From positions 55,493,676 through 55,557,675 of the forward strand of contig CM049311.1 in assembly GCA_026874595.1 (NCBI GenBank): a stretch of 64,000 nucleotides of DNA. The letters run 5' to 3'. This document shows positions 1 through 64,000 of the stretch, piece after piece. Positions within the stretch are counted from its first letter, which is position 1, and each line of letters starts with the position of its first letter. This stretch comes from Sipunculus nudus. Lineage: Eukaryota; Annelida; Sipuncula; Golfingiida; Sipunculidae. The notes beneath the pieces were generated by a model, which saw only the letters and a list, made by a program, of their open reading frames with translations, had not been told where the DNA came from and did no database searches. Position numbers and translations under genes: made by a program.

Positions 1-187
1 TTGTGCATGCGGGTTTTAATTTTTACAAAGTTGCTAAAACTTGTGGGGACCGTGTATGATTAAACAAAAGAGGCCATGGGCAGAAAGGCCATGAAACGCC
101 AATTCATATGGTGTACAGTTTATGTACCTAAAATGTGTAGTTTTGGAGATATGGTTAAACAATGATAGTAGGTACGGGGTTGCAGTG

Positions 188-203
188 CAGCGCCCCCTAG
201 CGG
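188..203 (-). promoter_or_regulatory. CTCF-like motif a of the satellite unit
   Basis: Read on the minus strand this is CCGCTAGGGGGCGCTGCA with its flank. It fits the known bilaterian CTCF core CCDSYAGRKGGCRSY at every position. The same site recurs at 1462, 2736, 4010, 5284 and 6558, always in the same orientation. Binding is an inference from sequence only. Confidence 0.45.
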
Positions 204-642
204 TAATTTTCGAAAAACTGAAAAAGTGCTCTCGAGACATTAATGTATGACGTAACATGTATCAGTTTCAAAAGGATGCCTGCATATCTGTGGCCTATAG
301 GGCATGTCACCGTGAAATCGCGAAATCTCATTCGACGAGAAACGGTGCGAGATTTTGCAAGATTTTTGGTTGGATCACCGAGAACTCACCAAGGGCTACA
401 AGATGCAAAAATTTTGACCTCTCTAGCATAAAAACTGACAGAGTTAGAAGCTGAAAACTGCATATTTTCAAAATTCAAAAGTTTTACCCCAAAAATAGAG
501 AAATCTGGCAAAAGCGCACTTTGGCACCTATGCGCAAAAATAAGCCCATGGACCCTAGTTTAAGGTGCTGTGATGGAAATGGCCCAATGTTTAATAGTTC
601 TGGAGGTATAGCACCAAAACAAATTTTCATGTTTTTTCATCT

Positions 643-662
643 GCAACGCCCCCTGGCGGCCA
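643..662 (-). promoter_or_regulatory. CTCF-like motif b of the satellite unit
   Basis: The minus strand reads TGGCCGCCAGGGGGCGTTGC, which matches the CTCF core except for one position near its end (T where S is expected). It recurs at 1917, 3191, 4465, 5739 and 7013 and points the same way as motif a. The two are 455 bp apart and lie in similar surroundings, which suggests an internal duplication of the unit. Confidence 0.4.
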
Positions 663-926
663 TTTCCAAAATCTGAAAAAACAATTTCGAGATATTCTTA
701 TGTTGCATAAAATATCTCAGAATCAGTAAAATTGCTGCAAATTTGGAAAATATCACGAAATTCCATGATTTCACCCCAAAATTGCGTAACCATGGTAACA
801 GCGAAATGAGGCAATTTTGCAGTGCTGGAAGTGGCCATGCAGTGGCAAATAAAACGGGCTACAGATTAGGTGCCTACGGCTATTTTTGACGAAGGTATGA
901 AGAAAAAACCGTTTTTGAGCTTTTTG

Positions 927-961
927 GTGACCCTGACCTTGACCCTTGACCGATCATGACC
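927..961. promoter_or_regulatory. Cluster of TGACC half-sites in the satellite unit
   Basis: Four or five TGACC-type half-sites follow one another within 35 bases, including TGACCTTGA, the reverse complement of the extended nuclear-receptor half-site TCAAGGTCA. The cluster recurs in every unit. Function is not shown; it may be just a simple repeat of the TE from which the unit came. Confidence 0.25.
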
Positions 962-3900
962 AAAAACAATAGGCTCCGAGAAGAACCGATTATACACTCT
1001 ATCTATAAGTTTCAGGACGATTGGTGCAAAATTGTGGCCTGTAGAGCGAGGACATACAGACAAACAAACAAACGGAACTGATCAACATACTTGTCGAAAT
1101 CTCTGATTCCGGCAAGCAATAAACTATAACGCGACAGAAATGGCAAACCGGCCCGCAAAGAGTGCCTGTGGTTCCTTATTTTATACGGCGAACGCTATAA
1201 TTTTTGCAGTCACGGGAAAGCGTGTCTGTCTTTCATACTAAAACGCGTGCATGCATGCGTGATGGCATATGTATTTGTGCATGCGGGTTTTAATTTTTAC
1301 AAAGTTGCTAAAACTTGTGGGGACCGTGTATGATTAAACAAAAGAGGCCATGGGCAGAAAGGCCATGAAACGCCAATTCATATGGTGTACAGTTTATGTA
1401 CCTAAAATGTGTAGTTTTGGAGATATGGTTAAACAATGATAGTAGGTACGGGGTTGCAGTGCAGCGCCCCCTAGCGGTAATTTTCGAAAAACTGAAAAAG
1501 TGCTCTCGAGACATTAATGTATGACGTAACATGTATCAGTTTCAAAAGGATGCCTGCATATCTGTGGCCTATAGGGCATGTCACCGTGAAATCGCGAAAT
1601 CTCATTCGACGAGAAACGGTGCGAGATTTTGCAAGATTTTTGGTTGGATCACCGAGAACTCACCAAGGGCTACAAGATGCAAAAATTTTGACCTCTCTAG
1701 CATAAAAACTGACAGAGTTAGAAGCTGAAAACTGCATATTTTCAAAATTCAAAAGTTTTACCCCAAAAATAGAGAAATCTGGCAAAAGCGCACTTTGGCA
1801 CCTATGCGCAAAAATAAGCCCATGGACCCTAGTTTAAGGTGCTGTGATGGAAATGGCCCAATGTTTAATAGTTCTGGAGGTATAGCACCAAAACAAATTT
1901 TCATGTTTTTTCATCTGCAACGCCCCCTGGCGGCCATTTCCAAAATCTGAAAAAACAATTTCGAGATATTCTTATGTTGCATAAAATATCTCAGAATCAG
2001 TAAAATTGCTGCAAATTTGGAAAATATCACGAAATTCCATGATTTCACCCCAAAATTGCGTAACCATGGTAACAGCGAAATGAGGCAATTTTGCAGTGCT
2101 GGAAGTGGCCATGCAGTGGCAAATAAAACGGGCTACAGATTAGGTGCCTACGGCTATTTTTGACGAAGGTATGAAGAAAAAACCGTTTTTGAGCTTTTTG
2201 GTGACCCTGACCTTGACCCTTGACCGATCATGACCAAAAACAATAGGCTCCGAGAAGAACCGACTATACACTCTATCTATAAGTTTCAGGACGATTGGTG
2301 CAAAATTGTGGCCTGTAGAGCGAGGACATACAGACAAACAAACAAACGGAACTGATCAACATACTTGTCGAAATCTCTGATTCCGGCAAGCAATAAACTA
2401 TAACGCGACAGAAATGGCAAACCGGCCCGCAAAGAGTGCCTGTGGTTCCTTATTTTATACGGCGAACGCTATAATTTTTGCAGTCACGGGAAAGCGTGTC
2501 TGTCTTTCATACTAAAACGCGTGCATGCATGCGTGATGGCATATGTATTTGTGCATGCGGGTTTTAATTTTTACAAAGTTGCTAAAACTTGTGGGGACCG
2601 TGTATGATTAAACAAAAGAGGCCATGGGCAGAAAGGCCATGAAACGCCAATTCATATGGTGTACAGTTTATGTACCTAAAATGTGTAGTTTTGGAGATAT
2701 GGTTAAACAATGATAGTAGGTACGGGGTTGCAGTGCAGCGCCCCCTAGCGGTAATTTTCGAAAAACTGAAAAAGTGCTCTCGAGACATTAATGTATGACG
2801 TAACATGTATCAGTTTCAAAAGGATGCCTGCATATCTGTGGCCTATAGGGCATGTCACCGTGAAATCGCGAAATCTCATTCGACGAGAAACGGTGCGAGA
2901 TTTTGCAAGATTTTTGGTTGGATCACCGAGAACTCACCAAGGGCTACAAGATGCAAAAATTTTGACCTCTCTAGCATAAAAACTGACAGAGTTAGAAGCT
3001 GAAAACTGCATATTTTCAAAATTCAAAAGTTTTACCCCAAAAATAGAGAAATCTGGCAAAAGCGCACTTTGGCACCTATGCGCAAAAATAAGCCCATGGA
3101 CCCTAGTTTAAGGTGCTGTGATGGAAATGGCCCAATGTTTAATAGTTCTGGAGGTATAGCACCAAAACAAATTTTCATGTTTTTTCATCTGCAACGCCCC
3201 CTGGCGGCCATTTCCAAAATCTGAAAAAACAATTTCGAGATATTCTTATGTTGCATAAAATATCTCAGAATCAGTAAAATTGCTGCAAATTTGGAAAATA
3301 TCACGAAATTCCATGATTTCACCCCAAAATTGCGTAACCATGGTAACAGCGAAATGAGGCAATTTTGCAGTGCTGGAAGTGGCCATGCAGTGGCAAATAA
3401 AACGGGCTACAGATTAGGTGCCTACGGCTATTTTTGACGAAGGTATGAAGAAAAAACCGTTTTTGAGCTTTTTGGTGACCCTGACCTTGACCCTTGACCG
3501 ATCATGACCAAAAACAATAGGCTCCGAGAAGAACCGATTATACACTCTATCTATAAGTTTCAGGACGATTGGTGCAAAATTGTGGCCTGTAGAGCGAGGA
3601 CATACAGACAAACAAACAAACGGAACTGATCAACATACTTGTCGAAATCTCTGATTCCGGCAAGCAATAAACTATAACGCGACAGAAATGGCAAACCGGC
3701 CCGCAAAGAGTGCCTGTGGTTCCTTATTTTATACGGCGAACGCTATAATTTTTGCAGTCACGGGAAAGCGTGTCTGTCTTTCATACTAAAACGCGTGCAT
3801 GCATGCGTGATGGCATATGTATTTGTGCATGCGGGTTTTAATTTTTACAAAGTTGCTAAAACTTGTGGGGACCGTGTATGATTAAACAAAAGAGGCCATG

Positions 3901-6900
3901 GGCAGAAAGGCCATGAAACGCCAATTCATATGGTGTACAGTTTATGTACCTAAAATGTGTAGTTTTGGAGATATGGTTAAACAATGATAGTAGGTACGGG
4001 GTTGCAGTGCAGCGCCCCCTAGCGGTAATTTTCGAAAAACTGAAAAAGTGCTCTCGAGACATTAATGTATGACGTAACATGTATCAGTTTCAAAAGGATG
4101 CCTGCATATCTGTGGCCTATAGGGCATGTCACCGTGAAATCGCGAAATCTCATTCGACGAGAAACGGTGCGAGATTTTGCAAGATTTTTGGTTGGATCAC
4201 CGAGAACTCACCAAGGGCTACAAGATGCAAAAATTTTGACCTCTCTAGCATAAAAACTGACAGAGTTAGAAGCTGAAAACTGCATATTTTCAAAATTCAA
4301 AAGTTTTACCCCAAAAATAGAGAAATCTGGCAAAAGCGCACTTTGGCACCTATGCGCAAAAATAAGCCCATGGACCCTAGTTTAAGGTGCTGTGATGGAA
4401 ATGGCCCAATGTTTAATAGTTCTGGAGGTATAGCACCAAAACAAATTTTCATGTTTTTTCATCTGCAACGCCCCCTGGCGGCCATTTCCAAAATCTGAAA
4501 AAACAATTTCGAGATATTCTTATGTTGCATAAAATATCTCAGAATCAGTAAAATTGCTGCAAATTTGGAAAATATCACGAAATTCCATGATTTCACCCCA
4601 AAATTGGGTGACCATGGTAACAGCGAAATGAGGCAATTTTGCAGTGCTGGAAGTGGCCATGCAGTGGCAAATAAAACGGGCTACAGATTAGGTGCCTACG
4701 GCTATTTTTGACGAAGGTATGAAGAAAAAACCGTTTTTGAGCTTTTTGGTGACCCTGACCTTGACCCTTGACCGATCATGACCAAAAACAATAGGCTCCG
4801 AGAAGAACCGATTATACACTCTATCTATAAGTTTCAGGACGATTGGTGCAAAATTGTGGCCTGTAGAGCGAGGACATACAGACAAACAAACAAACGGAAC
4901 TGATCAACATACTTGTCGAAATCTCTGATTCCGGCAAGCAATAAACTATAACGCGACAGAAATGGCAAACCGGCCCGCAAAGAGTGCCTGTGGTTCCTTA
5001 TTTTATACGGCGAACGCTATAATTTTTGCAGTCACGGGAAAGCGTGTCTGTCTTTCATACTAAAACGCGTGCATGCATGCGTGATGGCATATGTATTTGT
5101 GCATGCGGGTTTTAATTTTTACAAAGTTGCTAAAACTTGTGGGGACCGTGTATGATTAAACAAAAGAGGCCATGGGCAGAAAGGCCATGAAACGCCAATT
5201 CATATGGTGTACAGTTTATGTACCTAAAATGTGTAGTTTTGGAGATATGGTTAAACAATGATAGTAGGTACGGGGTTGCAGTGCAGCGCCCCCTAGCGGT
5301 AATTTTCGAAAAACTGAAAAAGTGCTCTCGAGACATTAATGTATGACGTAACATGTATCAGTTTCAAAAGGATGCCTGCATATCTGTGGCCTATAGGGCA
5401 TGTCACCGTGAAATCGCGAAATCTCATTCGACGAGAAACGGTGCGAGATTTTGCAAGATTTTTGGTTGGATCACCGAGAACTCACCAAGGGCTACAAGAT
5501 GCAAAAATTTTGACCTCTCTAGCATAAAAACTGACAGAGTTAGAAGCTGAAAACTGCATATTTTCAAAATTCAAAAGTTTTACCCCAAAAATAGAGAAAT
5601 CTGGCAAAAGCGCACTTTGGCACCTATGCGCAAAAATAAGCCCATGGACCCTAGTTTAAGGTGCTGTGATGGAAATGGCCCAATGTTTAATAGTTCTGGA
5701 GGTATAGCACCAAAACAAATTTTCATGTTTTTTCATCTGCAACGCCCCCTGGCGGCCATTTCCAAAATCTGAAAAAACAATTTCGAGATATTCTTATGTT
5801 GCATAAAATATCTCAGAATCAGTAAAATTGCTGCAAATTTGGAAAATATCACGAAATTCCATGATTTCACCCCAAAATTGCGTAACCATGGTAACAGCGA
5901 AATGAGGCAATTTTGCAGTGCTGGAAGTGGCCATGCAGTGGCAAATAAAACGGGCTACAGATTAGGTGCCTACGGCTATTTTTGACGAAGGTATGAAGAA
6001 AAAACCGTTTTTGAGCTTTTTGGTGACCCTGACCTTGACCCTTGACCGATCATGACCAAAAACAATAGGCTCCGAGAAGAACCGATTATACACTCTATCT
6101 ATAAGTTTCAGGACGATTGGTGCAAAATTGTGGCCTGTAGAGCGAGGACATACAGACAAACAAACAAACGGAACTGATCAACATACTTGTCGAAATCTCT
6201 GATTCCGGCAAGCAATAAACTATAACGCGACAGAAATGGCAAACCGGCCCGCAAAGAGTGCCTGTGGTTCCTTATTTTATACGGCGAACGCTATAATTTT
6301 TGCAGTCACGGGAAAGCGTGTCTGTCTTTCATACTAAAACGCGTGCATGCATGCGTGATGGCATATGTATTTGTGCATGCGGGTTTTAATTTTTACAAAG
6401 TTGCTAAAACTTGTGGGGACCGTGTATGATTAAACAAAAGAGGCCATGGGCAGAAAGGCCATGAAACGCCAATTCATATGGTGTACAGTTTATGTACCTA
6501 AAATGTGTAGTTTTGGAGATATGGTTAAACAATGATAGTAGGTACGGGGTTGCAGTGCAGCGCCCCCTAGCGGTAATTTTCGAAAAACTGAAAAAGTGCT
6601 CTCGAGACATTAATGTATGACGTAACATGTATCAGTTTCAAAAGGATGCCTGCATATCTGTGGCCTATAGGGCATGTCACCGTGAAATCGCGAAATCTCA
6701 TTCGACGAGAAACGGTGCGAGATTTTGCAAGATTTTTGGTTGGATCACCGAGAACTCACCAAGGGCTACAAGATGCAAAAATTTTGACCTCTCTAGCATA
6801 AAAACTGACAGAGTTAGAAGCTGAAAACTGCATATTTTCAAAATTCAAAAGTTTTACCCCAAAAATAGAGAAATCTGGCAAAAGCGCACTTTGGCACCTA

Positions 6901-7611
6901 TGCGCAAAAATAAGCCCATGGACCCTAGTTTAAGGTGCTGTGATGGAAATGGCCCAATGTTTAATAGTTCTGGAGGTATAGCACCAAAACAAATTTTCAT
7001 GTTTTTTCATCTGCAACGCCCCCTGGCGGCCATTTCCAAAATCTGAAAAAACAATTTCGAGATATTCTTATGTTGCATAAAATATCTCAGAATCAGTAAA
7101 ATTGCTGCAAATTTGGAAAATATCACGAAATTCCATGATTTCACCCCAAAATTGCGTAACCATGGTAACAGCGAAATGAGGCAATTTTGCAGTGCTGGAA
7201 GTGGCCATGCAGTGGCAAATAAAACGGGCTACAGATTAGGTGCCTACGGCTATTTTTGACGAAGGTATGAAGAAAAAACCGTTTTTGAGCTTTTTGGTGA
7301 CCCTGACCTTGACCCTTGACCGATCATGACCAAAAACAATAGGCTCCGAGAAGAACCGATTATACACTCTATCTATAAGTTTCAGGACGATTGGTGCAAA
7401 ATTGTGGCCTGTAGAGCGAGGACATACAGACAAACAAACAAACGGAACTGATCAACATACTTGTCGAAATCTCTGATTCCGGCAAGCAACAAACAGACAA
7501 ACAGACATACGCAACTGACCAATATGCTTGCCGAAATCTTTGATTCCGGCAAGCAACAAACATCACTGCTGCAATTCTGGCTTGGGTGCACACAACACAA
7601 AAACTAGAATA

Positions 7612-9350
7612 TGGGTAGTCTACAAGGGACTACGTGTATCTGCCAAAATCAAAGTGGGAAAGGTGAAGTGAGGCATGGATTGAGTGGCAAGGGGAAATAG
7701 AGTGAGGTGTGCTGCATAAAAGCCTTGATGTCTGCAGCAAAATGTGTATGTCAGTTGCGCCACCTGGCATAAAATCAAGAAAGCTATTCAGGATGTATAA
7801 ACCTGCAAAAATTCAGAGGGATAAGTCAAACCACTGCTAAATATGAGTGATTTTATCCCAAGGCAGATGAACAGATGGACGCTGTGCAAAAATGATTGCA
7901 GGTGGTGCCACCAGTTTTGCGTATGATAAAGAGCTATGGATGATCTATATACATGCAAAATTTTGGCCCAACTGGTCAAACGGTTCCCGAGATATGACCT
8001 TGGATGTCTGCAGCTTAAACGTGAATGTAGGTGGTGCCACCTGGCATAAAATCAAGAAAGCTATTCAGGATGTATACACATGAAAAATATCAGGTGGATA
8101 AGTCCAACCAATGCAGAGATATGAGTGTTTTTATCCCAAGGCAGATGAACAGACGGACGCTGTGCAAAAATAGTGGCAGGTGGTGCCACCAATTTTGTAT
8201 ATGATTAAGAGATATGTGAGATCTATACACATGCAAAGTTTCAGGGGGATATGTCACACCAGTCCTGAGATATAAGCCTGAATGTCTGTAGCGTATACAT
8301 AAATGTAGGTGGCGCCACCTGCCACAAAATCAAGAAAGCTATCAAAGATGTATAAACCTGCAAAATTTTAGGCAGATATGTCAAACCACTGCCGAGATAT
8401 GAGTGATTTTATCCCACAGCAAGCAAACAGATGGACGCTGCGCAAAAATTATTGCAGGTAGCGCCACCAGTTTTGCGTATGATAAAGAGCTATGTGAGAT
8501 CTATAAACATGCAAAATTTCTGCCCAATCTGTCATATTGTTCCTGAGATATGAGCTTCGATGTCTGCAGCATATATTTGAATGTAGGTGGCGCCACCTGT
8601 CATAAAATAAAAAAAGCTGTCAAGGATGTATAAGCCTGCAAAATATCAGATGCATGGATAAGTCAAACCACTGCCCAGATATGAGTGATTTTATCCCAAG
8701 GCAGATGAACAGATGGACGCTGTGCAAAAATGGTTGCAGGTGGCACCATCGGTTTTGTGTATGATAAAGAGCTATGAGAGATCTATCCACATGCAAAAGT
8801 TTGGCCCAACTGGTCAAACGGTTCCTGAGATATGAGCTCGGATGTCTGCAGCTCAAACGTGAATGTAGGTGGTGCCACCTGTCATAAAATCAAGAAAGCT
8901 ATTCAGGATGTATACACATGAAAAATATCAGGTGGATAAGTCCAACCAATGCAGAGATACGAGTGTTTTTATCCCAAGGCAGATGAACAGATGGACGCTG
9001 TGCAAAAATGGTTGCAGGTGGCCCCACCATTTTTAGTGTATGTTACAAAGCTTTCCAAGGGCTACATTTGTGCAAAATCTTTAGTCTTATCAGTCAAACA
9101 ATCCCTGAGATATGTGAGTTTATGTGTGGGAACAGACGCACAAATGGATGCTAAGCAGAGAGAAAAGGTCAGAGGTCAACCAAAAATGAGGGTGCAGCAG
9201 TTTCCATGTGACCAATCGTAATTCCGAATTTGAAAAAATTCTGCAAAGTGGGTATGGAGGAGTTCTGTTGAAACCTATGCGGCAATGGTGGCAGTGTCTG
9301 CGTCCGACTGAAAACATAGTATCCACAAAACTCTGTTTTGGCGGATACAA
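7612..9350 (+). mobile_element. TATCCGCC-family repeat, copy A
   Basis: The left end carries TATCTGCCAAAATCAAAGT (7,637-7,655). The right end has its inverse ACTCTGTTTTGGCGGATA (9,330-9,347), which also pairs with the adjacent TATCCACAAAAC to make a terminal hairpin. A 5' subterminal inverted repeat plus a 3' hairpin is the known layout of Helentron-associated non-autonomous elements. The core is an array of about 280-bp dimers, each half centred on GGTGGYGCCACC near 7752, 7897, 8031, 8178, 8308, 8459, 8586, 8736, 8868 and 9016. The uninterrupted host sequence at 18,160-18,220 shows it was inserted in the composite repeat between CACACAACACtAAAAA and GATTGTAGCTGG. Confidence 0.75.
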
Positions 9351-9769
9351 TGATTGTAGCTGGCACCACCAGTCTTAAATACAACTAAGAGATATATACA
9401 TATGCCCAATGTCAGACTGATATGTCAAACCCCTCCTGTGAATAAGCAGGGACATACACTGTGCAAAAATTATTATAGATGGCGCCACCTGTCTTGTACA
9501 CTGTAACACTACCTGATATGTATAAACATGCCCAATTTTAGGCTGATGTATTGAATTCCTCTGTAGAAATAGGCAGGCGCATACACTGCAAAAGTCAATG
9601 TAGGTGGCACCACCTGTCTTGTAAATGAGAATACCATCAAAGACGCATAGACAGGTCAAAATATCAGTCCAATACATCAAACTTCCCCAGAGTTTGATGC
9701 ACTGGGCTGACAAGGCTTAGGTGAGTAAGGCAGTTGCCCCCGAGTGACCTTTGACAAATTGCTGCCTCA

Positions 9770-10000
9770 AGCTACTGCAATGAGTGAACTCTTGACGTGC
9801 ACCTGGCTAGACTGAGTGAACTTTGACCTGTACCTGGCTGCACTGAGTGAACTCTGGACCTGTTGCATAATCTGACACAGTTGGCAGTCTGCCAAAGCTA
9901 TAAATAGAATGCAGCTACTGCACTGAGTGAACTCTTGACCTATACCTGGCAGCACTTCTTCTAATCCTGGCACTGTGCCTAAAATATTTATAGAGCTGAC
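9770..10000 (+). repeat. ACTGAGTGAACTC minisatellite segment
   Basis: Diverged units of about 60-100 bp carry CTGCACTGAGTGAACTC, GACCTGTTGCATAATCTG and CTGCCAAAGCTATAAATAG. The same segment lies at 18,480-18,980, 35,790-35,960, 43,850-44,310 and 63,300-63,500 in the other copies. TATAAATAG resembles a TATA box and recurs in most units. Confidence 0.7.
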
Positions 10001-10539
10001 AACATCTTGGCTATTGGCCAACATCAAGGCACTGGCAATCTGCCAATGGTAAACCAAGTGCTGCCATCTGTACACAAAAGTGGTCCTTACTTAAAAAAAC
10101 TTTGAAATTTATTTTCCCAATACAAAATGCTTTTCAGCTGACTTTTGTATAAAAAAAAGAAATCAGGAATATATGTAAAATTATTACAGATGCATACTGA
10201 ATGCAAAATTAAAATATAGATATATCTCACTGATGGCAAATTCTTGAATTAAGTTGAGTAGGGATACCAATAATTTATAATCTAAGTACAGTTGTCTTAT
10301 ATAGCCACAGAGAGCTGAATACCCATGATTGTAACATTGCCTGGTATGATGAATAACTAAAATCATAAATCTAAATTTTTTAAAAGCTTTTAAAAATATT
10401 TCTTTTCAATATTAACCAAAGATAACCTAAAATCTAAATATCTAGTGGCATGATGTAACAGATGCTGATAAACTGGTGCCAGGCTAGATGTAACAGCATC
10501 ACACAGCTAACATATAGGGTAAAATGACTCAATTCAATC

Positions 10540-11340
10540 TCCATAATTCAGCCAAAAATCATTCATGTGGAACCATTAATGACAATTATTATAAGAATTA
10601 TTGTAGGGATTATTCTTGTAAAATATTTAACAAACTGGCTTCAGTGGCATCAGTCGAACAACGTTTCACAGGTTTATAACTCATATAGGAAGATACAGCA
10701 AACTGGCTAAGTTCAGCTTCCCATAACTCAGCCAAAAAGCACTGAACCAAAACCATTTGAACAAACTTGAATTATCAACATCTGAGGATAATTAATGTGC
10801 GAGATTTAAGAATTTGGCCCAGTGGTTTTTGAGAAGAAGATCTTTGTAGCCACTGAGCTAAAATGGGCTGTTACAGCATATGACTAAATTCACCTTCCCA
10901 TAACTAAGCCAAAAGTCACTGAAAAGAGACCATTTGAACAAACTTCAGAAAGCACTACCTTAGGATCATTTCTGTGCGATATTAAACATTTTGGCCACAT
11001 GGTTTCAGAGAAGAAGTTTTTTGACCCCATACAAAAAATGCCAATGCAGGTGGCGCCACCAATACCTCAGTTTCAGATATGACCTATGTGACCAACATTG
11101 GCATAAAATGTGGTGATGATAACTCCAGCCATTTCTGAGATTTAAATTTTAATATGCTTTTTTGCAAAGTTAACAAAGTTCAGCCTCTTGTAACTCGGCC
11201 AAAAATCTCCGAACTGGAACCATTTGAACAAACTTGAGAAAGATTGTTCCAGGGATCATTTCTGTGAAATATTGGACAATTTGGCTGGACAGTTTCAGGT
11301 AAGAAGATTTTTAAAGCTTTTTTAGCTTTTTCCCTATAAA
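10540..11340 (+). repeat. Diverged roughly 200-bp tandem units
   Basis: Several units repeat CATAACTCAGCCAAAAATCAC, CCATTTGAACAAACTTGA, GATCATTTCTGTG and a GTTTCAGAGAAGAAG end. They form the 3' half of the composite repeat and recur in the copies at 20,700-21,540 and 45,960-46,760. Confidence 0.7.
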
Positions 11341-11550
11341 ATCAAAGAAAATGCAGTTAGAAAAAAAAAATAAACAAATTCCGATGTAGTTTTTTTGGAT
11401 GACTGATTATTTGCAAAAAATTTGGTGATGCTAGCTCCTGCCGTTTTTAAGATAGCTATGGTTAACGTACAGATGACGCACAACGTACGACGCACAACAC
11501 ACAACGTACACCGTCGCACCATCGCATAAGCTCACAGGTTTGCTAAAAAT

Positions 11551-11902
11551 GTCACATCTATCCCTTTTTGTTTTTCTTGAGCTTAGAGCCTGTAAATGTA
11601 ATCTTACATTTACATATTAATGTCTCTCGTAAAAATCAGAATACAAAAAATCTTTTTTTTTCCTTCCTTTATTATTATTTAATCTACTCCATGTTTTAAA
11701 AAGGAATGTGTTTGTTTAAAAGCTTAAAAAGACTAATTCTACACTGACTTGCCCTCGACCTTTTATTAAAATCATAGTGTCATACAGTTTTATGCCTGAA
11801 TCAACACCTGTCAAATGAACCATCAATGAATGTGACCAGTGACCTTGAACCTTCTGACCCCAGTCGCAAGTATCAATAGGGCTTTTTCTTCAGTGGTAGA
11901 TA

Positions 11903-11948
<46 letters not shown>

Positions 11949-12759
11949 GGAGTTTGAATGCAAAGATTTACCATGAAGAACGTATGGATTGAACTAAGAA
12001 AGGCTACTATATCTTTGATAAAAGCTCTGCTTTAACTCAGAGTAATTAAGCTGTAATTCAGAGAATATAGTTTATATTAAGTGACCTAATTTCAAGTCTT
12101 GTGGTTGAAGCCATCAGGGACTCTCCGAATATTAAGCCAGAGGTGTCTGTATCACGCCTGTATGATTTCTATTCTTAACCAACATCAATCAAACAAACTG
12201 TGATTAACTTAAAACTGTGACCTTGACCCTCTGGCCCCCAAATCAATAGGGCTCTTACTCCAGTGATGGGTCATACACACGTCAAGTTATATTCTAATTG
12301 GTCAATCCAAAATGGAGTTGATATCGACAGACAGACAAAGTGATTACTAAATGGCTCAAGCTTTTTACAAGCAAGGCTCTAATTATGAATGTCATTTCAG
12401 AACAAAAATGAATAAGCCTGTAAATCAGTCAGGAACTTTATAATATTATGCCTAAAGGAATATTGATTCCTCTGTAGGTTCACGCTGAAATTTCTGTGTG
12501 TGTTCTAATGAAGACACTGGGTGAAGACATAGAGACTGGATATTCAAGACAAATCTCTGAATTAGATAAGCTCCATTCAGACTTGGAAATATGGCATTAA
12601 GTTCATTAATAATGGGCTATTCTGACTGACTGGATGAAATATGAAAGTCTTTGAAGAGGTTTCCAATGACAATCTATTTTTTTCTCTTTGAATGAAGTGG
12701 TAAACTGAACAGTCCAAGCACTGATGTCAGTATTTAAGATCTTTTTTTCATATTTTTAG
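11551..12759. other. Unique AT-rich DNA with TA/GA microsatellite
   Basis: No gene or transposon terminus seen. It holds a (TA)n tract followed by (GA)n at 11,902-11,949 and two short GTGACCTTGAACC-type motifs. Confidence 0.6.
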
Positions 12760-12894
12760 CATGCCATCTGAACAATATGCTATTCCTCTAGTCCTTATTC
12801 ATTATACAGGTGACAATGTCTTTCCATTACTGACTGCTTCTGGTTTGCTCCATGAACAGTTTTATAGCAAAGAACCCATTACTCTTCAAATCAG
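12760..12894 (+). CDS. Candidate internal exon, unidentified protein
   Basis: A strong acceptor (CTTTTTTTCATATTTTTAG) precedes position 12,760, and a consensus donor (ATCAG|GTAGAG) follows 12,894. Between them one frame is fully open, entering with one base of a split codon and leaving with two, and encodes about 44 residues starting MPSEQYAIPLVLIHYTGD. Just after the donor another frame is open for about 38 codons (GRAKDLPQVNRLHVN...) and reads like protein. An alternative is therefore a frameshifted gene relic rather than an exon and its intron. I do not recognise the family. No partner exon was found nearby, so this rests on splice signals and composition. Confidence 0.3.
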
Positions 12895-13684
12895 GTAGAG
12901 CAAAAGATTTGCCTCAAGTGAACCGGCTTCATGTCAATCAGGCAGAAGTGACTAGCTTTTGTGAACTAGTGAGTGGGGAAGTTTTAATGCCATTTCGTCT
13001 CCTTGTGACATGAAAGTTCATGTATACTTTGGTCCATTACAACAAATTGAGGCAATGGCACCCTGATGAAGACAGCATGTTTTTTACATTACATGTAATG
13101 GCCAAACCGTGTCCTGGGAGATTCAGGCCACACCTGAATTCTCCATTGGTGTAGCAGAACTGCTAAAAATACATTTTCCCAAGTGATATTGAAGATAACA
13201 AAGAGACACACACTAGACTGCCTCTTTTTAATGCCTGAGGCTGTGATATTTCAGGTAGTAAAATATCCACACAAATAACTTTCACAAAATGCATTCTATG
13301 ACCTTGGGTCATAATTCTTTACAGGAAACCTCAGCTGGTCAAACATACACAAATTAGTAATTTCAACAGGTAAATCAGTGATCAGGATCAAAATACACAA
13401 GTATTATCCATTTCCTCTGGAATGGAGTGTAATGATGGTCAGATAAAAAATCAGTTAACCTGATGAATTCAGGGGATTTAAAGAGACTTAATAAAACTCA
13501 GATTACTTCTAAAACAATGGCAATAAAATACTGAACTGATTTAGATGAGATATATAAAAGGCTAATGAGATAATATTCAGTAGCACAGATGAATAATAAT
13601 TGTATCATGTTCACAGAATCCTCTTGATGACTCTAAGATCTGTGACCTATTTAGCCAAGTGAGTCCCTGTTAACAAGGAACAAA
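12895..13684. other. Mostly unique AT-rich DNA
   Basis: The first part (to about 13,011) holds the open frame noted with the candidate exon. The rest shows no gene or repeat that I can support. Confidence 0.5.
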
Positions 13685-14205
13685 ACTGCCAAGCACAACA
13701 AAATAATGCTTAACTTCGAAACAAAACACATAAAATGCCATCAAGCACAACAACATAATGTTAAACTGTGAAATGAAACACATAAGCTGCCATCAAGCAC
13801 AACACCATAATGCTTAACTGTGAAATGAAACACATAAACTGCAACCAAGTACAACAACATAATACTTAACTGTGAAATGAAACACATAAACTGCAACCAA
13901 GCACAACACCATGCATGCTTAACTGTGAAATGAAACACATAAACTGCCACCAAGCACAACAACATTATGTTTAACTGTGAAACAAAACACATAAATTGCC
14001 ACCTAGCACAACAACATTATGCTTAATTGTGAAATGAAACACATAAACTGCCATCAAGCACAACACCATGCATGCTTCATTGTGAAATGAAACACATAAA
14101 CTGTAACCAAGCACAACACCATGCATGCTTAACTGTGAAATGAAACACATAAACTGTAACCAAGCACAACACCATGCATGCTTAACTGTGAAACAAAACA
14201 AAGTA
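13685..14205 (-). repeat. 53-bp minisatellite, left arm
   Basis: About ten units of 52-54 bp, read on the minus strand as CACAGTTAAGCATGCATGG then TGTTGTGCTTGGTTACAG then TTTATGTGTTTCATTT. Some units lose the CATGCATG core. The long ORFs here (LCVSFHS repeats) are a by-product of the unit. Confidence 0.9.
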
Positions 14206-14367
14206 GAAGTGAATCAATAAGTTGGAGCATTTCTAGTATTACCAATGCCTGAAGCCAGAAATAAAGACCAGGCAGCTGAAATATGATATTGCAGTAGGAT
14301 TTGACAGGATTCCACTAGACTTCAGGAGCCGACCTCTGCAATTTTGGGACCTCAGATCTGACATCAC

Positions 14368-14607
14368 CCGGACATGAGCAGAAGGCCCAGGGTTTGGACA
14401 GCATGAAGACAAGGATTCTTGAAGTGATAATAAAATAATACATGTATTTATCCACTTGAATCTTGGGTCTTTTCTGCCATGGACCAACTACAGGTGAGCG
14501 AACAGATAGCTCACACATGTGGACGTAATGTATATGAGGATTGTCAAGTGTAAAAACAACAGATAAAGGAAGATCCTCATCAGAACTTGTTTGAGCCGTT
14601 AATTTTC
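14368..14607 (-). pseudogene. Exon-like ORF in the left arm, unidentified
   Basis: On the minus strand an acceptor-like GTTTCCCTCAG precedes 14,607 and a donor-like TCCGG|GTGATG follows 14,368. The frame between is open and reads KLTAQTSSDEDLPLSVVF...WQKRPKIQVDKY. It could be an exon captured by the element and duplicated with the arm. The right-arm copy is interrupted, so only one arm keeps the frame. I recognise no domain and I am not sure that it is coding. Confidence 0.3.
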
Positions 14608-14697
14608 CTGAGGGAAACAATACTGGTCTAGTTAAAGTTTGGCATATATTTTTCTTCACATGTAACTTGTTAAGATAAGCATCCCAATTTGGGTCCC

Positions 14698-15671
14698 GTT
14701 GAGCATGTATCTGGTCTGTAAACCATTAATAAATCATTCTGGAAATGTGTATATATAACATATTTATGTAAATCCAAAAGCAAAATCGCAAATTACAGTT
14801 ATGGGGAGAGAAAATGTTATAAAAAATTATAAGACAAAATTGAACAATAGATAAAACTCTATGAAAAATTTAGTCAAACATTTTGTACTTAAACATGAAC
14901 GGATATCTTGAAAGCACATGCATGATATGGGGATCCATCAAGCTTGCTGGGGGAAATGGGTGAATAGTAATCTCAGAAACAATCCGATCAATACTGCGTT
15001 TGTGTCTAAGAGAATTCTAAAGAATATTCAGACCATTTTTTATGTTAAAAGAGATATCTAAGTATGTGAGATATCAATCATTTCAAAGTTTCTTATTGAA
15101 TTCTTGGTAACAATATAATAGTGTGATGGATTCTGATGAGATTTTTGTGCTTTCTGTGTGCAAAAATGGTGTAAAAACACCTAACTTAAAATGTGTTGTC
15201 ACCCCAAGGAGATAGATGACAGTCGGTATGATAAATGGGCACACCAAATACCATGACCCCAGGTTTCTTCTTTGCTTAAGTCCACTTTCTGACAAGGCAA
15301 AACAGTGCAGAAAATATAGTCATGCAGAGTTTCTTCAACATTAATTTGCAAAGGGGACTGATTATGCCATGGTCACTCAAAGCCGTAACTTTTTAAATGA
15401 CCTCCATTTTCTGGGTGTCAAAACAAAATTGTGTCAGACAATGGGAAAATGCTGGTGCCAATTTCAGGGAGAAAACCTATAGTTGAATGAATGTATAAAC
15501 TAATAGCAAGGTCTAGCAAGCCATTGTTGTCTGGCAATGGCATTAAATCACCCGCGAGCTTAAGTGTGGAGGCAATATTTGCATGTGATCCCTAACAGTG
15601 TAACATAAATAAAATGCCTTTTTATTTCTACCTTTTGTCTGCATTGATGGGCATGAAGAAAAACTAGAAAA
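14698..15671. other. Spacer of the inverted repeat
   Basis: AT-rich single-copy DNA with no ORF that looks coding and no internal repeat. If the arms pair, it would be the loop. Confidence 0.5.
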
Positions 15672-15760
15672 AGACCCGAATCGGGATGCTTATCTTAACA
15701 AGTTTCATGTGAAGAAAAATATATGCCAAACTTTAACTAAACCAGTATTGTTTCCCTCAG

Positions 15761-15993
15761 AAAATTAACGGCTCAAACAAGTTCTGATTAGGTTCTTCCT
15801 TTATCTGTTGTTTTTACACTTGAAAATCCTCATATACATTACGTCCACATGTGTGAGCTATCTGTTCGCTCACCTGTAGGTGGTCCATGGCAGAAAAGAC
15901 CCAAGATTCAAGTGGATAAATATTATTTTATTATCACTTCAAGAATCCTTGTCTTCATGCTGTCCAAACCCTGGGCCTTCTGCTCATGTCCGG
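15761..15993 (+). pseudogene. Broken copy of the exon-like ORF in the right arm
   Basis: It is the inverted counterpart of 14,368-14,607 on the plus strand and keeps the acceptor-like TTTCCCTCAG. A GAG-to-TAG change stops the frame ten codons in (after QTSSD), and the rest stays open from MCELSVRSP. This asymmetry shows that the arms have diverged since the inversion. Confidence 0.35.
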
Positions 15994-16149
15994 GTGTGTC
16001 AGATCTGAGGTCCCAAAATTGCAGAGGTCGGCTCCTGAAGTCTAGTGGAATCCTGTCAAATCCTACTGCAATATCATATTTCAGCTGCCTGGTCTTTATT
16101 TCTGGCTTCAGGCATTGGTAATACTAGAAATGCTCCAACTTATTGATTC

Positions 16150-17117
16150 ACTTCTACTTTGTTTTGTTTCACAGTTAAGCATGCATGGCGTTGTTCTTGG
16201 TTACAGTTTATGTGTATCATTTCACAGTTTAACATTATTTTGTTGTGCTTGGTTGCAGTTTATGTGTTTCATTTCACAGTTAAGCATGCATGGTGTTGTG
16301 CTTGATGGCAGTTTATGTGTTTCATTTCACAATTAAGCATGCATGGTGTTGTGCTTGGTTACAGTTTATGTGTTTCATTTCACAGTTAAGCATGCATGGT
16401 GTTGTGCTTGGTTACAGTTTATATGTTTTGTTTCACAGTTAAGCATGCATGGTGTTGTGCTTGATTACAGTTTATGTGTTTCATTTCACAGTTAAGCATG
16501 CATGGTGTTGTGCTTGGTTACAGTTTATGTGTTTCATTTCACAGTTAAGCATGCATGGTGTTGTGCTTGGTTACAGTTTATGTGTTTCATTTCACAGTTA
16601 AGCATGCATGGTGTTGTGCTTGGTTACAGTTTATGTGTTTCATTTCACAATTAAGCATAATGTTGTTGTGCTTGGTGGCAAATTATGTGTTTTGTTTCAC
16701 AGTTAAACATAATGATGTTGTGCTTGGTGGCAGTTTATGTGTTTTGTTTCACAGTTGAGCATTATGTTGTTCAGCTTGGTTGCAGTGTATGTGTTTTGTT
16801 TCACAGTTTGGCATTATGTTGTTGTGCTTGATGGCAGTTTTTGTGTTTTGTTTCACAGTGAAGCATGCATGGTGTTGTGCTTGGTTCAGTTTATGTGTTT
16901 CATTTCAGTTTAACATTATTTTGTTGTGCTTGGTTGCAGTTTATGTGTTTCATTTCACAGTTAAGCATTATGTTGTTATGCTTGGTTGCAGTTTATGTGT
17001 TTCATTTCACAGTTAAGTATTATGTTGTTGTGCTTGGTTGCAGTTAATGTGTTTCATTTCACAGTTAAGCATGCATGTTGTTGTGCTTGGTTGCAGTTTA
17101 TGTGTTTCATTGCACAT
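16150..17117 (+). repeat. 53-bp minisatellite, right arm
   Basis: About eighteen units of the left-arm minisatellite in the opposite orientation. It is longer than the left array, so one arm has expanded or the other has shrunk. Confidence 0.9.
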
Positions 17118-17999
17118 TATGTACAGCAGGTTGGCCAGCCAGCACACAGTTGCCATAGGTAGGACTGAAGCTACACATATAACTAGATGATTCTGACTCA
17201 TTCTTAAGTAAAATTTGAAATGAAATGAATGTGAAATCAAAATTCTCTAGCTAGCTCAGCTGTTTTATATAGGATTCAGTGATTCTAGCATACAGTAAAG
17301 ATAAAACAGTTTGATTTTATGTAAGCTCTTTGAAAATTGAGTTGAGTTGCTGCTGATGTTAGGGAATACTTGTGTCAATAGTCTTTAATGCATTCTTTCT
17401 CCAAGTTCTCAGTTGCATGAACACAGGGTGTCTAAAATTGTGGTTATAAATGAAAGTTGCAGAACTTTTTTTAGTCTCTGTTGGTAGTTATGGACTCACC
17501 ACATGTATATAAATCCAGAAATACAACATAGTTACAAATATGAGAAAAATATGCTATCAGTTTGTAAGGGCACATTTTTTAGCATCTTGCTCCTTTGCAG
17601 TGGTGAAGCCCTCCTGGCCAAGCAGGGGGTTTAATTCTCATTCTAACTATCATCACCTTGCAGTGTTGACCTAATTTAGTCCCCAGCAGGTTATTTACCA
17701 CTAATTCAGATAATATATATTATAAAATGGCCTTCTTTTTAAACTTCTGAAATTTTTTGGGGCAAATGCTTTCAAAATTTCAGAATCTGTGAGCTTTACT
17801 CTTTATATCTATATGAGAAGAAAATTAAGTTTTAAGAACTTATAGGGGAGATCTTTCTGTCCTGTTCTAACCTGGAGATAATTTTCGTTGATTTTTTAAT
17901 TCAAATCCATTGATTTCCATAATGTACAAATTTCTATTTTGAAAAGTAAAACAAGGTTTTCAAATGGAAAAGAAAGTGTTTTTTTTTATATTTCACTAT
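17118..17999. other. Unique AT-rich DNA
   Basis: No gene, RNA or transposon end could be supported in this stretch. Confidence 0.5.
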
Positions 18000-20900
18000 A
18001 ACAAGGCCTACAGGCCTAATGCGAACCTGTGCATTGGGAAATACAACAGGTATAATAGGTATAATGCTTCAATGTTGGACCATTACTTTTCATGTATATG
18101 AACTATGCAAGTACTAAACATTTTGAATATGAAACAATTACAAAAACATCACTGCTGAAATTCTGGCATAGGTGCACACAACACTAAAAAGATTGTAGCT
18201 GGCACCACCAGTCTTGTATACAACGAAGCTATCAGAGATATATACATAAGCCCAATTTCAGACTGATATGTCAAACCCCTCCTGAGAAAAACGTGTGCAA
18301 AAGTCATTGTAGGTGGCGACACCTGTCTTGTGAGCGAGAAAGCCATCAAAGACACATAGACAGGTCAAAATATTAGGCCAATCATCAAACTTACCTTGAG
18401 TCTGATGCATGGGGCTGACCAGGCTTAGGTGAGAAAGGCTGTTGCCCCGAGTGAACTATGACAAATTGCTTGCTCAGACTACTGCACTGAGTGAACTCTT
18501 GACCTGCACCTGGCTAGACTGAGTGAACTTTTGACCTGAACCTGGCTGCACTGAGTGAACTCTTGACCTGTTGCATAATCTGACACAGTTGGCAGTCTGC
18601 CAAAGTTATAAATAGAATGCAGCTACTGCACTGAGTAAACTCCTGACCCATACCTGGCTGCACTGAGTGGACTCTTGACCTGTTGCCTAATCTGATACAG
18701 TTGGCAGTCTGCCAAAGCTATAAATAGATCCAGACTGACCTCTAGCCTGTTGCAAAATCTGAAATAGTAGCCACACCATTGCATAAGCTCATGCAGGGGC
18801 CCTGCCCTGAGGGGCTTGACACCCATGAAGTGATCACATGATGCCCATGAGGTGTTCACATGTCACCCATGAGGTGATCACATGCCATGTGCTTGGCTGC
18901 ACTGATTGAACTCTTGACCTATATCTGGCTGCACTGAATGAACTCTTGATCTGTTCCAAAATCTGAAACAGTTGGCTGTATCTCATCCTATTTAAAGATA
19001 CAGATTCAATCTTGGCCTGTTGGTATATCTGTTTACACATACTGAAAGACTTTGGTTAAATTTCTTTTTTCAAGCCGACATATTCATAAAACTTTTTATC
19101 AAAATATCTAGAATAATAAAAGATGCAGTACTTTCATTGTTAAAGGTCCAATAGTTCTGCCAAAAATCATTCTAGTAAACTTGAACAAAGGCCACCTAAG
19201 AATAATTTTTGTGCAATGTTACAGAAGATATAATTGAAATAATAATTTTGTAGAACACTATTGCAGTCCTCAGTTTGAAAAAGACATAATAATGGCCATA
19301 AGACCAACTTAAGCTTTTCACAACTCAACCAAAAATCAACAAACTCAGTATATTCTGATATGATTGAAAGAACCATGTCCTAGGATAATTCTTTTGAAAA
19401 ATTGAACAATTCAACTTGACAGTTTCATCATTAAGCTGAAAGAAGCTAAAATTATGAGTTTTTTTGCCCATAAAAAACAGGTCAATGTAGCTGGCACCAC
19501 TTAATCTACAACTTCAAATATGGGTCATGTGACCAACATTTGCACAATACCTGGTTAATGCTAGCTTCTGTAATTTCTGAGAGTACTATGTCAGTATGCT
19601 TACTTGGCCAAATGACTGTGCAAATTTGTGTAACTCCACTAAAAGTCATCAAATGCAAACCATTTGAACAAACTTGAGAGGGCTTGCCTCTGGAATCATT
19701 TCTGTAAAATATTTAACAATTTGGCTGGACCGTCTACAAGAAGACGACTTTTAAAATATTGTCAGCTTTTTCCTTATAAAATCTAAGTAAATGCAGATAG
19801 CAAAAAAATAAGCTGAATCCCACAAAATTTGATATGTGACAGATTATTGCATAAAATCTGGGAATGGTAGCTCCTGCTATTCCTGAGAAATTATGGATTA
19901 ATGTACAGATGACCAATGACCCCCTGTACAAAAATAGGTCAATTCAGGTGGTGCCACCAATACCTGAATTTCATGTATGACTCATGTGACCAACACTGGC
20001 AAAAAATTTGGTGATGATAGCTCTGGCTGTTTCTGAGACTGTCATTTTAGTATGCTTTTTTGGACAGATGACTTAGTTCAACTTCCTGAACAAAATTGAG
20101 GGAGATGGTATAAAAGATTATTTCTGTGAAATATTGAACAATTTGGCTTGAGTGTTTCGGAGGAGAAGATTTTTAAAGGTTTTTTAGCTTTTTCTCTATA
20201 AAATTTAAGAAAATTTTCAGATGGCTTATTTTTTGCATTAAATTTCATGATGCTAGCTCCAATCATTTTCAAAATAGTATGGGTAAACGTACAGAAGACA
20301 AACACCGCCACACCATCGCATTAGTTCACAGGTTCACTAAAAGTTAATACATATGCATATTGAATGCAAAATTGTAATACAGATACATCTCACTGATGGC
20401 AAAATCTTGAATTAATTTGACTATGGATACCAATTATTTATAATCCATGTACAGCCGTCTTTATATACCCACAGAGAGCTGTATAGCTGTGATTGTAAAC
20501 ATTGCCTGGCATGAGGAATATCTAAAAATCATAAATTTACATTTTTTAAAAGCTTTTAAAAAACATTCTTGTCAATATTAACCATAGATAACCTGAAATC
20601 TAAATGTCTAGAGACATGATGTAATAAATGCTGATAAACTGGTGCCAGTCTAGATGTATCTAGATGTATCTGTGTACCTGCTTCACACAGCTAACATATA
20701 TGGTAAAATGACTCAATTGAACCTTTATTATTCAGCCAAAATTCATTCTTTGGAACCATAAAAGACAATTATTATAAGAATTATTCAGGGGATTATTCTT
20801 GTAAAATATTAAACAAATTGGCCTCAGTAGGATCAGTCAAAAAAAATTTTACAGGTTTATAACTCATATGGAAAAATACAGCAAAATGGCTAAGTTAAGC

Positions 20901-21750
20901 TTCCCGTAACTCAGCCAAAAATCACTGAACCAAAACCATTTGAACAAACTTGAATTATCAACATCTAAGGATAATTAATATGTGAGATTTTAGAATTTGG
21001 CCCAGTGGTTTTTGAGGAGAAGATCTTTGCAGCCACTGAGCTAAAATGGGCTGTTACAGCATCTGACTAAAGTTCAGCTTCCCATAACTCAGCCAAAAGT
21101 CACTGAACTTAGACCATTTGAACAAATTTCAGAAAGCACTACCCTAGGATCATTTCTGTGCGATATTAAACAATTTGGCAATATGGTTTCAGAGAAGAAG
21201 TTTTTTGTAGCCATCAGTATGATACGGGCACTGATGACCCCCGTACAAAAAAGGTCCATGCAGGTGGTGCCACCAATACCTCAATTTCAGATATGTCTCA
21301 TGTGAACAACAATGGCATAAAATTTGGTGATGATAGCTCATGCCTTTTCTGAGATTGTAATTTTAGTATGCTTTTATGGACAGATGACTAAGTTCAACTT
21401 CCTGTAACTTGGCCAAAAATCACCGAACTTAAACCATTCGAACAAACTTGAGAAAGATTATTCCAGGAATCATTTCTGTGAAATATTGGACAATTTGGCT
21501 GAACAGTTTTGGAGAAGAAGATTTTTAAAGCTTTTTTAGCTTTTTCCCTATAAAACTTAAGAAAATGCAGTTAGCATAAAAATAAGCAAAATCCAATACA
21601 GCTTTTTAGATGACTAAATTTTTGCATAAAATTTTGTGATGCTACCTCTTGCCGTTTTCAAGATAGTATGGGTTAACGTACAGACGACGGACGCCGGACC
21701 AAGCCACACCATCGCATAAGCTCACAGGTTCGCTAAAAATGAGATCACAT
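18000..21750 (+). mobile_element. Composite Helentron-like repeat, copy H2 (complete)
   Basis: The 5' end is ACAAGGCCTACAGGCCTAAT followed by GCGAACCTGTG. The 3' end is CATCGCATAAGCTCACAGGTTCGCTAAAAAT, given here as two overlapping halves, CATCGCATAAGCTC and CACAGGTTCGCTAAAAAT. CAGGTTCGC is the inverse of GCGAACCTG, so the ends form a subterminal inverted repeat. An internal copy of the 3' end (TTAGTTCACAGGTTCACTAA, near 20,322-20,341) shows that it is a tandem of two elements. GGTGGYGCCACC-type cores lie near 18,195, 18,310, 19,493, 19,949 and 21,260. It is closely similar to H4, including the internal terminus. No coding capacity. Confidence 0.8.
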
Positions 21751-22199
21751 TGCCCTAGGTTTAGGTATGGTAATATTTCTTGTCCCTAACTAACTGTATG
21801 CAAAGTTAGGGTCTGAAACTATACTGCTTTTATTTTTATGTGTCCTGTAAATGGATGTATCCTGGAGAAAGGAATATGCTATAACCAAGCCAAAACTGCA
21901 TGGATATAGATTAAAAAATTGCCAAAGTGAATGCTTTTGCTCTTCATTATGTTGTTGACATCAGATGGTTCTCCAACTTGCCCATTATAATTCATACATG
22001 ATAACACAAACTCAGTTTCATAGCATTTTGAAATGTCTTGTGTCAAAGAAAACACAAACTTAGAAAAAAGGAAGTAAAACGATGAAAAAGGCATTCCCAG
22101 GATGTCAAGTTAGAAGGATCAAGGTGCAATGGTTATGCTTAGTGCCCTGTTAATGGATGACCGCATCTTTGAAGGTCTTAAAATTTAAAAATTTAAAGA
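21751..22199. other. Unique AT-rich DNA
   Basis: No coding or repeat structure that I can support. Confidence 0.45.
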
Positions 22200-22784
22200 A
22201 AATGTGAAAAATTTGAAAAAATCCAGGTGGTGCCACCAGTCTGCAGGAAATGATAAAACACTCAATGATGAATGTGCATGCAAAGAATCATGATGATGAA
22301 TTCATTAATTGCAAACCTCATGTACCTCTCTGCATGTCAAGACAGAAGATTCTAGGTCCGGTCCTTATGATTTGTGCCCTGTTAACAGATGACCGCATCT
22401 TTAAAGGTATAAAAAATAGAGGAAACAATTCGTAACAAAATTGAAAAATACAGGTGGCGCCATCAGTCTGTAGAAATTGATGAAACATTCCATGATCGAT
22501 ATCCATGCAAAAAATCATGGTTTAAATACAGTAGTTGTTCAGATACTGGAGCTTTAGTATCAAATTTTCCATTATTCTGGGGGGTACTTGGGAGACCCAT
22601 AGCTCAGAGGTTATGGGAACAAAGACTTAATTTAAGGTTTTCAAGGAGACTTTTCATCTACCTCCCAGCATGTCAAGGGAGAAGATTATAGGTCCAGTCG
22701 TTACGATTTGTTCCCTGTTAACAGATGACCACATCTTTAAAGGTATCAAAAATAGAGAAAAATATTCGTAAAAATTGAAAAACG
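22200..22784 (+). repeat. Two to three diverged units of about 230 bp
   Basis: Units share CAGGTGGYGCCAYCAGTCTG, CCATGATxxATATCCATGC, a CATGTCAAGRSAGAAGAT segment and CTGTTAACAGATGACCxCATC. Related sequence lies at 36,510-36,846 and 52,400-52,670, there ending in CAGCTGAGCTAAAAA. Confidence 0.6.
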
Positions 22785-23724
22785 GCCTACAGGCCATATG
22801 CAAACCTATGCAAATGAGATTACACCAGGTATAATGCATCAATGCTGGACCATTACTTTTCAAGAACATGTGTAACATGTATATGAACAATGCAAATACT
22901 AACAAGGCCTACAGGCTTAATGCGAAACCTGTACAAAGTTTGGGAGTATGAATAGAGGTTTATTTTTAAAATTTAATATTGATCCTCCTATGTCCTGCAT
23001 ATGTACCTTAGTCATTATGATTTCAGCAAAATGGACGTTTCAGACCTGCAAGTTTCAGACTAGGACATTTTAAAACTAGAACATGGGTAGTCAACAAGCG
23101 ACTATGTGTATCCGCAGAAATAAGAGTGGGACGGGGAAGTGAGGCATGGATTAAATGGCAAGGGGAATAGAGTGATATGTGTTGCATATGAGCATGGATG
23201 TCTGCAGCGTAAATGTGAATGTAGGTGGTGCCACCTGTAATAAAATTGAGAAATTGTCCAGAATGTATAAACCTGCAAAATTTCAGGTGGATAAGTCAAA
23301 CCACTGCTGAGATATGAGTGATTTTATCCCAAAGCAGATAAACAGATGGACGCTGTGCAAAAATGGTTGCAGGTGGAGCCACAATTTTTAGAGTATCTTA
23401 TAACGCTTTCCAAGGGCTACATTGGTCCAAAATTTTTAGCCTAATCCGTCAAACGGTTCATTAGTTATGTGGGTTTATGTGTGGAAACAGACGCACAAAT
23501 GGACGCTGGGAAGAGAGGAAAGGCCGGAGGTCAACCAAAAATGAGGGCGCAGTAGTTCACATGTGACCCTATCATAATTCCGAATTTAAAAAAAATCTGC
23601 CCAGTGGTTACGGAGGAGTTCTCCGGAAACCTATGAGGCGGTGGCAGTGGCGGTGGCGGTGGTGTCCGACTGAAAACATAGTATCGGCAGAACTCTGTAG
23701 TGGGGGATACAATGATTGTAGCTG
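22785..23724 (+). mobile_element. Composite repeat copy H3, left part
   Basis: Two 5' termini lie one inside the other: GGCCTACAGGCCATATGC at 22,785 and AACAAGGCCTACAGGCTTAATGC near 22,900. The text runs up to GATTGTAGCTG at 23,724, where the CCCGG insert begins. It resumes at 35,386. A TATCCGCC-family repeat is nested inside. Confidence 0.65.
23073..23710 (+). mobile_element. TATCCGCC-family repeat, copy B (short)
   Basis: Starts with GGGTAGTCAACAAGCGACTA and TATCCGCAGAAATAAGAGT and ends with TATCGGCAGAACTCTGTAG and GGGGATAC. The core has only two palindrome positions (near 23,224 and 23,372), so this copy has lost most of the dimer array. Confidence 0.7.
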
Positions 23725-23744
23725 CCCGGCTGTAAAATTTCCAA

Positions 23745-24160
23745 GCTTTCCATGGAAATCCATGGAAATCCATGCTTGATTTCCATGGAAATGAAGCATG
23801 GAGTATTGGCACTCTTTTTCCATGCTACATGGAAAAAAAATCACCGATACATGCATGGAGTCCATGGAAAACCAGGGCTTTCTATTTCCATGCTGTCCAT
23901 GGTGTCCGTGCTGTCCATGGAAAAGCACAGCTTTTTTGTCCGTGGTGTCCATGGTGTCCGTGCTGTCCATGGAAAAGCACGGCTTTGTGTCTGTTGTGTC
24001 CATGGTGTCCATACTGTCCATGGAAAAGCATGGAGTATTGGCACTCCTTTTTCCCTGCAGTATGGACACCATGGAAAATGTGCAGGTCCAGTCCATGCTG
24101 TCCGTGCTGCCATATCGTCCACGGAAAAGCAAGGACAAGCATGGAAAAGTATAAAACAAA
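23745..24160. repeat. CCATGG minisatellite, left subterminal
   Basis: Units combine TCCATGGAAA with GTCCATGGTGTCCGTGCTG and AAAAGCA; the middle repeats with a period of roughly 57 bp. Long ORFs on both strands (HGVHGVRAVHGK types) come only from the lack of stops in the unit. Confidence 0.85.
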
Positions 24161-24188
24161 AATAGGATTTGAGAAAAATTGTGTATAA

Positions 24189-24189
<1 letters not shown>

Positions 24190-24229
<40 letters not shown>
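24190..24229. repeat. (GA)n microsatellite
   Basis: Twenty GA dinucleotides without visible interruption. Confidence 0.98.
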
Positions 24230-24233
<4 letters not shown>

Positions 24234-24528
24234 ATGATAGTTACATATGTTTCCTTGAGCTTTCACTAATGTAATTAAGAACAATGTACCTCTCACCCAT
24301 GTCAGGGTTTGTTGCTGTTTGTTGATCATTAGCAAAATGTTTAGTTCAGCAAGATTAGGAATTCTGTCTTCTTCTCCTTGCCAAAATACCACTACTAGCA
24401 AAAAACTAAGTTTTTTTTTGCAGAAATCCTGAACTAAACATGAAAAAAAAAACTCTGGAAAGCCACCACACAAAAGTAAAAAAGTAAATGTGAATGCAGG
24501 TTCACTGCTTTTATTCCACTAATGACAG

Positions 24529-24626
24529 TTACTTCCACTTCGTGTTTCTGCAGGGCTTCAACAATTCAGCAATCTTCACATTTATCATAGTAGTTTTAAC
24601 TTCAGGCCATTTTTCCTGGACAAGAT
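24529..24626 (-). CDS. Candidate terminal exon, unidentified protein
   Basis: On the minus strand a strong acceptor (TTTTCTTCACAG) precedes 24,626. One frame is then open to a TAA at 24,529-24,531 and, after two bases of a split codon, encodes LVQEKWPEVKTTMINVKIAE followed by LLKPCRNTKWK. An AATAAA signal follows at 24,510-24,515. The entering phase (one base needed) matches the donor at 32,061 and also the donor of the POPDC exon at 37,057. Joined to either it restores a GAT codon, so this may be the last exon of a separate gene starting near 32.2 kb or the POPDC tail. The family is not recognised. Confidence 0.4.
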
Positions 24627-24930
24627 CTGTGAAGAAAAGAGGGAATAAGACATTGTTTATTTAATTATAGAATTGAGCTGAATGTTGCATTTTAACATGA
24701 ACATGGACACAAGCTTTCACCAAATATACACTAACAAATATATTGTAAAACCTAATAAATTATCCAAATAAAGACATATTAAGTTCAAATAAATCTTCAA
24801 GTCAAAGATATACATGTGTGCAAGTTAAAATAAAAGTAAAGACATTTTTTGCAAACAATTAGTGAGAAATCTTAATTTTTGGTAATAAAAGGTAGACAGC
24901 TAGACAGTTGTAGACAAAAAAAAAGGAAAA

Positions 24931-26825
24931 CTAGATGTGTCGGAACGACACGAATGCCCCCGCCTTGGGCAAATTAGAAACATTTGTATAATTTGGAAAA
25001 TTTTTTAAGTTCAGGAGGTGTCATATGGTCAAAAGTAGGTCAACAAGGGCAAAATGCAAACTTGATCTGTAACGGGTCATTATCAAGCAACACACCAAAA
25101 ATCATGCCAGTATATGCAGGCATTGTGAAAAAAAGTCCATACATGTGCATTTTCCATAAAAATTTCTGTCTTTCATGAAATTTTCTATGTTTAGGATCCG
25201 TAAAACAATAAAAAGTATGTCAACCAGGATGAAACGCAAACTCGATCTGTAACTGTCATTATCTGCCCACACAAAAAAAATCAGGGTGGTATCTGCAGGC
25301 ATTGAGGAAAAAAAGTCAGTACATATGCATTTGTTATGAAAATTTATATTTTTCATGAAACTTTCTATGTTCAGGAGCAGTCAAATGGTCAAAAGTAGGT
25401 CAACTGAGACAAAACAGGAACTCAATCTGTAACTGGTCATTATCTGCCTACACACCAAAAATCAGGCCCATATCTGCAGGCACTGCGAAAAAAAGTCCAT
25501 ACATGTGCACTTTTTTATGAAATTTTCTATGTGAGAGCACCGCCAAACGGTCAAAAATAGGTCAACTGGGGCAAAACGCGAACTCCATCTGTAACTGGTC
25601 ATTATCTGCCAACACACCAAAAATCAGGCCAATATCTGCAGGCACTGAGAAAAAAAAACCGTACATGTGTATTTGTCATGAAATTTCATATGTTTCATGA
25701 AATTTTCTATGTTCAGGAGCCGTAAAACGGTCAAAAGTAGGTCAACCAGGACGAAATGCGAACTCGATCTGTAACTGGTCTATATCTGCTCACACACCAA
25801 AAATCAGGCCAATATCTGCAGGCATTGTGAAAAAAAGTCCGTACATGTGTATCTGTCATGAATATTTCTATTTTTCATGAAATTTTCTAAGTTTAGGAGC
25901 CGTAAAACGGTCAAAAGTTGGTCAACCAGGACGAAACGCGAACTCGATCTGTAACTGGTCTATATCTGCTCACACACCAAAAATCAGGCCAATATCTGCA
26001 GGCATTGCGAAAAAAAGTCCGTACATGTGTATCTGTCATGAATATTTCTATTTTTCATGAAATTTTCTAAGTTTAGGAGCCGTAAAACGGTCAAAAGTAG
26101 GTCAACCAGGACGAAATGCGAACTCGATCTGTAACTGGTCTATATCTGCTCACACACCAAAAATTAGGCCAATATCTGCAGGCATTGTGAAAAAAAGTCC
26201 GTACATGTGTATCTGTCATGAATATTTCTATTTTTCATGAAATTTTCTAAGTTTAGGAGCCGTAAAACGGTCAAAAGTAGGTCAACCAGGAAGAAACGCG
26301 AACTCGAACTGTAACTGGTTTATATCTGCTCACACACCAAAAATCAGGCCAATATCTGCAGGCATTGCGAAAAAAAGTCCGTACATGTGTATCTGTCATG
26401 AATATTTCTATTTTTCATGAAATTTTCTAAGTTTAGGAGCCGTAAAACGGTCAAAAGTTGGTCAACCAGGACGAAACGCGAACTCGACCTGTAACTGGTC
26501 TATATCTGCTCACACACCAAAAATCAGGCCAATATCTGCAGGCATTGCGAAAAAAAGTCCGTACATGTGTATCTGTCATGAATATTTCTATTTTTCATGA
26601 AATTTTCTAAGTTTAGGAGCCGTAAAACGGTCAAAAGTAGGTCAACCGGGACGAAACGCGAACTCGATCTGTAACTGATGGGTATCTGCCCACACACCAA
26701 AAATCAGGCCAATATCTGCAGGCATTGGGAAAAAAAGTCCGTACAACTGTTTCATTTCGGAATGACGGAATGACGGACATGGGTAAAACTATATGCCCCG
26801 GCCACTTTGTGGCGGGGGCATAAAA
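24931..26825 (+). mobile_element. ATGCCCCCGCC-family repeat with 180-bp units
   Basis: ATGCCCCCGCC lies near the 5' end (24,954-24,964), and its inverse GGCGGGGGCAT forms the right arm of a 3' hairpin (26,795-26,819, GCCCCGGCCAC / GTGGCGGGGGC around TTT). The core has about ten units of about 180 bp with CAGGCCAATATCTGCAGGCA, CCGTAAAACGGTCAAAAGT and CGAACTCGATCTGTAACTGG. Units between 25,800 and 26,600 are nearly identical, with an exact 180-bp period. The layout fits Helentron-associated or pearl-type elements of bivalves. Confidence 0.8.
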
Positions 26826-29035
26826 ATGCAATTATTAACAATCTGATGCAAGTATGTCAAACTGTAGACCAACAAAGATTTATCTTTACAAGAATAACAT
26901 TATTTTCACTTCTGAGTATTATATAGTTCTCTGAATGACTGAATAAATTTAAATATAATAATTACTGAATTGCTTCTCTTTTTCATCATTCCTGATACAA
27001 TTATATGAGCCTGATAACTCAAAGATAAAGGTTCATTTACTGTAAATGCCCTGGAGTTTTTCTTGGTTGTCCAAGACTTGGTGGCGGTCTGCTTCTTATT
27101 TCCAGGCTGCCCAGTCAGTCTCCTGCCTTTGTATTCTTTGTTTGTGTATAATCAACGGAAAAGCAGTTCAGCTTTTTTTTCCATACTGATGTTTTATTCC
27201 AGGTTGATTTCAGTTGCTCCTTCAAAATATAAAACAGAGGGGTAGATAAAAATATGTACCAGTAAGCCTAGTCAGATTTATATAAGTAAAGATCAAATAA
27301 GGTTGTTAAAAAAACATGTGAAGACTGAGATATCACATTGCACTTTTATAATCTGAATCCTTAGAATTGGATACAATGTAAAATTAGAAATATGCATTCT
27401 CCTGAATGCTTGCGTCTGCCATGTGGGTGGTCAATATTGCAAGTTGGAGTGCACATGTGACTGAAGATTGCATCATCATAGGTATAATGTAACTAAAGAT
27501 AGATCAATTTGCTTCATAAAATAAAAACTAACATCAACTTACTATATATGTGTGAATATTCAGTGAAGATGTTTCATTGATCTAGATCATGAGCTGGACA
27601 CACACTGCATAATATTATTAATTCTTCGTTGGCCTATTTCCGAGGTGCCTTTAGAATTTCATGGGAATCCATTCATGATTGCATGATATATGCTGTAAAG
27701 TAACCAAGCCAACACACAGAACGCAAAAATAACAATGAATATATACCATCCTGGCAGAGGCAAAATGTGACCCATGGGTCATGACTCTCAGCTTACAATC
27801 ATAGTCTCAGCATGAAGAAACGGAATTAAATCAACAGTACCAACATGTTCAACATATTAAAATGTGATGCGCCATGTTCAGTGTTACCTAAAAAAAACAG
27901 GTGCCATGCAGATATAAGAGGGGAAAATTAACTTTTACCAGTATCTTATATATTATGACATAACAATAACTTAAATGTGAACTTGGGTTATGGACAAAAG
28001 GTGTTAAACTGTTTGAATCAAAAGTCCTTTCAAGGTTTAAGTCTTGATACAAAAGTGTGTTTGATACTATATTTTAGCATGCATATTCTGCAAATTAGGC
28101 CATTGTGACCAAAATGCAAATGCAGGAAGTAGAAAAAAGTCATTTAAGGCCAGATTTGGTCATATCATTAAGAGTGGTTACTATTTTGAGCATGTTTGAT
28201 TTATTACAGTCAAGTTTATAATCATGAAAAGGTACTTCAGCCCATAGCTTGCATTAAATTAGTAGACTTTGTGTCGGGTTCAGTGGAACAACTTCCTTTC
28301 TGGTAATCAGATGCGGAATTAGAAATTCCTTCTGGTTTTGTAACTTTACCAGTTTGATGGCAGGATGAAAAGGTTGCCTGATATCTCACAAACATGAGGC
28401 ACACAGACTGACAGAGTTTTAAATGTATTTATAGATTATAATCATACTGAGTGTAATAAACTTGCCATGTTTGAAGTTTCATCAGATGTCAGAGGAGGAA
28501 AGTCAACTTTTTGCCAGTCATGATCATGTAGATATGGCATTAAAGTGAACTAGTTTTAGATAGCAGTTTAGGTCATAGCCCAAGGTTTATATCTACTGAA
28601 TTAAGAAATCTCTGGTTTAATGGTAATGATACTAGAAAAAAAATAGTTAAATTTAGCCTGAAATTTGACACATTAAGTCATGAAGGTATCTAGTGGGTAG
28701 AAACATCCAAATGCCAAATACATGTAGTACCCATTTATTCCCAGTGGTTTTGATTTTGATCATATCCGAACAGTTAACAGGTATTTAATCAGGGAAAACA
28801 AGTTTTTACCTGTTGCCCACAGGATTTAGGTCACAAAGATCTTATCGAGGGTTTCATGGATATTTCACAAGAACCTGTCTGGATGTACATCATCAATTTT
28901 CTTACCCTGATGTTACAATTTTTAACCTTGTTTATCATGAGATAGCTACAGAAAAAGACTGTTGAACTGAATATCAGGGGGTGTTTACATGTAAGATCAT
29001 TATAGAATATCGAATATAAGAAAAAAAGATGATAC
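26826..29035. other. Unique AT-rich DNA
   Basis: No supported gene. On the minus strand around 27,090-27,150 there is an open, basic frame (KGRRLTGQPGNKKQTATKSW) followed by a weak donor. Without a convincing acceptor I do not call it an exon. Confidence 0.4.
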
Positions 29036-29103
29036 CTTGGTGTATGTCCATTAAAAACCTTGGAGTCACAACTGCCATGGCCTTCACTTACATGATCCAA
29101 AGA
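29036..29103 (-). CDS. Candidate small internal exon
   Basis: The minus-strand acceptor GTTTTTATTTGCAG precedes 29,103 and the donor CCAAG|GTATCA follows 29,036. The 68 bases read SLDHVSEGHGSCDSKVFNGH then TP and two bases of the next codon. It enters in phase 0, which fits the M-P-R-V-S-G frame of the candidate exon at 32,062. It does not fit the longer frame through the terminal exon at 24,529. Both readings cannot be true for one transcript unless there is alternative splicing. No family recognised. Confidence 0.25.
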
Positions 29104-31702
29104 CTGCAAATAAAAACAACTGCACTTAGGAACATAGATAATTGACCCTGCATTACCCCTTAAAAAGATATCTGTAAACAGAAATTTTAAGCTTTTATTA
29201 TTATGTTTTATAAGTTCTGCCCTTTTTATTCCATTTTTGTACATTGAAAATGGTTTTCTAATTGATTCTCTTTTGTGAACTCCTGTGCAGGATGTATATA
29301 TAAATAAGGCAAGGTTTGAAGGTCAATACAAAATATATAAGTATGGAACTGGAAAGAGATCTAACCTCAGGGGATGTGATCAGATGTGTTCCCATCTTGA
29401 TAAGCCTAAAAAACAAGTCTGTTCTACAGTATTATATTGACTCCATGGTTTTTATTCAAGGAGAGATTCATGGTAATTGAGGTCATCACCTTCTATATTA
29501 GAGTGGTGTTTATCTATAATAATTCCATATTTGGTGAAAAATTAACTTCTCAAGAATCGGTAGATTGAGTACTATGAAAATCGGAATGGGTTAAGTTCAA
29601 CGAAAGTAAATTATCAGTTTTTAGATCAAAAGGTCAAGGGTCAAAATGACAGGACCCACATTTTGAAAAGGCTCATAAGTATATCGATCGTTAGAGACAA
29701 AGTTAGCCGAGTGTCGAGTACAATGGGCCCCTAGTTTATAGTTAACCCATACTTCATTTAAGCAAAAAATAAACAATTACACGGTTCTCAGGCACCCCCT
29801 GCGTCCCTTAAAATCAAAAGCGTAAAAAAAATAATACTGACGGCAACCTGCTCAATCTCTACTTCCGCCACTTATAAAAAGGTCGCATTTACTGCAATAA
29901 TACATTAGCAACATAAAGAGGGAAAATAGTTCAAATATTTAATGGAGGAGATAATTTTTGTCAAATTATATACTCAAAGGAAGGAGGAATCCACGATCTC
30001 TTACAGCTGTAATACAGCTTATATAGTACTAGGCCTACACGCGTATTTACCACGAAAACAGGGACGGGGTTAGCCGCCGACGGCGACGCAACAATCACTA
30101 AAGAAGCAATTGAGGAGTCCATTATTATGGGCTAGGGCCTAGTTTGAGCCAATCTCGTGTATAAATTTGCTGAGCATTTCGTGGACACTTCTGCAAAGTC
30201 AGGAAATTGAAGTTTGTGCTTGACAAAATGCTTATTATCAATGTGACAGTCGCATTTTCAATTTACAACGTGTGAGCTGATTAAAACGTGCTGGCCATGG
30301 TGTAGTATAATTTTTGTTATTTTGTCTGACATGTGACATCTGACCCTTTGACATTGGACCCATGCGCCGATTGGTTGACCTTATCCTTATTTGCATCGCA
30401 ATCACGTGACTTGTATTTCAGACGTCGTCTCAATTAAGTCGACCTGGTGCAAATACATTGACATACCTTTTACCGGTAGAGTTTTAGATAAAACTTATTC
30501 CCGAGCATTGTAATTACGTGTTTCACTAACGAAACTTGTTTATATATGTCAGTCATGCAGGTCATGAATTTTGTAATATCTAACAGCATGAGTACGCTAT
30601 TCGATCCCGCGCTTGTCTGCCTAACTTCAAAATGACCGTATACGGTGAAGGAAGATACATCAATGAAAAGAAAGGCTAGTTTCATTTTGAAAATACCGGT
30701 ATGTTGACCGGTGTACAGACAGGTCTTTAAAGTATACATGTATTTAATTAGTACATTAGTTTACTTCAGGGGGAGTTAATTAAAAAATTTTCTTCTGCAT
30801 GCCACGGCAGTTTCAAATAAGACCACGCTCTCACGTAGGCCTAAAATCTATGACACACGAAGTCGAGACTCGCATATACGGCACATATAAAAAAAAATTC
30901 ACAAGAATTCCGCTTTGGTTAATTATATTTTCAGTTTGCTCTTAACAAATTTTTTTTTATAAATTATTTTTATTATGCATATCGTTTAGGTATATTCTTG
31001 AGAAAAAACGAACATAAAATGCTCAAAAGTATACTTGGGAAGTAATATAATGTTAATTCACATAAAAAATCGATTTGCTACTTCACAATTAAAAGGTCGA
31101 ATAAAACTGTTATACTTGCAAATGACTATACAAACACACGTCTTCATAAATAATACCACATTGCTATGGATACATATGGTATAATGGTGTAAGGGGGTAA
31201 CCCAGTATAGTCTCATTTTTACTAGCAAAAATATGTTTACTAGCAATATATTTTGACAGATGATGATTTCTCGCGCATATGTTCTTGGTGCCGGGATCGG
31301 AGTCCTCCACCCGCTACTATACCAGTTATTACTGGTACCATGCAACAAATATATATTATATTATTATTATCAGCGTATGTACATGTGTGTCGGTCATCGT
31401 TCCGAAATATAAGGCTTGTATTTTTTAAAGTTATAACTATTTTGGTAAAGATTTACAGAAGGCAGTGTGTCTCTGAATTAATATCTGCATTCTACATCTG
31501 CAGACCCGGTATCGCTACAGTGGGACAGGCTCTGTAAATGAAATTTTCATCTGAATGATAATATGATATCGCCGCCGAGGAGTGAAACGATAACCTTCGT
31601 GCTACAAACGGGGCACACAGCCCCCGCTGAATGATACCATACCCCCGGGGAATTAGGTCGGTCGTCTGGCGCTCAGTAACAGCTCACACATAACGCTTAC
31701 AC

Positions 31703-31704
<2 letters not shown>

Positions 31705-31749
<45 letters not shown>

Positions 31750-31756
31750 TATATAT
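31705..31756. repeat. (AT)n microsatellite
   Basis: About 25 AT dinucleotides with one interruption near the right end. Confidence 0.97.
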
Positions 31757-31896
31757 TGTGGGTGCGTGTGAGGTTGTGTGTCAGTGTGTGTGAACAGCAG
31801 GTTTATAAAATGTAACATTATGCAGTGCCCCGTATATTTTGTCTTGGTGACAAAGTTTACGTCACAGGAAGATTGGCGAATTTGAAATAACCCTTT

Positions 31897-31915
31897 ACAC
31901 ACACACACACACACA

Positions 31916-31958
<43 letters not shown>

Positions 31959-31960
31959 AT
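31897..31960. repeat. (AC)n microsatellite
   Basis: About 30 AC dinucleotides interrupted by AT steps. It produces a spurious Cys-Val repeat ORF on the minus strand. Confidence 0.97.
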
Positions 31961-32061
31961 ATATGTCTTGGCTCTATTTTGCTATCAAAATGGATTTTCT
32001 TTATATTCAGAGACACTGATACATCGGACGAAACGGTTAAGCGGGAGTCAATTTGACTTAC

Positions 32062-32161
32062 CTCCGATCTTCCAAATGACATCACATGTTGTCCCGAAAC
32101 CCTTGGCATTTGGCAATAACTTCTTTTCCTTCCATGTAATCCTCGAAGGCTTATCTTGGAT
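32062..32161 (-). CDS. Candidate exon at the CpG-rich segment
   Basis: A perfect donor (CGGAG|GTAAGT) ends the exon at 32,062 on the minus strand. Two frames are open across it. One reads IQDKPSRITWKEKKLLPNAK then GFGTTCDVIWKIG, starting at a weak acceptor (AAAATCAG) and leaving in phase 1; it joins the terminal exon at 24,626 without a stop. The other has an ATG at 32,109 (MPRVSGQHVMSFGRSE) and leaves in phase 0, fitting the exon at 29,103. The first gives the longer product. I do not recognise either. Confidence 0.3.
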
Positions 32162-32820
32162 CTGATTTTCAGTTCATGTTAATAACATTGCCAGTGATGG
32201 GGTCATCAATAATCCACACATTACACGATCAGCGCGAACAGCTTCATACCGGTCGGCAGTGCGTGTTGACTATCTCTCGCCTCTCAAACTGTGTTTCAAA
32301 CTGCGCGCCAAACAAAGCTGGGATCATGTGGCAGAAAATAGGCTGACGTATGGAAACGTCACTGCCTGTTAGTAACTCGCAGCACACTGTGTACACATTG
32401 CTCATGTAAGGGATTTCTGTAGTTCAGATGTTTTAGTCAAAACTGAAATTCTGTGCTGCATGGAATAATCTGTTTTAATGTAGTAACCTCTTCAAGAAAA
32501 AAAAATTAGAAATGGATCATGCTGTTTTATTCCACAGGTAATGACATACGTTGTTTTAAGATAATTCATTAAAATGAATAGAAGTCTCCTTAAAATAATC
32601 ATTTAGACCTACTGTCTAAGGTCCATATTGTGGTATAAACTTATACGGATTTGATTTCACTCAGTGAGAACATCCTTTAAAAAATCCGTGTTGGAGAAAA
32701 CCCGGCCGGTCGAGATTTTTGGCTCCGGCTGGATTTTTTTTAAAGTAATCTGCAAATTCTCTTTTTTTTTGTATGACAGGATTTTGACGTTTTGAGGCAA
32801 GCAATCGCTCCCGCGTGCCA

Positions 32821-32840
32821 CCCCCCCCCCCCCCCCCCCC
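32821..32840. repeat. Poly-C run
   Basis: Twenty C residues; its length in the assembly may be unreliable. Confidence 0.95.
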
Positions 32841-34019
32841 GGGAACAAACCTTTAAAAGAAAAGCAAATAATCGCTCTCCTGACATTCTGAGATTTCTTT
32901 CATTTTTCGGGTCTGATACGATTGTCTGAAAATCCAGGGTTACGCGGGTACCGGTACTTGAATTAGAAGACGCGTACTGCCTAAGAGTGATCATCGGTTG
33001 TACTAAAAGCCGTGCCGTTACTTACACTGATCAACCTCCCGGTGTTTTGATAGAAATCATGTTAACAGCTGTACGACTTGAATGCATGATGGAACAGCCA
33101 GACCTGCTGAAAGGGACTTTCACTTGACGAAATTTGGCGTGATTCCCCAGCTGAAACTTGTGTGAATATGTGTGTATTTTGTTTTGTTCGATGGCGAAAC
33201 ACGCAGGTCAAATTATAATTAAGAACTTTATACGTTGACCGCAGAATATTCGCGTGTGCAAGCCTCAATCGCCCCATGACATCGTTGACCCTTTTCATGA
33301 TCACGCGGGGCCCGTTTGTCAGGAGTAAAGACCGACGATTTCGGCAGTTTTATGACATTAATTCCCGCCGTTAAACAGCAAGTTGCAAAACATGCAAGAC
33401 CCGCTTGAAATGCAAGTTTAGTCTCCGTTATCGATCATGTGTGATATTTATTTCCTGACATTAAGCTTGGTAATTTCTGAAACTGACATTTGTTGAACGA
33501 TTATAAACTGACAATACGCATAGTTATGTACAATACCACGAAAAAATGTACTTTTTGGCGCGGCTTTCTTGTATCTTTATTTAGATTAACAAATGGAGAA
33601 ACAATTGATTTTTAGAAGTGTTTAGGAATGTCAAAGCAATATTCGTGCGGAACTTGTTAATTGGAGCATATTTTATATTACATTTTATTTATATTATCAG
33701 TGACTTTTTTATTGAAAAAAAACAGCACGAACAGAAACTGGCGTCATACCGCCTAAAATTTCGTCAGTTTAATTAAAAAAAATGATTTGGCACATAGGCC
33801 ATATCAATATGCCGATTTATTAACCATATGATATATATAACAATTATGTTATGATCATCTGCTTTTGTTGTACTAATTTCTTTTCAGTTTTGTTTGTTAA
33901 GACTTTTATTCAAGTAAAGGGGCCAACTGAAGTATCCACGGGATTTAGTTTAAATGCCCTTAAAATATTGCATTTCAAAGATATGAATACATATCTAAAG
34001 CAATGACTGATAGTGTAGT

Positions 34020-34800
34020 TATCCCCTGCCCCGGCAGAATTGGGGATATAGTGATCAGCTCCGTCCGTCTGTATGTCTCTTAACAAATATATGCCACGCG
34101 ATATCTCAAAAAGTTATACTTGGATCTGCTTCAAATTGTAGTAGCAGGTGCATCTCATGGGTCTCCAGAGAACTGATTAGGTTTTGGTGACACTAAAGAG
34201 ATTTTTAAATTTTTTATGATTTTTTAAATGGAAAATTTAACATATCATATGCGACATGATTTTCGAAAAGATTTACTCAGTTCTACTTCTAATTGTGGTA
34301 GTAGGTGCATCTTTTGGGTCTCCAGAGTGATTAGGTTTTGGTCACACTTGAATGATTATTGGATTTTTTTATTTGCCCATTTAGGACAGGACTTATTATG
34401 GCATACCTAAAGTCCCTCCGTCCATCCATCTGTCCGTCTGTTAACTTTGTTCTCGCCATGACAACCTACCAGGGCTTTGATGGATTTTCGCGAAACTCAT
34501 AATAACCACAAAACATTAGATTATCTCGCCCGAGTTTGATCATGGGCAATATCCCCGCATATTTAATGAGGTCAGAGGTCACAAGGCTACTTTGTGGTGT
34601 TGCCGCGATAAATTTCAGCGCGTATTATGCACGTTTTTGGTGCTTTGGTCATGTATTGTTTTATACAAATTTTTTTTATATATCACATGCAACACTATTT
34701 CTCAAAAATGTTGACTGGGATCTACTTCTTATTATAATAGCAGGTGCATCCTGTAAGTCATTTTCCCGTTTTAGCTTCTCTGATTAAGCCTGAACATACT
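34020..34800 (-). repeat. Dispersed repeat with three diverged units
   Basis: Units at about 34,080, 34,240 and 34,670 share ATCTCAAAAAG, GGATCTRCTTCxAATTGTAG, TAGCAGGTGCATC and GGGTCTCCAGAG. GCCCCGGCAGAATTGGGGAT and CCGTCCGTCTGT near the left end suggest that the element runs on the minus strand. Confidence 0.55.
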
Positions 34801-35214
34801 GTTCTTGGTCAGTTCTGTGACTGTGTCTGTGAGGGTGTGTGGTATGGTGTCTGAACACATTTCTCACAGTCACGTTTGGCAGCGGATACAGTCCTCTTGA
34901 CATTTTTTAGTTGTATTTGCATTTGAAAAAATCTGAGTACATTTGCCTATACATTTAAATTCAGTGACTAATAATTATATATAAAGCATTTGCATTAAAA
35001 AAAAGAAACATAGCATTTGCATTTAAATGCATCATAAACATTGAGCCCAATTCTGGTATGTATGTGTCATTACAGAATAAAGACAAAAACAAAATTTGTG
35101 ATACATTTGAATATATGTGACCTTTTGCTGTGAACTTTTACAAAAATAAATATTTAAGATCGTCTACCTTGTGATCATTTGAATTGCTTGCATTGAACTT
35201 GCATTGCCATGTGA

Positions 35215-35385
35215 TTCCATGAATGTCCATGTATATTGAATTTCCTTTCCATGGTTACGTCCATGGAAATTTTCTATTGTGTACTGAAAAGCATGGAAAG
35301 CTCCTCATTTTCCATGGAAATCCATGTTTTTCCATGCGTTCCATGGACAGCTTGGAAACTGCAGCATGGAAAATGTACAGCCGGG
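35215..35385. repeat. CCATGG minisatellite, right subterminal
   Basis: Short counterpart of the left array: TTTCCATGG, GTCCATGGAAA and GCATGGAAA recur up to the inverted terminus GTACAGCCGGG. Confidence 0.75.
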
Positions 35386-36509
35386 TGGCACCACCAGTCT
35401 TGTATACAACGAAGAGATATTTACATATGCCAAATGTCAGACTGATATGTCAATATGAAATAAGCAGGGACATACACTGTGCAAAAATTATCGTAGGTGG
35501 TGCCATCAGTCTTGTACACTATAAAGCTACCTGATATGTATAAACATGCCCAATTTTAGGCTGATGTATCAAATTCCTCTGTAGAAATAAGCAGGCGCAT
35601 ACACTGCAAAAGTCAATGTAGGTGGCACCACCTGTCTTGTAAATGAGAACACCATCAAAGACACACAGACAGGTCAAAATATCAGGCCAATACATCAAAC
35701 TTCCCCAGAGTTTGATGCACTGGGCTAACAAGGCTTAGGTGAGTAAAGCAGTTGCCCCTGAGTGAACTGTGAGAAATTGCTGCCTAAAGCTACTGCACTG
35801 AGTTATTTCTTGACCTGTTGCATAATCGGACTCAGTTGGCAGTCTGCCAAAGCTATAAATAGATCCAGGCTGAACTTTGGTGCCAAATCTGATGCAGTGA
35901 GCAGTCTGCCAAAGCTATAAATAGAATGCAGCTACTGCACTGAGTCAACTCTTGACCTATACCTGGCTAAACAATTTGGCCATCTGGTTTCAGAGAAGAA
36001 GTTTTTTTGTAGCCATCAGTATGATACAGGCACTGATGACCCCCATACAAAGAGGGCAGGTTGCGCCACCAATACCTAAATTTCAGATATGACTCATGTG
36101 ACCAACATTGGCATAAAATTTGGTGATGATAGCTCCAGCCATTACTGAGATTGTAATTTTAGTATGCTTTTTTGGACAGATGACTAAGTTCAACTTCCTG
36201 TAACTTGGCCAAAAATCACCGAACTTTAACCATTCGAACAAACTTGAGAGAAGAATCATTTTTGTGAAATATTGGGCAGTTTGGCTGAAAAGTTTCGGAG
36301 AAGAAGATTTTTAAAGTTTTTTTTAGCTTTTTCCCTATAAAATCTAAGAAAATGCAATTACCAAATAAATAAGCAAAATATGATAGAGTTTTTTAGATGA
36401 CTAATTTTTTGCACAAATTTTGTGATGCCGTTTTCAAGATAGTATGGGTTTACGTACAGACGACGGACAATGCCACACCATCGCATAAGCTCACAGGTTC
36501 GCTAAAAAT
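35386..36509 (+). mobile_element. Composite repeat copy H3, right part
   Basis: Resumes with TGGCACCACCAGTCTTGTA, continues through the ACTGAGTGAACTC segment (shortened) and the CAGCCAAAAATCAC-type units, and ends with CACACCATCGCATAAGCTC..GCTAAAAA at 36,509. It lacks much of the middle present in H2. Confidence 0.7.
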
Positions 36510-36846
36510 ACAAGTGGTGCCACCAGACAACAGAAACTGATGAAAAATTCCATGATCAATATCCATGCAATGAATCATGGTGATCAATGCATTAGTTCTT
36601 CAGATACTCGAGCTTTTGTATCATATTTTTTATTATTCTGGGGGGTACTTCGGAGACCCATAGCTTGAAGAATATGGGTAACAGAGACCTAATTCCAGGT
36701 TTCTAAGGAGATTTTTTATTGACTTCTTTGGATATAAAGATAGAAGATTACAGTTCCAATGGTTACAATTTGTGTCCTGTTAACAGACAGATGCAAAGAG
36801 TGATCACTATAGCTCAGATGACTAACAGTCAGCTGAGCTAAAAAAC
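36510..36846 (+). mobile_element. Short repeat ending in CAGCTGAGCTAAAAA
   Basis: Begins with CAAGTGGTGCCACCAGACAA and ends with the hairpin-like ATAGCTCAGATGACTAACAG and CAGCTGAGCTAAAAA. It resembles 22,200-22,784, 52,400-52,670 and the end at 56,140. Confidence 0.55.
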
Positions 36847-37057
36847 CAGATCTGTATATCAGTTATAACAATTATATCAAATACATGATTCTCAAGTGAA
36901 AAAATATTGGAAAATATATATTTCAGTTTAAATGATGGAAAATAAGGAAAACTTGGGGTCATGCAGTGGCAACCACTTGGTAGGAAAATAGGAATGAGAC
37001 AAAAATGCAGGGGAAAATAGGACTGGTAGGAACTAAGGAGTTTGATTCTGTACCTAC

Positions 37058-37370
37058 CCAGGCTGGCAGATCGGCCAGATATATCCCTGCTCCGCCCGGG
37101 GCACAAAACATCCGCTGCGGCAAAATGATCTGGCAGGTGGCGTTGGAGTCTGAACTGTGTCCTGCCGGTTGAGTTTTTACTGATGGACACTCTTCTCAGC
37201 TGAGGGTTGGACATGAGTAGTTCTTGGATCTGGTAGAGTTTGCCCGTGATGTCTTTACCCACCAGGTTGTGGAGAATCGTACTTCCACTATTATCAATCT
37301 CCAAGTAGTTCTGAAGCACCCTGGATGGCCACGTGAACACTTCACTTTCCTCAACCGCTCGTATTGTCAC
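37058..37370 (-). CDS. Popeye domain-containing protein, exon (C-terminal half of domain)
   Basis: POPDC proteins are membrane proteins with a cytoplasmic cAMP-binding Popeye domain and act in cell adhesion and excitability. On the minus strand the acceptor TTACTTTGGCCAG precedes 37,370 and the donor CCTGG|GTAGGT follows 37,058. The frame reads VTIRAVEESEVFTWPSRVLQ, then NYLEIDNSGSTILHNLVGKD and ITGKLYQIQE. This matches the end of the Popeye domain: the FQ|VTI strand, the W.R..L helix and the L.GKDI..KLY helix. About 55 polar residues follow. It enters in phase 0, exactly as the exon at 60,405 leaves. The ORF extends further on both sides, but those parts are intron. The exon leaves in phase 1; the next exon is uncertain (see 24,529). 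Confidence 0.88.
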
Positions 37371-37424
37371 CTGGCCAAAGTAATGAGAAACTAGAATTAG
37401 TTTTTGTGATGCAAAAACAGATAC

Positions 37425-38030
37425 ATGTCTCCCCTCCCTATACTGGCCTCGTATCCTAAAATTGAGGAAGATCAAGGTCACCAGCTTTTGAACACATTGG
37501 AGATTTTGGTAGCAACAATTCATGTATCAAATTTCACGAAAAAAATTGGGTGCTTCAAAAGTTATAGTGTTCACAAAAATTTAATTTCCTGCTGATTTCA
37601 CCTTGAAGATGAAGGTCAAGGTCACCATTTCCTGAATATATGTGAGATTCTGGTAGAAACATTTCTTGTATCAAATTTTATGAAAATATATTGAGTGGTT
37701 AAAAATTGATAGTGTTCACAATATATTTTTATTTTGGCTGGTTGACCTAGATGATCAAGGTCACCAGTTTTCCATCCTGTTTGAGAAGGTTGAAACATTT
37801 CACATTACATTTCATGAAACTTTATTCAGTGGTTCAAAAGTTATAGTGTTCACAAAATTTCTTTATTTTCAGCTGAGTTGACCTTGAAGGTTAAGGTCAT
37901 TAGTTTTCAATCCCGTTCAAGAACTTGGCTGAAACAAAATGTATATCAAATTTAAGGAAAATGTATTCAATGCTTCTAAAACCAACTACAGACCAAACAT
38001 TATATGTCTCCCTCATGGGAGACGAGACAC
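37425..38030 (-). mobile_element. GTCTCCC-family repeat beside the POPDC exon
   Basis: ATGTCTCCC at 37,425 and the hairpin GTCTCCCTCATGGGAGAC at 38,006-38,023 mark the ends. Four units of about 140 bp between them repeat AAGGTCAAGGTCACC-type text, CATTTCATGxATCAAATTTxA and AAAAGTTATAGTGTTCACAA. It lies in the intron about 55 bp upstream of the exon acceptor. Confidence 0.65.
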
Positions 38031-38321
38031 TTCTACTCAAGGCTGGTTTCAGGTTAGGAGGAAAATTAATATAAATAATTAACAAATTCTCAATGAAATA
38101 TTAATTTTTGAAACATCAGCAGTAGCATCCTGAGATATGAATTGCAAGATCTGAAATATTTTCTTGCATCACAGGTATAAACCTTCACTAAACCACATCA
38201 AATTGCATGCAGCAAACAAAGAGGTAAGGCATGTTTCATTTGTGTTTAATCTTGTCAGGAGGAGTCTTGTCAGACCATTCAGATATATGGGCTTGACCTC
38301 TTGCACAAGATGACATTTTGA

Positions 38322-38330
<9 letters not shown>

Positions 38331-38386
<56 letters not shown>
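38331..38386. repeat. (AT)n microsatellite
   Basis: About 27 AT dinucleotides. Confidence 0.97.
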
Positions 38387-38389
<3 letters not shown>

Positions 38390-38689
38390 CCCAGGGAGAG
38401 ATGACAGGCTTAAATGAGATAATAATGTAAACATAGTTTTTTACTGTAAAGGGCATTAATATTCAATGACTTTCTAAGGAAACTGAAATTGTTTATTATT
38501 GGATAGAGAACTACTTTGTTTATTCTATTCTTCAATGGTCAAGAGTGTCATATCATAAGCTTTGATATGCTGGTGGGGAAATCTGACAATAAAGAACAAA
38601 AAGAAATTGAAAGAATAGGAAAAATAGCAGGAAAAAAGTTATTGGTCTAAATATTATAAGGTATCTAAAAACTTGAATAAAAGCTACTG

Positions 38690-39160
38690 TTTTCAATCAA
38701 TTCAGATTATAAAAGATTCAATCCTTATGTTACACAAGCTGTGAAAATTAAATCAAAGGTGCCTACAGGGAAAAAACATGTCATGGCCAAAATTGGACAA
38801 AATTTAATGTACTGATCTTTTATTTATGCTGATAACTTAAATTTCTTTTTTTGCAAAATTCAGATCTAATTTTCAGTTTACAACTGAATCTAATTAAACA
38901 AAGTTATATCCCTGAAAAAAAGTTTTTAGCTTCAGCAATTCTCATGTAAAGTGAGTAAATATATTTCCTGATTTTTTACAAATTGCATTATGTTCGGGCC
39001 CATACTTTCATGAAATTACGCAATACTAATCTAATTTCTTGAATTTACATTGGACGTGTATAGAGGAATAAGTATATTATATATGATAAAAAAAATATCA
39101 GTGGTTTGATATTCCTGTCAAATACTGTGGTTGGCATCATGTTTGCGAGGGTTTCAAATG
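38690..39160 (+). repeat. Dispersed repeat related to 54,800-56,140
   Basis: Shares CTGTGAAAATTAAATC, TTGGACAAAATTTAA, TTTATTTATGCTGATAACTT and TCAGATCTAATTTTxxGT with the longer copy, but lacks a recognisable 3' end. Confidence 0.6.
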
Positions 39161-39164
39161 TGAG

Positions 39165-39430
39165 ATTTTCTGTGATGTACGTGCACTGTGATGTATGTTC
39201 ATGTGTAAACCAATCGATGATAAACTAACATTTGATTCAGCTAAATATTCCATTTCCTGTGAAACTGGACAATTATTTGATTTCATTTTAACACTGTGAT
39301 GTACGACCTCCATGTGTAGTCCATTTGTAAACCAATCAATGATTAATTAATAATCAAATCAGCTAAATATTCCATTTCTGGTGAAACCAAAAAATTATTT
39401 GTTAGCATTTTAACTCTGTGATACCCATGT
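39165..39430 (+). repeat. Tandem duplication of about 130 bp
   Basis: Two diverged copies contain CACTGTGATGTA, GTAAACCAATC, ATCAGCTAAATATTCCATTT and AATTATTTG. Confidence 0.75.
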
Positions 39431-39832
39431 TTTGCCATCTGAACTCTCGGCAACTTTTCAAGCTCATTCTCAAGTTAACTGCTCAAAGTTTTCTTAAATG
39501 TCCTAAAGTGGTCAATGGGTCATGAGGCTCTGGTGACTTATGCCTTGATAATATGTCCCTGCATATGCCTCAAAAAGTCAACAGCACCAATATGTTTTGA
39601 AAAACTCACTTGCAACTGATGACACAAGGGCACAGTGAAGCAGAGCATTATTAAACTGTTAGCCTGGTCACTGTGATGATTAAGAGGACAGTCCTGTGAC
39701 CTTGACATTTGACTAATGTGACCTCAAAATAAATAGTGCTCTCATTTAATTGGTAGGTGAGCTGCATGTGGGAGGTTGAAGGTTCTGGTGAAATTGTTCA
39801 ATTTAAAATTTGTCCACAATCCAATAACAGAA

Positions 39833-40079
39833 TTAGAATATGGGTAGTCCACAAGCGACTATGTGTATCCACCAAAATCAGAGTAGGACGGGTGAAGTGA
39901 GGCATGGAATGAGTGGCAAGGGGAAATAGAGTTAGATGTGTTCCATATTAGCATGGATGTCTGCCACATTAACATGATTGTAGGTGGCACCACCTGTAAT
40001 TTGAACGAACTATCCAAGATGTATACACTTGCAAAATTTCAAGCGGAAAAGTCAAACCACTGCTGAGATAGAGTGATTT
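39833..40079 (+). mobile_element. TATCCGCC-family repeat, copy C, first part
   Basis: Begins GGGTAGTCCACAAGCGACTA with TATCCACCAAAATCAGAGT, and stops inside GAGTGATTTtatccc, where the hAT-like element entered. Confidence 0.75.
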
Positions 40080-41419
40080 CAGGGTTCATACACTTCCAGC
40101 AGATAAAAAATTTCATGACTTTTTCAGGACCTGTGACAAAAAAATCATGACCTTTTCTTCGTCATTTTGACATGTAAATGTTACTAAGGAAACTTGATAC
40201 AGATCATCCGTGCTCATTCAGATATGATGACTATAGCTTAAAGAATACATATATAGTTAAATATATTTAAGGGTCATTATTTAAAAAATGTGTTTTTTTT
40301 AATTTTCCTCTCATCGTTAAAACAAATATTTGCATGGGCATTAGGATATTAAACCATTTAACTGAACACATAGAATGATTAAGTAAAGCCCATCTGGTTT
40401 AACAGTTCAGTCTTGCAATTTTTTTATTTTAAGATTTCATGTTTTAATCAAAACTTTTTAATATTGAGAATGAAATATAACACCTGAAAAGCTTTCAAAC
40501 TGTCAATTAAATTACTTTCAAACACAGAGATGTAACAACCAAAAATCAATCAGGGTGGTATATGGTATCAGAGAAAAAACATTGTTTAATTTGGGTTAGC
40601 AAGAACTGCACCATTTACTTTGATGTATTACTATTTAAAATTAATCTAATGTCATCAGTTTGATATATGGAAGAAAAAGAAAGATCTTGATTAAGGTAAT
40701 TAATTCAACTTTCTTAAAGAGGTCCAGTAACATTAGCTACTGTATGATTGTGAACCTGTCACTTTAATCTGAGCTCACGTCGGCATTTAATTCCCCTATA
40801 TCTCTCATATAACGCTTCCGAGTACCAAAGAAATTTTTTGATTTATCATGTTCCTATCTACATAATCATGGAATATAATATGTTCTTAATTAGCATTTCA
40901 TAAAAATAAGTAAAAATACACCTATATAAGTGTTTGGCTGGTTAATTAGCGGTCAAGTCCTGTCATATTATTCCTTGCCGTCAGCCATGAGGCATGCACG
41001 GTTGCACCGAGCGCACATTAACACGCCGTGTTCAGGACATGGCGTTGAAATAAGACCAGTTGTAGGAAGATTTATTTCATTTAGTTGTAGGAAGATATTA
41101 CAGTTATTTTTAACCACTGCGCAAATTTAAGCTATTTAAATAATACACATAATTGAGAAGCATACAACAATTTTTAGCCGGAAAACACCATCAAAGTTAC
41201 CGGGGAGTATTAAGGCGGAAAAACTTAGGCGCCAATGGTGTCGTTTACTCATTCCATTGAAATAGACCGTGGCTCTTTATCTGCTACATCTTCAATCTTC
41301 ACTCTTAATGTCCTAATGGGCTTTAGCCGTACTGGACAGTGTGCGACGTCACTTCAAGTGCCAATGAAATTTTATACATGATTAAAATAGGTTGTGCAGT
41401 GGGTTAAAAACAATGTTTC

Positions 41420-42121
41420 AATTTAGATAAGAGTCCATGTTCCATTGATTCTTGTCCACTGTTTGGTCCTGAACCAGGCTGTGGCTAGTGACTTGAAACT
41501 GTCAAGGGTTGTTGCTCCAGCGATGTTATGAGGTAGAAGGTTCCAATTTCTAACAGTTCTTACATAAAAATGATATTTATATGCATCAGAGTGACTAGGG
41601 GCTGAATGTGTAGATACTTGTTGACATGGCGACGTGATGGCTCAACTGTGGATGGGAAGTTGATGTTTACCAGGCAATGTTTAATTTTGTAAAATAGAGC
41701 AAGGTCATAAGTTGCCCTTCTATTCTATTCATTGTAAAATATGATTTATATCCCTGGTTAGGTTTGCTTCAGGTCCAAAAATGTAATTATGCAGGACGAA
41801 TCTTGCAGCTCTCCTTTGAACATTTTCCAATTTAATTATGTTTTGGTGAGTATATGGGCTCCAGGCTGGTGACGCATACTCAAGATGCGGTCGGACGAGA
41901 GATTTATATGCCATTTCCTTAATTTCACGGTAACACATGCTCAGGTTGCGTCTGCAGAGGTTGAGAAGTTTGGTTGCTTTGTTGGTAATTTTATCAACAT
42001 GTTCATTGAAATTAAGCTTATTGTCTAGGATGACACCTAAATATCTGTCAGATTTGATCTCTTCCAGGGGAGTGAAACTGTTATTAGGTGGGTTTACTTG
42101 TAGAATGTCTCTGGCATCTTA
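41420..42121 (-). pseudogene. CR1/jockey-like LINE reverse transcriptase fragment
   Basis: Minus-strand frame from 42,121 to 41,729 reads from DARDILQVNPPNN through SDRYLGVILDNKLNFNEHVD to YKSLVRPHLEYASPAWSPYT and VQRRAARFVLHNY. This is the C-terminal thumb and downstream region of non-LTR retrotransposon reverse transcriptases. After a stop and a frame change, RTVRNWNLLPHNIAGATTLD followed by SFKSLATAWFRT continues the family C-terminus to about 41,420. The catalytic palm is absent, so it is a 5'-truncated, dead copy, as is usual for LINE insertions. It sits inside the hAT-like element. Confidence 0.88.
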
Positions 42122-43390
42122 AAATACTCTATCATCTATGATTGTAGGTATCCCGGTTGATGATGGGGTGGACATGACATATGAATAATTAATTTTTGTT
42201 TTAGTTCTTCTAGTAATACATCTGTCTCGACAATATCTTTGTCAATCTTGCATTTTATTTAATCTTTAAACCTTAAATATTTTATTTTAACTCTTCGTTT
42301 TTGCGACTTTTTTTATCAGACCCGTATGTGTATTCATAACGTCCCGTCAGTTCTACCAACAGGAGTACGGGCCGAATCAGTGAATACAAGTGTAGGCGGC
42401 AACGGTTTCCCGCCAAACCATCTGGAATGCACAGGCTATGAAATGCTACACTTGCATACATCATGAGGCCTCATTGGCTTTTTGAAAAAGACTTTCTCAC
42501 AAGACAGTATATATAATATTGATCCATTTTTGTTTAGTTATGAACTTAAAGGGACACACGAATGCTTGTGGTATGGGCATCATAAATTCGCTATGCAACA
42601 GAAAGCCCGGGAGGGCAGGGATTAGGCATTAAAACTCGATAGACTCCCAGAAAACGGGAGTGTTGGAATCTCTAACTGGATAACAATTATGCCATGGTAA
42701 TGACTATAAAGGCAACATTCTGTTATTTATATCTTTCTGAAAATAGCAGCATATTATTCTTTTCTTTCATTATAAAAACTCATTTTTAAATTGCAATTTT
42801 CAATACACAACAGTCTTTCATCACTGAAAATTATCTAAAAAAGAATTTTTTTAAAGTTTTAACAACTTGAACTCATAGGCTTAAGTGATTATTTTTTATT
42901 GCAAACGACAGTGAAATACCTACCATTTTTATTCTTCTCATATAGGCCTACGTACCATTTTAGCTTCTCCCCTGTGATGTCATACTATATTTGCACAAAA
43001 CGCCACTGCTGTGATCACTTCACTACAGAAAAGGTTAGAATTTGGTTTGCTTGGTAACCTACGAACAACACTCAATTCTTGAAATTGTGTATCTTGAATG
43101 CATGTTTAGTTGAATGAAGACTGCCCTGGCATTTTTTTTTATGAAAGTATTCATAAGAATGGCATGACGGCAATAGGGGGTTGACCACCCAGATTGGGAA
43201 GAGTGGATGCCAACCTAAGTTGGAACGACACTATAAGAGGAGAAATGCCAAGGTGTAGTCTGGTTAAGGTGGTTTTCATGATCACGTCCGTTCCATCTTT
43301 GACAAATATAATAAAGTTGATACAAAATATTTTTAAACAGTCAGAAAACTAAAAATCATGACTTTTTCATGACTTTTGATAATTTTCTAA

Positions 43391-46300
43391 ACAAGGCCTA
43401 CAGGCCTAATGCGAACCTGTGCATTGGGAAATACACCAGGTATAATGCTTCAATGCTGGACCATTAATTTTCATGTATATGAACTATGCAAGTACTAAAC
43501 ATTTTGAATAAGAAACAATTACACAAACATCACTGCTGAAATTCTGGCATAGGTGCACACAACACTAAAAAGATTGTAGCTAGCACCACCAGTCTTGTAT
43601 ACAACGAAGCTATCAGAGATATATACATAAGCCCAATTTCAGACTGATATATATCAAACCCCTCCTGAGAAAAACGTGTGCAAAAGTCATGGTAGGTGGC
43701 GACACCTGTCTTGTGAGTGAGAAAGCCATCAAAGACACATAGACAGGTCAAAATATTAGGCCAATCATCAAACTTACCTTGAGTCTGATGCATGGGGCTG
43801 ACCAGGCTTAGGTGAGAAAAACTGAGACAAATTGCTTGCAAAGACTACTGCACTGAGTGAACTCATGACCTGCACCTGGCTAGACTTAGTGAACTTTTGA
43901 CCTGTACCTGGCTGCACTGAGTGAACTCTTGACCTGTTGCATAATCTGACACAGTTGGCAGTCTGCCAAAGCTATAAATAGAATGCAGCTACTGCACTGA
44001 GTAAACTCCTGACCCATACCTGGCTGCACTGAGTGAACTCTTGACCTGTTGCCTAATCTGATACAGTTGGCAGTCTGCCAAAGCTATAAATAGATCCAGA
44101 CTGACCTCTAGCCTGTTGCCAAATCTGAAATAGTAGCCACACCATTGCATAAGCTCATGCAGGGGCCCTGCAATGAGGGGCTTGACACCCATGAAGTGAT
44201 CACATAGTGCCCATGAGGTGTTCACATGTCACCCATGAGGTGATCACATGCCATGTGCTTGGCTGCACTGATTGAACTCTTGACCTATATCTGGCTGCAC
44301 TGAATGAACTCTTGATCTGTTCCCAAATCTGAAACAGTTGGCAGTTTCTCATCCTATTTAAAGATACAGATTAAATCTTGGCCTGTTGGTATATCTGTTT
44401 ACACATACTGAAAGACTTTGGTTAAAATTTCTTTTTTTTAAGCCGACATATTCATAAACTTTTTATCAAAATATCTAGAATAATAAAAGATGCAGTACTT
44501 TCATTGTTAAAGGTCCAATAGTTCTGCCAAAAATCATTCTAGTAAACTTGAACAAAGGCCACCTAAAAATAATTTTTGTGCAATGTTACAGAAGATATAA
44601 TTGAAATAATAATTTTGTAGAAGAACACTATTGCAGTCCTCAGTTTGAAAAAGACATAATAATGGCCATAAGACCAACTTAAGCTTTTCACAACTCAACC
44701 AAAAATCAACAAACTCAGTATATTCTGATATGATTGAAAGAACCATGTCCTAGGATAATTCTTTTGAAAAATTGAACAATTATGAGTTTTTTTGCCCATA
44801 AAAAACAGGTCAATGTCGGTGGCACCACTAAATCTACAACTTCAAATATGAGTCATGTGACCAACATTTGCACAATACCTGGTAATGCTAGCTTCTGTCA
44901 TTTCTGAGAGTACTATGTCAGTATGCTTACTTGGCCGAATGACTGTTCAAATTTGTGTAACTCCACTAAAATTCATCAAATGCAAACCATTTGAACAAAC
45001 TTGAGAGGGCTTGCCTCTAGGATCATTTATGTAAAATATTTAACAATTTGGCTGGACCGTCTACAAGGAGACTACTTTTAAAATATTGTCAGCTTTTTCC
45101 TTATAAATCTAAGTAAATGCAGATAGCAAAAAAATAAGCTGAATCTCACAAAATCTGATGCAGTGACAGATTATTGCATCAAATCTGGGACTGGTAGCTC
45201 CTGCTATTCCTGAGAAATTATGGATTAATGTACAGATGACCAATGACCCCCGTACAAAAATAGGTCAATTCAGGTGGTGCCACCAATACCTGAATTTAAA
45301 TATGACTCATGTGACCAAAACTGGCAAAAAATTTGGTGATGATAGCTCTGGCTGTTTCTGAGACTGTCATTTTAGTATGCTTTTTTGGACAGATGACTAA
45401 GTTCAACTTCCTGAACAAAATTGAGGGAGATATAAAATTTAAGAAAATTTTCAGATGGCTAATTTTTTGCATTAAATTTCATGATGCTAGCTCCAATCAT
45501 TTTCAAAATAGTATCGGTAAACGTACAGAAGACAAACGCCGCCACACCATCGCATTAGTTCACAGGTTCACTAAAAATTAATACAGATGCATATTGAATG
45601 CAAAATTGTAATACAGATACATCTCACTGATGGCAAAATCTTGAATTAATTTGACTATGGATACCAATTATTTATAATCCATGTACAGCCGTCTTTATAT
45701 ACCAACAGAGAGCTGTATAGCTGTAAATGTAAACATTGCCTGGCAAGAGGAATATCTAAAAATCATAAATCTACATTTTTTAAAAGCTTTTAAAAAAACA
45801 TTCTTGTCAATATTAACCATAGATAACCTGAAATCTTAATGTCTAGAGGCATGATGTAATAAATGCTGATCAACTGGTGCCAGTCTAGATGTATCTAGAT
45901 GTATCTGTGTATCTTCTTCACACAGCTAACATATATGGTAAAATGACTCAATTGAACCTTTATAATTCAGCCAAAATTCATTCTTTGGAACCATAAAAGA
46001 CAATTATTATAATAATTTTTCAGGGGATTATTCTTGTAAAATATTAAACAAATTGGCCTCAGTAGGGTCAGTCAAAAAAAATTTTACAGGTTTATAACTC
46101 ATATGGGAAAATACAGCAAAATATCTAAGTTAAGCTTCCCATAACTCAGCCAAAAATCACTGAACCAAAACCATTTGAACAACCTTGAATTATCAACATC
46201 TAAGGATAATTAATGTGTGAGATTTAAGAATTTGGCCCAGTGGTTTTTGAGGAGAAGATCTTTGCAGCCACTGAGCTAAAATGGGCTGTTACAGCATATG

Positions 46301-46980
46301 ACTAAATTCAGCTTCCCATAACTTAGCCAAAAGTCACTGAAAAGAGACCATTTGAACAAACTTCAGAAAGCACTACCCTAGGATCATTTCTGTGTGATAT
46401 TAAACTATTTGGCCATATGGTTTCAGAGAAGATGTTTTTTGTAGCCATTAGTATGATACGGGCACTGATGACCCCCGTACAAAAAAGGTCGATGCAGGTG
46501 GCGCCACCAATACCTCAATTTCAGATATGTCTCATGTGAACAGCATTGGCTTAAAATTTGGTGATGATAGCTCCAGCCGTTTCTGAGATTGTAATTTTAG
46601 TATGCTTTTGTGAACAGATGACCAAGTTCAACTTCCTGTAACTCGGCCAAAAATCACCGAACTTAAACCATTCGAACAAACTTGAGAAAAATTATTCCAG
46701 GAATCATTTCTGTGAAATATTGGACAATTTGGCTGAACAGTTTTGTTGGAGAAGATTTTTAAAGCTTTTTTAGCTTTTTCCCTATAAAATCTAAGAAAAT
46801 GCAGTTAGCCAAAAAAATAAGCAAAATCCGGTATAGTTTTTTAGATGACTAATTTTTTGCATAAAATTTTGTGATGCTACCTCTTGCCGTTTTCAAGATA
46901 GTATGGGTTAACGTACAGATGAAGGACAACGGCCGACGGCCAACGCCACACCATCGCATAAGCTCACAGGTTCGCTAAAA
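43391..46980 (+). mobile_element. Composite Helentron-like repeat, copy H4 (complete)
   Basis: From ACAAGGCCTACAGGCCTAAT to CACACCATCGCATAAGCTC..GCTAAAA. It matches H2 nearly throughout, including the internal terminus (near 45,550-45,577), apart from small deletions such as the loss of about 90 bp near 45,430. It lies within the hAT-like element between TTGATAATTTTCTAA and TTCATGACTTTTTAAG. H2 and H4 probably derive from one recent source. Confidence 0.82.
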
Positions 46981-47050
46981 TTCATGACTTTTTAAGTACT
47001 GATTTTTTAAATCTAAAAAATCATGCCTTTTTAAGGACGTACAAACCCTG

Positions 47051-47139
47051 GATTTTATCCCACATCAGACAAACAGATGGACGCTGTGCAAAAATGGTTG
47101 CAGGTCACGCCACAAGTGTCTTGTATGATAAAGAGCTAT
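47051..47139 (+). mobile_element. TATCCGCC-family repeat, copy C, middle part
   Basis: Reads GATTTTATCCCACATCAGAC through to GATAAAGAGCTAT, joining the left and right parts in the order seen at 61,980-62,070. Confidence 0.75.
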
Positions 47140-47164
47140 ACCCTTACGAAAATGGAAAGTACTC

Positions 47165-47470
47165 ACATATATGTGCCTTATATGTCCCTTATAAGGGCCT
47201 TATATGTCCCTTATAAGGGACATATATTTCCCATATAAATGCTATGTATGTGAGTTATATGTATATTGCAGCTATATGTTTAGTCAGGCATTGTTATATG
47301 TGAGTTATAAGGGAGTTGTATGTTTGTTATATGTTAGTTATAAGGGAGTTGCACATGAGGCCATTCTGTACATTTCATTTATATGTGACTTGTATGGGAG
47401 ATATAAGAGAGGTGAATGTGAAGGGGTTCTGTATATGTCAGTTATATGTCAGTTATAAGTTTATATACTT
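47165..47470. repeat. Left subterminal array of the ACCCTTAC element
   Basis: Degenerate 10-24 bp units with CATATATGTG, TTATAAGGG and GTTATATGT. Units occur in both orientations, so the single strand could fold extensively. Confidence 0.8.
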
Positions 47471-48319
47471 TGAGCTTACTGTTCTACAAGATAGGACTTA
47501 GACATTTTCCAAGGGAACACAAATGCTGCAGAAACTTCTAAGTCCCAGCTCCATTATGGTTTTAAGAAAATGAATTATAATTGAATAATAAATACTGAAG
47601 AAGTATGTTAAAATGGGTATAAAAATAACCAGCTTCCTCATAACTTTATTTATATTTGAAAAATAATACTATAGATAATTTGTTTTTTTTTCATCTGACT
47701 TATACCTTAAGAAGTGTAAAATATAGTAATCATGCATGCAGTAAAACATCATTTACTCAAAACACAATACAAAAAAATAATTTGACTATATTTTACATTG
47801 GTTATAATTTGTGCCCTTGATAATCATAAGAAAAAATAATTTTTTTGGAATGTAGTGTATATACAAGTACTTCAGCATCTAATTGCAATTGATAACTACT
47901 TCATAAATACAGAACAAAGGGTACTGATGTAGTGTGCCACTGACCAATTATGGGAATACATAGGCATTAACCTAATTTCATATTGGTTTTAGAAACAGCT
48001 CAGCACCCACACATTTTAGCAGTAAAATATTGCCACTTAAAATCAACAGCATTGATAAAAGCAGAGGTACTTAAAAAGAATAAGTATTTGCATTCTTATT
48101 GTGACAATAACCAGCATTCTAATCAGTAAATTTCACAAGTATATGTAACTACCCCCTCCCCAGCAGACAAGCTTGCTGTACAAGCACTCTCTACAATTGG
48201 CCATTGACCTTACTGTACCCTGCCCTGGAATAGTGGTGACGTCACATGAATACTGTACAGGCTGTGCACAACTAAGGCATGCAGAGTCAGTTTACATCTG
48301 AATGATAACATCCGGTAAC

Positions 48320-48408
48320 CGTTAAGGGAGTACACACTTTGAAGAGAAGTTCTTTGTCAAGCTGCTCAAGCAGAAGGGGAATGTAAAGCTGAAAAAAATG
48401 TCTCATTG
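48320..48408 (+). other. Candidate first exon inside the ACCCTTAC element
   Basis: A consensus donor (CATTG|GTAAGT) follows 48,408. An open frame runs into it from GSTHFEEKFFVKLLKQKGNV and KLKKMSHW. Upstream are TGACGTCA (CRE) at about 48,237 and a short CG-containing stretch, which could be a promoter. Joining to the next acceptors gives early stops, so the transcript may be non-coding. Confidence 0.2.
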
Positions 48409-49862
48409 GTAAGTAATCTTGCATTATTTAAGTTATTTTTGCATAGTAAACCAGTGATTGCATAAAGAAGACTTCACCTATCTTGGTTTGCCCTGCAAAA
48501 ACATAATTTGTGTGTTTCAAGATAACATTTCCTATTTGGTGGCCCATTTTTACAAAATACCAAATTTTCGACAAAAAGCTGATGCTGTTACCCCTATATA
48601 GTGACAATGTGCATGTTCTATGCACCAACAGGAAGCTAAGAACATATTCTTTTCAGTGGTGCTATTTGCAGTAGGGTGTGAAAAAATCAAGAGTCAGCAG
48701 CAGGCCCTAAAGTTACATATTGATGTAATTTCTGAATGTCCCCTACCTGTGAAGGGTTGATCAGTTAACCTACATAAAGCTTAATCGGCACACAAATGCT
48801 ATGAGTACCACATACTACCATTTTATTTGTTGAACCTATGCATGGCTATTGACCATGTTATTATTTAGCTGAACTCTGGGTCATGAAAAGAAAAAGCTGC
48901 TACAATGTAATAATGTTCCTTTCCATTTTCCAAATTTACTTGAATTTTTTTGTCTTGCTACAGTGCCAAAAAGTTATAATATGATTAAAAATGTTTAATT
49001 ATACAATATTTATAAGTTTTTCTTTCAGGCAAAGTAAACATTAAACACTGTTGATCATCGCTGAATTTACAGCCACTGTCTCAATTTTGGTGAATGCTTT
49101 TTCTATAAAATTGAAGAGAGGTTTGCTGTACTCAACCAAAATATTTCAACTAATCAAATATTTTTTTACTGTTGGAGTCTATCACATGAAAGCTCCTAAA
49201 TTAAGCTTTAATTTGGTAATATGCCTTTCTACATGTCATTTACATATACTGTAAACACCAACTAATTAACAATTTGATACATAACACACTATGTTTCATA
49301 ACAATCCATAAACCATTCATAACCATAACCATATGTATGAATTTAATCTGAATTTGACATCAGAAGATCAAGAACACTCTTATAAAGGTCATGAGCACTT
49401 TAACTTTAAAGGGCTTGGTCCTCTGACTTTTTTTTCCTTTGAGGTTTTTCTGACATATTCACTTTCATTACAAAAGAAAAAGCATAATAATTTGGGAATT
49501 GTTTCACTAAGGATCAGATGATTTCATTAGGTACTATTTTGATTCCCAAAGAGAAATCAAATCTGGTTCAATTTACAGGTTAATCAAGAGTGGGTTTTTA
49601 GTCCACCTTGAATGATTTCTTTTTACATGTACATGTATTAGTGCCATTTCACCATAAAAAATCAAGACGTCATTTTGAACATTACTGACCACCAATATAT
49701 CATTGATGTACTGTTTTAGTAATATTATTGATGTGAGGCCCTTTTTTAGTCAAATAATTTGTCTACTTAAATGTCAAAATATGCAAGACTCCATGTTCTT
49801 AATTATTTATTTCCAACAACCTTAGTTTCTATGATTTGTAATGATTTCTTTACTTTTCTTAG

Positions 49863-49935
49863 AACCAGTATGAAGAAATGGTGCTGAAAGTATAAGAAGA
49901 GCCTAGATATCTCAAGCCCTTGCAAGAATTGTCTG
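49863..49935 (+). other. Candidate middle exon inside the ACCCTTAC element
   Basis: The acceptor TTCTTTACTTTTCTTAG and the donor TTGTCTG|GTAAGC bound 73 bases. Every frame has a stop, although two frames are open from the stop to the donor. Confidence 0.2.
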
Positions 49936-50542
49936 GTAAGCATATTCAGTTTATCATATAAAGGAACATTTAAATCTTTTAGCAAATGGAAAAAGTTATG
50001 AATTGTAAGGTTTTTTTTTATCAAATAGCTGGAACTTACCATATTTGAAGTGCAAATTTGGTGGTTAACATTTATTGTGCATATGGGATATTAATATAAC
50101 TGCTTACATGTTAAAATTGTTTCAACTGAGTAACCTACTTTCTGAACCTATGAGCATCTTTAGGCCACAGTGTCTGTCCCGTGACCAGTATATTTAATAA
50201 TCTGTAATGTTTGTATATACTCTGTATAACTGGAAAAACTCTTCCTCTGTTAGTAATTGAGGACCTAACTGTATTTACTTATACTCCTATATGTTAAACA
50301 GGCATATTTTCAGAACATTTAAAACCCCTATATAGAGAGCAGATGTACTTTCAGTGAAATAAATTCTTTTCTTTTTTGACTTGTGTGTTGCCTCCAGATA
50401 AGGTAAACTAATGTTAATGTTAAGAAAAGCAATACTAAGCATCAATGTCAAAAGATTATCTTTAAACTTATTTAATAAAATAATTATTTGAGGAATAATG
50501 ACTATATGTGTATACTTAGACTGGTAACATTTGTTTTTGCAG

Positions 50543-50705
50543 GTCAAACAGGAGGGGACAGAAAAGGATTTAGAGTGTGGCAAGGGTGTATATTTCCTTC
50601 CAGCCTTCATTCCCTAAAATGACAACACTCTCAAATCTGACTGAACCAGGGAGTTTTAAAAATCTTATGAAAATATTATTTTCAGTTTACAAATGTGTAA
50701 ATAAA
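50543..50705 (+). other. Candidate last exon with polyadenylation signal
   Basis: The acceptor ACATTTGTTTTTGCAG precedes VKQEGTEKDLECGKGVYFLP then AFIP and a TAA. AATAAA lies at 50,700-50,705. With the exon at 49,863 it suggests a spliced, polyadenylated transcript belonging to the element, coding or not. Confidence 0.25.
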
Positions 50706-50989
50706 TATTAATTTTGGCTATTGTATTTTCTTACTTTTATGTTTCATGTGTTTGCGTCCATATGACTGTATGAAGTTGATGACCCCCAGTGTGACTGCAG
50801 GCCAGCATTGATTTCAAGGAATTGCACAGTGCAGGAAGCTCACCACACACACACACAAACCTTAATTTCTATCATCTAACATAATTGCTTGTGGAATAAA
50901 GAAAAGAGTAAACACCTTTCAAAACAGAACATACAACAGATAGTAACTGAGCTATTGACAATCAGCACAAAAGTTGCATACACTGGACT

Positions 50990-51372
50990 TGTATGTGAGT
51001 TATATGTCATTTCTAAGGGGCATATATGGCACTTATAAGTCCCATATATGTCACATATATGTCACATATATGGGAGTTATAAGGCACATATATGGGAGTT
51101 ATAAGGCATATATATGGGACATATATGGGAGTTATAAGGGACATATATGGGACATATATGGGAGTTATAGGGGACCTATATGTGGAAGCTTTATAAGTGA
51201 CATATAAGGCCCATATATGTGACATATAAGGCTCCTACCTAATTTGCATATAAAATCCATATACCAGACATATATGTGACATATATGGGAGTTATAAGGT
51301 AGGATATAAGGGACATATAAGGCACATATATGTGCCTTATATGTGCCATATAACTTTCACATATATGGCACT
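50990..51372. repeat. Right subterminal array of the ACCCTTAC element
   Basis: Units of about 20-30 bp such as ACATATATGGGAGTTATAAG, with GGCACATATAT variants. This is a longer and more regular array than the left one, and it reads open in several frames on both strands. Confidence 0.88.
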
Positions 51373-51394
51373 TATAAAAATTTTCGGTAAGGGA

Positions 51395-52220
51395 TATGTG
51401 AGATCCAAACATATGCAAAACTTCAGGAAGATACGTCAAACCAGTCCGGAGATATTAGCATGGATATCTGCAGCATGAACGTAAATGTAGGTGGCACCAC
51501 CTCTCATAAAATCATGAAAGCTATCCAGGATGTATATGCATGCCAAATTTCAGGTGTACAAAGCAAACCTCTGCCGAGATATAAGTGATTTTAACCCAAG
51601 TCAAACTAACAGATGAAAGCTGTGCAAAAATAATTGAAGGTGGCGCCATCAGTTTCTTGTATGATAAAGAGCTATGTGAGATCTAAACACATGCAAATTT
51701 TTAGGAAGATATGTCAAACCAGTCCAGAGATATAAGCATGGATGTCTGCAGTGTGAACATGAATGTAGGTGGCGCCAACTGTCATTAAATTAAAAAAAGC
51801 ATTCAAGTGAATTAGTCAAACCACTGCAGAGATATAAGTTTTTTAACCCAAGGCAGATGAACAGATAGACACTGTGCAAAAATGATTGCAGGTGGCACCA
51901 CCAATTTTTGTGTATGTTATAAAGCTATCCTGGGGAACATTTGTACAAAATTTTTTTCCTGATTGGTCAAACGAGTCCGAAGATATGTGGGTTTATGTGT
52001 CAAAAACAGACGCACAGATGGACGCACTGGAGAGAGGAAAGGTCAAAGGTCAACGCCAACTGGTAAGGCACCAGTTCACTTGTGACCCAATAATTTGTGA
52101 AAGTTTTCAGAAAAATCAGTCCAGTAGTCTTAGACGAGTTGTCCAGAAATGAACGTGGCAGAGGCAACGGTACCCAGTCAAAAACATAGTATCCGCAAAA
52201 CTTTGTTTTGGTGGATAAAA
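51395..52220 (+). mobile_element. TATCCGCC-family repeat, copy C, last part
   Basis: Resumes with TATGTGAGATCCAAACATATG. It carries palindromes near 51,489, 51,640, 51,770 and 51,892, and ends in the hairpin TATCCGCAAAAC / GTTTTGGTGGATA. Confidence 0.78.
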
Positions 52221-53926
52221 TTAGAAATGGGTGGATAAAATGAACTGTTGGATGAATAAACAGAGACGTTACATCAATACCCTAAAGCAACTTCATTATG
52301 AGGGGATGTATCCCGTTACACTAGTAACGATTAATAAGCGTACCAGGTGTTAAGACACTGGATGAGCCTAGAGCTGAGAAACTAACATGTTTGCAGGTAA
52401 CTACATGGAAAAAATTGGTATGGTAAAACCTGAGAAAAGACAAGATGGCGACACCATCCTTAAGCAATAGGTGAAACAACATATGCATGGTCACTGTATC
52501 CTAATTTCAGGTTTCTTAGGAGACTTTACAAAGACCTCCATGCATGGATCTAAAGTGAGGAGTTTTCTAGGTCCAGTGGTTTAAGATTTTACTGTTAACA
52601 GACAGCCGCATGATGGACAATTACCCATCACAACAACTTAGCGTGACTGAATCAGCTGAGCTAAAAATTCTTCGATCTGAATGACTTTTTATTGTAGATA
52701 TGGCTGCCTGCAGTATTTTTTTCTAAGGCCAAATTGTGATGTTACTGACAGAACTATGTCTTTGGCAACTTAGCACTTGAAATTTAAATTTTGATAAAAC
52801 GAAATGAACATCTCATCACTAAAGCTCCTGCTTTTGTCCAGAAATGTTTTTAAGACTACATCAATGCAAATGTTGACATGAAACCTGTCTTTCAAAAAAA
52901 AAAACAAGGGACCCATGGGTCACGGCGCTCAGCTGATCGTGATTGGACTATAAATGTTTCTCCACTGTGATACTATATGGAGTCGATAAAGCTTATGAAT
53001 ATCATGGACATGTTTGGCTATTATAAAGGAATGTAATGTAATATGTGAGTAAATGATAAATGAAATAACCTGACTGATGGATTAATAGAGTCAAATATAG
53101 TGGTTTATTTTTTATTTATTTAGGAGGGGTTGAAAATTGTGATATATTTGAGCAATTATGAATGCAATGACAGCAGTAATAAGCAGTAGTAGAATGATGA
53201 TAAGGCTATTTGTTGAAGGATCTAAAGTGCATATGGTAGTCTGCAAGCTTTCAATTTGACAGATATGATGTTATGATTAACTATGCTGATGAAGTGATTT
53301 ATGGATTTGTGACTGTATGACACAATATCTCTTTAGTCTTGACAAGGTACATTATTGTGATGCCCACTATGTCTACATATTACACAATATTGACATAATT
53401 TCTGGCATGTACATAGGTACCTATGGAGGAATAGTTATACAAAATATTAAAGTATGAATATATCTGATTCATCTTGTTCTTGCTTACTGAGGCTGACTTT
53501 GGGATGGGGTTCAGAGAAGGGAAAAGTGAGGGCAGCACCAAGGTGGATGTAGAAATATTCTATTGTAATGTTTTTCATTTATATAAGAATATGAAAAGCT
53601 AAGAGGAAAGGGGCCCTCCTACTTGGTTATATTAGTTCTATTCTTGGTTATTAAGTTCTAAATACATGATTGCAAACTAGTACTCTGACAAGACTGTCAT
53701 GAAGAAAAACAGTAAAAGTTTTGAGATACTGTGATGCATATGAAAATTTACAGATGGACAGGCAAGTGGACATAATGGACTATTACCTATATTTCACTTT
53801 CAAGGGAATAATGCATTTAAGTTTATATATAATCCTATTTTTTAAAGCATATCCACTTTTTCCATTAAGAAGTTTTTATCTGAATCATTTTTTTATTTAC
53901 AGGTTTTATAAATTTTTAATAAAAAA
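52221..53926. other. Mostly unique DNA with small repeat pieces
   Basis: At 52,400-52,670 there is a piece ending in CAGCTGAGCTAAAAA, related to 36,510-36,846. At 52,905 lies ACAAGGGACCCATGGGTCAC, a palindromic 5' end also present at 63,714 and, decayed, at 58,617. The remainder, in the POPDC intron, shows no gene. Confidence 0.5.
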
Positions 53927-54060
53927 ACCTGAAAATATAAGTTAAAATATCAGAATTGTTGCAAAAGTTGCAATCATTATATATACAGAGTAAAAAACTG
54001 AAACTATAAGTTAAAATATTAGAATTGTTGCAAAAGTTGCAATCATCATATATCCAGAGT
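53927..54060 (+). repeat. Tandem duplication of about 68 bp
   Basis: Two copies of ATAAGTTAAAATATxAGAAT, TGTTGCAAAAGTTGCAATCA and TATATxCAGAGT follow each other directly. Confidence 0.88.
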
Positions 54061-54615
54061 GTAGCTCATATTGGGTCATATTATGCATACACATATATTT
54101 TTATTATTTTTAAATCAGAAATGTTTAAACTGAATTTAAAAGAAAATAATGTCACAACATGGCATCTACAAGAATATTCCTTGAATCACTATTAAAAAGT
54201 TTTGCACATTGGAGTTTTCAGTACATGCTTAATTTTATTCACCAAAATAAAATAAAAGATTCAGTAAATTTGATAAAATAAAACCTCTTTTCAAATAAAG
54301 TATACACACTGTTGGTTGAATGACAGACAAACAATATCATTGTGCTAATTACTATCCCAGTTTTAATTTATTACTGGAATTAATTGTCAATTTCACACCT
54401 GATGAAGTTTTTACTCTTCTGAAGTAAGGAATTACTTATCTCATGAACATCCACACTTTCATAGCAATACACCACTTTGTGGACACAATTTAATGTACAC
54501 TTTAATCATTGTAACCCTGGTGGTATAATACAAAATCTAAAATGTAGCATAGCCTAGAATAAGAATGAATCAAATACAGAAAATAATAACATTCTTCTAG
54601 TTTATGCACCATCTT

Positions 54616-54628
54616 GGGGGGGGGGGGG
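54616..54628. repeat. Poly-G run
   Basis: Thirteen G residues. Confidence 0.95.
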
Positions 54629-54799
54629 AGTGCAGGGCAGAGGGGAAGCCTGCTGGTAGTGGCCAAGCTGACCCAAGGCAAGCTGCCTGGGGTGGGTTAC
54701 ATAATGCAAGTGCAGGCTGTACTACTAGGTGGGCTAGATGTAAACAAAACTTGACATGGTGTATGAAAACATGAATAAAAGCTAAATTCTTTCCAATCA

Positions 54800-56140
54800 A
54801 TTTCTTTGAAATTTCAGATTTTAAAAGATTAAATCCTTATGTATATATGCTGTGAAAATTAAATCAACAGTGCCAAAGTTGGACAAAATTTAAGGTATTG
54901 ATTTTTTATTTATGCTAATAACTTGAAAAATTTGCAAAATTCAGATCTAATTTTAGGTAAACAATTGAATCTTGATTAAATAAAGTTATATTCCTGAAAA
55001 AAGTCTCTAGGTTCAGCAATTCTCATGTTAGGTGAGTAAATATATTTCCTGATTTAAAAAAAAATTGCATTATGTTTTGGCCCATAACTTCAAAATAATA
55101 CCCAATACTGACCTAATTTTTGGTATGTTCATAGAAAATGTATGAAAGAATGTGAATACTAAATACAATCAAAAACAGATCTGCTTTTGATATTAGGCAG
55201 CCTTGAAGTGTAACAATGGCTTTTTTTTTTTATGGAAAACAGAGTTTTTTTCCCTTAATATCTCGAAGGAACAAAGTCCTAATGACCCAATTTTCAGTAT
55301 GGTAGGAGATATTGGGGCCATCTAAAATTATGCCAACAGCTTGGGGAGCATAGAGATGTGCACTGAATGACCTACAGTCATCAAAGTGGACTGCTTGCCA
55401 ATGTAAAGGGGATACAACAAGAGCCTCCAAAAAATTCAATAACTAGCCTAATTTTGCAGCTTTTATTTTCAAATTTCAGATTTTAACAGATTAAATCCTT
55501 ATGTATACATGCTGTGAAAATTAAATCCACAGTACTTACAGGAAAAAAAACGTGCCGTGGCCAAAGTTGGGCAAAATTTAAGGTACCAATTTTATATTTT
55601 TGCCAATATTTAAAAAAATTTAACAGATTTTGATCTAATTTTTGGTATACAATTAAATTTTGATTAATTAAAGTTGTATTACTGGAAAAAAGTCCCTACC
55701 TTTAACACTTTGGTCTTAAGTGACCAAATATCTTCCTGATTTTTTTACAAAGTCCATTATGTTTGGGCCCATAACTTTTTTAAATTATATAATACTGACT
55801 TAATATCTGGCATGTACATAGGAACTATATAGAGGAATATTTATGGTAAATAGGAAGAAAACCAGATGAGTGGTTTTGATATTAGGCAGTCCTGAAGTGT
55901 GAAAATAGATTTCTAATAAAAAATTGAGGTTTTTCCTTAATATCTCGAAGGAACGAAGTCCTATTGACCCAATTTTCTGTATGGCAGGAGATTTTGGGGA
56001 CATCTAACTGTATGTGAATTCCAGATTCGTAGGTCCAACGGTGTCAAACGTGCCAGTCTTACGGAGGGACATCCGGACGGACGACGGACAATGGACCACG
56101 ACTATAGCTCAGATGACTTATAGTCAGCTGAGCTAAAAAT
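54800..56140 (+). mobile_element. Dispersed repeat with two units of about 655 bp
   Basis: Units at about 54,835 and 55,490 share TTAAATCCTTATGTATA, GCTGTGAAAATTAAATC, CTTAATATCTCGAAGGAAC and CCAATTTTCxGTATGG. The 3' end has GGACGGACGACGGACAATGG, then GACTATAGCTCAGATGACTT and CAGCTGAGCTAAAAAT, a terminus shared with many molluscan repeats. No coding capacity. Confidence 0.7.
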
Positions 56141-57653
56141 CACTTAATTTACTCACACTTAAACAGATGCAGTATTTTGTTAACCATCCATGAATCCCAT
56201 CTCCTATAACAATTACATTCTCTTTTCAACAGAGACACGCATGAAACCAATCAGTTTACCCATAATTACAATACCCAGTCTTTAATTACTGACAGTCACA
56301 TGGGTCCTGTCTTTAATAATGATTTCGACTTCACTACCTGTGTGAATTTATTTTTTTTTCAGAGAAAATGGCAGAGAAATCCATTTCTTTCATGCATATT
56401 CATTGTTGGCAGTAACCTGTAATGCAGGATCATGCAGAGACCCTGAAGTTACTAATGAACCAAACAAGAATCTTTATGCTGCTTTTTAAGTCTTTATTTA
56501 TGGAGCTCAGAGCCTGCTGCGATCATTTCAACACACCAAGACCTTTGCAGAACTGCAATTAACATTTAGACAGTCTGGAAAGTAGTTGCAGGATTTTCTA
56601 ACTCATTATATAATGGAAGATCTAAATTTGGCCGAGGCAACATGAGCCCTGAGACTTTAAGGAAAGGAACAAGCCTGCGGCAGACAGAGAATGTTCCGCT
56701 GACTGTTATAGCCATATACAGGCAGGTCTGATTAATGGTACACTACAGGAAACACATGTATCCGGTTCCCAAGAATAATGGCATGTCTTAATTTGTGCAT
56801 GAAACCCGACGATATCCTCCATTGTGTATCACCAATACAGAAGTCTGCCTATAATTCTGACTGGAGAACTGCTTCTGGTATTAAACTTGGTATCAGTTTC
56901 ACCAATACAGAATGTGTTATCAGATAGTCAGAGATGCACTGAAATAGAACTGTTAATATACTCATCAATTCGATACATTATTATTCACACTGATCGATCA
57001 CCAGCTGTATTGAGAAAAGAAATGAATTAGGTTCATATTATACATATATATCAATATTCCATCTCAGAACCCATGTCCACATGTTTTTTTGCGATAATTA
57101 TTTCAAGAATATTCTTTAAAAATGCCCTTTGGCCTGAAGTAGATAAACATATATTCCGCTGATTTTGTGTTAAGTAGTTATATATCATGTAAAAGGTATT
57201 TACTTTGCGACTCTTCGCATTATTTATGCTGATATACAATGCATGGTGTCTCCCTGGCACTGCTAGACAGTACATTCCTCCATGGTACACTATCAGTGTC
57301 TATGGCTGCATTTGGTGTTTGTTAGACAACAGTGACGTCACAAAGACATCACAGTGATCAGACGCACTTCACCTTCAGTTGACTGACATCATAACTTTTG
57401 ACTGGCTTGTTCATTATCAGTTCTCTGGCAAGGAATAAATCATAAATGCTGTAACTTGTTTTGTCATATATTGGATTATTTGTCTCATACAAAATCAAAG
57501 CAAGGTAAGGCATTACTTTTTACACAGGTAGTCAGCGGAATAGCTCCTGCATATTTTTGACAAGAAAGATTTATACTGCTTTATTTGTATGAAAAATAGT
57601 CCCAAAAAAACTTGCAAACATGGGTACTGGAATGGACTATATATATATATATA
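56141..57653. other. Unique AT-rich intron DNA
   Basis: No gene or element recognised; a short (AT)n tract ends it at about 57,639-57,654. Confidence 0.5.
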
Positions 57654-57811
57654 TTGTTATGGGGTGACATAAAAGCAGACTGAACTGTCTCGCTAGTGAA
57701 GCTTGCTTTGCTAGCAAAGCGGTTGGTACGCCAGACTTGTGTGCCACCAACCTGGGTTCGAATCCCAGATCGATCTAATATTTTCCCTGAATAAATTTGT
57801 CTTCGTAACAA
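57654..57811 (+). mobile_element. tRNA-derived SINE-like element with inverted ends
   Basis: An A box (TAGCAAAGCGG, 57,712-57,722) and a perfect B box (GGTTCGAATCC, 57,755-57,765) lie at tRNA spacing, with a 5-bp T stem CTGGG/CCCAG. No acceptor stem can be formed, so it is not a working tRNA. The element begins TTGTTATGGGGTGAC and ends GTCTTCGTAACAA, which form an imperfect inverted repeat unusual for a SINE. GCTTTGCTAGCAAAGC around the A box is a perfect palindrome. Confidence 0.6.
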
Positions 57812-59046
57812 TATTCTATATAATTTCAACTTCTACTTAGTTTTCCCCAATATAAAACATCAAATTCCCATGGTCTTGAACAGAGTCAGAACTCCCTTTT
57901 TCTAGCTCCTGGTACATTTTAATCTTAAACAAAGACCTACAAGTTAATGTGTAAACAGGAACATCTGCATTATAGTCCCCTGACGTGTTTTTATCTTGAA
58001 AAGTGTAGCATTAGTTATTTCACAATATCCTAAAACCTTGGCAAGAGTCCCTATTCCATTCAAAATACATGTAAAATATATTTAGCTTTATATTTTAGTT
58101 TTCCTGATGACCTAGCTTTTGCTTTTAATGAGGGATCAGGACCCCACCAGGCTCCTGAAAAAAACATTTGAATTTCATGACAGCACTTAATACGAAAAAC
58201 TGGTTTATATGAATTTTCTGCAAAGATATAAGAATTTTCACTGCTTAATAAAAACTTACATGGTAATGAAACAAAATTGCCCATCTATCTTCCAAGTAGC
58301 TCTGATGGTCTGCTTTATAATTGTTAAGATAGTTGTACTACCATAACCGCAACACTTACAGACACAGTAACAGATTTAATTTTAATTTGATTGATACTAA
58401 AAAGTTTATAAAACCAAATAATTTGGTTATAACAGAACATCATAAACACAATGGTGCAGTAAAGAATATAGGAAAATACACAGATTATGGCCTTAAAATT
58501 TTCACTGTTAAATATGGAAAATAGAATTTTTTTTCATAGAAAAAAATTACATAAGATACATAGTAGGAGTAATTAGTAACCACAGGGAATGTGATTTGAT
58601 TTTCATATTTGAACAAGAGACCCAGGGGTCAGGTCTTACACAATGACCAAGATATTGTGCATGATAGGGGGTTAAGTCACAACAAAACAAACATTGACAC
58701 TGAAAATACCATTTCAGCTGTTATCAAATAAAGGTAACTGTCTTGGTTATGGCAAAGAAATATGCCTGAAAATATTCATGCTAACAGCTGGGATCTTCAG
58801 CACTCATTTTTACATTAAGTATGCAAACATCTGAAAATATCTGTATTTGCATGTAGATCCTAATTTGAAATTGAACCATTCATGCCATGATCATCTCATT
58901 TCTTTTGTTTTAAGAAACAGTTCCCTATGATATGAAAGTTTAATCTTAAAAAATTAAATATTTTCGGACTAATTAAGGAATAAACAGTTACAGTGAAACC
59001 CCTCTATAGTGGACAGTCACAGGACCAGACGATTTGTCCATGTATA
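57812..59046. other. Unique AT-rich intron DNA
   Basis: Nothing supported except a decayed GAGACCCAGGGGTCA repeat start at about 58,617. Confidence 0.5.
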
Positions 59047-59195
59047 GGTTATAGCCCAATGAAAAATGTTATGCAAGCCGTGAGGATTGTGAGACTTGTG
59101 TCACATGGCAGGCGAGCCATTTAGGCGAGCCCTTCATGATTGACACAAGCCAAGCAAATCTCATGGCTTGCTTTACATTAAATTGGGCTATAACT
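59047..59195. repeat. 149-bp hairpin-forming palindrome
   Basis: Arms of about 72 bp start with GGTTATAGCCCAAT and end with ATTGGGCTATAACT. They stay paired through ATGCAAGCCGTGAG / CTCATGGCTTGC and ACTTGTGTCA / TGACACAAGC up to GGCGAGCC / GGCGAGCC around a loop of a few bases. It fits a snapback MITE or a hairpin RNA gene. Confidence 0.75.
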
Positions 59196-59759
59196 GATAT
59201 GTCCCACATGCTCTGCCTCCTTGGTCGAAGGTCACGCGTGTCACTTTTTTGGCTACGCCCCAGTTCTTTGCCATATTTGGAAAGTCGCCATGCAACTTCA
59301 CTTGCATGGTCACTTTCGATGTCCCTATGATGCAAGCAGATTTGAACTTGCAGTTAGAACAAAGAAAAATACGCTGCATGTGGGACAATAAAGAGGGGTT
59401 CCACCCCAGAGGTGGTCAGTCTCCGAGGTCTGTTGTGTCCACATCTCTGCGTCCCAAGTATGGGACTAAAACAACCATGGAAGCCTGTATTTTGTATATA
59501 ATATTTGAACTTACATGCTGTGTTTGATCTAAAATGTTGCGTTTTATTATTTTTTAAAATAAGGCTGTCATAAGTAACTGGAATATTACCATCATTACTT
59601 GTGAGAAAATAATGTTCTAACATTGATTGACACCTGGCTGTATTCAATAGTGTCCGCACATATTTCTACACAAGGTCCATATTAATTTTTATTTCTCACT
59701 CTCTCCATAATTTTAAAAGATGACATATGGAATAAATTAATTTCTGACATCTTGTTCAA

Positions 59760-59960
59760 GTTCTGTTAAACATCCTTCTTATGTGCTGAAACTGTACTTC
59801 AGAAGTGCTCCAAAAGTGCTGATTCTGTGCTTCCATGAATGCTTCAGATGAGCTGCTTATGTGGTGAACCGGGCCTATTAGTGCTCCAATTTTCCTTGTT
59901 CAGTGCTTCCATAAGTACTTCAGAAATATGTCTCAAGTGCTGAAACTGTGCTTTTTTTAA
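59760..59960 (+). repeat. Degenerate GTGCTTCAG repeat
   Basis: About ten copies of GTGCT(T/G), many within TGCTTCAGAAGTGCT-like units of about 20 bp. Confidence 0.6.
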
Positions 59961-60404
59961 ATATATCAGTGTGGGTGGGCAATATTTTATTTATTTTTTC
60001 CTTTTTTGTATGTTTTGATAAAAATGTAAATTAAATAAAGGAAAAGCATGAAAATAACAGAACTGTTTTGCACAAGAGGTAAAACCTCTACATAACAAAC
60101 AAAATCTTATGAAAATTGTATAATTTTTATCTTCTTTAAAGATATTTTATGCAGGGGGTTAAAATTGATGCAGGCGGTGCCTGAGAACCTTACTTTTTAT
60201 TTTTTTGCCTTATAGTGACATTTTAATTTTTATATTTTAAAAGTACTTTTAACTTTTTTGTTTCAATTCCTATGACCTATTATGAATATTTTTGAGGTCA
60301 TACAACCATGGATATTCATTACATATTTAACCTTTTCAAAATTTTCACAGTGTGTTATCTTTGTATGCATATCACTCAATCAGCAAGTAGAAATCAATGT
60401 TTAC
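59961..60404. other. Unique AT-rich intron DNA
   Basis: No feature beyond T-rich tracts, ending at the donor of the POPDC exon. Confidence 0.5.
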
Positions 60405-60519
60405 CTGAAAGCAGCCCTCTTCAGTTCTGCTGGTAATTCTGGCGTCATATTCAGGAGAATCGATGAAATGGTTGGGTTCAATGTAGTGCAGGAAGCACTC
60501 ATCACACGACACCTGTAAC
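60405..60519 (-). CDS. Popeye domain-containing protein, exon with FIDSPEY motif
   Basis: On the minus strand the acceptor CCTTGTCACAG precedes 60,519 and the donor TTTCAG|GTAAAC follows 60,405. After one base of a split codon the frame reads LQVSCDECFLHYIEPNHFID, then SPEYDARITSRTEEGCFQ. The FIDSPEY stretch corresponds to the ultraconserved F-L/I-DSPE-W/F motif of the POPDC cAMP pocket. The final FQ begins the second conserved motif (FQVT), completed by VTI in the exon at 37,370. A second AG 7 bp downstream (TTACAG) would break the frame. Earlier exons (membrane helices, N-terminal domain half) are not in the remaining 3.5 kb and must lie beyond the window. Confidence 0.9.
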
Positions 60520-60995
60520 CTGTGACAAGGAACAAGACACATCTGTGAAACACTAAGACTGCAAAAGTACATGAACATAGACACAGGAATGTCGCTAACC
60601 CTGGTGCTGCAGCCATACAGTCATCTCTCCCAGCTGTCAGGGTTTTCAGAACTGAAGCAATGCCATGCTGAATTTAATCAACAGAGGCAAATAATTGTTC
60701 AATAAAAACTCCAAACTTTTTCTTAACTATAGTACTAAAGAAATATACAGGGGTATATATACAATCCATTTGTGGCAAAAATTTTACAAATGTCAGCTAT
60801 ATTAGAGCCTAGTTAACTGCAATCAAATAACTGAAAATCATTCCTGAAAACCCAAGCTCATATATTCCAAAATCAGCCATTTCCTAAATTTCACACCACT
60901 GGATTTGGATTTCAGGTTCTTTTCAGTCAGTCAAAAAAACAGGCAGACCAGACATTAACACATCAAAAGAAAACTCTAGGACAGTTGTAAGATAA
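60520..60995. other. POPDC intron, unique DNA
   Basis: No exon with Popeye similarity or splice signals found. Confidence 0.5.
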
Positions 60996-63713
60996 AACAA
61001 GGCCTACAGGCCTAATGCGAACCTGTGCAATGAGATTACAACCAGGTATAATGCTTCAATGCTGGACCATTACTTTTCAAGAACATGTGTAACATGTATA
61101 TGAACAATGCAAGTACTAAACACTTAGAACAAGAAACAATTAAACAAACATCACTGCTGCAATTCTGGCATGAGTGCACACAACACAAAAACTAGAATAT
61201 GGGTAGTCAATAAGCGACTATGTGTTTCTGCCAAAATCGGAGTAGGAAAGGTGAAGTGAGGCATGGATTGAGTGGCAAGGGGAAATAGAGTGAAGTGTGT
61301 TGCATAATAGCCTGGATGTCTGCAGCCGAAATGTGTATGTAGGTTGCGCCACCTACCATAAAATCCAGAAAGCTGTCCAAGATGTATAAACATGCAAAAT
61401 TTTAGGCAGATAAGTCAAACCACTACTGAGATATGAGTGATTTTAGCCCACGGCAGAAAAACAGACGGACACTGTGCAAAAATGGTGGCAGGTGGCGCCA
61501 CCAATTTTGTGTATGATTAAGGGCTATAAGAGATCTATACACATGCAAAATTTCAGGGGGTATGTCAAACCAGTCCTGAGATATAAGCCTGAATGTCTGC
61601 AGTGTATACATAAATGTAGGTGGTGCCACCTGCCACAAAATCCAGAAAGCTATCCAAGATGTATAAACCCTGCAAAATTTTAGGCAGATATGTCAAACCT
61701 CTGCCGAGATACGAGTGATTTTATACCACGGCAAACAAGCAGACGATGCTGTGCCAAAATGATTGCAGCTGGCACCACCAGTTTTGTGTATGATAAAGAG
61801 CTATGTGAGATCTATAAACATGCAAAATATTTGCCAAATCGGTCAAATGGTTCCTGAGATATGAGCTTCGATGTCTGCAGCCTAAATTTGAATGTAGGTG
61901 GCGCCACCTGTCATAAAACAAGAAAGCTGTCAAGGATGTATAAACCTGCAAAATTTCAGGTGGATAAGTCAAACCAGTGTGAAGATATGAGTGATTTTAT
62001 CCCAAGGCAGATGAACAGATGGACGCTGTGCAAGAATGGTTGCAGTTGGTGCACCAGTTTTGCGTATGATAAAGAGTTATGGGAGATCTATACACATGCA
62101 AAATTTTGGCCCAACTGGTCAAATGGTTCCCGATATATGAGCTTGGATGTCTGCAGCTTAACCGTGAATGTAGATGGCGCCACCTGTCATACAATCAAAA
62201 AAGCTGTCCAAGATGTATAAACATGCAAAATTTCAGGTGGATAAGTCCAACCAATGCAGAGATATGAGTGTTTTTATCCCAAGGCAGATGAACAGACGGA
62301 CGCTGTGCAAAAATGGTGGCAGGTGGCGCCACCAATTTTGTGTATGATTAAGAGATATGCCCAAAATTTTTGCCCAAACGGTCAAATGGTTCCTGAGATA
62401 TGAGCTTAGATGTCTGCAGCATAAATCTGAATGTAGGTGGCGCCACCTGTCGTAAAATCAAGAAAGCTGTCGAGGATGTATACACATGCAAAATTTCAGG
62501 TGGATAAGTCCAACCAATGCAGAGATATGAGTGTTTTTATCCAAAGGAAGATGAACAGATGGAAGCTGTGCAAAAATGGTTGCAGGTGGTGCCACCATTT
62601 TTAGTATATGTTATAAAGCTTTCCAAGGGCTACATTTGTGCAAAATCTTTAGCCTTAAATGGTTCCCGAGATATGTGGGTTTATGTGTGGAAACAGACGC
62701 ACAAATGGATGCTGGGCAGAGAGGAAAGGTCAGAGGTCAACCAAAAATGAGGGCGCAGCAGTTCACATTTGACCGATCATAATTCCGAATTAAAAAAAAA
62801 TTCTGCCCAGTGGTTATGGAGGAGTTCTCCGGAAACCTATGTGGCGATGGTGGCAGCGTCGGCGTCCGACTGAAAACATAGTATCTGCAAAACTCTGTTT
62901 TATATACAACAGTCTTATATAAAACAAAGAGATATATACATATGCCCAATGTCAGACTGATATGTCAAACCCCTCTTGTGAAAAAAGCAGGGATATACAC
63001 TGTGCAAAAATTATTGTAGGTGGCGCCACCAGTTTTGTACACTATAAAGCTACCCGATATGTATAAACATACCCAATTTTAGGCTGATATATCAAATTCC
63101 TCTGTAGAAATAAGCAGGCGCATACTGCAAAAGTCAATGTAGGTGGCACCACCTGTCTTGTAAATGAGAATACCATCAAAGACGCATAGACAGGTATCAG
63201 TCCAATACATCAAACTCCCCCAGAGTTTGATGCACTGGGCTGACAAGGCTTAGGTGAGTAAGGCAGTTGCCCCAAGTGGCCTGTGACAAATTGCTGCCTC
63301 AAGCTACTGCACTGAGTGAACTCTTGACCTGCACCTGGCAGCACTGAGTGAACTCTTGACCTGTTGCATAATCTGCCACAGTTGGCAGTCTGCCAAAGCT
63401 ATAAATAGATTCAGGCTGAACTTTGGTGCCAAATATGATGCAGTGAGCAGTCTGCCAAAGCTATAAATAGAATGCAGCTACTGCATTGAGTTAACTCTTG
63501 ATCTATACCTTGCTGCACTTCTTCCAATCCTGGCACTGTGCCAAAACTATTTATAGAGCTGACATCATCTTGCCTAATGGCCAACATCAAGGCACTGGCA
63601 ATCTGCCAATGGTAAACCAAGTGCTGCCATCTGTACACAAAAGTGGTCCCTACTTTAAATAACTTTGAAATTTATTTTCACAATACAAAATGCTTTTCAG
63701 CTGACTTTTTATA
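60996..63713 (+). mobile_element. Composite Helentron-like repeat, copy H5 (3' truncated)
   Basis: Starts AACAAGGCCTACAGGCC with GCGAACCTGTG. It includes a nested TATCCGCC repeat (61,190-62,908), then the CTTTGGTGCC / ACTGAGTGAACTC segment, and stops at CAGCTGACTTTTTATA where another repeat begins. The order matches H1 up to position 10,145. Confidence 0.8.
61190..62908 (+). mobile_element. TATCCGCC-family repeat, copy D
   Basis: Left end GGGTAGTCAATAAGCGACTA with a changed TTTCTGCCAAAATCGGAGT; right end TATCTGCAAAACTCTGTTTT, with the last arm decayed. Palindromes lie near 61,343, 61,490, 61,617, 61,770, 61,898, 62,046, 62,175, 62,323, 62,439 and 62,583. It is the most regular array of these dimers in the window, and it supplies the empty-site text for the insertions in copy C. 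Confidence 0.78.
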
Positions 63714-64000
63714 AACAAGGGACCTATGGGTCACTGTGCTCAGCTGACGTTAACCTTGAAGGTAAAAATCTAAAATAATATCTAATGGAGATAAAGTGTA
63801 AGAGGAAGAGGTAAATAAGGACATGATTGGTTTATATGATTGGTTTGTATTGATGAGCAAGAAATTGTTGCAAAAAATATTTTGTGACCTGACCATGTAA
63901 TCCTAATGTTGAAACTAAAGCATGTGAGCAGTTTGTGAACAAATGATCTGTACTATTACCATGATCATTAGTTGGTTTTTCGATTAACTGTTGACATTTC
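63714..64000 (+). mobile_element. Start of a GGGACCTATGGGTCAC repeat, runs off the window
   Basis: AACAAGGGACCTATGGGTCA followed by CTGTGCTCAGCTGACGTTAA resembles the start at 52,905. The rest is AT-rich without coding signs. Confidence 0.45.

Follow-up and report, generated by a model that had tools for sequence, protein, structure and literature searches.

The block at 23725..35385 of the 64-kb stretch of DNA analysed here (the window) raises the question of whether a giant element was inserted at this place as one unit and whether it carries gene exons. The first-pass annotation had argued for a single insertion of this kind and named a two-ended rearrangement as the alternative. We consider it likely that the block is a copy of a multicopy, non-autonomous DNA transposon with a core of about 10 kb, which was moved in trans and is nearest to the animal CACTA/EnSpm elements with CCC ends and 2-bp duplications (TRC).

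Ends, insertion site and subterminal arrays

The length of the element, 11,661 bp, follows from its ends, the target-site duplication and the empty sites (Table 1). The matching inverted ends noticed in the first-pass annotation are an exact 10-bp pair, CCCGGCTGTA and TACAGCCGGG. In the 64-kb window, CCCGGCTGTA occurs exactly only at the two termini, and allowing one mismatch added a single further site (59633-59642). The left junction reads AGCTG followed by CCCGGCTGTA, and the right one TACAGCCGGG followed by TGGCACC. The ends can be aligned well past 10 bp, with a score of 75 compared with a mean of 21.1 and a maximum of 40 in 300 shuffles.

The empty site was assessed by aligning four other copies of the host repeat from the window. 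At about 9.36 kb, the host copy has the sequence GATTGTAGCTGGCACC, in which TG stands once and no insertion intervenes; the copy within 18001-18400 has the identical uninterrupted reading with a single TG. The copy at 43401-43800 is also uninterrupted, with TA replacing TG, and the insertion spot is lost from that at 62691-63120. The element flanks were 84.1% and 85.7% identical to the host copy at 7.5-11.5 kb, which is the expectation if one host copy was split. The aligned host copies thus confirm the TG duplication and the intact host site at 9,352-9,375 described earlier; together with the inverted ends, the duplication and the two uninterrupted paralogous sites uphold the claim of one insertion event.

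CCATGG-rich subterminal arrays on both sides had also been reported. The motif was found 11 times in 23725-24160, four times in 35190-35385 and four times in the intervening 11.0 kb, with nine occurrences in the other 44.8 kb counted (this count starts after the tandem array that makes up the first 7.5 kb and holds 18 CCATGG). The enrichment is clear at both the left end (Poisson P 2.7e-19) and the right end (1.7e-7). The TCCNNGGA motif was present 8 and 3 times in the ends (11 in 640 bp, with end borders set by eye) and was absent from the 11,021 bp between them. In the one copy read of a sister family (L041), it was found 4 and 6 times in the ends and not at all in the 1,841 bp between, so that in both families it is restricted to the ends. 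Such TCCNNGGA arrays are short subterminal repeats, as in plant CACTA elements. The sister copy L041 has the same inverted repeat, a CA/CA duplication and the same array type, with a different interior. This interior, too, has an intron-to-poly-A look; its Pfam search gave one zinc-ribbon match below the cut-off (E 0.037).

Table 1 Features of the window copy
Feature	Position	Strand	Evidence or remark
Target-site duplication TG, left copy	23723..23724	.	Uninterrupted site in the host copies at about 9.36 and 18.2 kb
Whole element, 11,661 bp	23725..35385	.	Ends, duplication, empty sites, further two-ended genomic copies
Left terminal inverted repeat CCCGGCTGTA, running on into AAATTTCC	23725..23734	+	
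Left subterminal array, CCATGG-rich; 52-bp tandem units at 23860-24030	23749..24160	+	
Interior common to other copies; CpG-poor to ~24.75 kb	24161..24930	.	
Candidate exon C, open frame to stop, AATAAA just beyond	24529..24626	-	Several copies frame-broken
Nested element, 180-bp tandem array and terminal hairpin	24931..26821	.	Missing in 5 of 6 inspected copies; same site in C12a
CpG-poor interior	26822..29500	.	97-98% identity to C5a, C6b, C7a, C1a
Candidate exon B	29036..29103	-	Reading frame disrupted in two copies
CpG-rich interior, o/e 0.68-1.39, promoter-like by composition only	29501..34000	.	
Candidate exon A, good donor site	32062..32161	-	Reading frame disrupted in one copy; counted changes include stops
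Site where the window copy lacks ~280-290 bp of right-end sequence present in C6b, C7a, C12a	35193..35207	.	
Right subterminal array, CCATGG-rich	35208..35375	-	
Right terminal inverted repeat TACAGCCGGG	35376..35385	-	
Target-site duplication TG, right copy	35386..35387	.	

Copies elsewhere in the genome

In the source genome (1.43 Gb), the left end was found at 11 loci, the window counted, with 90-100% identity over 376 bp; five further loci hold older or partial copies, and there are fragments shorter than 70 bp. With 40 of 1,563 candidates scored, the interior was present at 91-99% identity in eight of the ten other left-end loci (the exceptions being C17 and C11), and nine of the eleven loci, the window again counted, carry interior and left end at at least 90%. 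The interior, described earlier as mostly single-copy, is so inside the window, but it is multicopy genome-wide. A single capture of genomic DNA unique to the window site is ruled out by the interior being common to the family copies.

Three of the ten loci fetched in addition to the window carry both ends, spaced within the range of 5-15 kb. They are 11,844, 9,945 and 14,890 bp long, in keeping with the description of a giant element, and are flanked by their own 2-bp duplications AT, CA and TA; at the other seven loci, the right end (with up to one mismatch) was absent from the fetched stretch. The same ends and interior thus occur at several unrelated sites, with four two-ended copies including that of the window. 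Genome-wide, 40 exact end matches were obtained, with none for a reversed control, and their coordinates suggest additional pairs and a shorter sister family; the pairs on C9 (18.2 kb), C5 (37.2 kb) and C1 (32.4 kb) have their second end assigned from coordinates only, and there are five other, short pairs. The ends are accordingly more than independent short MITEs, though shorter elements bear the same inverted ends.

A two-ended rearrangement or an assembly error found no support and has a negligible probability: it is contradicted by the exact 10-bp inverted ends, the 2-bp duplication, the uninterrupted paralogous sites and the independent copies on other contigs. We reject the rearrangement since four elements have four different 2-bp duplications. 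A short element might also have been filled later with genomic DNA by repair, the window copy never having moved as an 11-kb unit; such gap filling has been argued to be the origin of most animal Pack-TIRs, which are mostly single-copy (PMC8277862). This is very improbable for the window copy and is refuted by the same interior lying in the same position relative to the same ends at other loci with different duplications. Gap filling could have been the first origin of the interior.

The divergence of nine copies from the family majority, which was built from the same nine copies, was 0.65-2.33% at non-CpG positions, so the spread looks recent. There is also an old copy, C4, with a non-CpG divergence of 7%, and partial matches to the left end and the interior at 78-86%. 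The nested insertion common to the window and C12a conflicts with the divergences; the overlap filter dropped or misplaced the leftmost 1.2 kb of C12a, by which its divergence there is slightly overestimated, and when aligned separately this part was 93% identical to the window.

Interior and search for coding content

The CpG o/e ratio in 500-bp windows was 0.08-0.34 between 27.0 and 29.25 kb and 0.68-1.39 between 29.5 and 34.0 kb. The CpG richness reported for the latter segment therefore stands, and its promoter likeness lies in composition alone. High ratios were also seen in the tandem array at 1-7.5 kb (up to 1.15) and in the nested array (1.13).

The earlier finding that no transposase is encoded was corroborated as far as Pfam-recognisable domains go: neither a transposase, including Transposase_21 (PF02992), nor any other domain reached the cut-off in six frames of 24100-35240, the sole match (E 3.6, far below the cut-off) being due to chance. 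Nothing reached the cut-off in the copy inserts scanned, those of C12a (L031) and C1b (L035) in six frames and that of C6b (L019) in three of six frames; C9, C8, C5a and C17 also have inserts. The best of the matches below the cut-off, to CoV_S2 (E 5.9e-05, 22.3 bits where 40 would be needed, no stretch passing), is taken to be a chance match in a tandem array. No matches were obtained in Rfam, in the tRNA search or in PDB by sequence, where three minus-strand frames gave nothing below E 0.077. Viral contigs scanned for the element end and for the host repeat gave no match, and the match of an exon peptide to phages (E 0.8) is attributable to chance.

The autonomy of the element, its interior encoding its own transposase in short exons too diverged for Pfam, appears quite unlikely. 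The old copy and the partial matches suggest a long association of interior and ends, and splice-like and poly-A-like signals exist. Candidate exons A and B taken singly gave dN/dS values of 0.50 (7 copies; 3 silent, 6 replacing and 2 stop-making changes) and 0.52 (9 copies; 6 silent, 12 replacing, 1 stop-making), though from only 9 and 18 changes. Exon C, however, gave 4.08 (9 copies; 1 silent, 17 replacing, 1 stop-making), and the pooled value was 0.87 with four stop-making changes in 7 to 9 copies; these counts include the window copy, and a change common to several copies was counted once per copy. Frame-breaking gaps were found in exon A of C12a, exon B of C12a and C4, and exon C of C1a, C8 and C11. 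The exon phases do not allow joining into a single frame, and the copy-alignment profile, with C17 and C11 excluded, showed no stretch of exon size standing out by sharp conservation. On the stops, gaps and pooled dN/dS, we reject maintained exons, and the suggestion of working gene exons is not supported.

We infer that the interior is passive cargo. Its gene-like CpG pattern hints at an origin by capture of host DNA, which is possible but unproven; of 1,563 candidates, 40 were scored, and none of these was recognised as a parental host locus.

Superfamily placement, proposed movement and known systems

The family seems most like the CCC, 2-bp-duplication branch of animal CACTA/EnSpm, a placement suggested by weak traits, namely three terminal bases, the duplication length and the arrays. 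Membership of another superfamily leaving 2-bp duplications is a less likely but serious alternative, as CACTA is indicated only by these traits and ISL2EU is another group with such duplications. On the other side, the CCC ends of CCCGGCTGTA and the non-fixed 2-bp duplication (TG, AT, CA and TA, with CA in the sister family) form the combination described for animal TRC, and short repeats in subterminal regions are a trait of plant CACTA elements. Fungal Plavaka and ESTA are likewise described with 2-bp duplications (PMC12730594).

The published descriptions of TRC, covering SmTRC1 of Schistosoma, the 9.2-kb Aedes element (PMC1636069) and Hydra Spongebob/EnSpm-4N1 (PMC4298943), agree with the window element in CCC ends, 2-bp duplications, a size of several kb and insertion demonstrated against uninterrupted repeat copies; the Aedes element also has a 10-bp inverted repeat. 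The arrays near the ends differ in sequence, and SmTRC1 encodes a Transposase_21 protein, whereas none was found in the window element.

Since the family occupies several places in the genome and carries no recognisable enzyme of its own, an enzyme made elsewhere has probably moved about 10 kb of passive DNA at a time. A transposase encoded elsewhere would bind the CCCGGCTGTA inverted repeats and the adjoining inner arrays of TCCNNGGA palindromes, excise the unit and reinsert it with 2-bp staggered joints. Other repeats landing in the interior would account for copy lengths of 10 to 15 kb, and up to 37 kb if the coordinate-based pairs are right. As to capture, we conjecture that two shorter same-ended elements flanked a locus and moved as one. 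In the full form of this idea, which we regard as rather improbable, two short CCCGGCTGTA-ended elements flanked a whole host gene (promoter, introns and last exon), moved as a 10-kb macrotransposon and then spread, which would be carriage of a whole locus by an enzyme-less element.

Plant Pack-CACTA and other Pack-TYPE elements are also non-autonomous and multicopy with a foreign-looking interior, Pack-CACTA having CACTA-like ends as well. Fusion of neighbouring insertions has been proposed for DNA acquisition by Pack-TYPE elements, and their PIF and Mariner groups are given average lengths of 311-535 bp (PMC8903248), in contrast to about 10 kb here; their interior is host-gene-derived, whereas no parental gene of the window family was recognised among the scored candidates. 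Animal Pack-TIRs share TIRs and a non-transposon interior with the window element, but only four multicopy cases are reported and an example captured 291 bp (PMC8277862), as against a multicopy family with an interior of about 10 kb. The giant transposons Burro, which are gypsy-like LTR retrotransposons (PMC6431247), and Teratorn, a fusion with a piggyBac-like transposon (PMC10175614), also exceed 10 kb; the window element differs from them in having no recognised coding sequence. Transposition is stated to lose much of its efficiency once the cargo exceeds about 6 kb, and Pack-MULEs in one early plant survey mostly measured 1-2 kb, although artificial constructs have moved cargoes of 100-200 kb (PMC6431247). 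The PMC titles and abstract openings examined contain no description of the window family, which is no proof of its being unpublished.

A young family of 10-15 kb elements with no transposase found in them shows that blocks this large are able to spread naturally. If the macrotransposon reading were true, the related ends and different interior of the sister family would imply that the same machinery carried a locus in this way more than once. The two families, alike in ends and array type and unlike in their interiors, offer a natural test of the substrate needs of a CACTA-like transposase.

Insertion as a unit and copies in the genome

At several genomic sites the giant element has inserted whole, with 2-bp duplications beside it. 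The window copy carries the 10-bp inverted repeat CCCGGCTGTA at both ends, with no other exact match within the window, and the similarity of its left and right ends extends well past these 10 bp. TG adjoins it on either side, and the same sequence is uninterrupted with a single TG in two of the four aligned copies of the repeat that it splits (near 9.36 kb and 18.2 kb); of the other two, one is uninterrupted with TA instead and one lacks the spot. The two flanks are about equally similar to the host copy at 7.5-11.5 kb (84.1 and 85.7% identity). CCATGG occurs 11 times in the outer 436 bp at one end and four times in the outer 196 bp at the other, versus four times in the 11.0 kb between. The inverted ends, subterminal arrays on both sides and TG duplication with an intact host site proposed in the first-pass annotation were thus confirmed.

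Coordinates of the giant element, its two-ended copies and other features (window positions unless a contig is named)
Feature	Position	Length	Duplication	Remarks
Giant element	23725-35385	11,661 bp	TG
Copy C6b		11,844 bp	AT	both ends
Copy C7a		9,945 bp	CA	both ends
Copy C12a		14,890 bp	TA	both ends
Sister-family element L041	C14:42627501-42630170	2,561 bp	CA/CA	same inverted repeat as giant family
Candidate exon A (-)	32062-32161
Candidate exon B (-)	29036-29103
Candidate exon C (-)	24529-24626
Nested tandem-array element	24931-26821			terminal hairpin
Tandem array	1-7494			about 5.9 copies of a 1,274-bp unit with 99.9% identity
Foldback-like element	13680-17123			arms of the large inverted repeat at 13689-14695 and 15673-16675, 92% alike; outer parts are 52/53-bp tandem arrays
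Segmental duplication	17983-21740 and 43374-46980			about 95%; contains host-repeat copies
Open frame (-)	41729-42118	129 aa		by our reading, putative C-terminal part of a non-LTR reverse transcriptase

The search of the window's own genome, G000 (1.43 Gb, 153 contigs; the window is C6:55493676-55557675), gives lower bounds. Repeats and CpG pattern suggest an animal source. The left 376 bp were found at at least 11 places, window counted, at 90-100% identity; older or partial left ends occupy at least five more (79-94%), besides a few fragments below 70 bp. All ten fetched loci have the left end with at most one mismatch and three have both ends, which provides the further convergent pairs at 5-15 kb spacing that the annotation had proposed to seek; the right end was not found in the stretches fetched for the other seven. 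About 280-290 bp of right-end sequence, present in these three copies, is missing from the window copy. The end pattern CCCGGCTGTANNNTTTCC was matched exactly at least 40 times in G000, with zero matches for the reversed control. Judging by coordinates, a right-type end TACATTTTCC lies opposite six of the eight exact left-type ends TAAAATTTCC at a distance of up to 40 kb: those of the window, C6b, C7a, C12a, C9 (18.2 kb) and C5 (37.2 kb). Those of C1a and C17 have no facing right-type end within 40 kb. C1 carries a seventh pair (32.4 kb), whose left end differs by one change; like those on C9 and C5, this pair was assigned by coordinates. In copy C5a (L027/L028) a long array, with units of roughly 170 bp, breaks up the element, and the two ends are 37 kb apart by coordinates.

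The interior had been described as mostly single-copy. This did not hold, since eight of the ten non-window loci (C5a, C6b, C1a, C12a, C7a, C1b, C9 and C8) match 26830-31680 with 91-99% identity, with 40 candidates scored of 1,563. It also occurs in C12x (right end only) and C4 (older, 86-93%), and C17 and C11 retain the left 0.9-1.1 kb alone, followed by unrelated repeats. C6b (L019) holds a 1.5-kb insert (oriented-sequence positions 5336-6865) starting with CAGGGTTGG and finishing with CCAACCCTG, inverted ends which we take to be hAT-like. The giant element is unlike animal Pack-TIRs, argued in the excerpt of PMC8277862 to be mostly single-copy gap fillings.

Age and decay

Non-CpG divergence of nine copies from the majority sequence built from them is 0.65-2.33% (window 0.84%); C12x, C4 and C11 reach 3.4-7.3%. 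No sharply conserved blocks stand out along the element in the divergence profile, which rises over simple repeats and the CpG-rich part. The nested array is missing in five of the six copies inspected; C12a (L031/L032) has it at the same site. Over the rest of the element, C12a is more distant from the window than C6b, C7a and C5a are, and the two carriers are not mutual closest relatives. This distribution could stem from recombination, from independent insertions into one A-run or from loss. The array resembles Helentron-carried arrays of oysters, as excerpted from PMC7492417. Two short stretches of the interior, at about 27541-27764 and 29475-29745, with 71-79% matches at at least 23 other genome places, are pieces of dispersed older repeats.

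Candidate exons and origin of the interior

Three minus-strand open stretches (A, B and C) have splice-like borders, with AATAAA after the last. Over 7, 9 and 9 copies, respectively, they show 10 silent and 35 replacing changes, four of them stop-making, and several copies have frame-breaking gaps within them. On small counts, dN/dS is 0.87 pooled and 0.50, 0.52 and 4.08 for A, B and C; by our reading, their phases do not join. These stretches, if exons, are therefore not maintained in the copies, although A and B, with dN/dS near 0.5, may have been under constraint in the past. Of the promoter-like segment and exons suggested in the annotation, the CpG-rich segment stands (observed/expected 0.68-1.39 at 29.5-34 kb), but the candidate exons carry these stops and gaps. 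The ratio is 0.07-0.17 at 24.0-24.75 kb and 0.08-0.34 at 27.0-29.25 kb, a pattern that looks like gene body plus promoter and is the main pointer to a host origin. Scoring 40 of 1,563 candidates revealed no recognisable parental locus, so host origin remains a hint. The claimed lack of a transposase agrees with a six-frame Pfam search of 24100-35240, in which nothing came near a cut-off.

Mobilization and a sister family

In excerpts of PMC1636069 and PMC4298943, animal CACTA relatives combine CCC ends, a short inverted repeat and a 2-bp duplication, as does the giant element. A transposase encoded elsewhere would recognise the inverted repeat and subterminal array. The unit may have arisen when two neighbouring insertions transposed together with the DNA between them, a route proposed for plant Pack-TYPE elements in PMC8903248.

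The pattern search of G000 also gave at least 22 ends reading CCCGGCTGTAGATTTTCC, 11 of which, with one variant end (C16), make six convergent pairs of 954 to 2,570 bp. One is L041, whose arrays consist of TCCGCGGA-like palindromes; the five others presumably belong to its family, from their ends and lengths. L041 had no Pfam domain at its cut-off and no blastn similarity to the giant copies. By our reading, the final part of its interior resembles an intron followed by a last exon and AATAAA. In both the giant element (8+3 versus 0 in the 11,021 bp between) and L041 (4+6 versus 0 in 1,841 bp), TCCNNGGA occurs only at the ends. Since the same inverted repeat and array grammar enclose different interiors, we infer that one transposase may serve several passive substrates, the giant and sister families among them.
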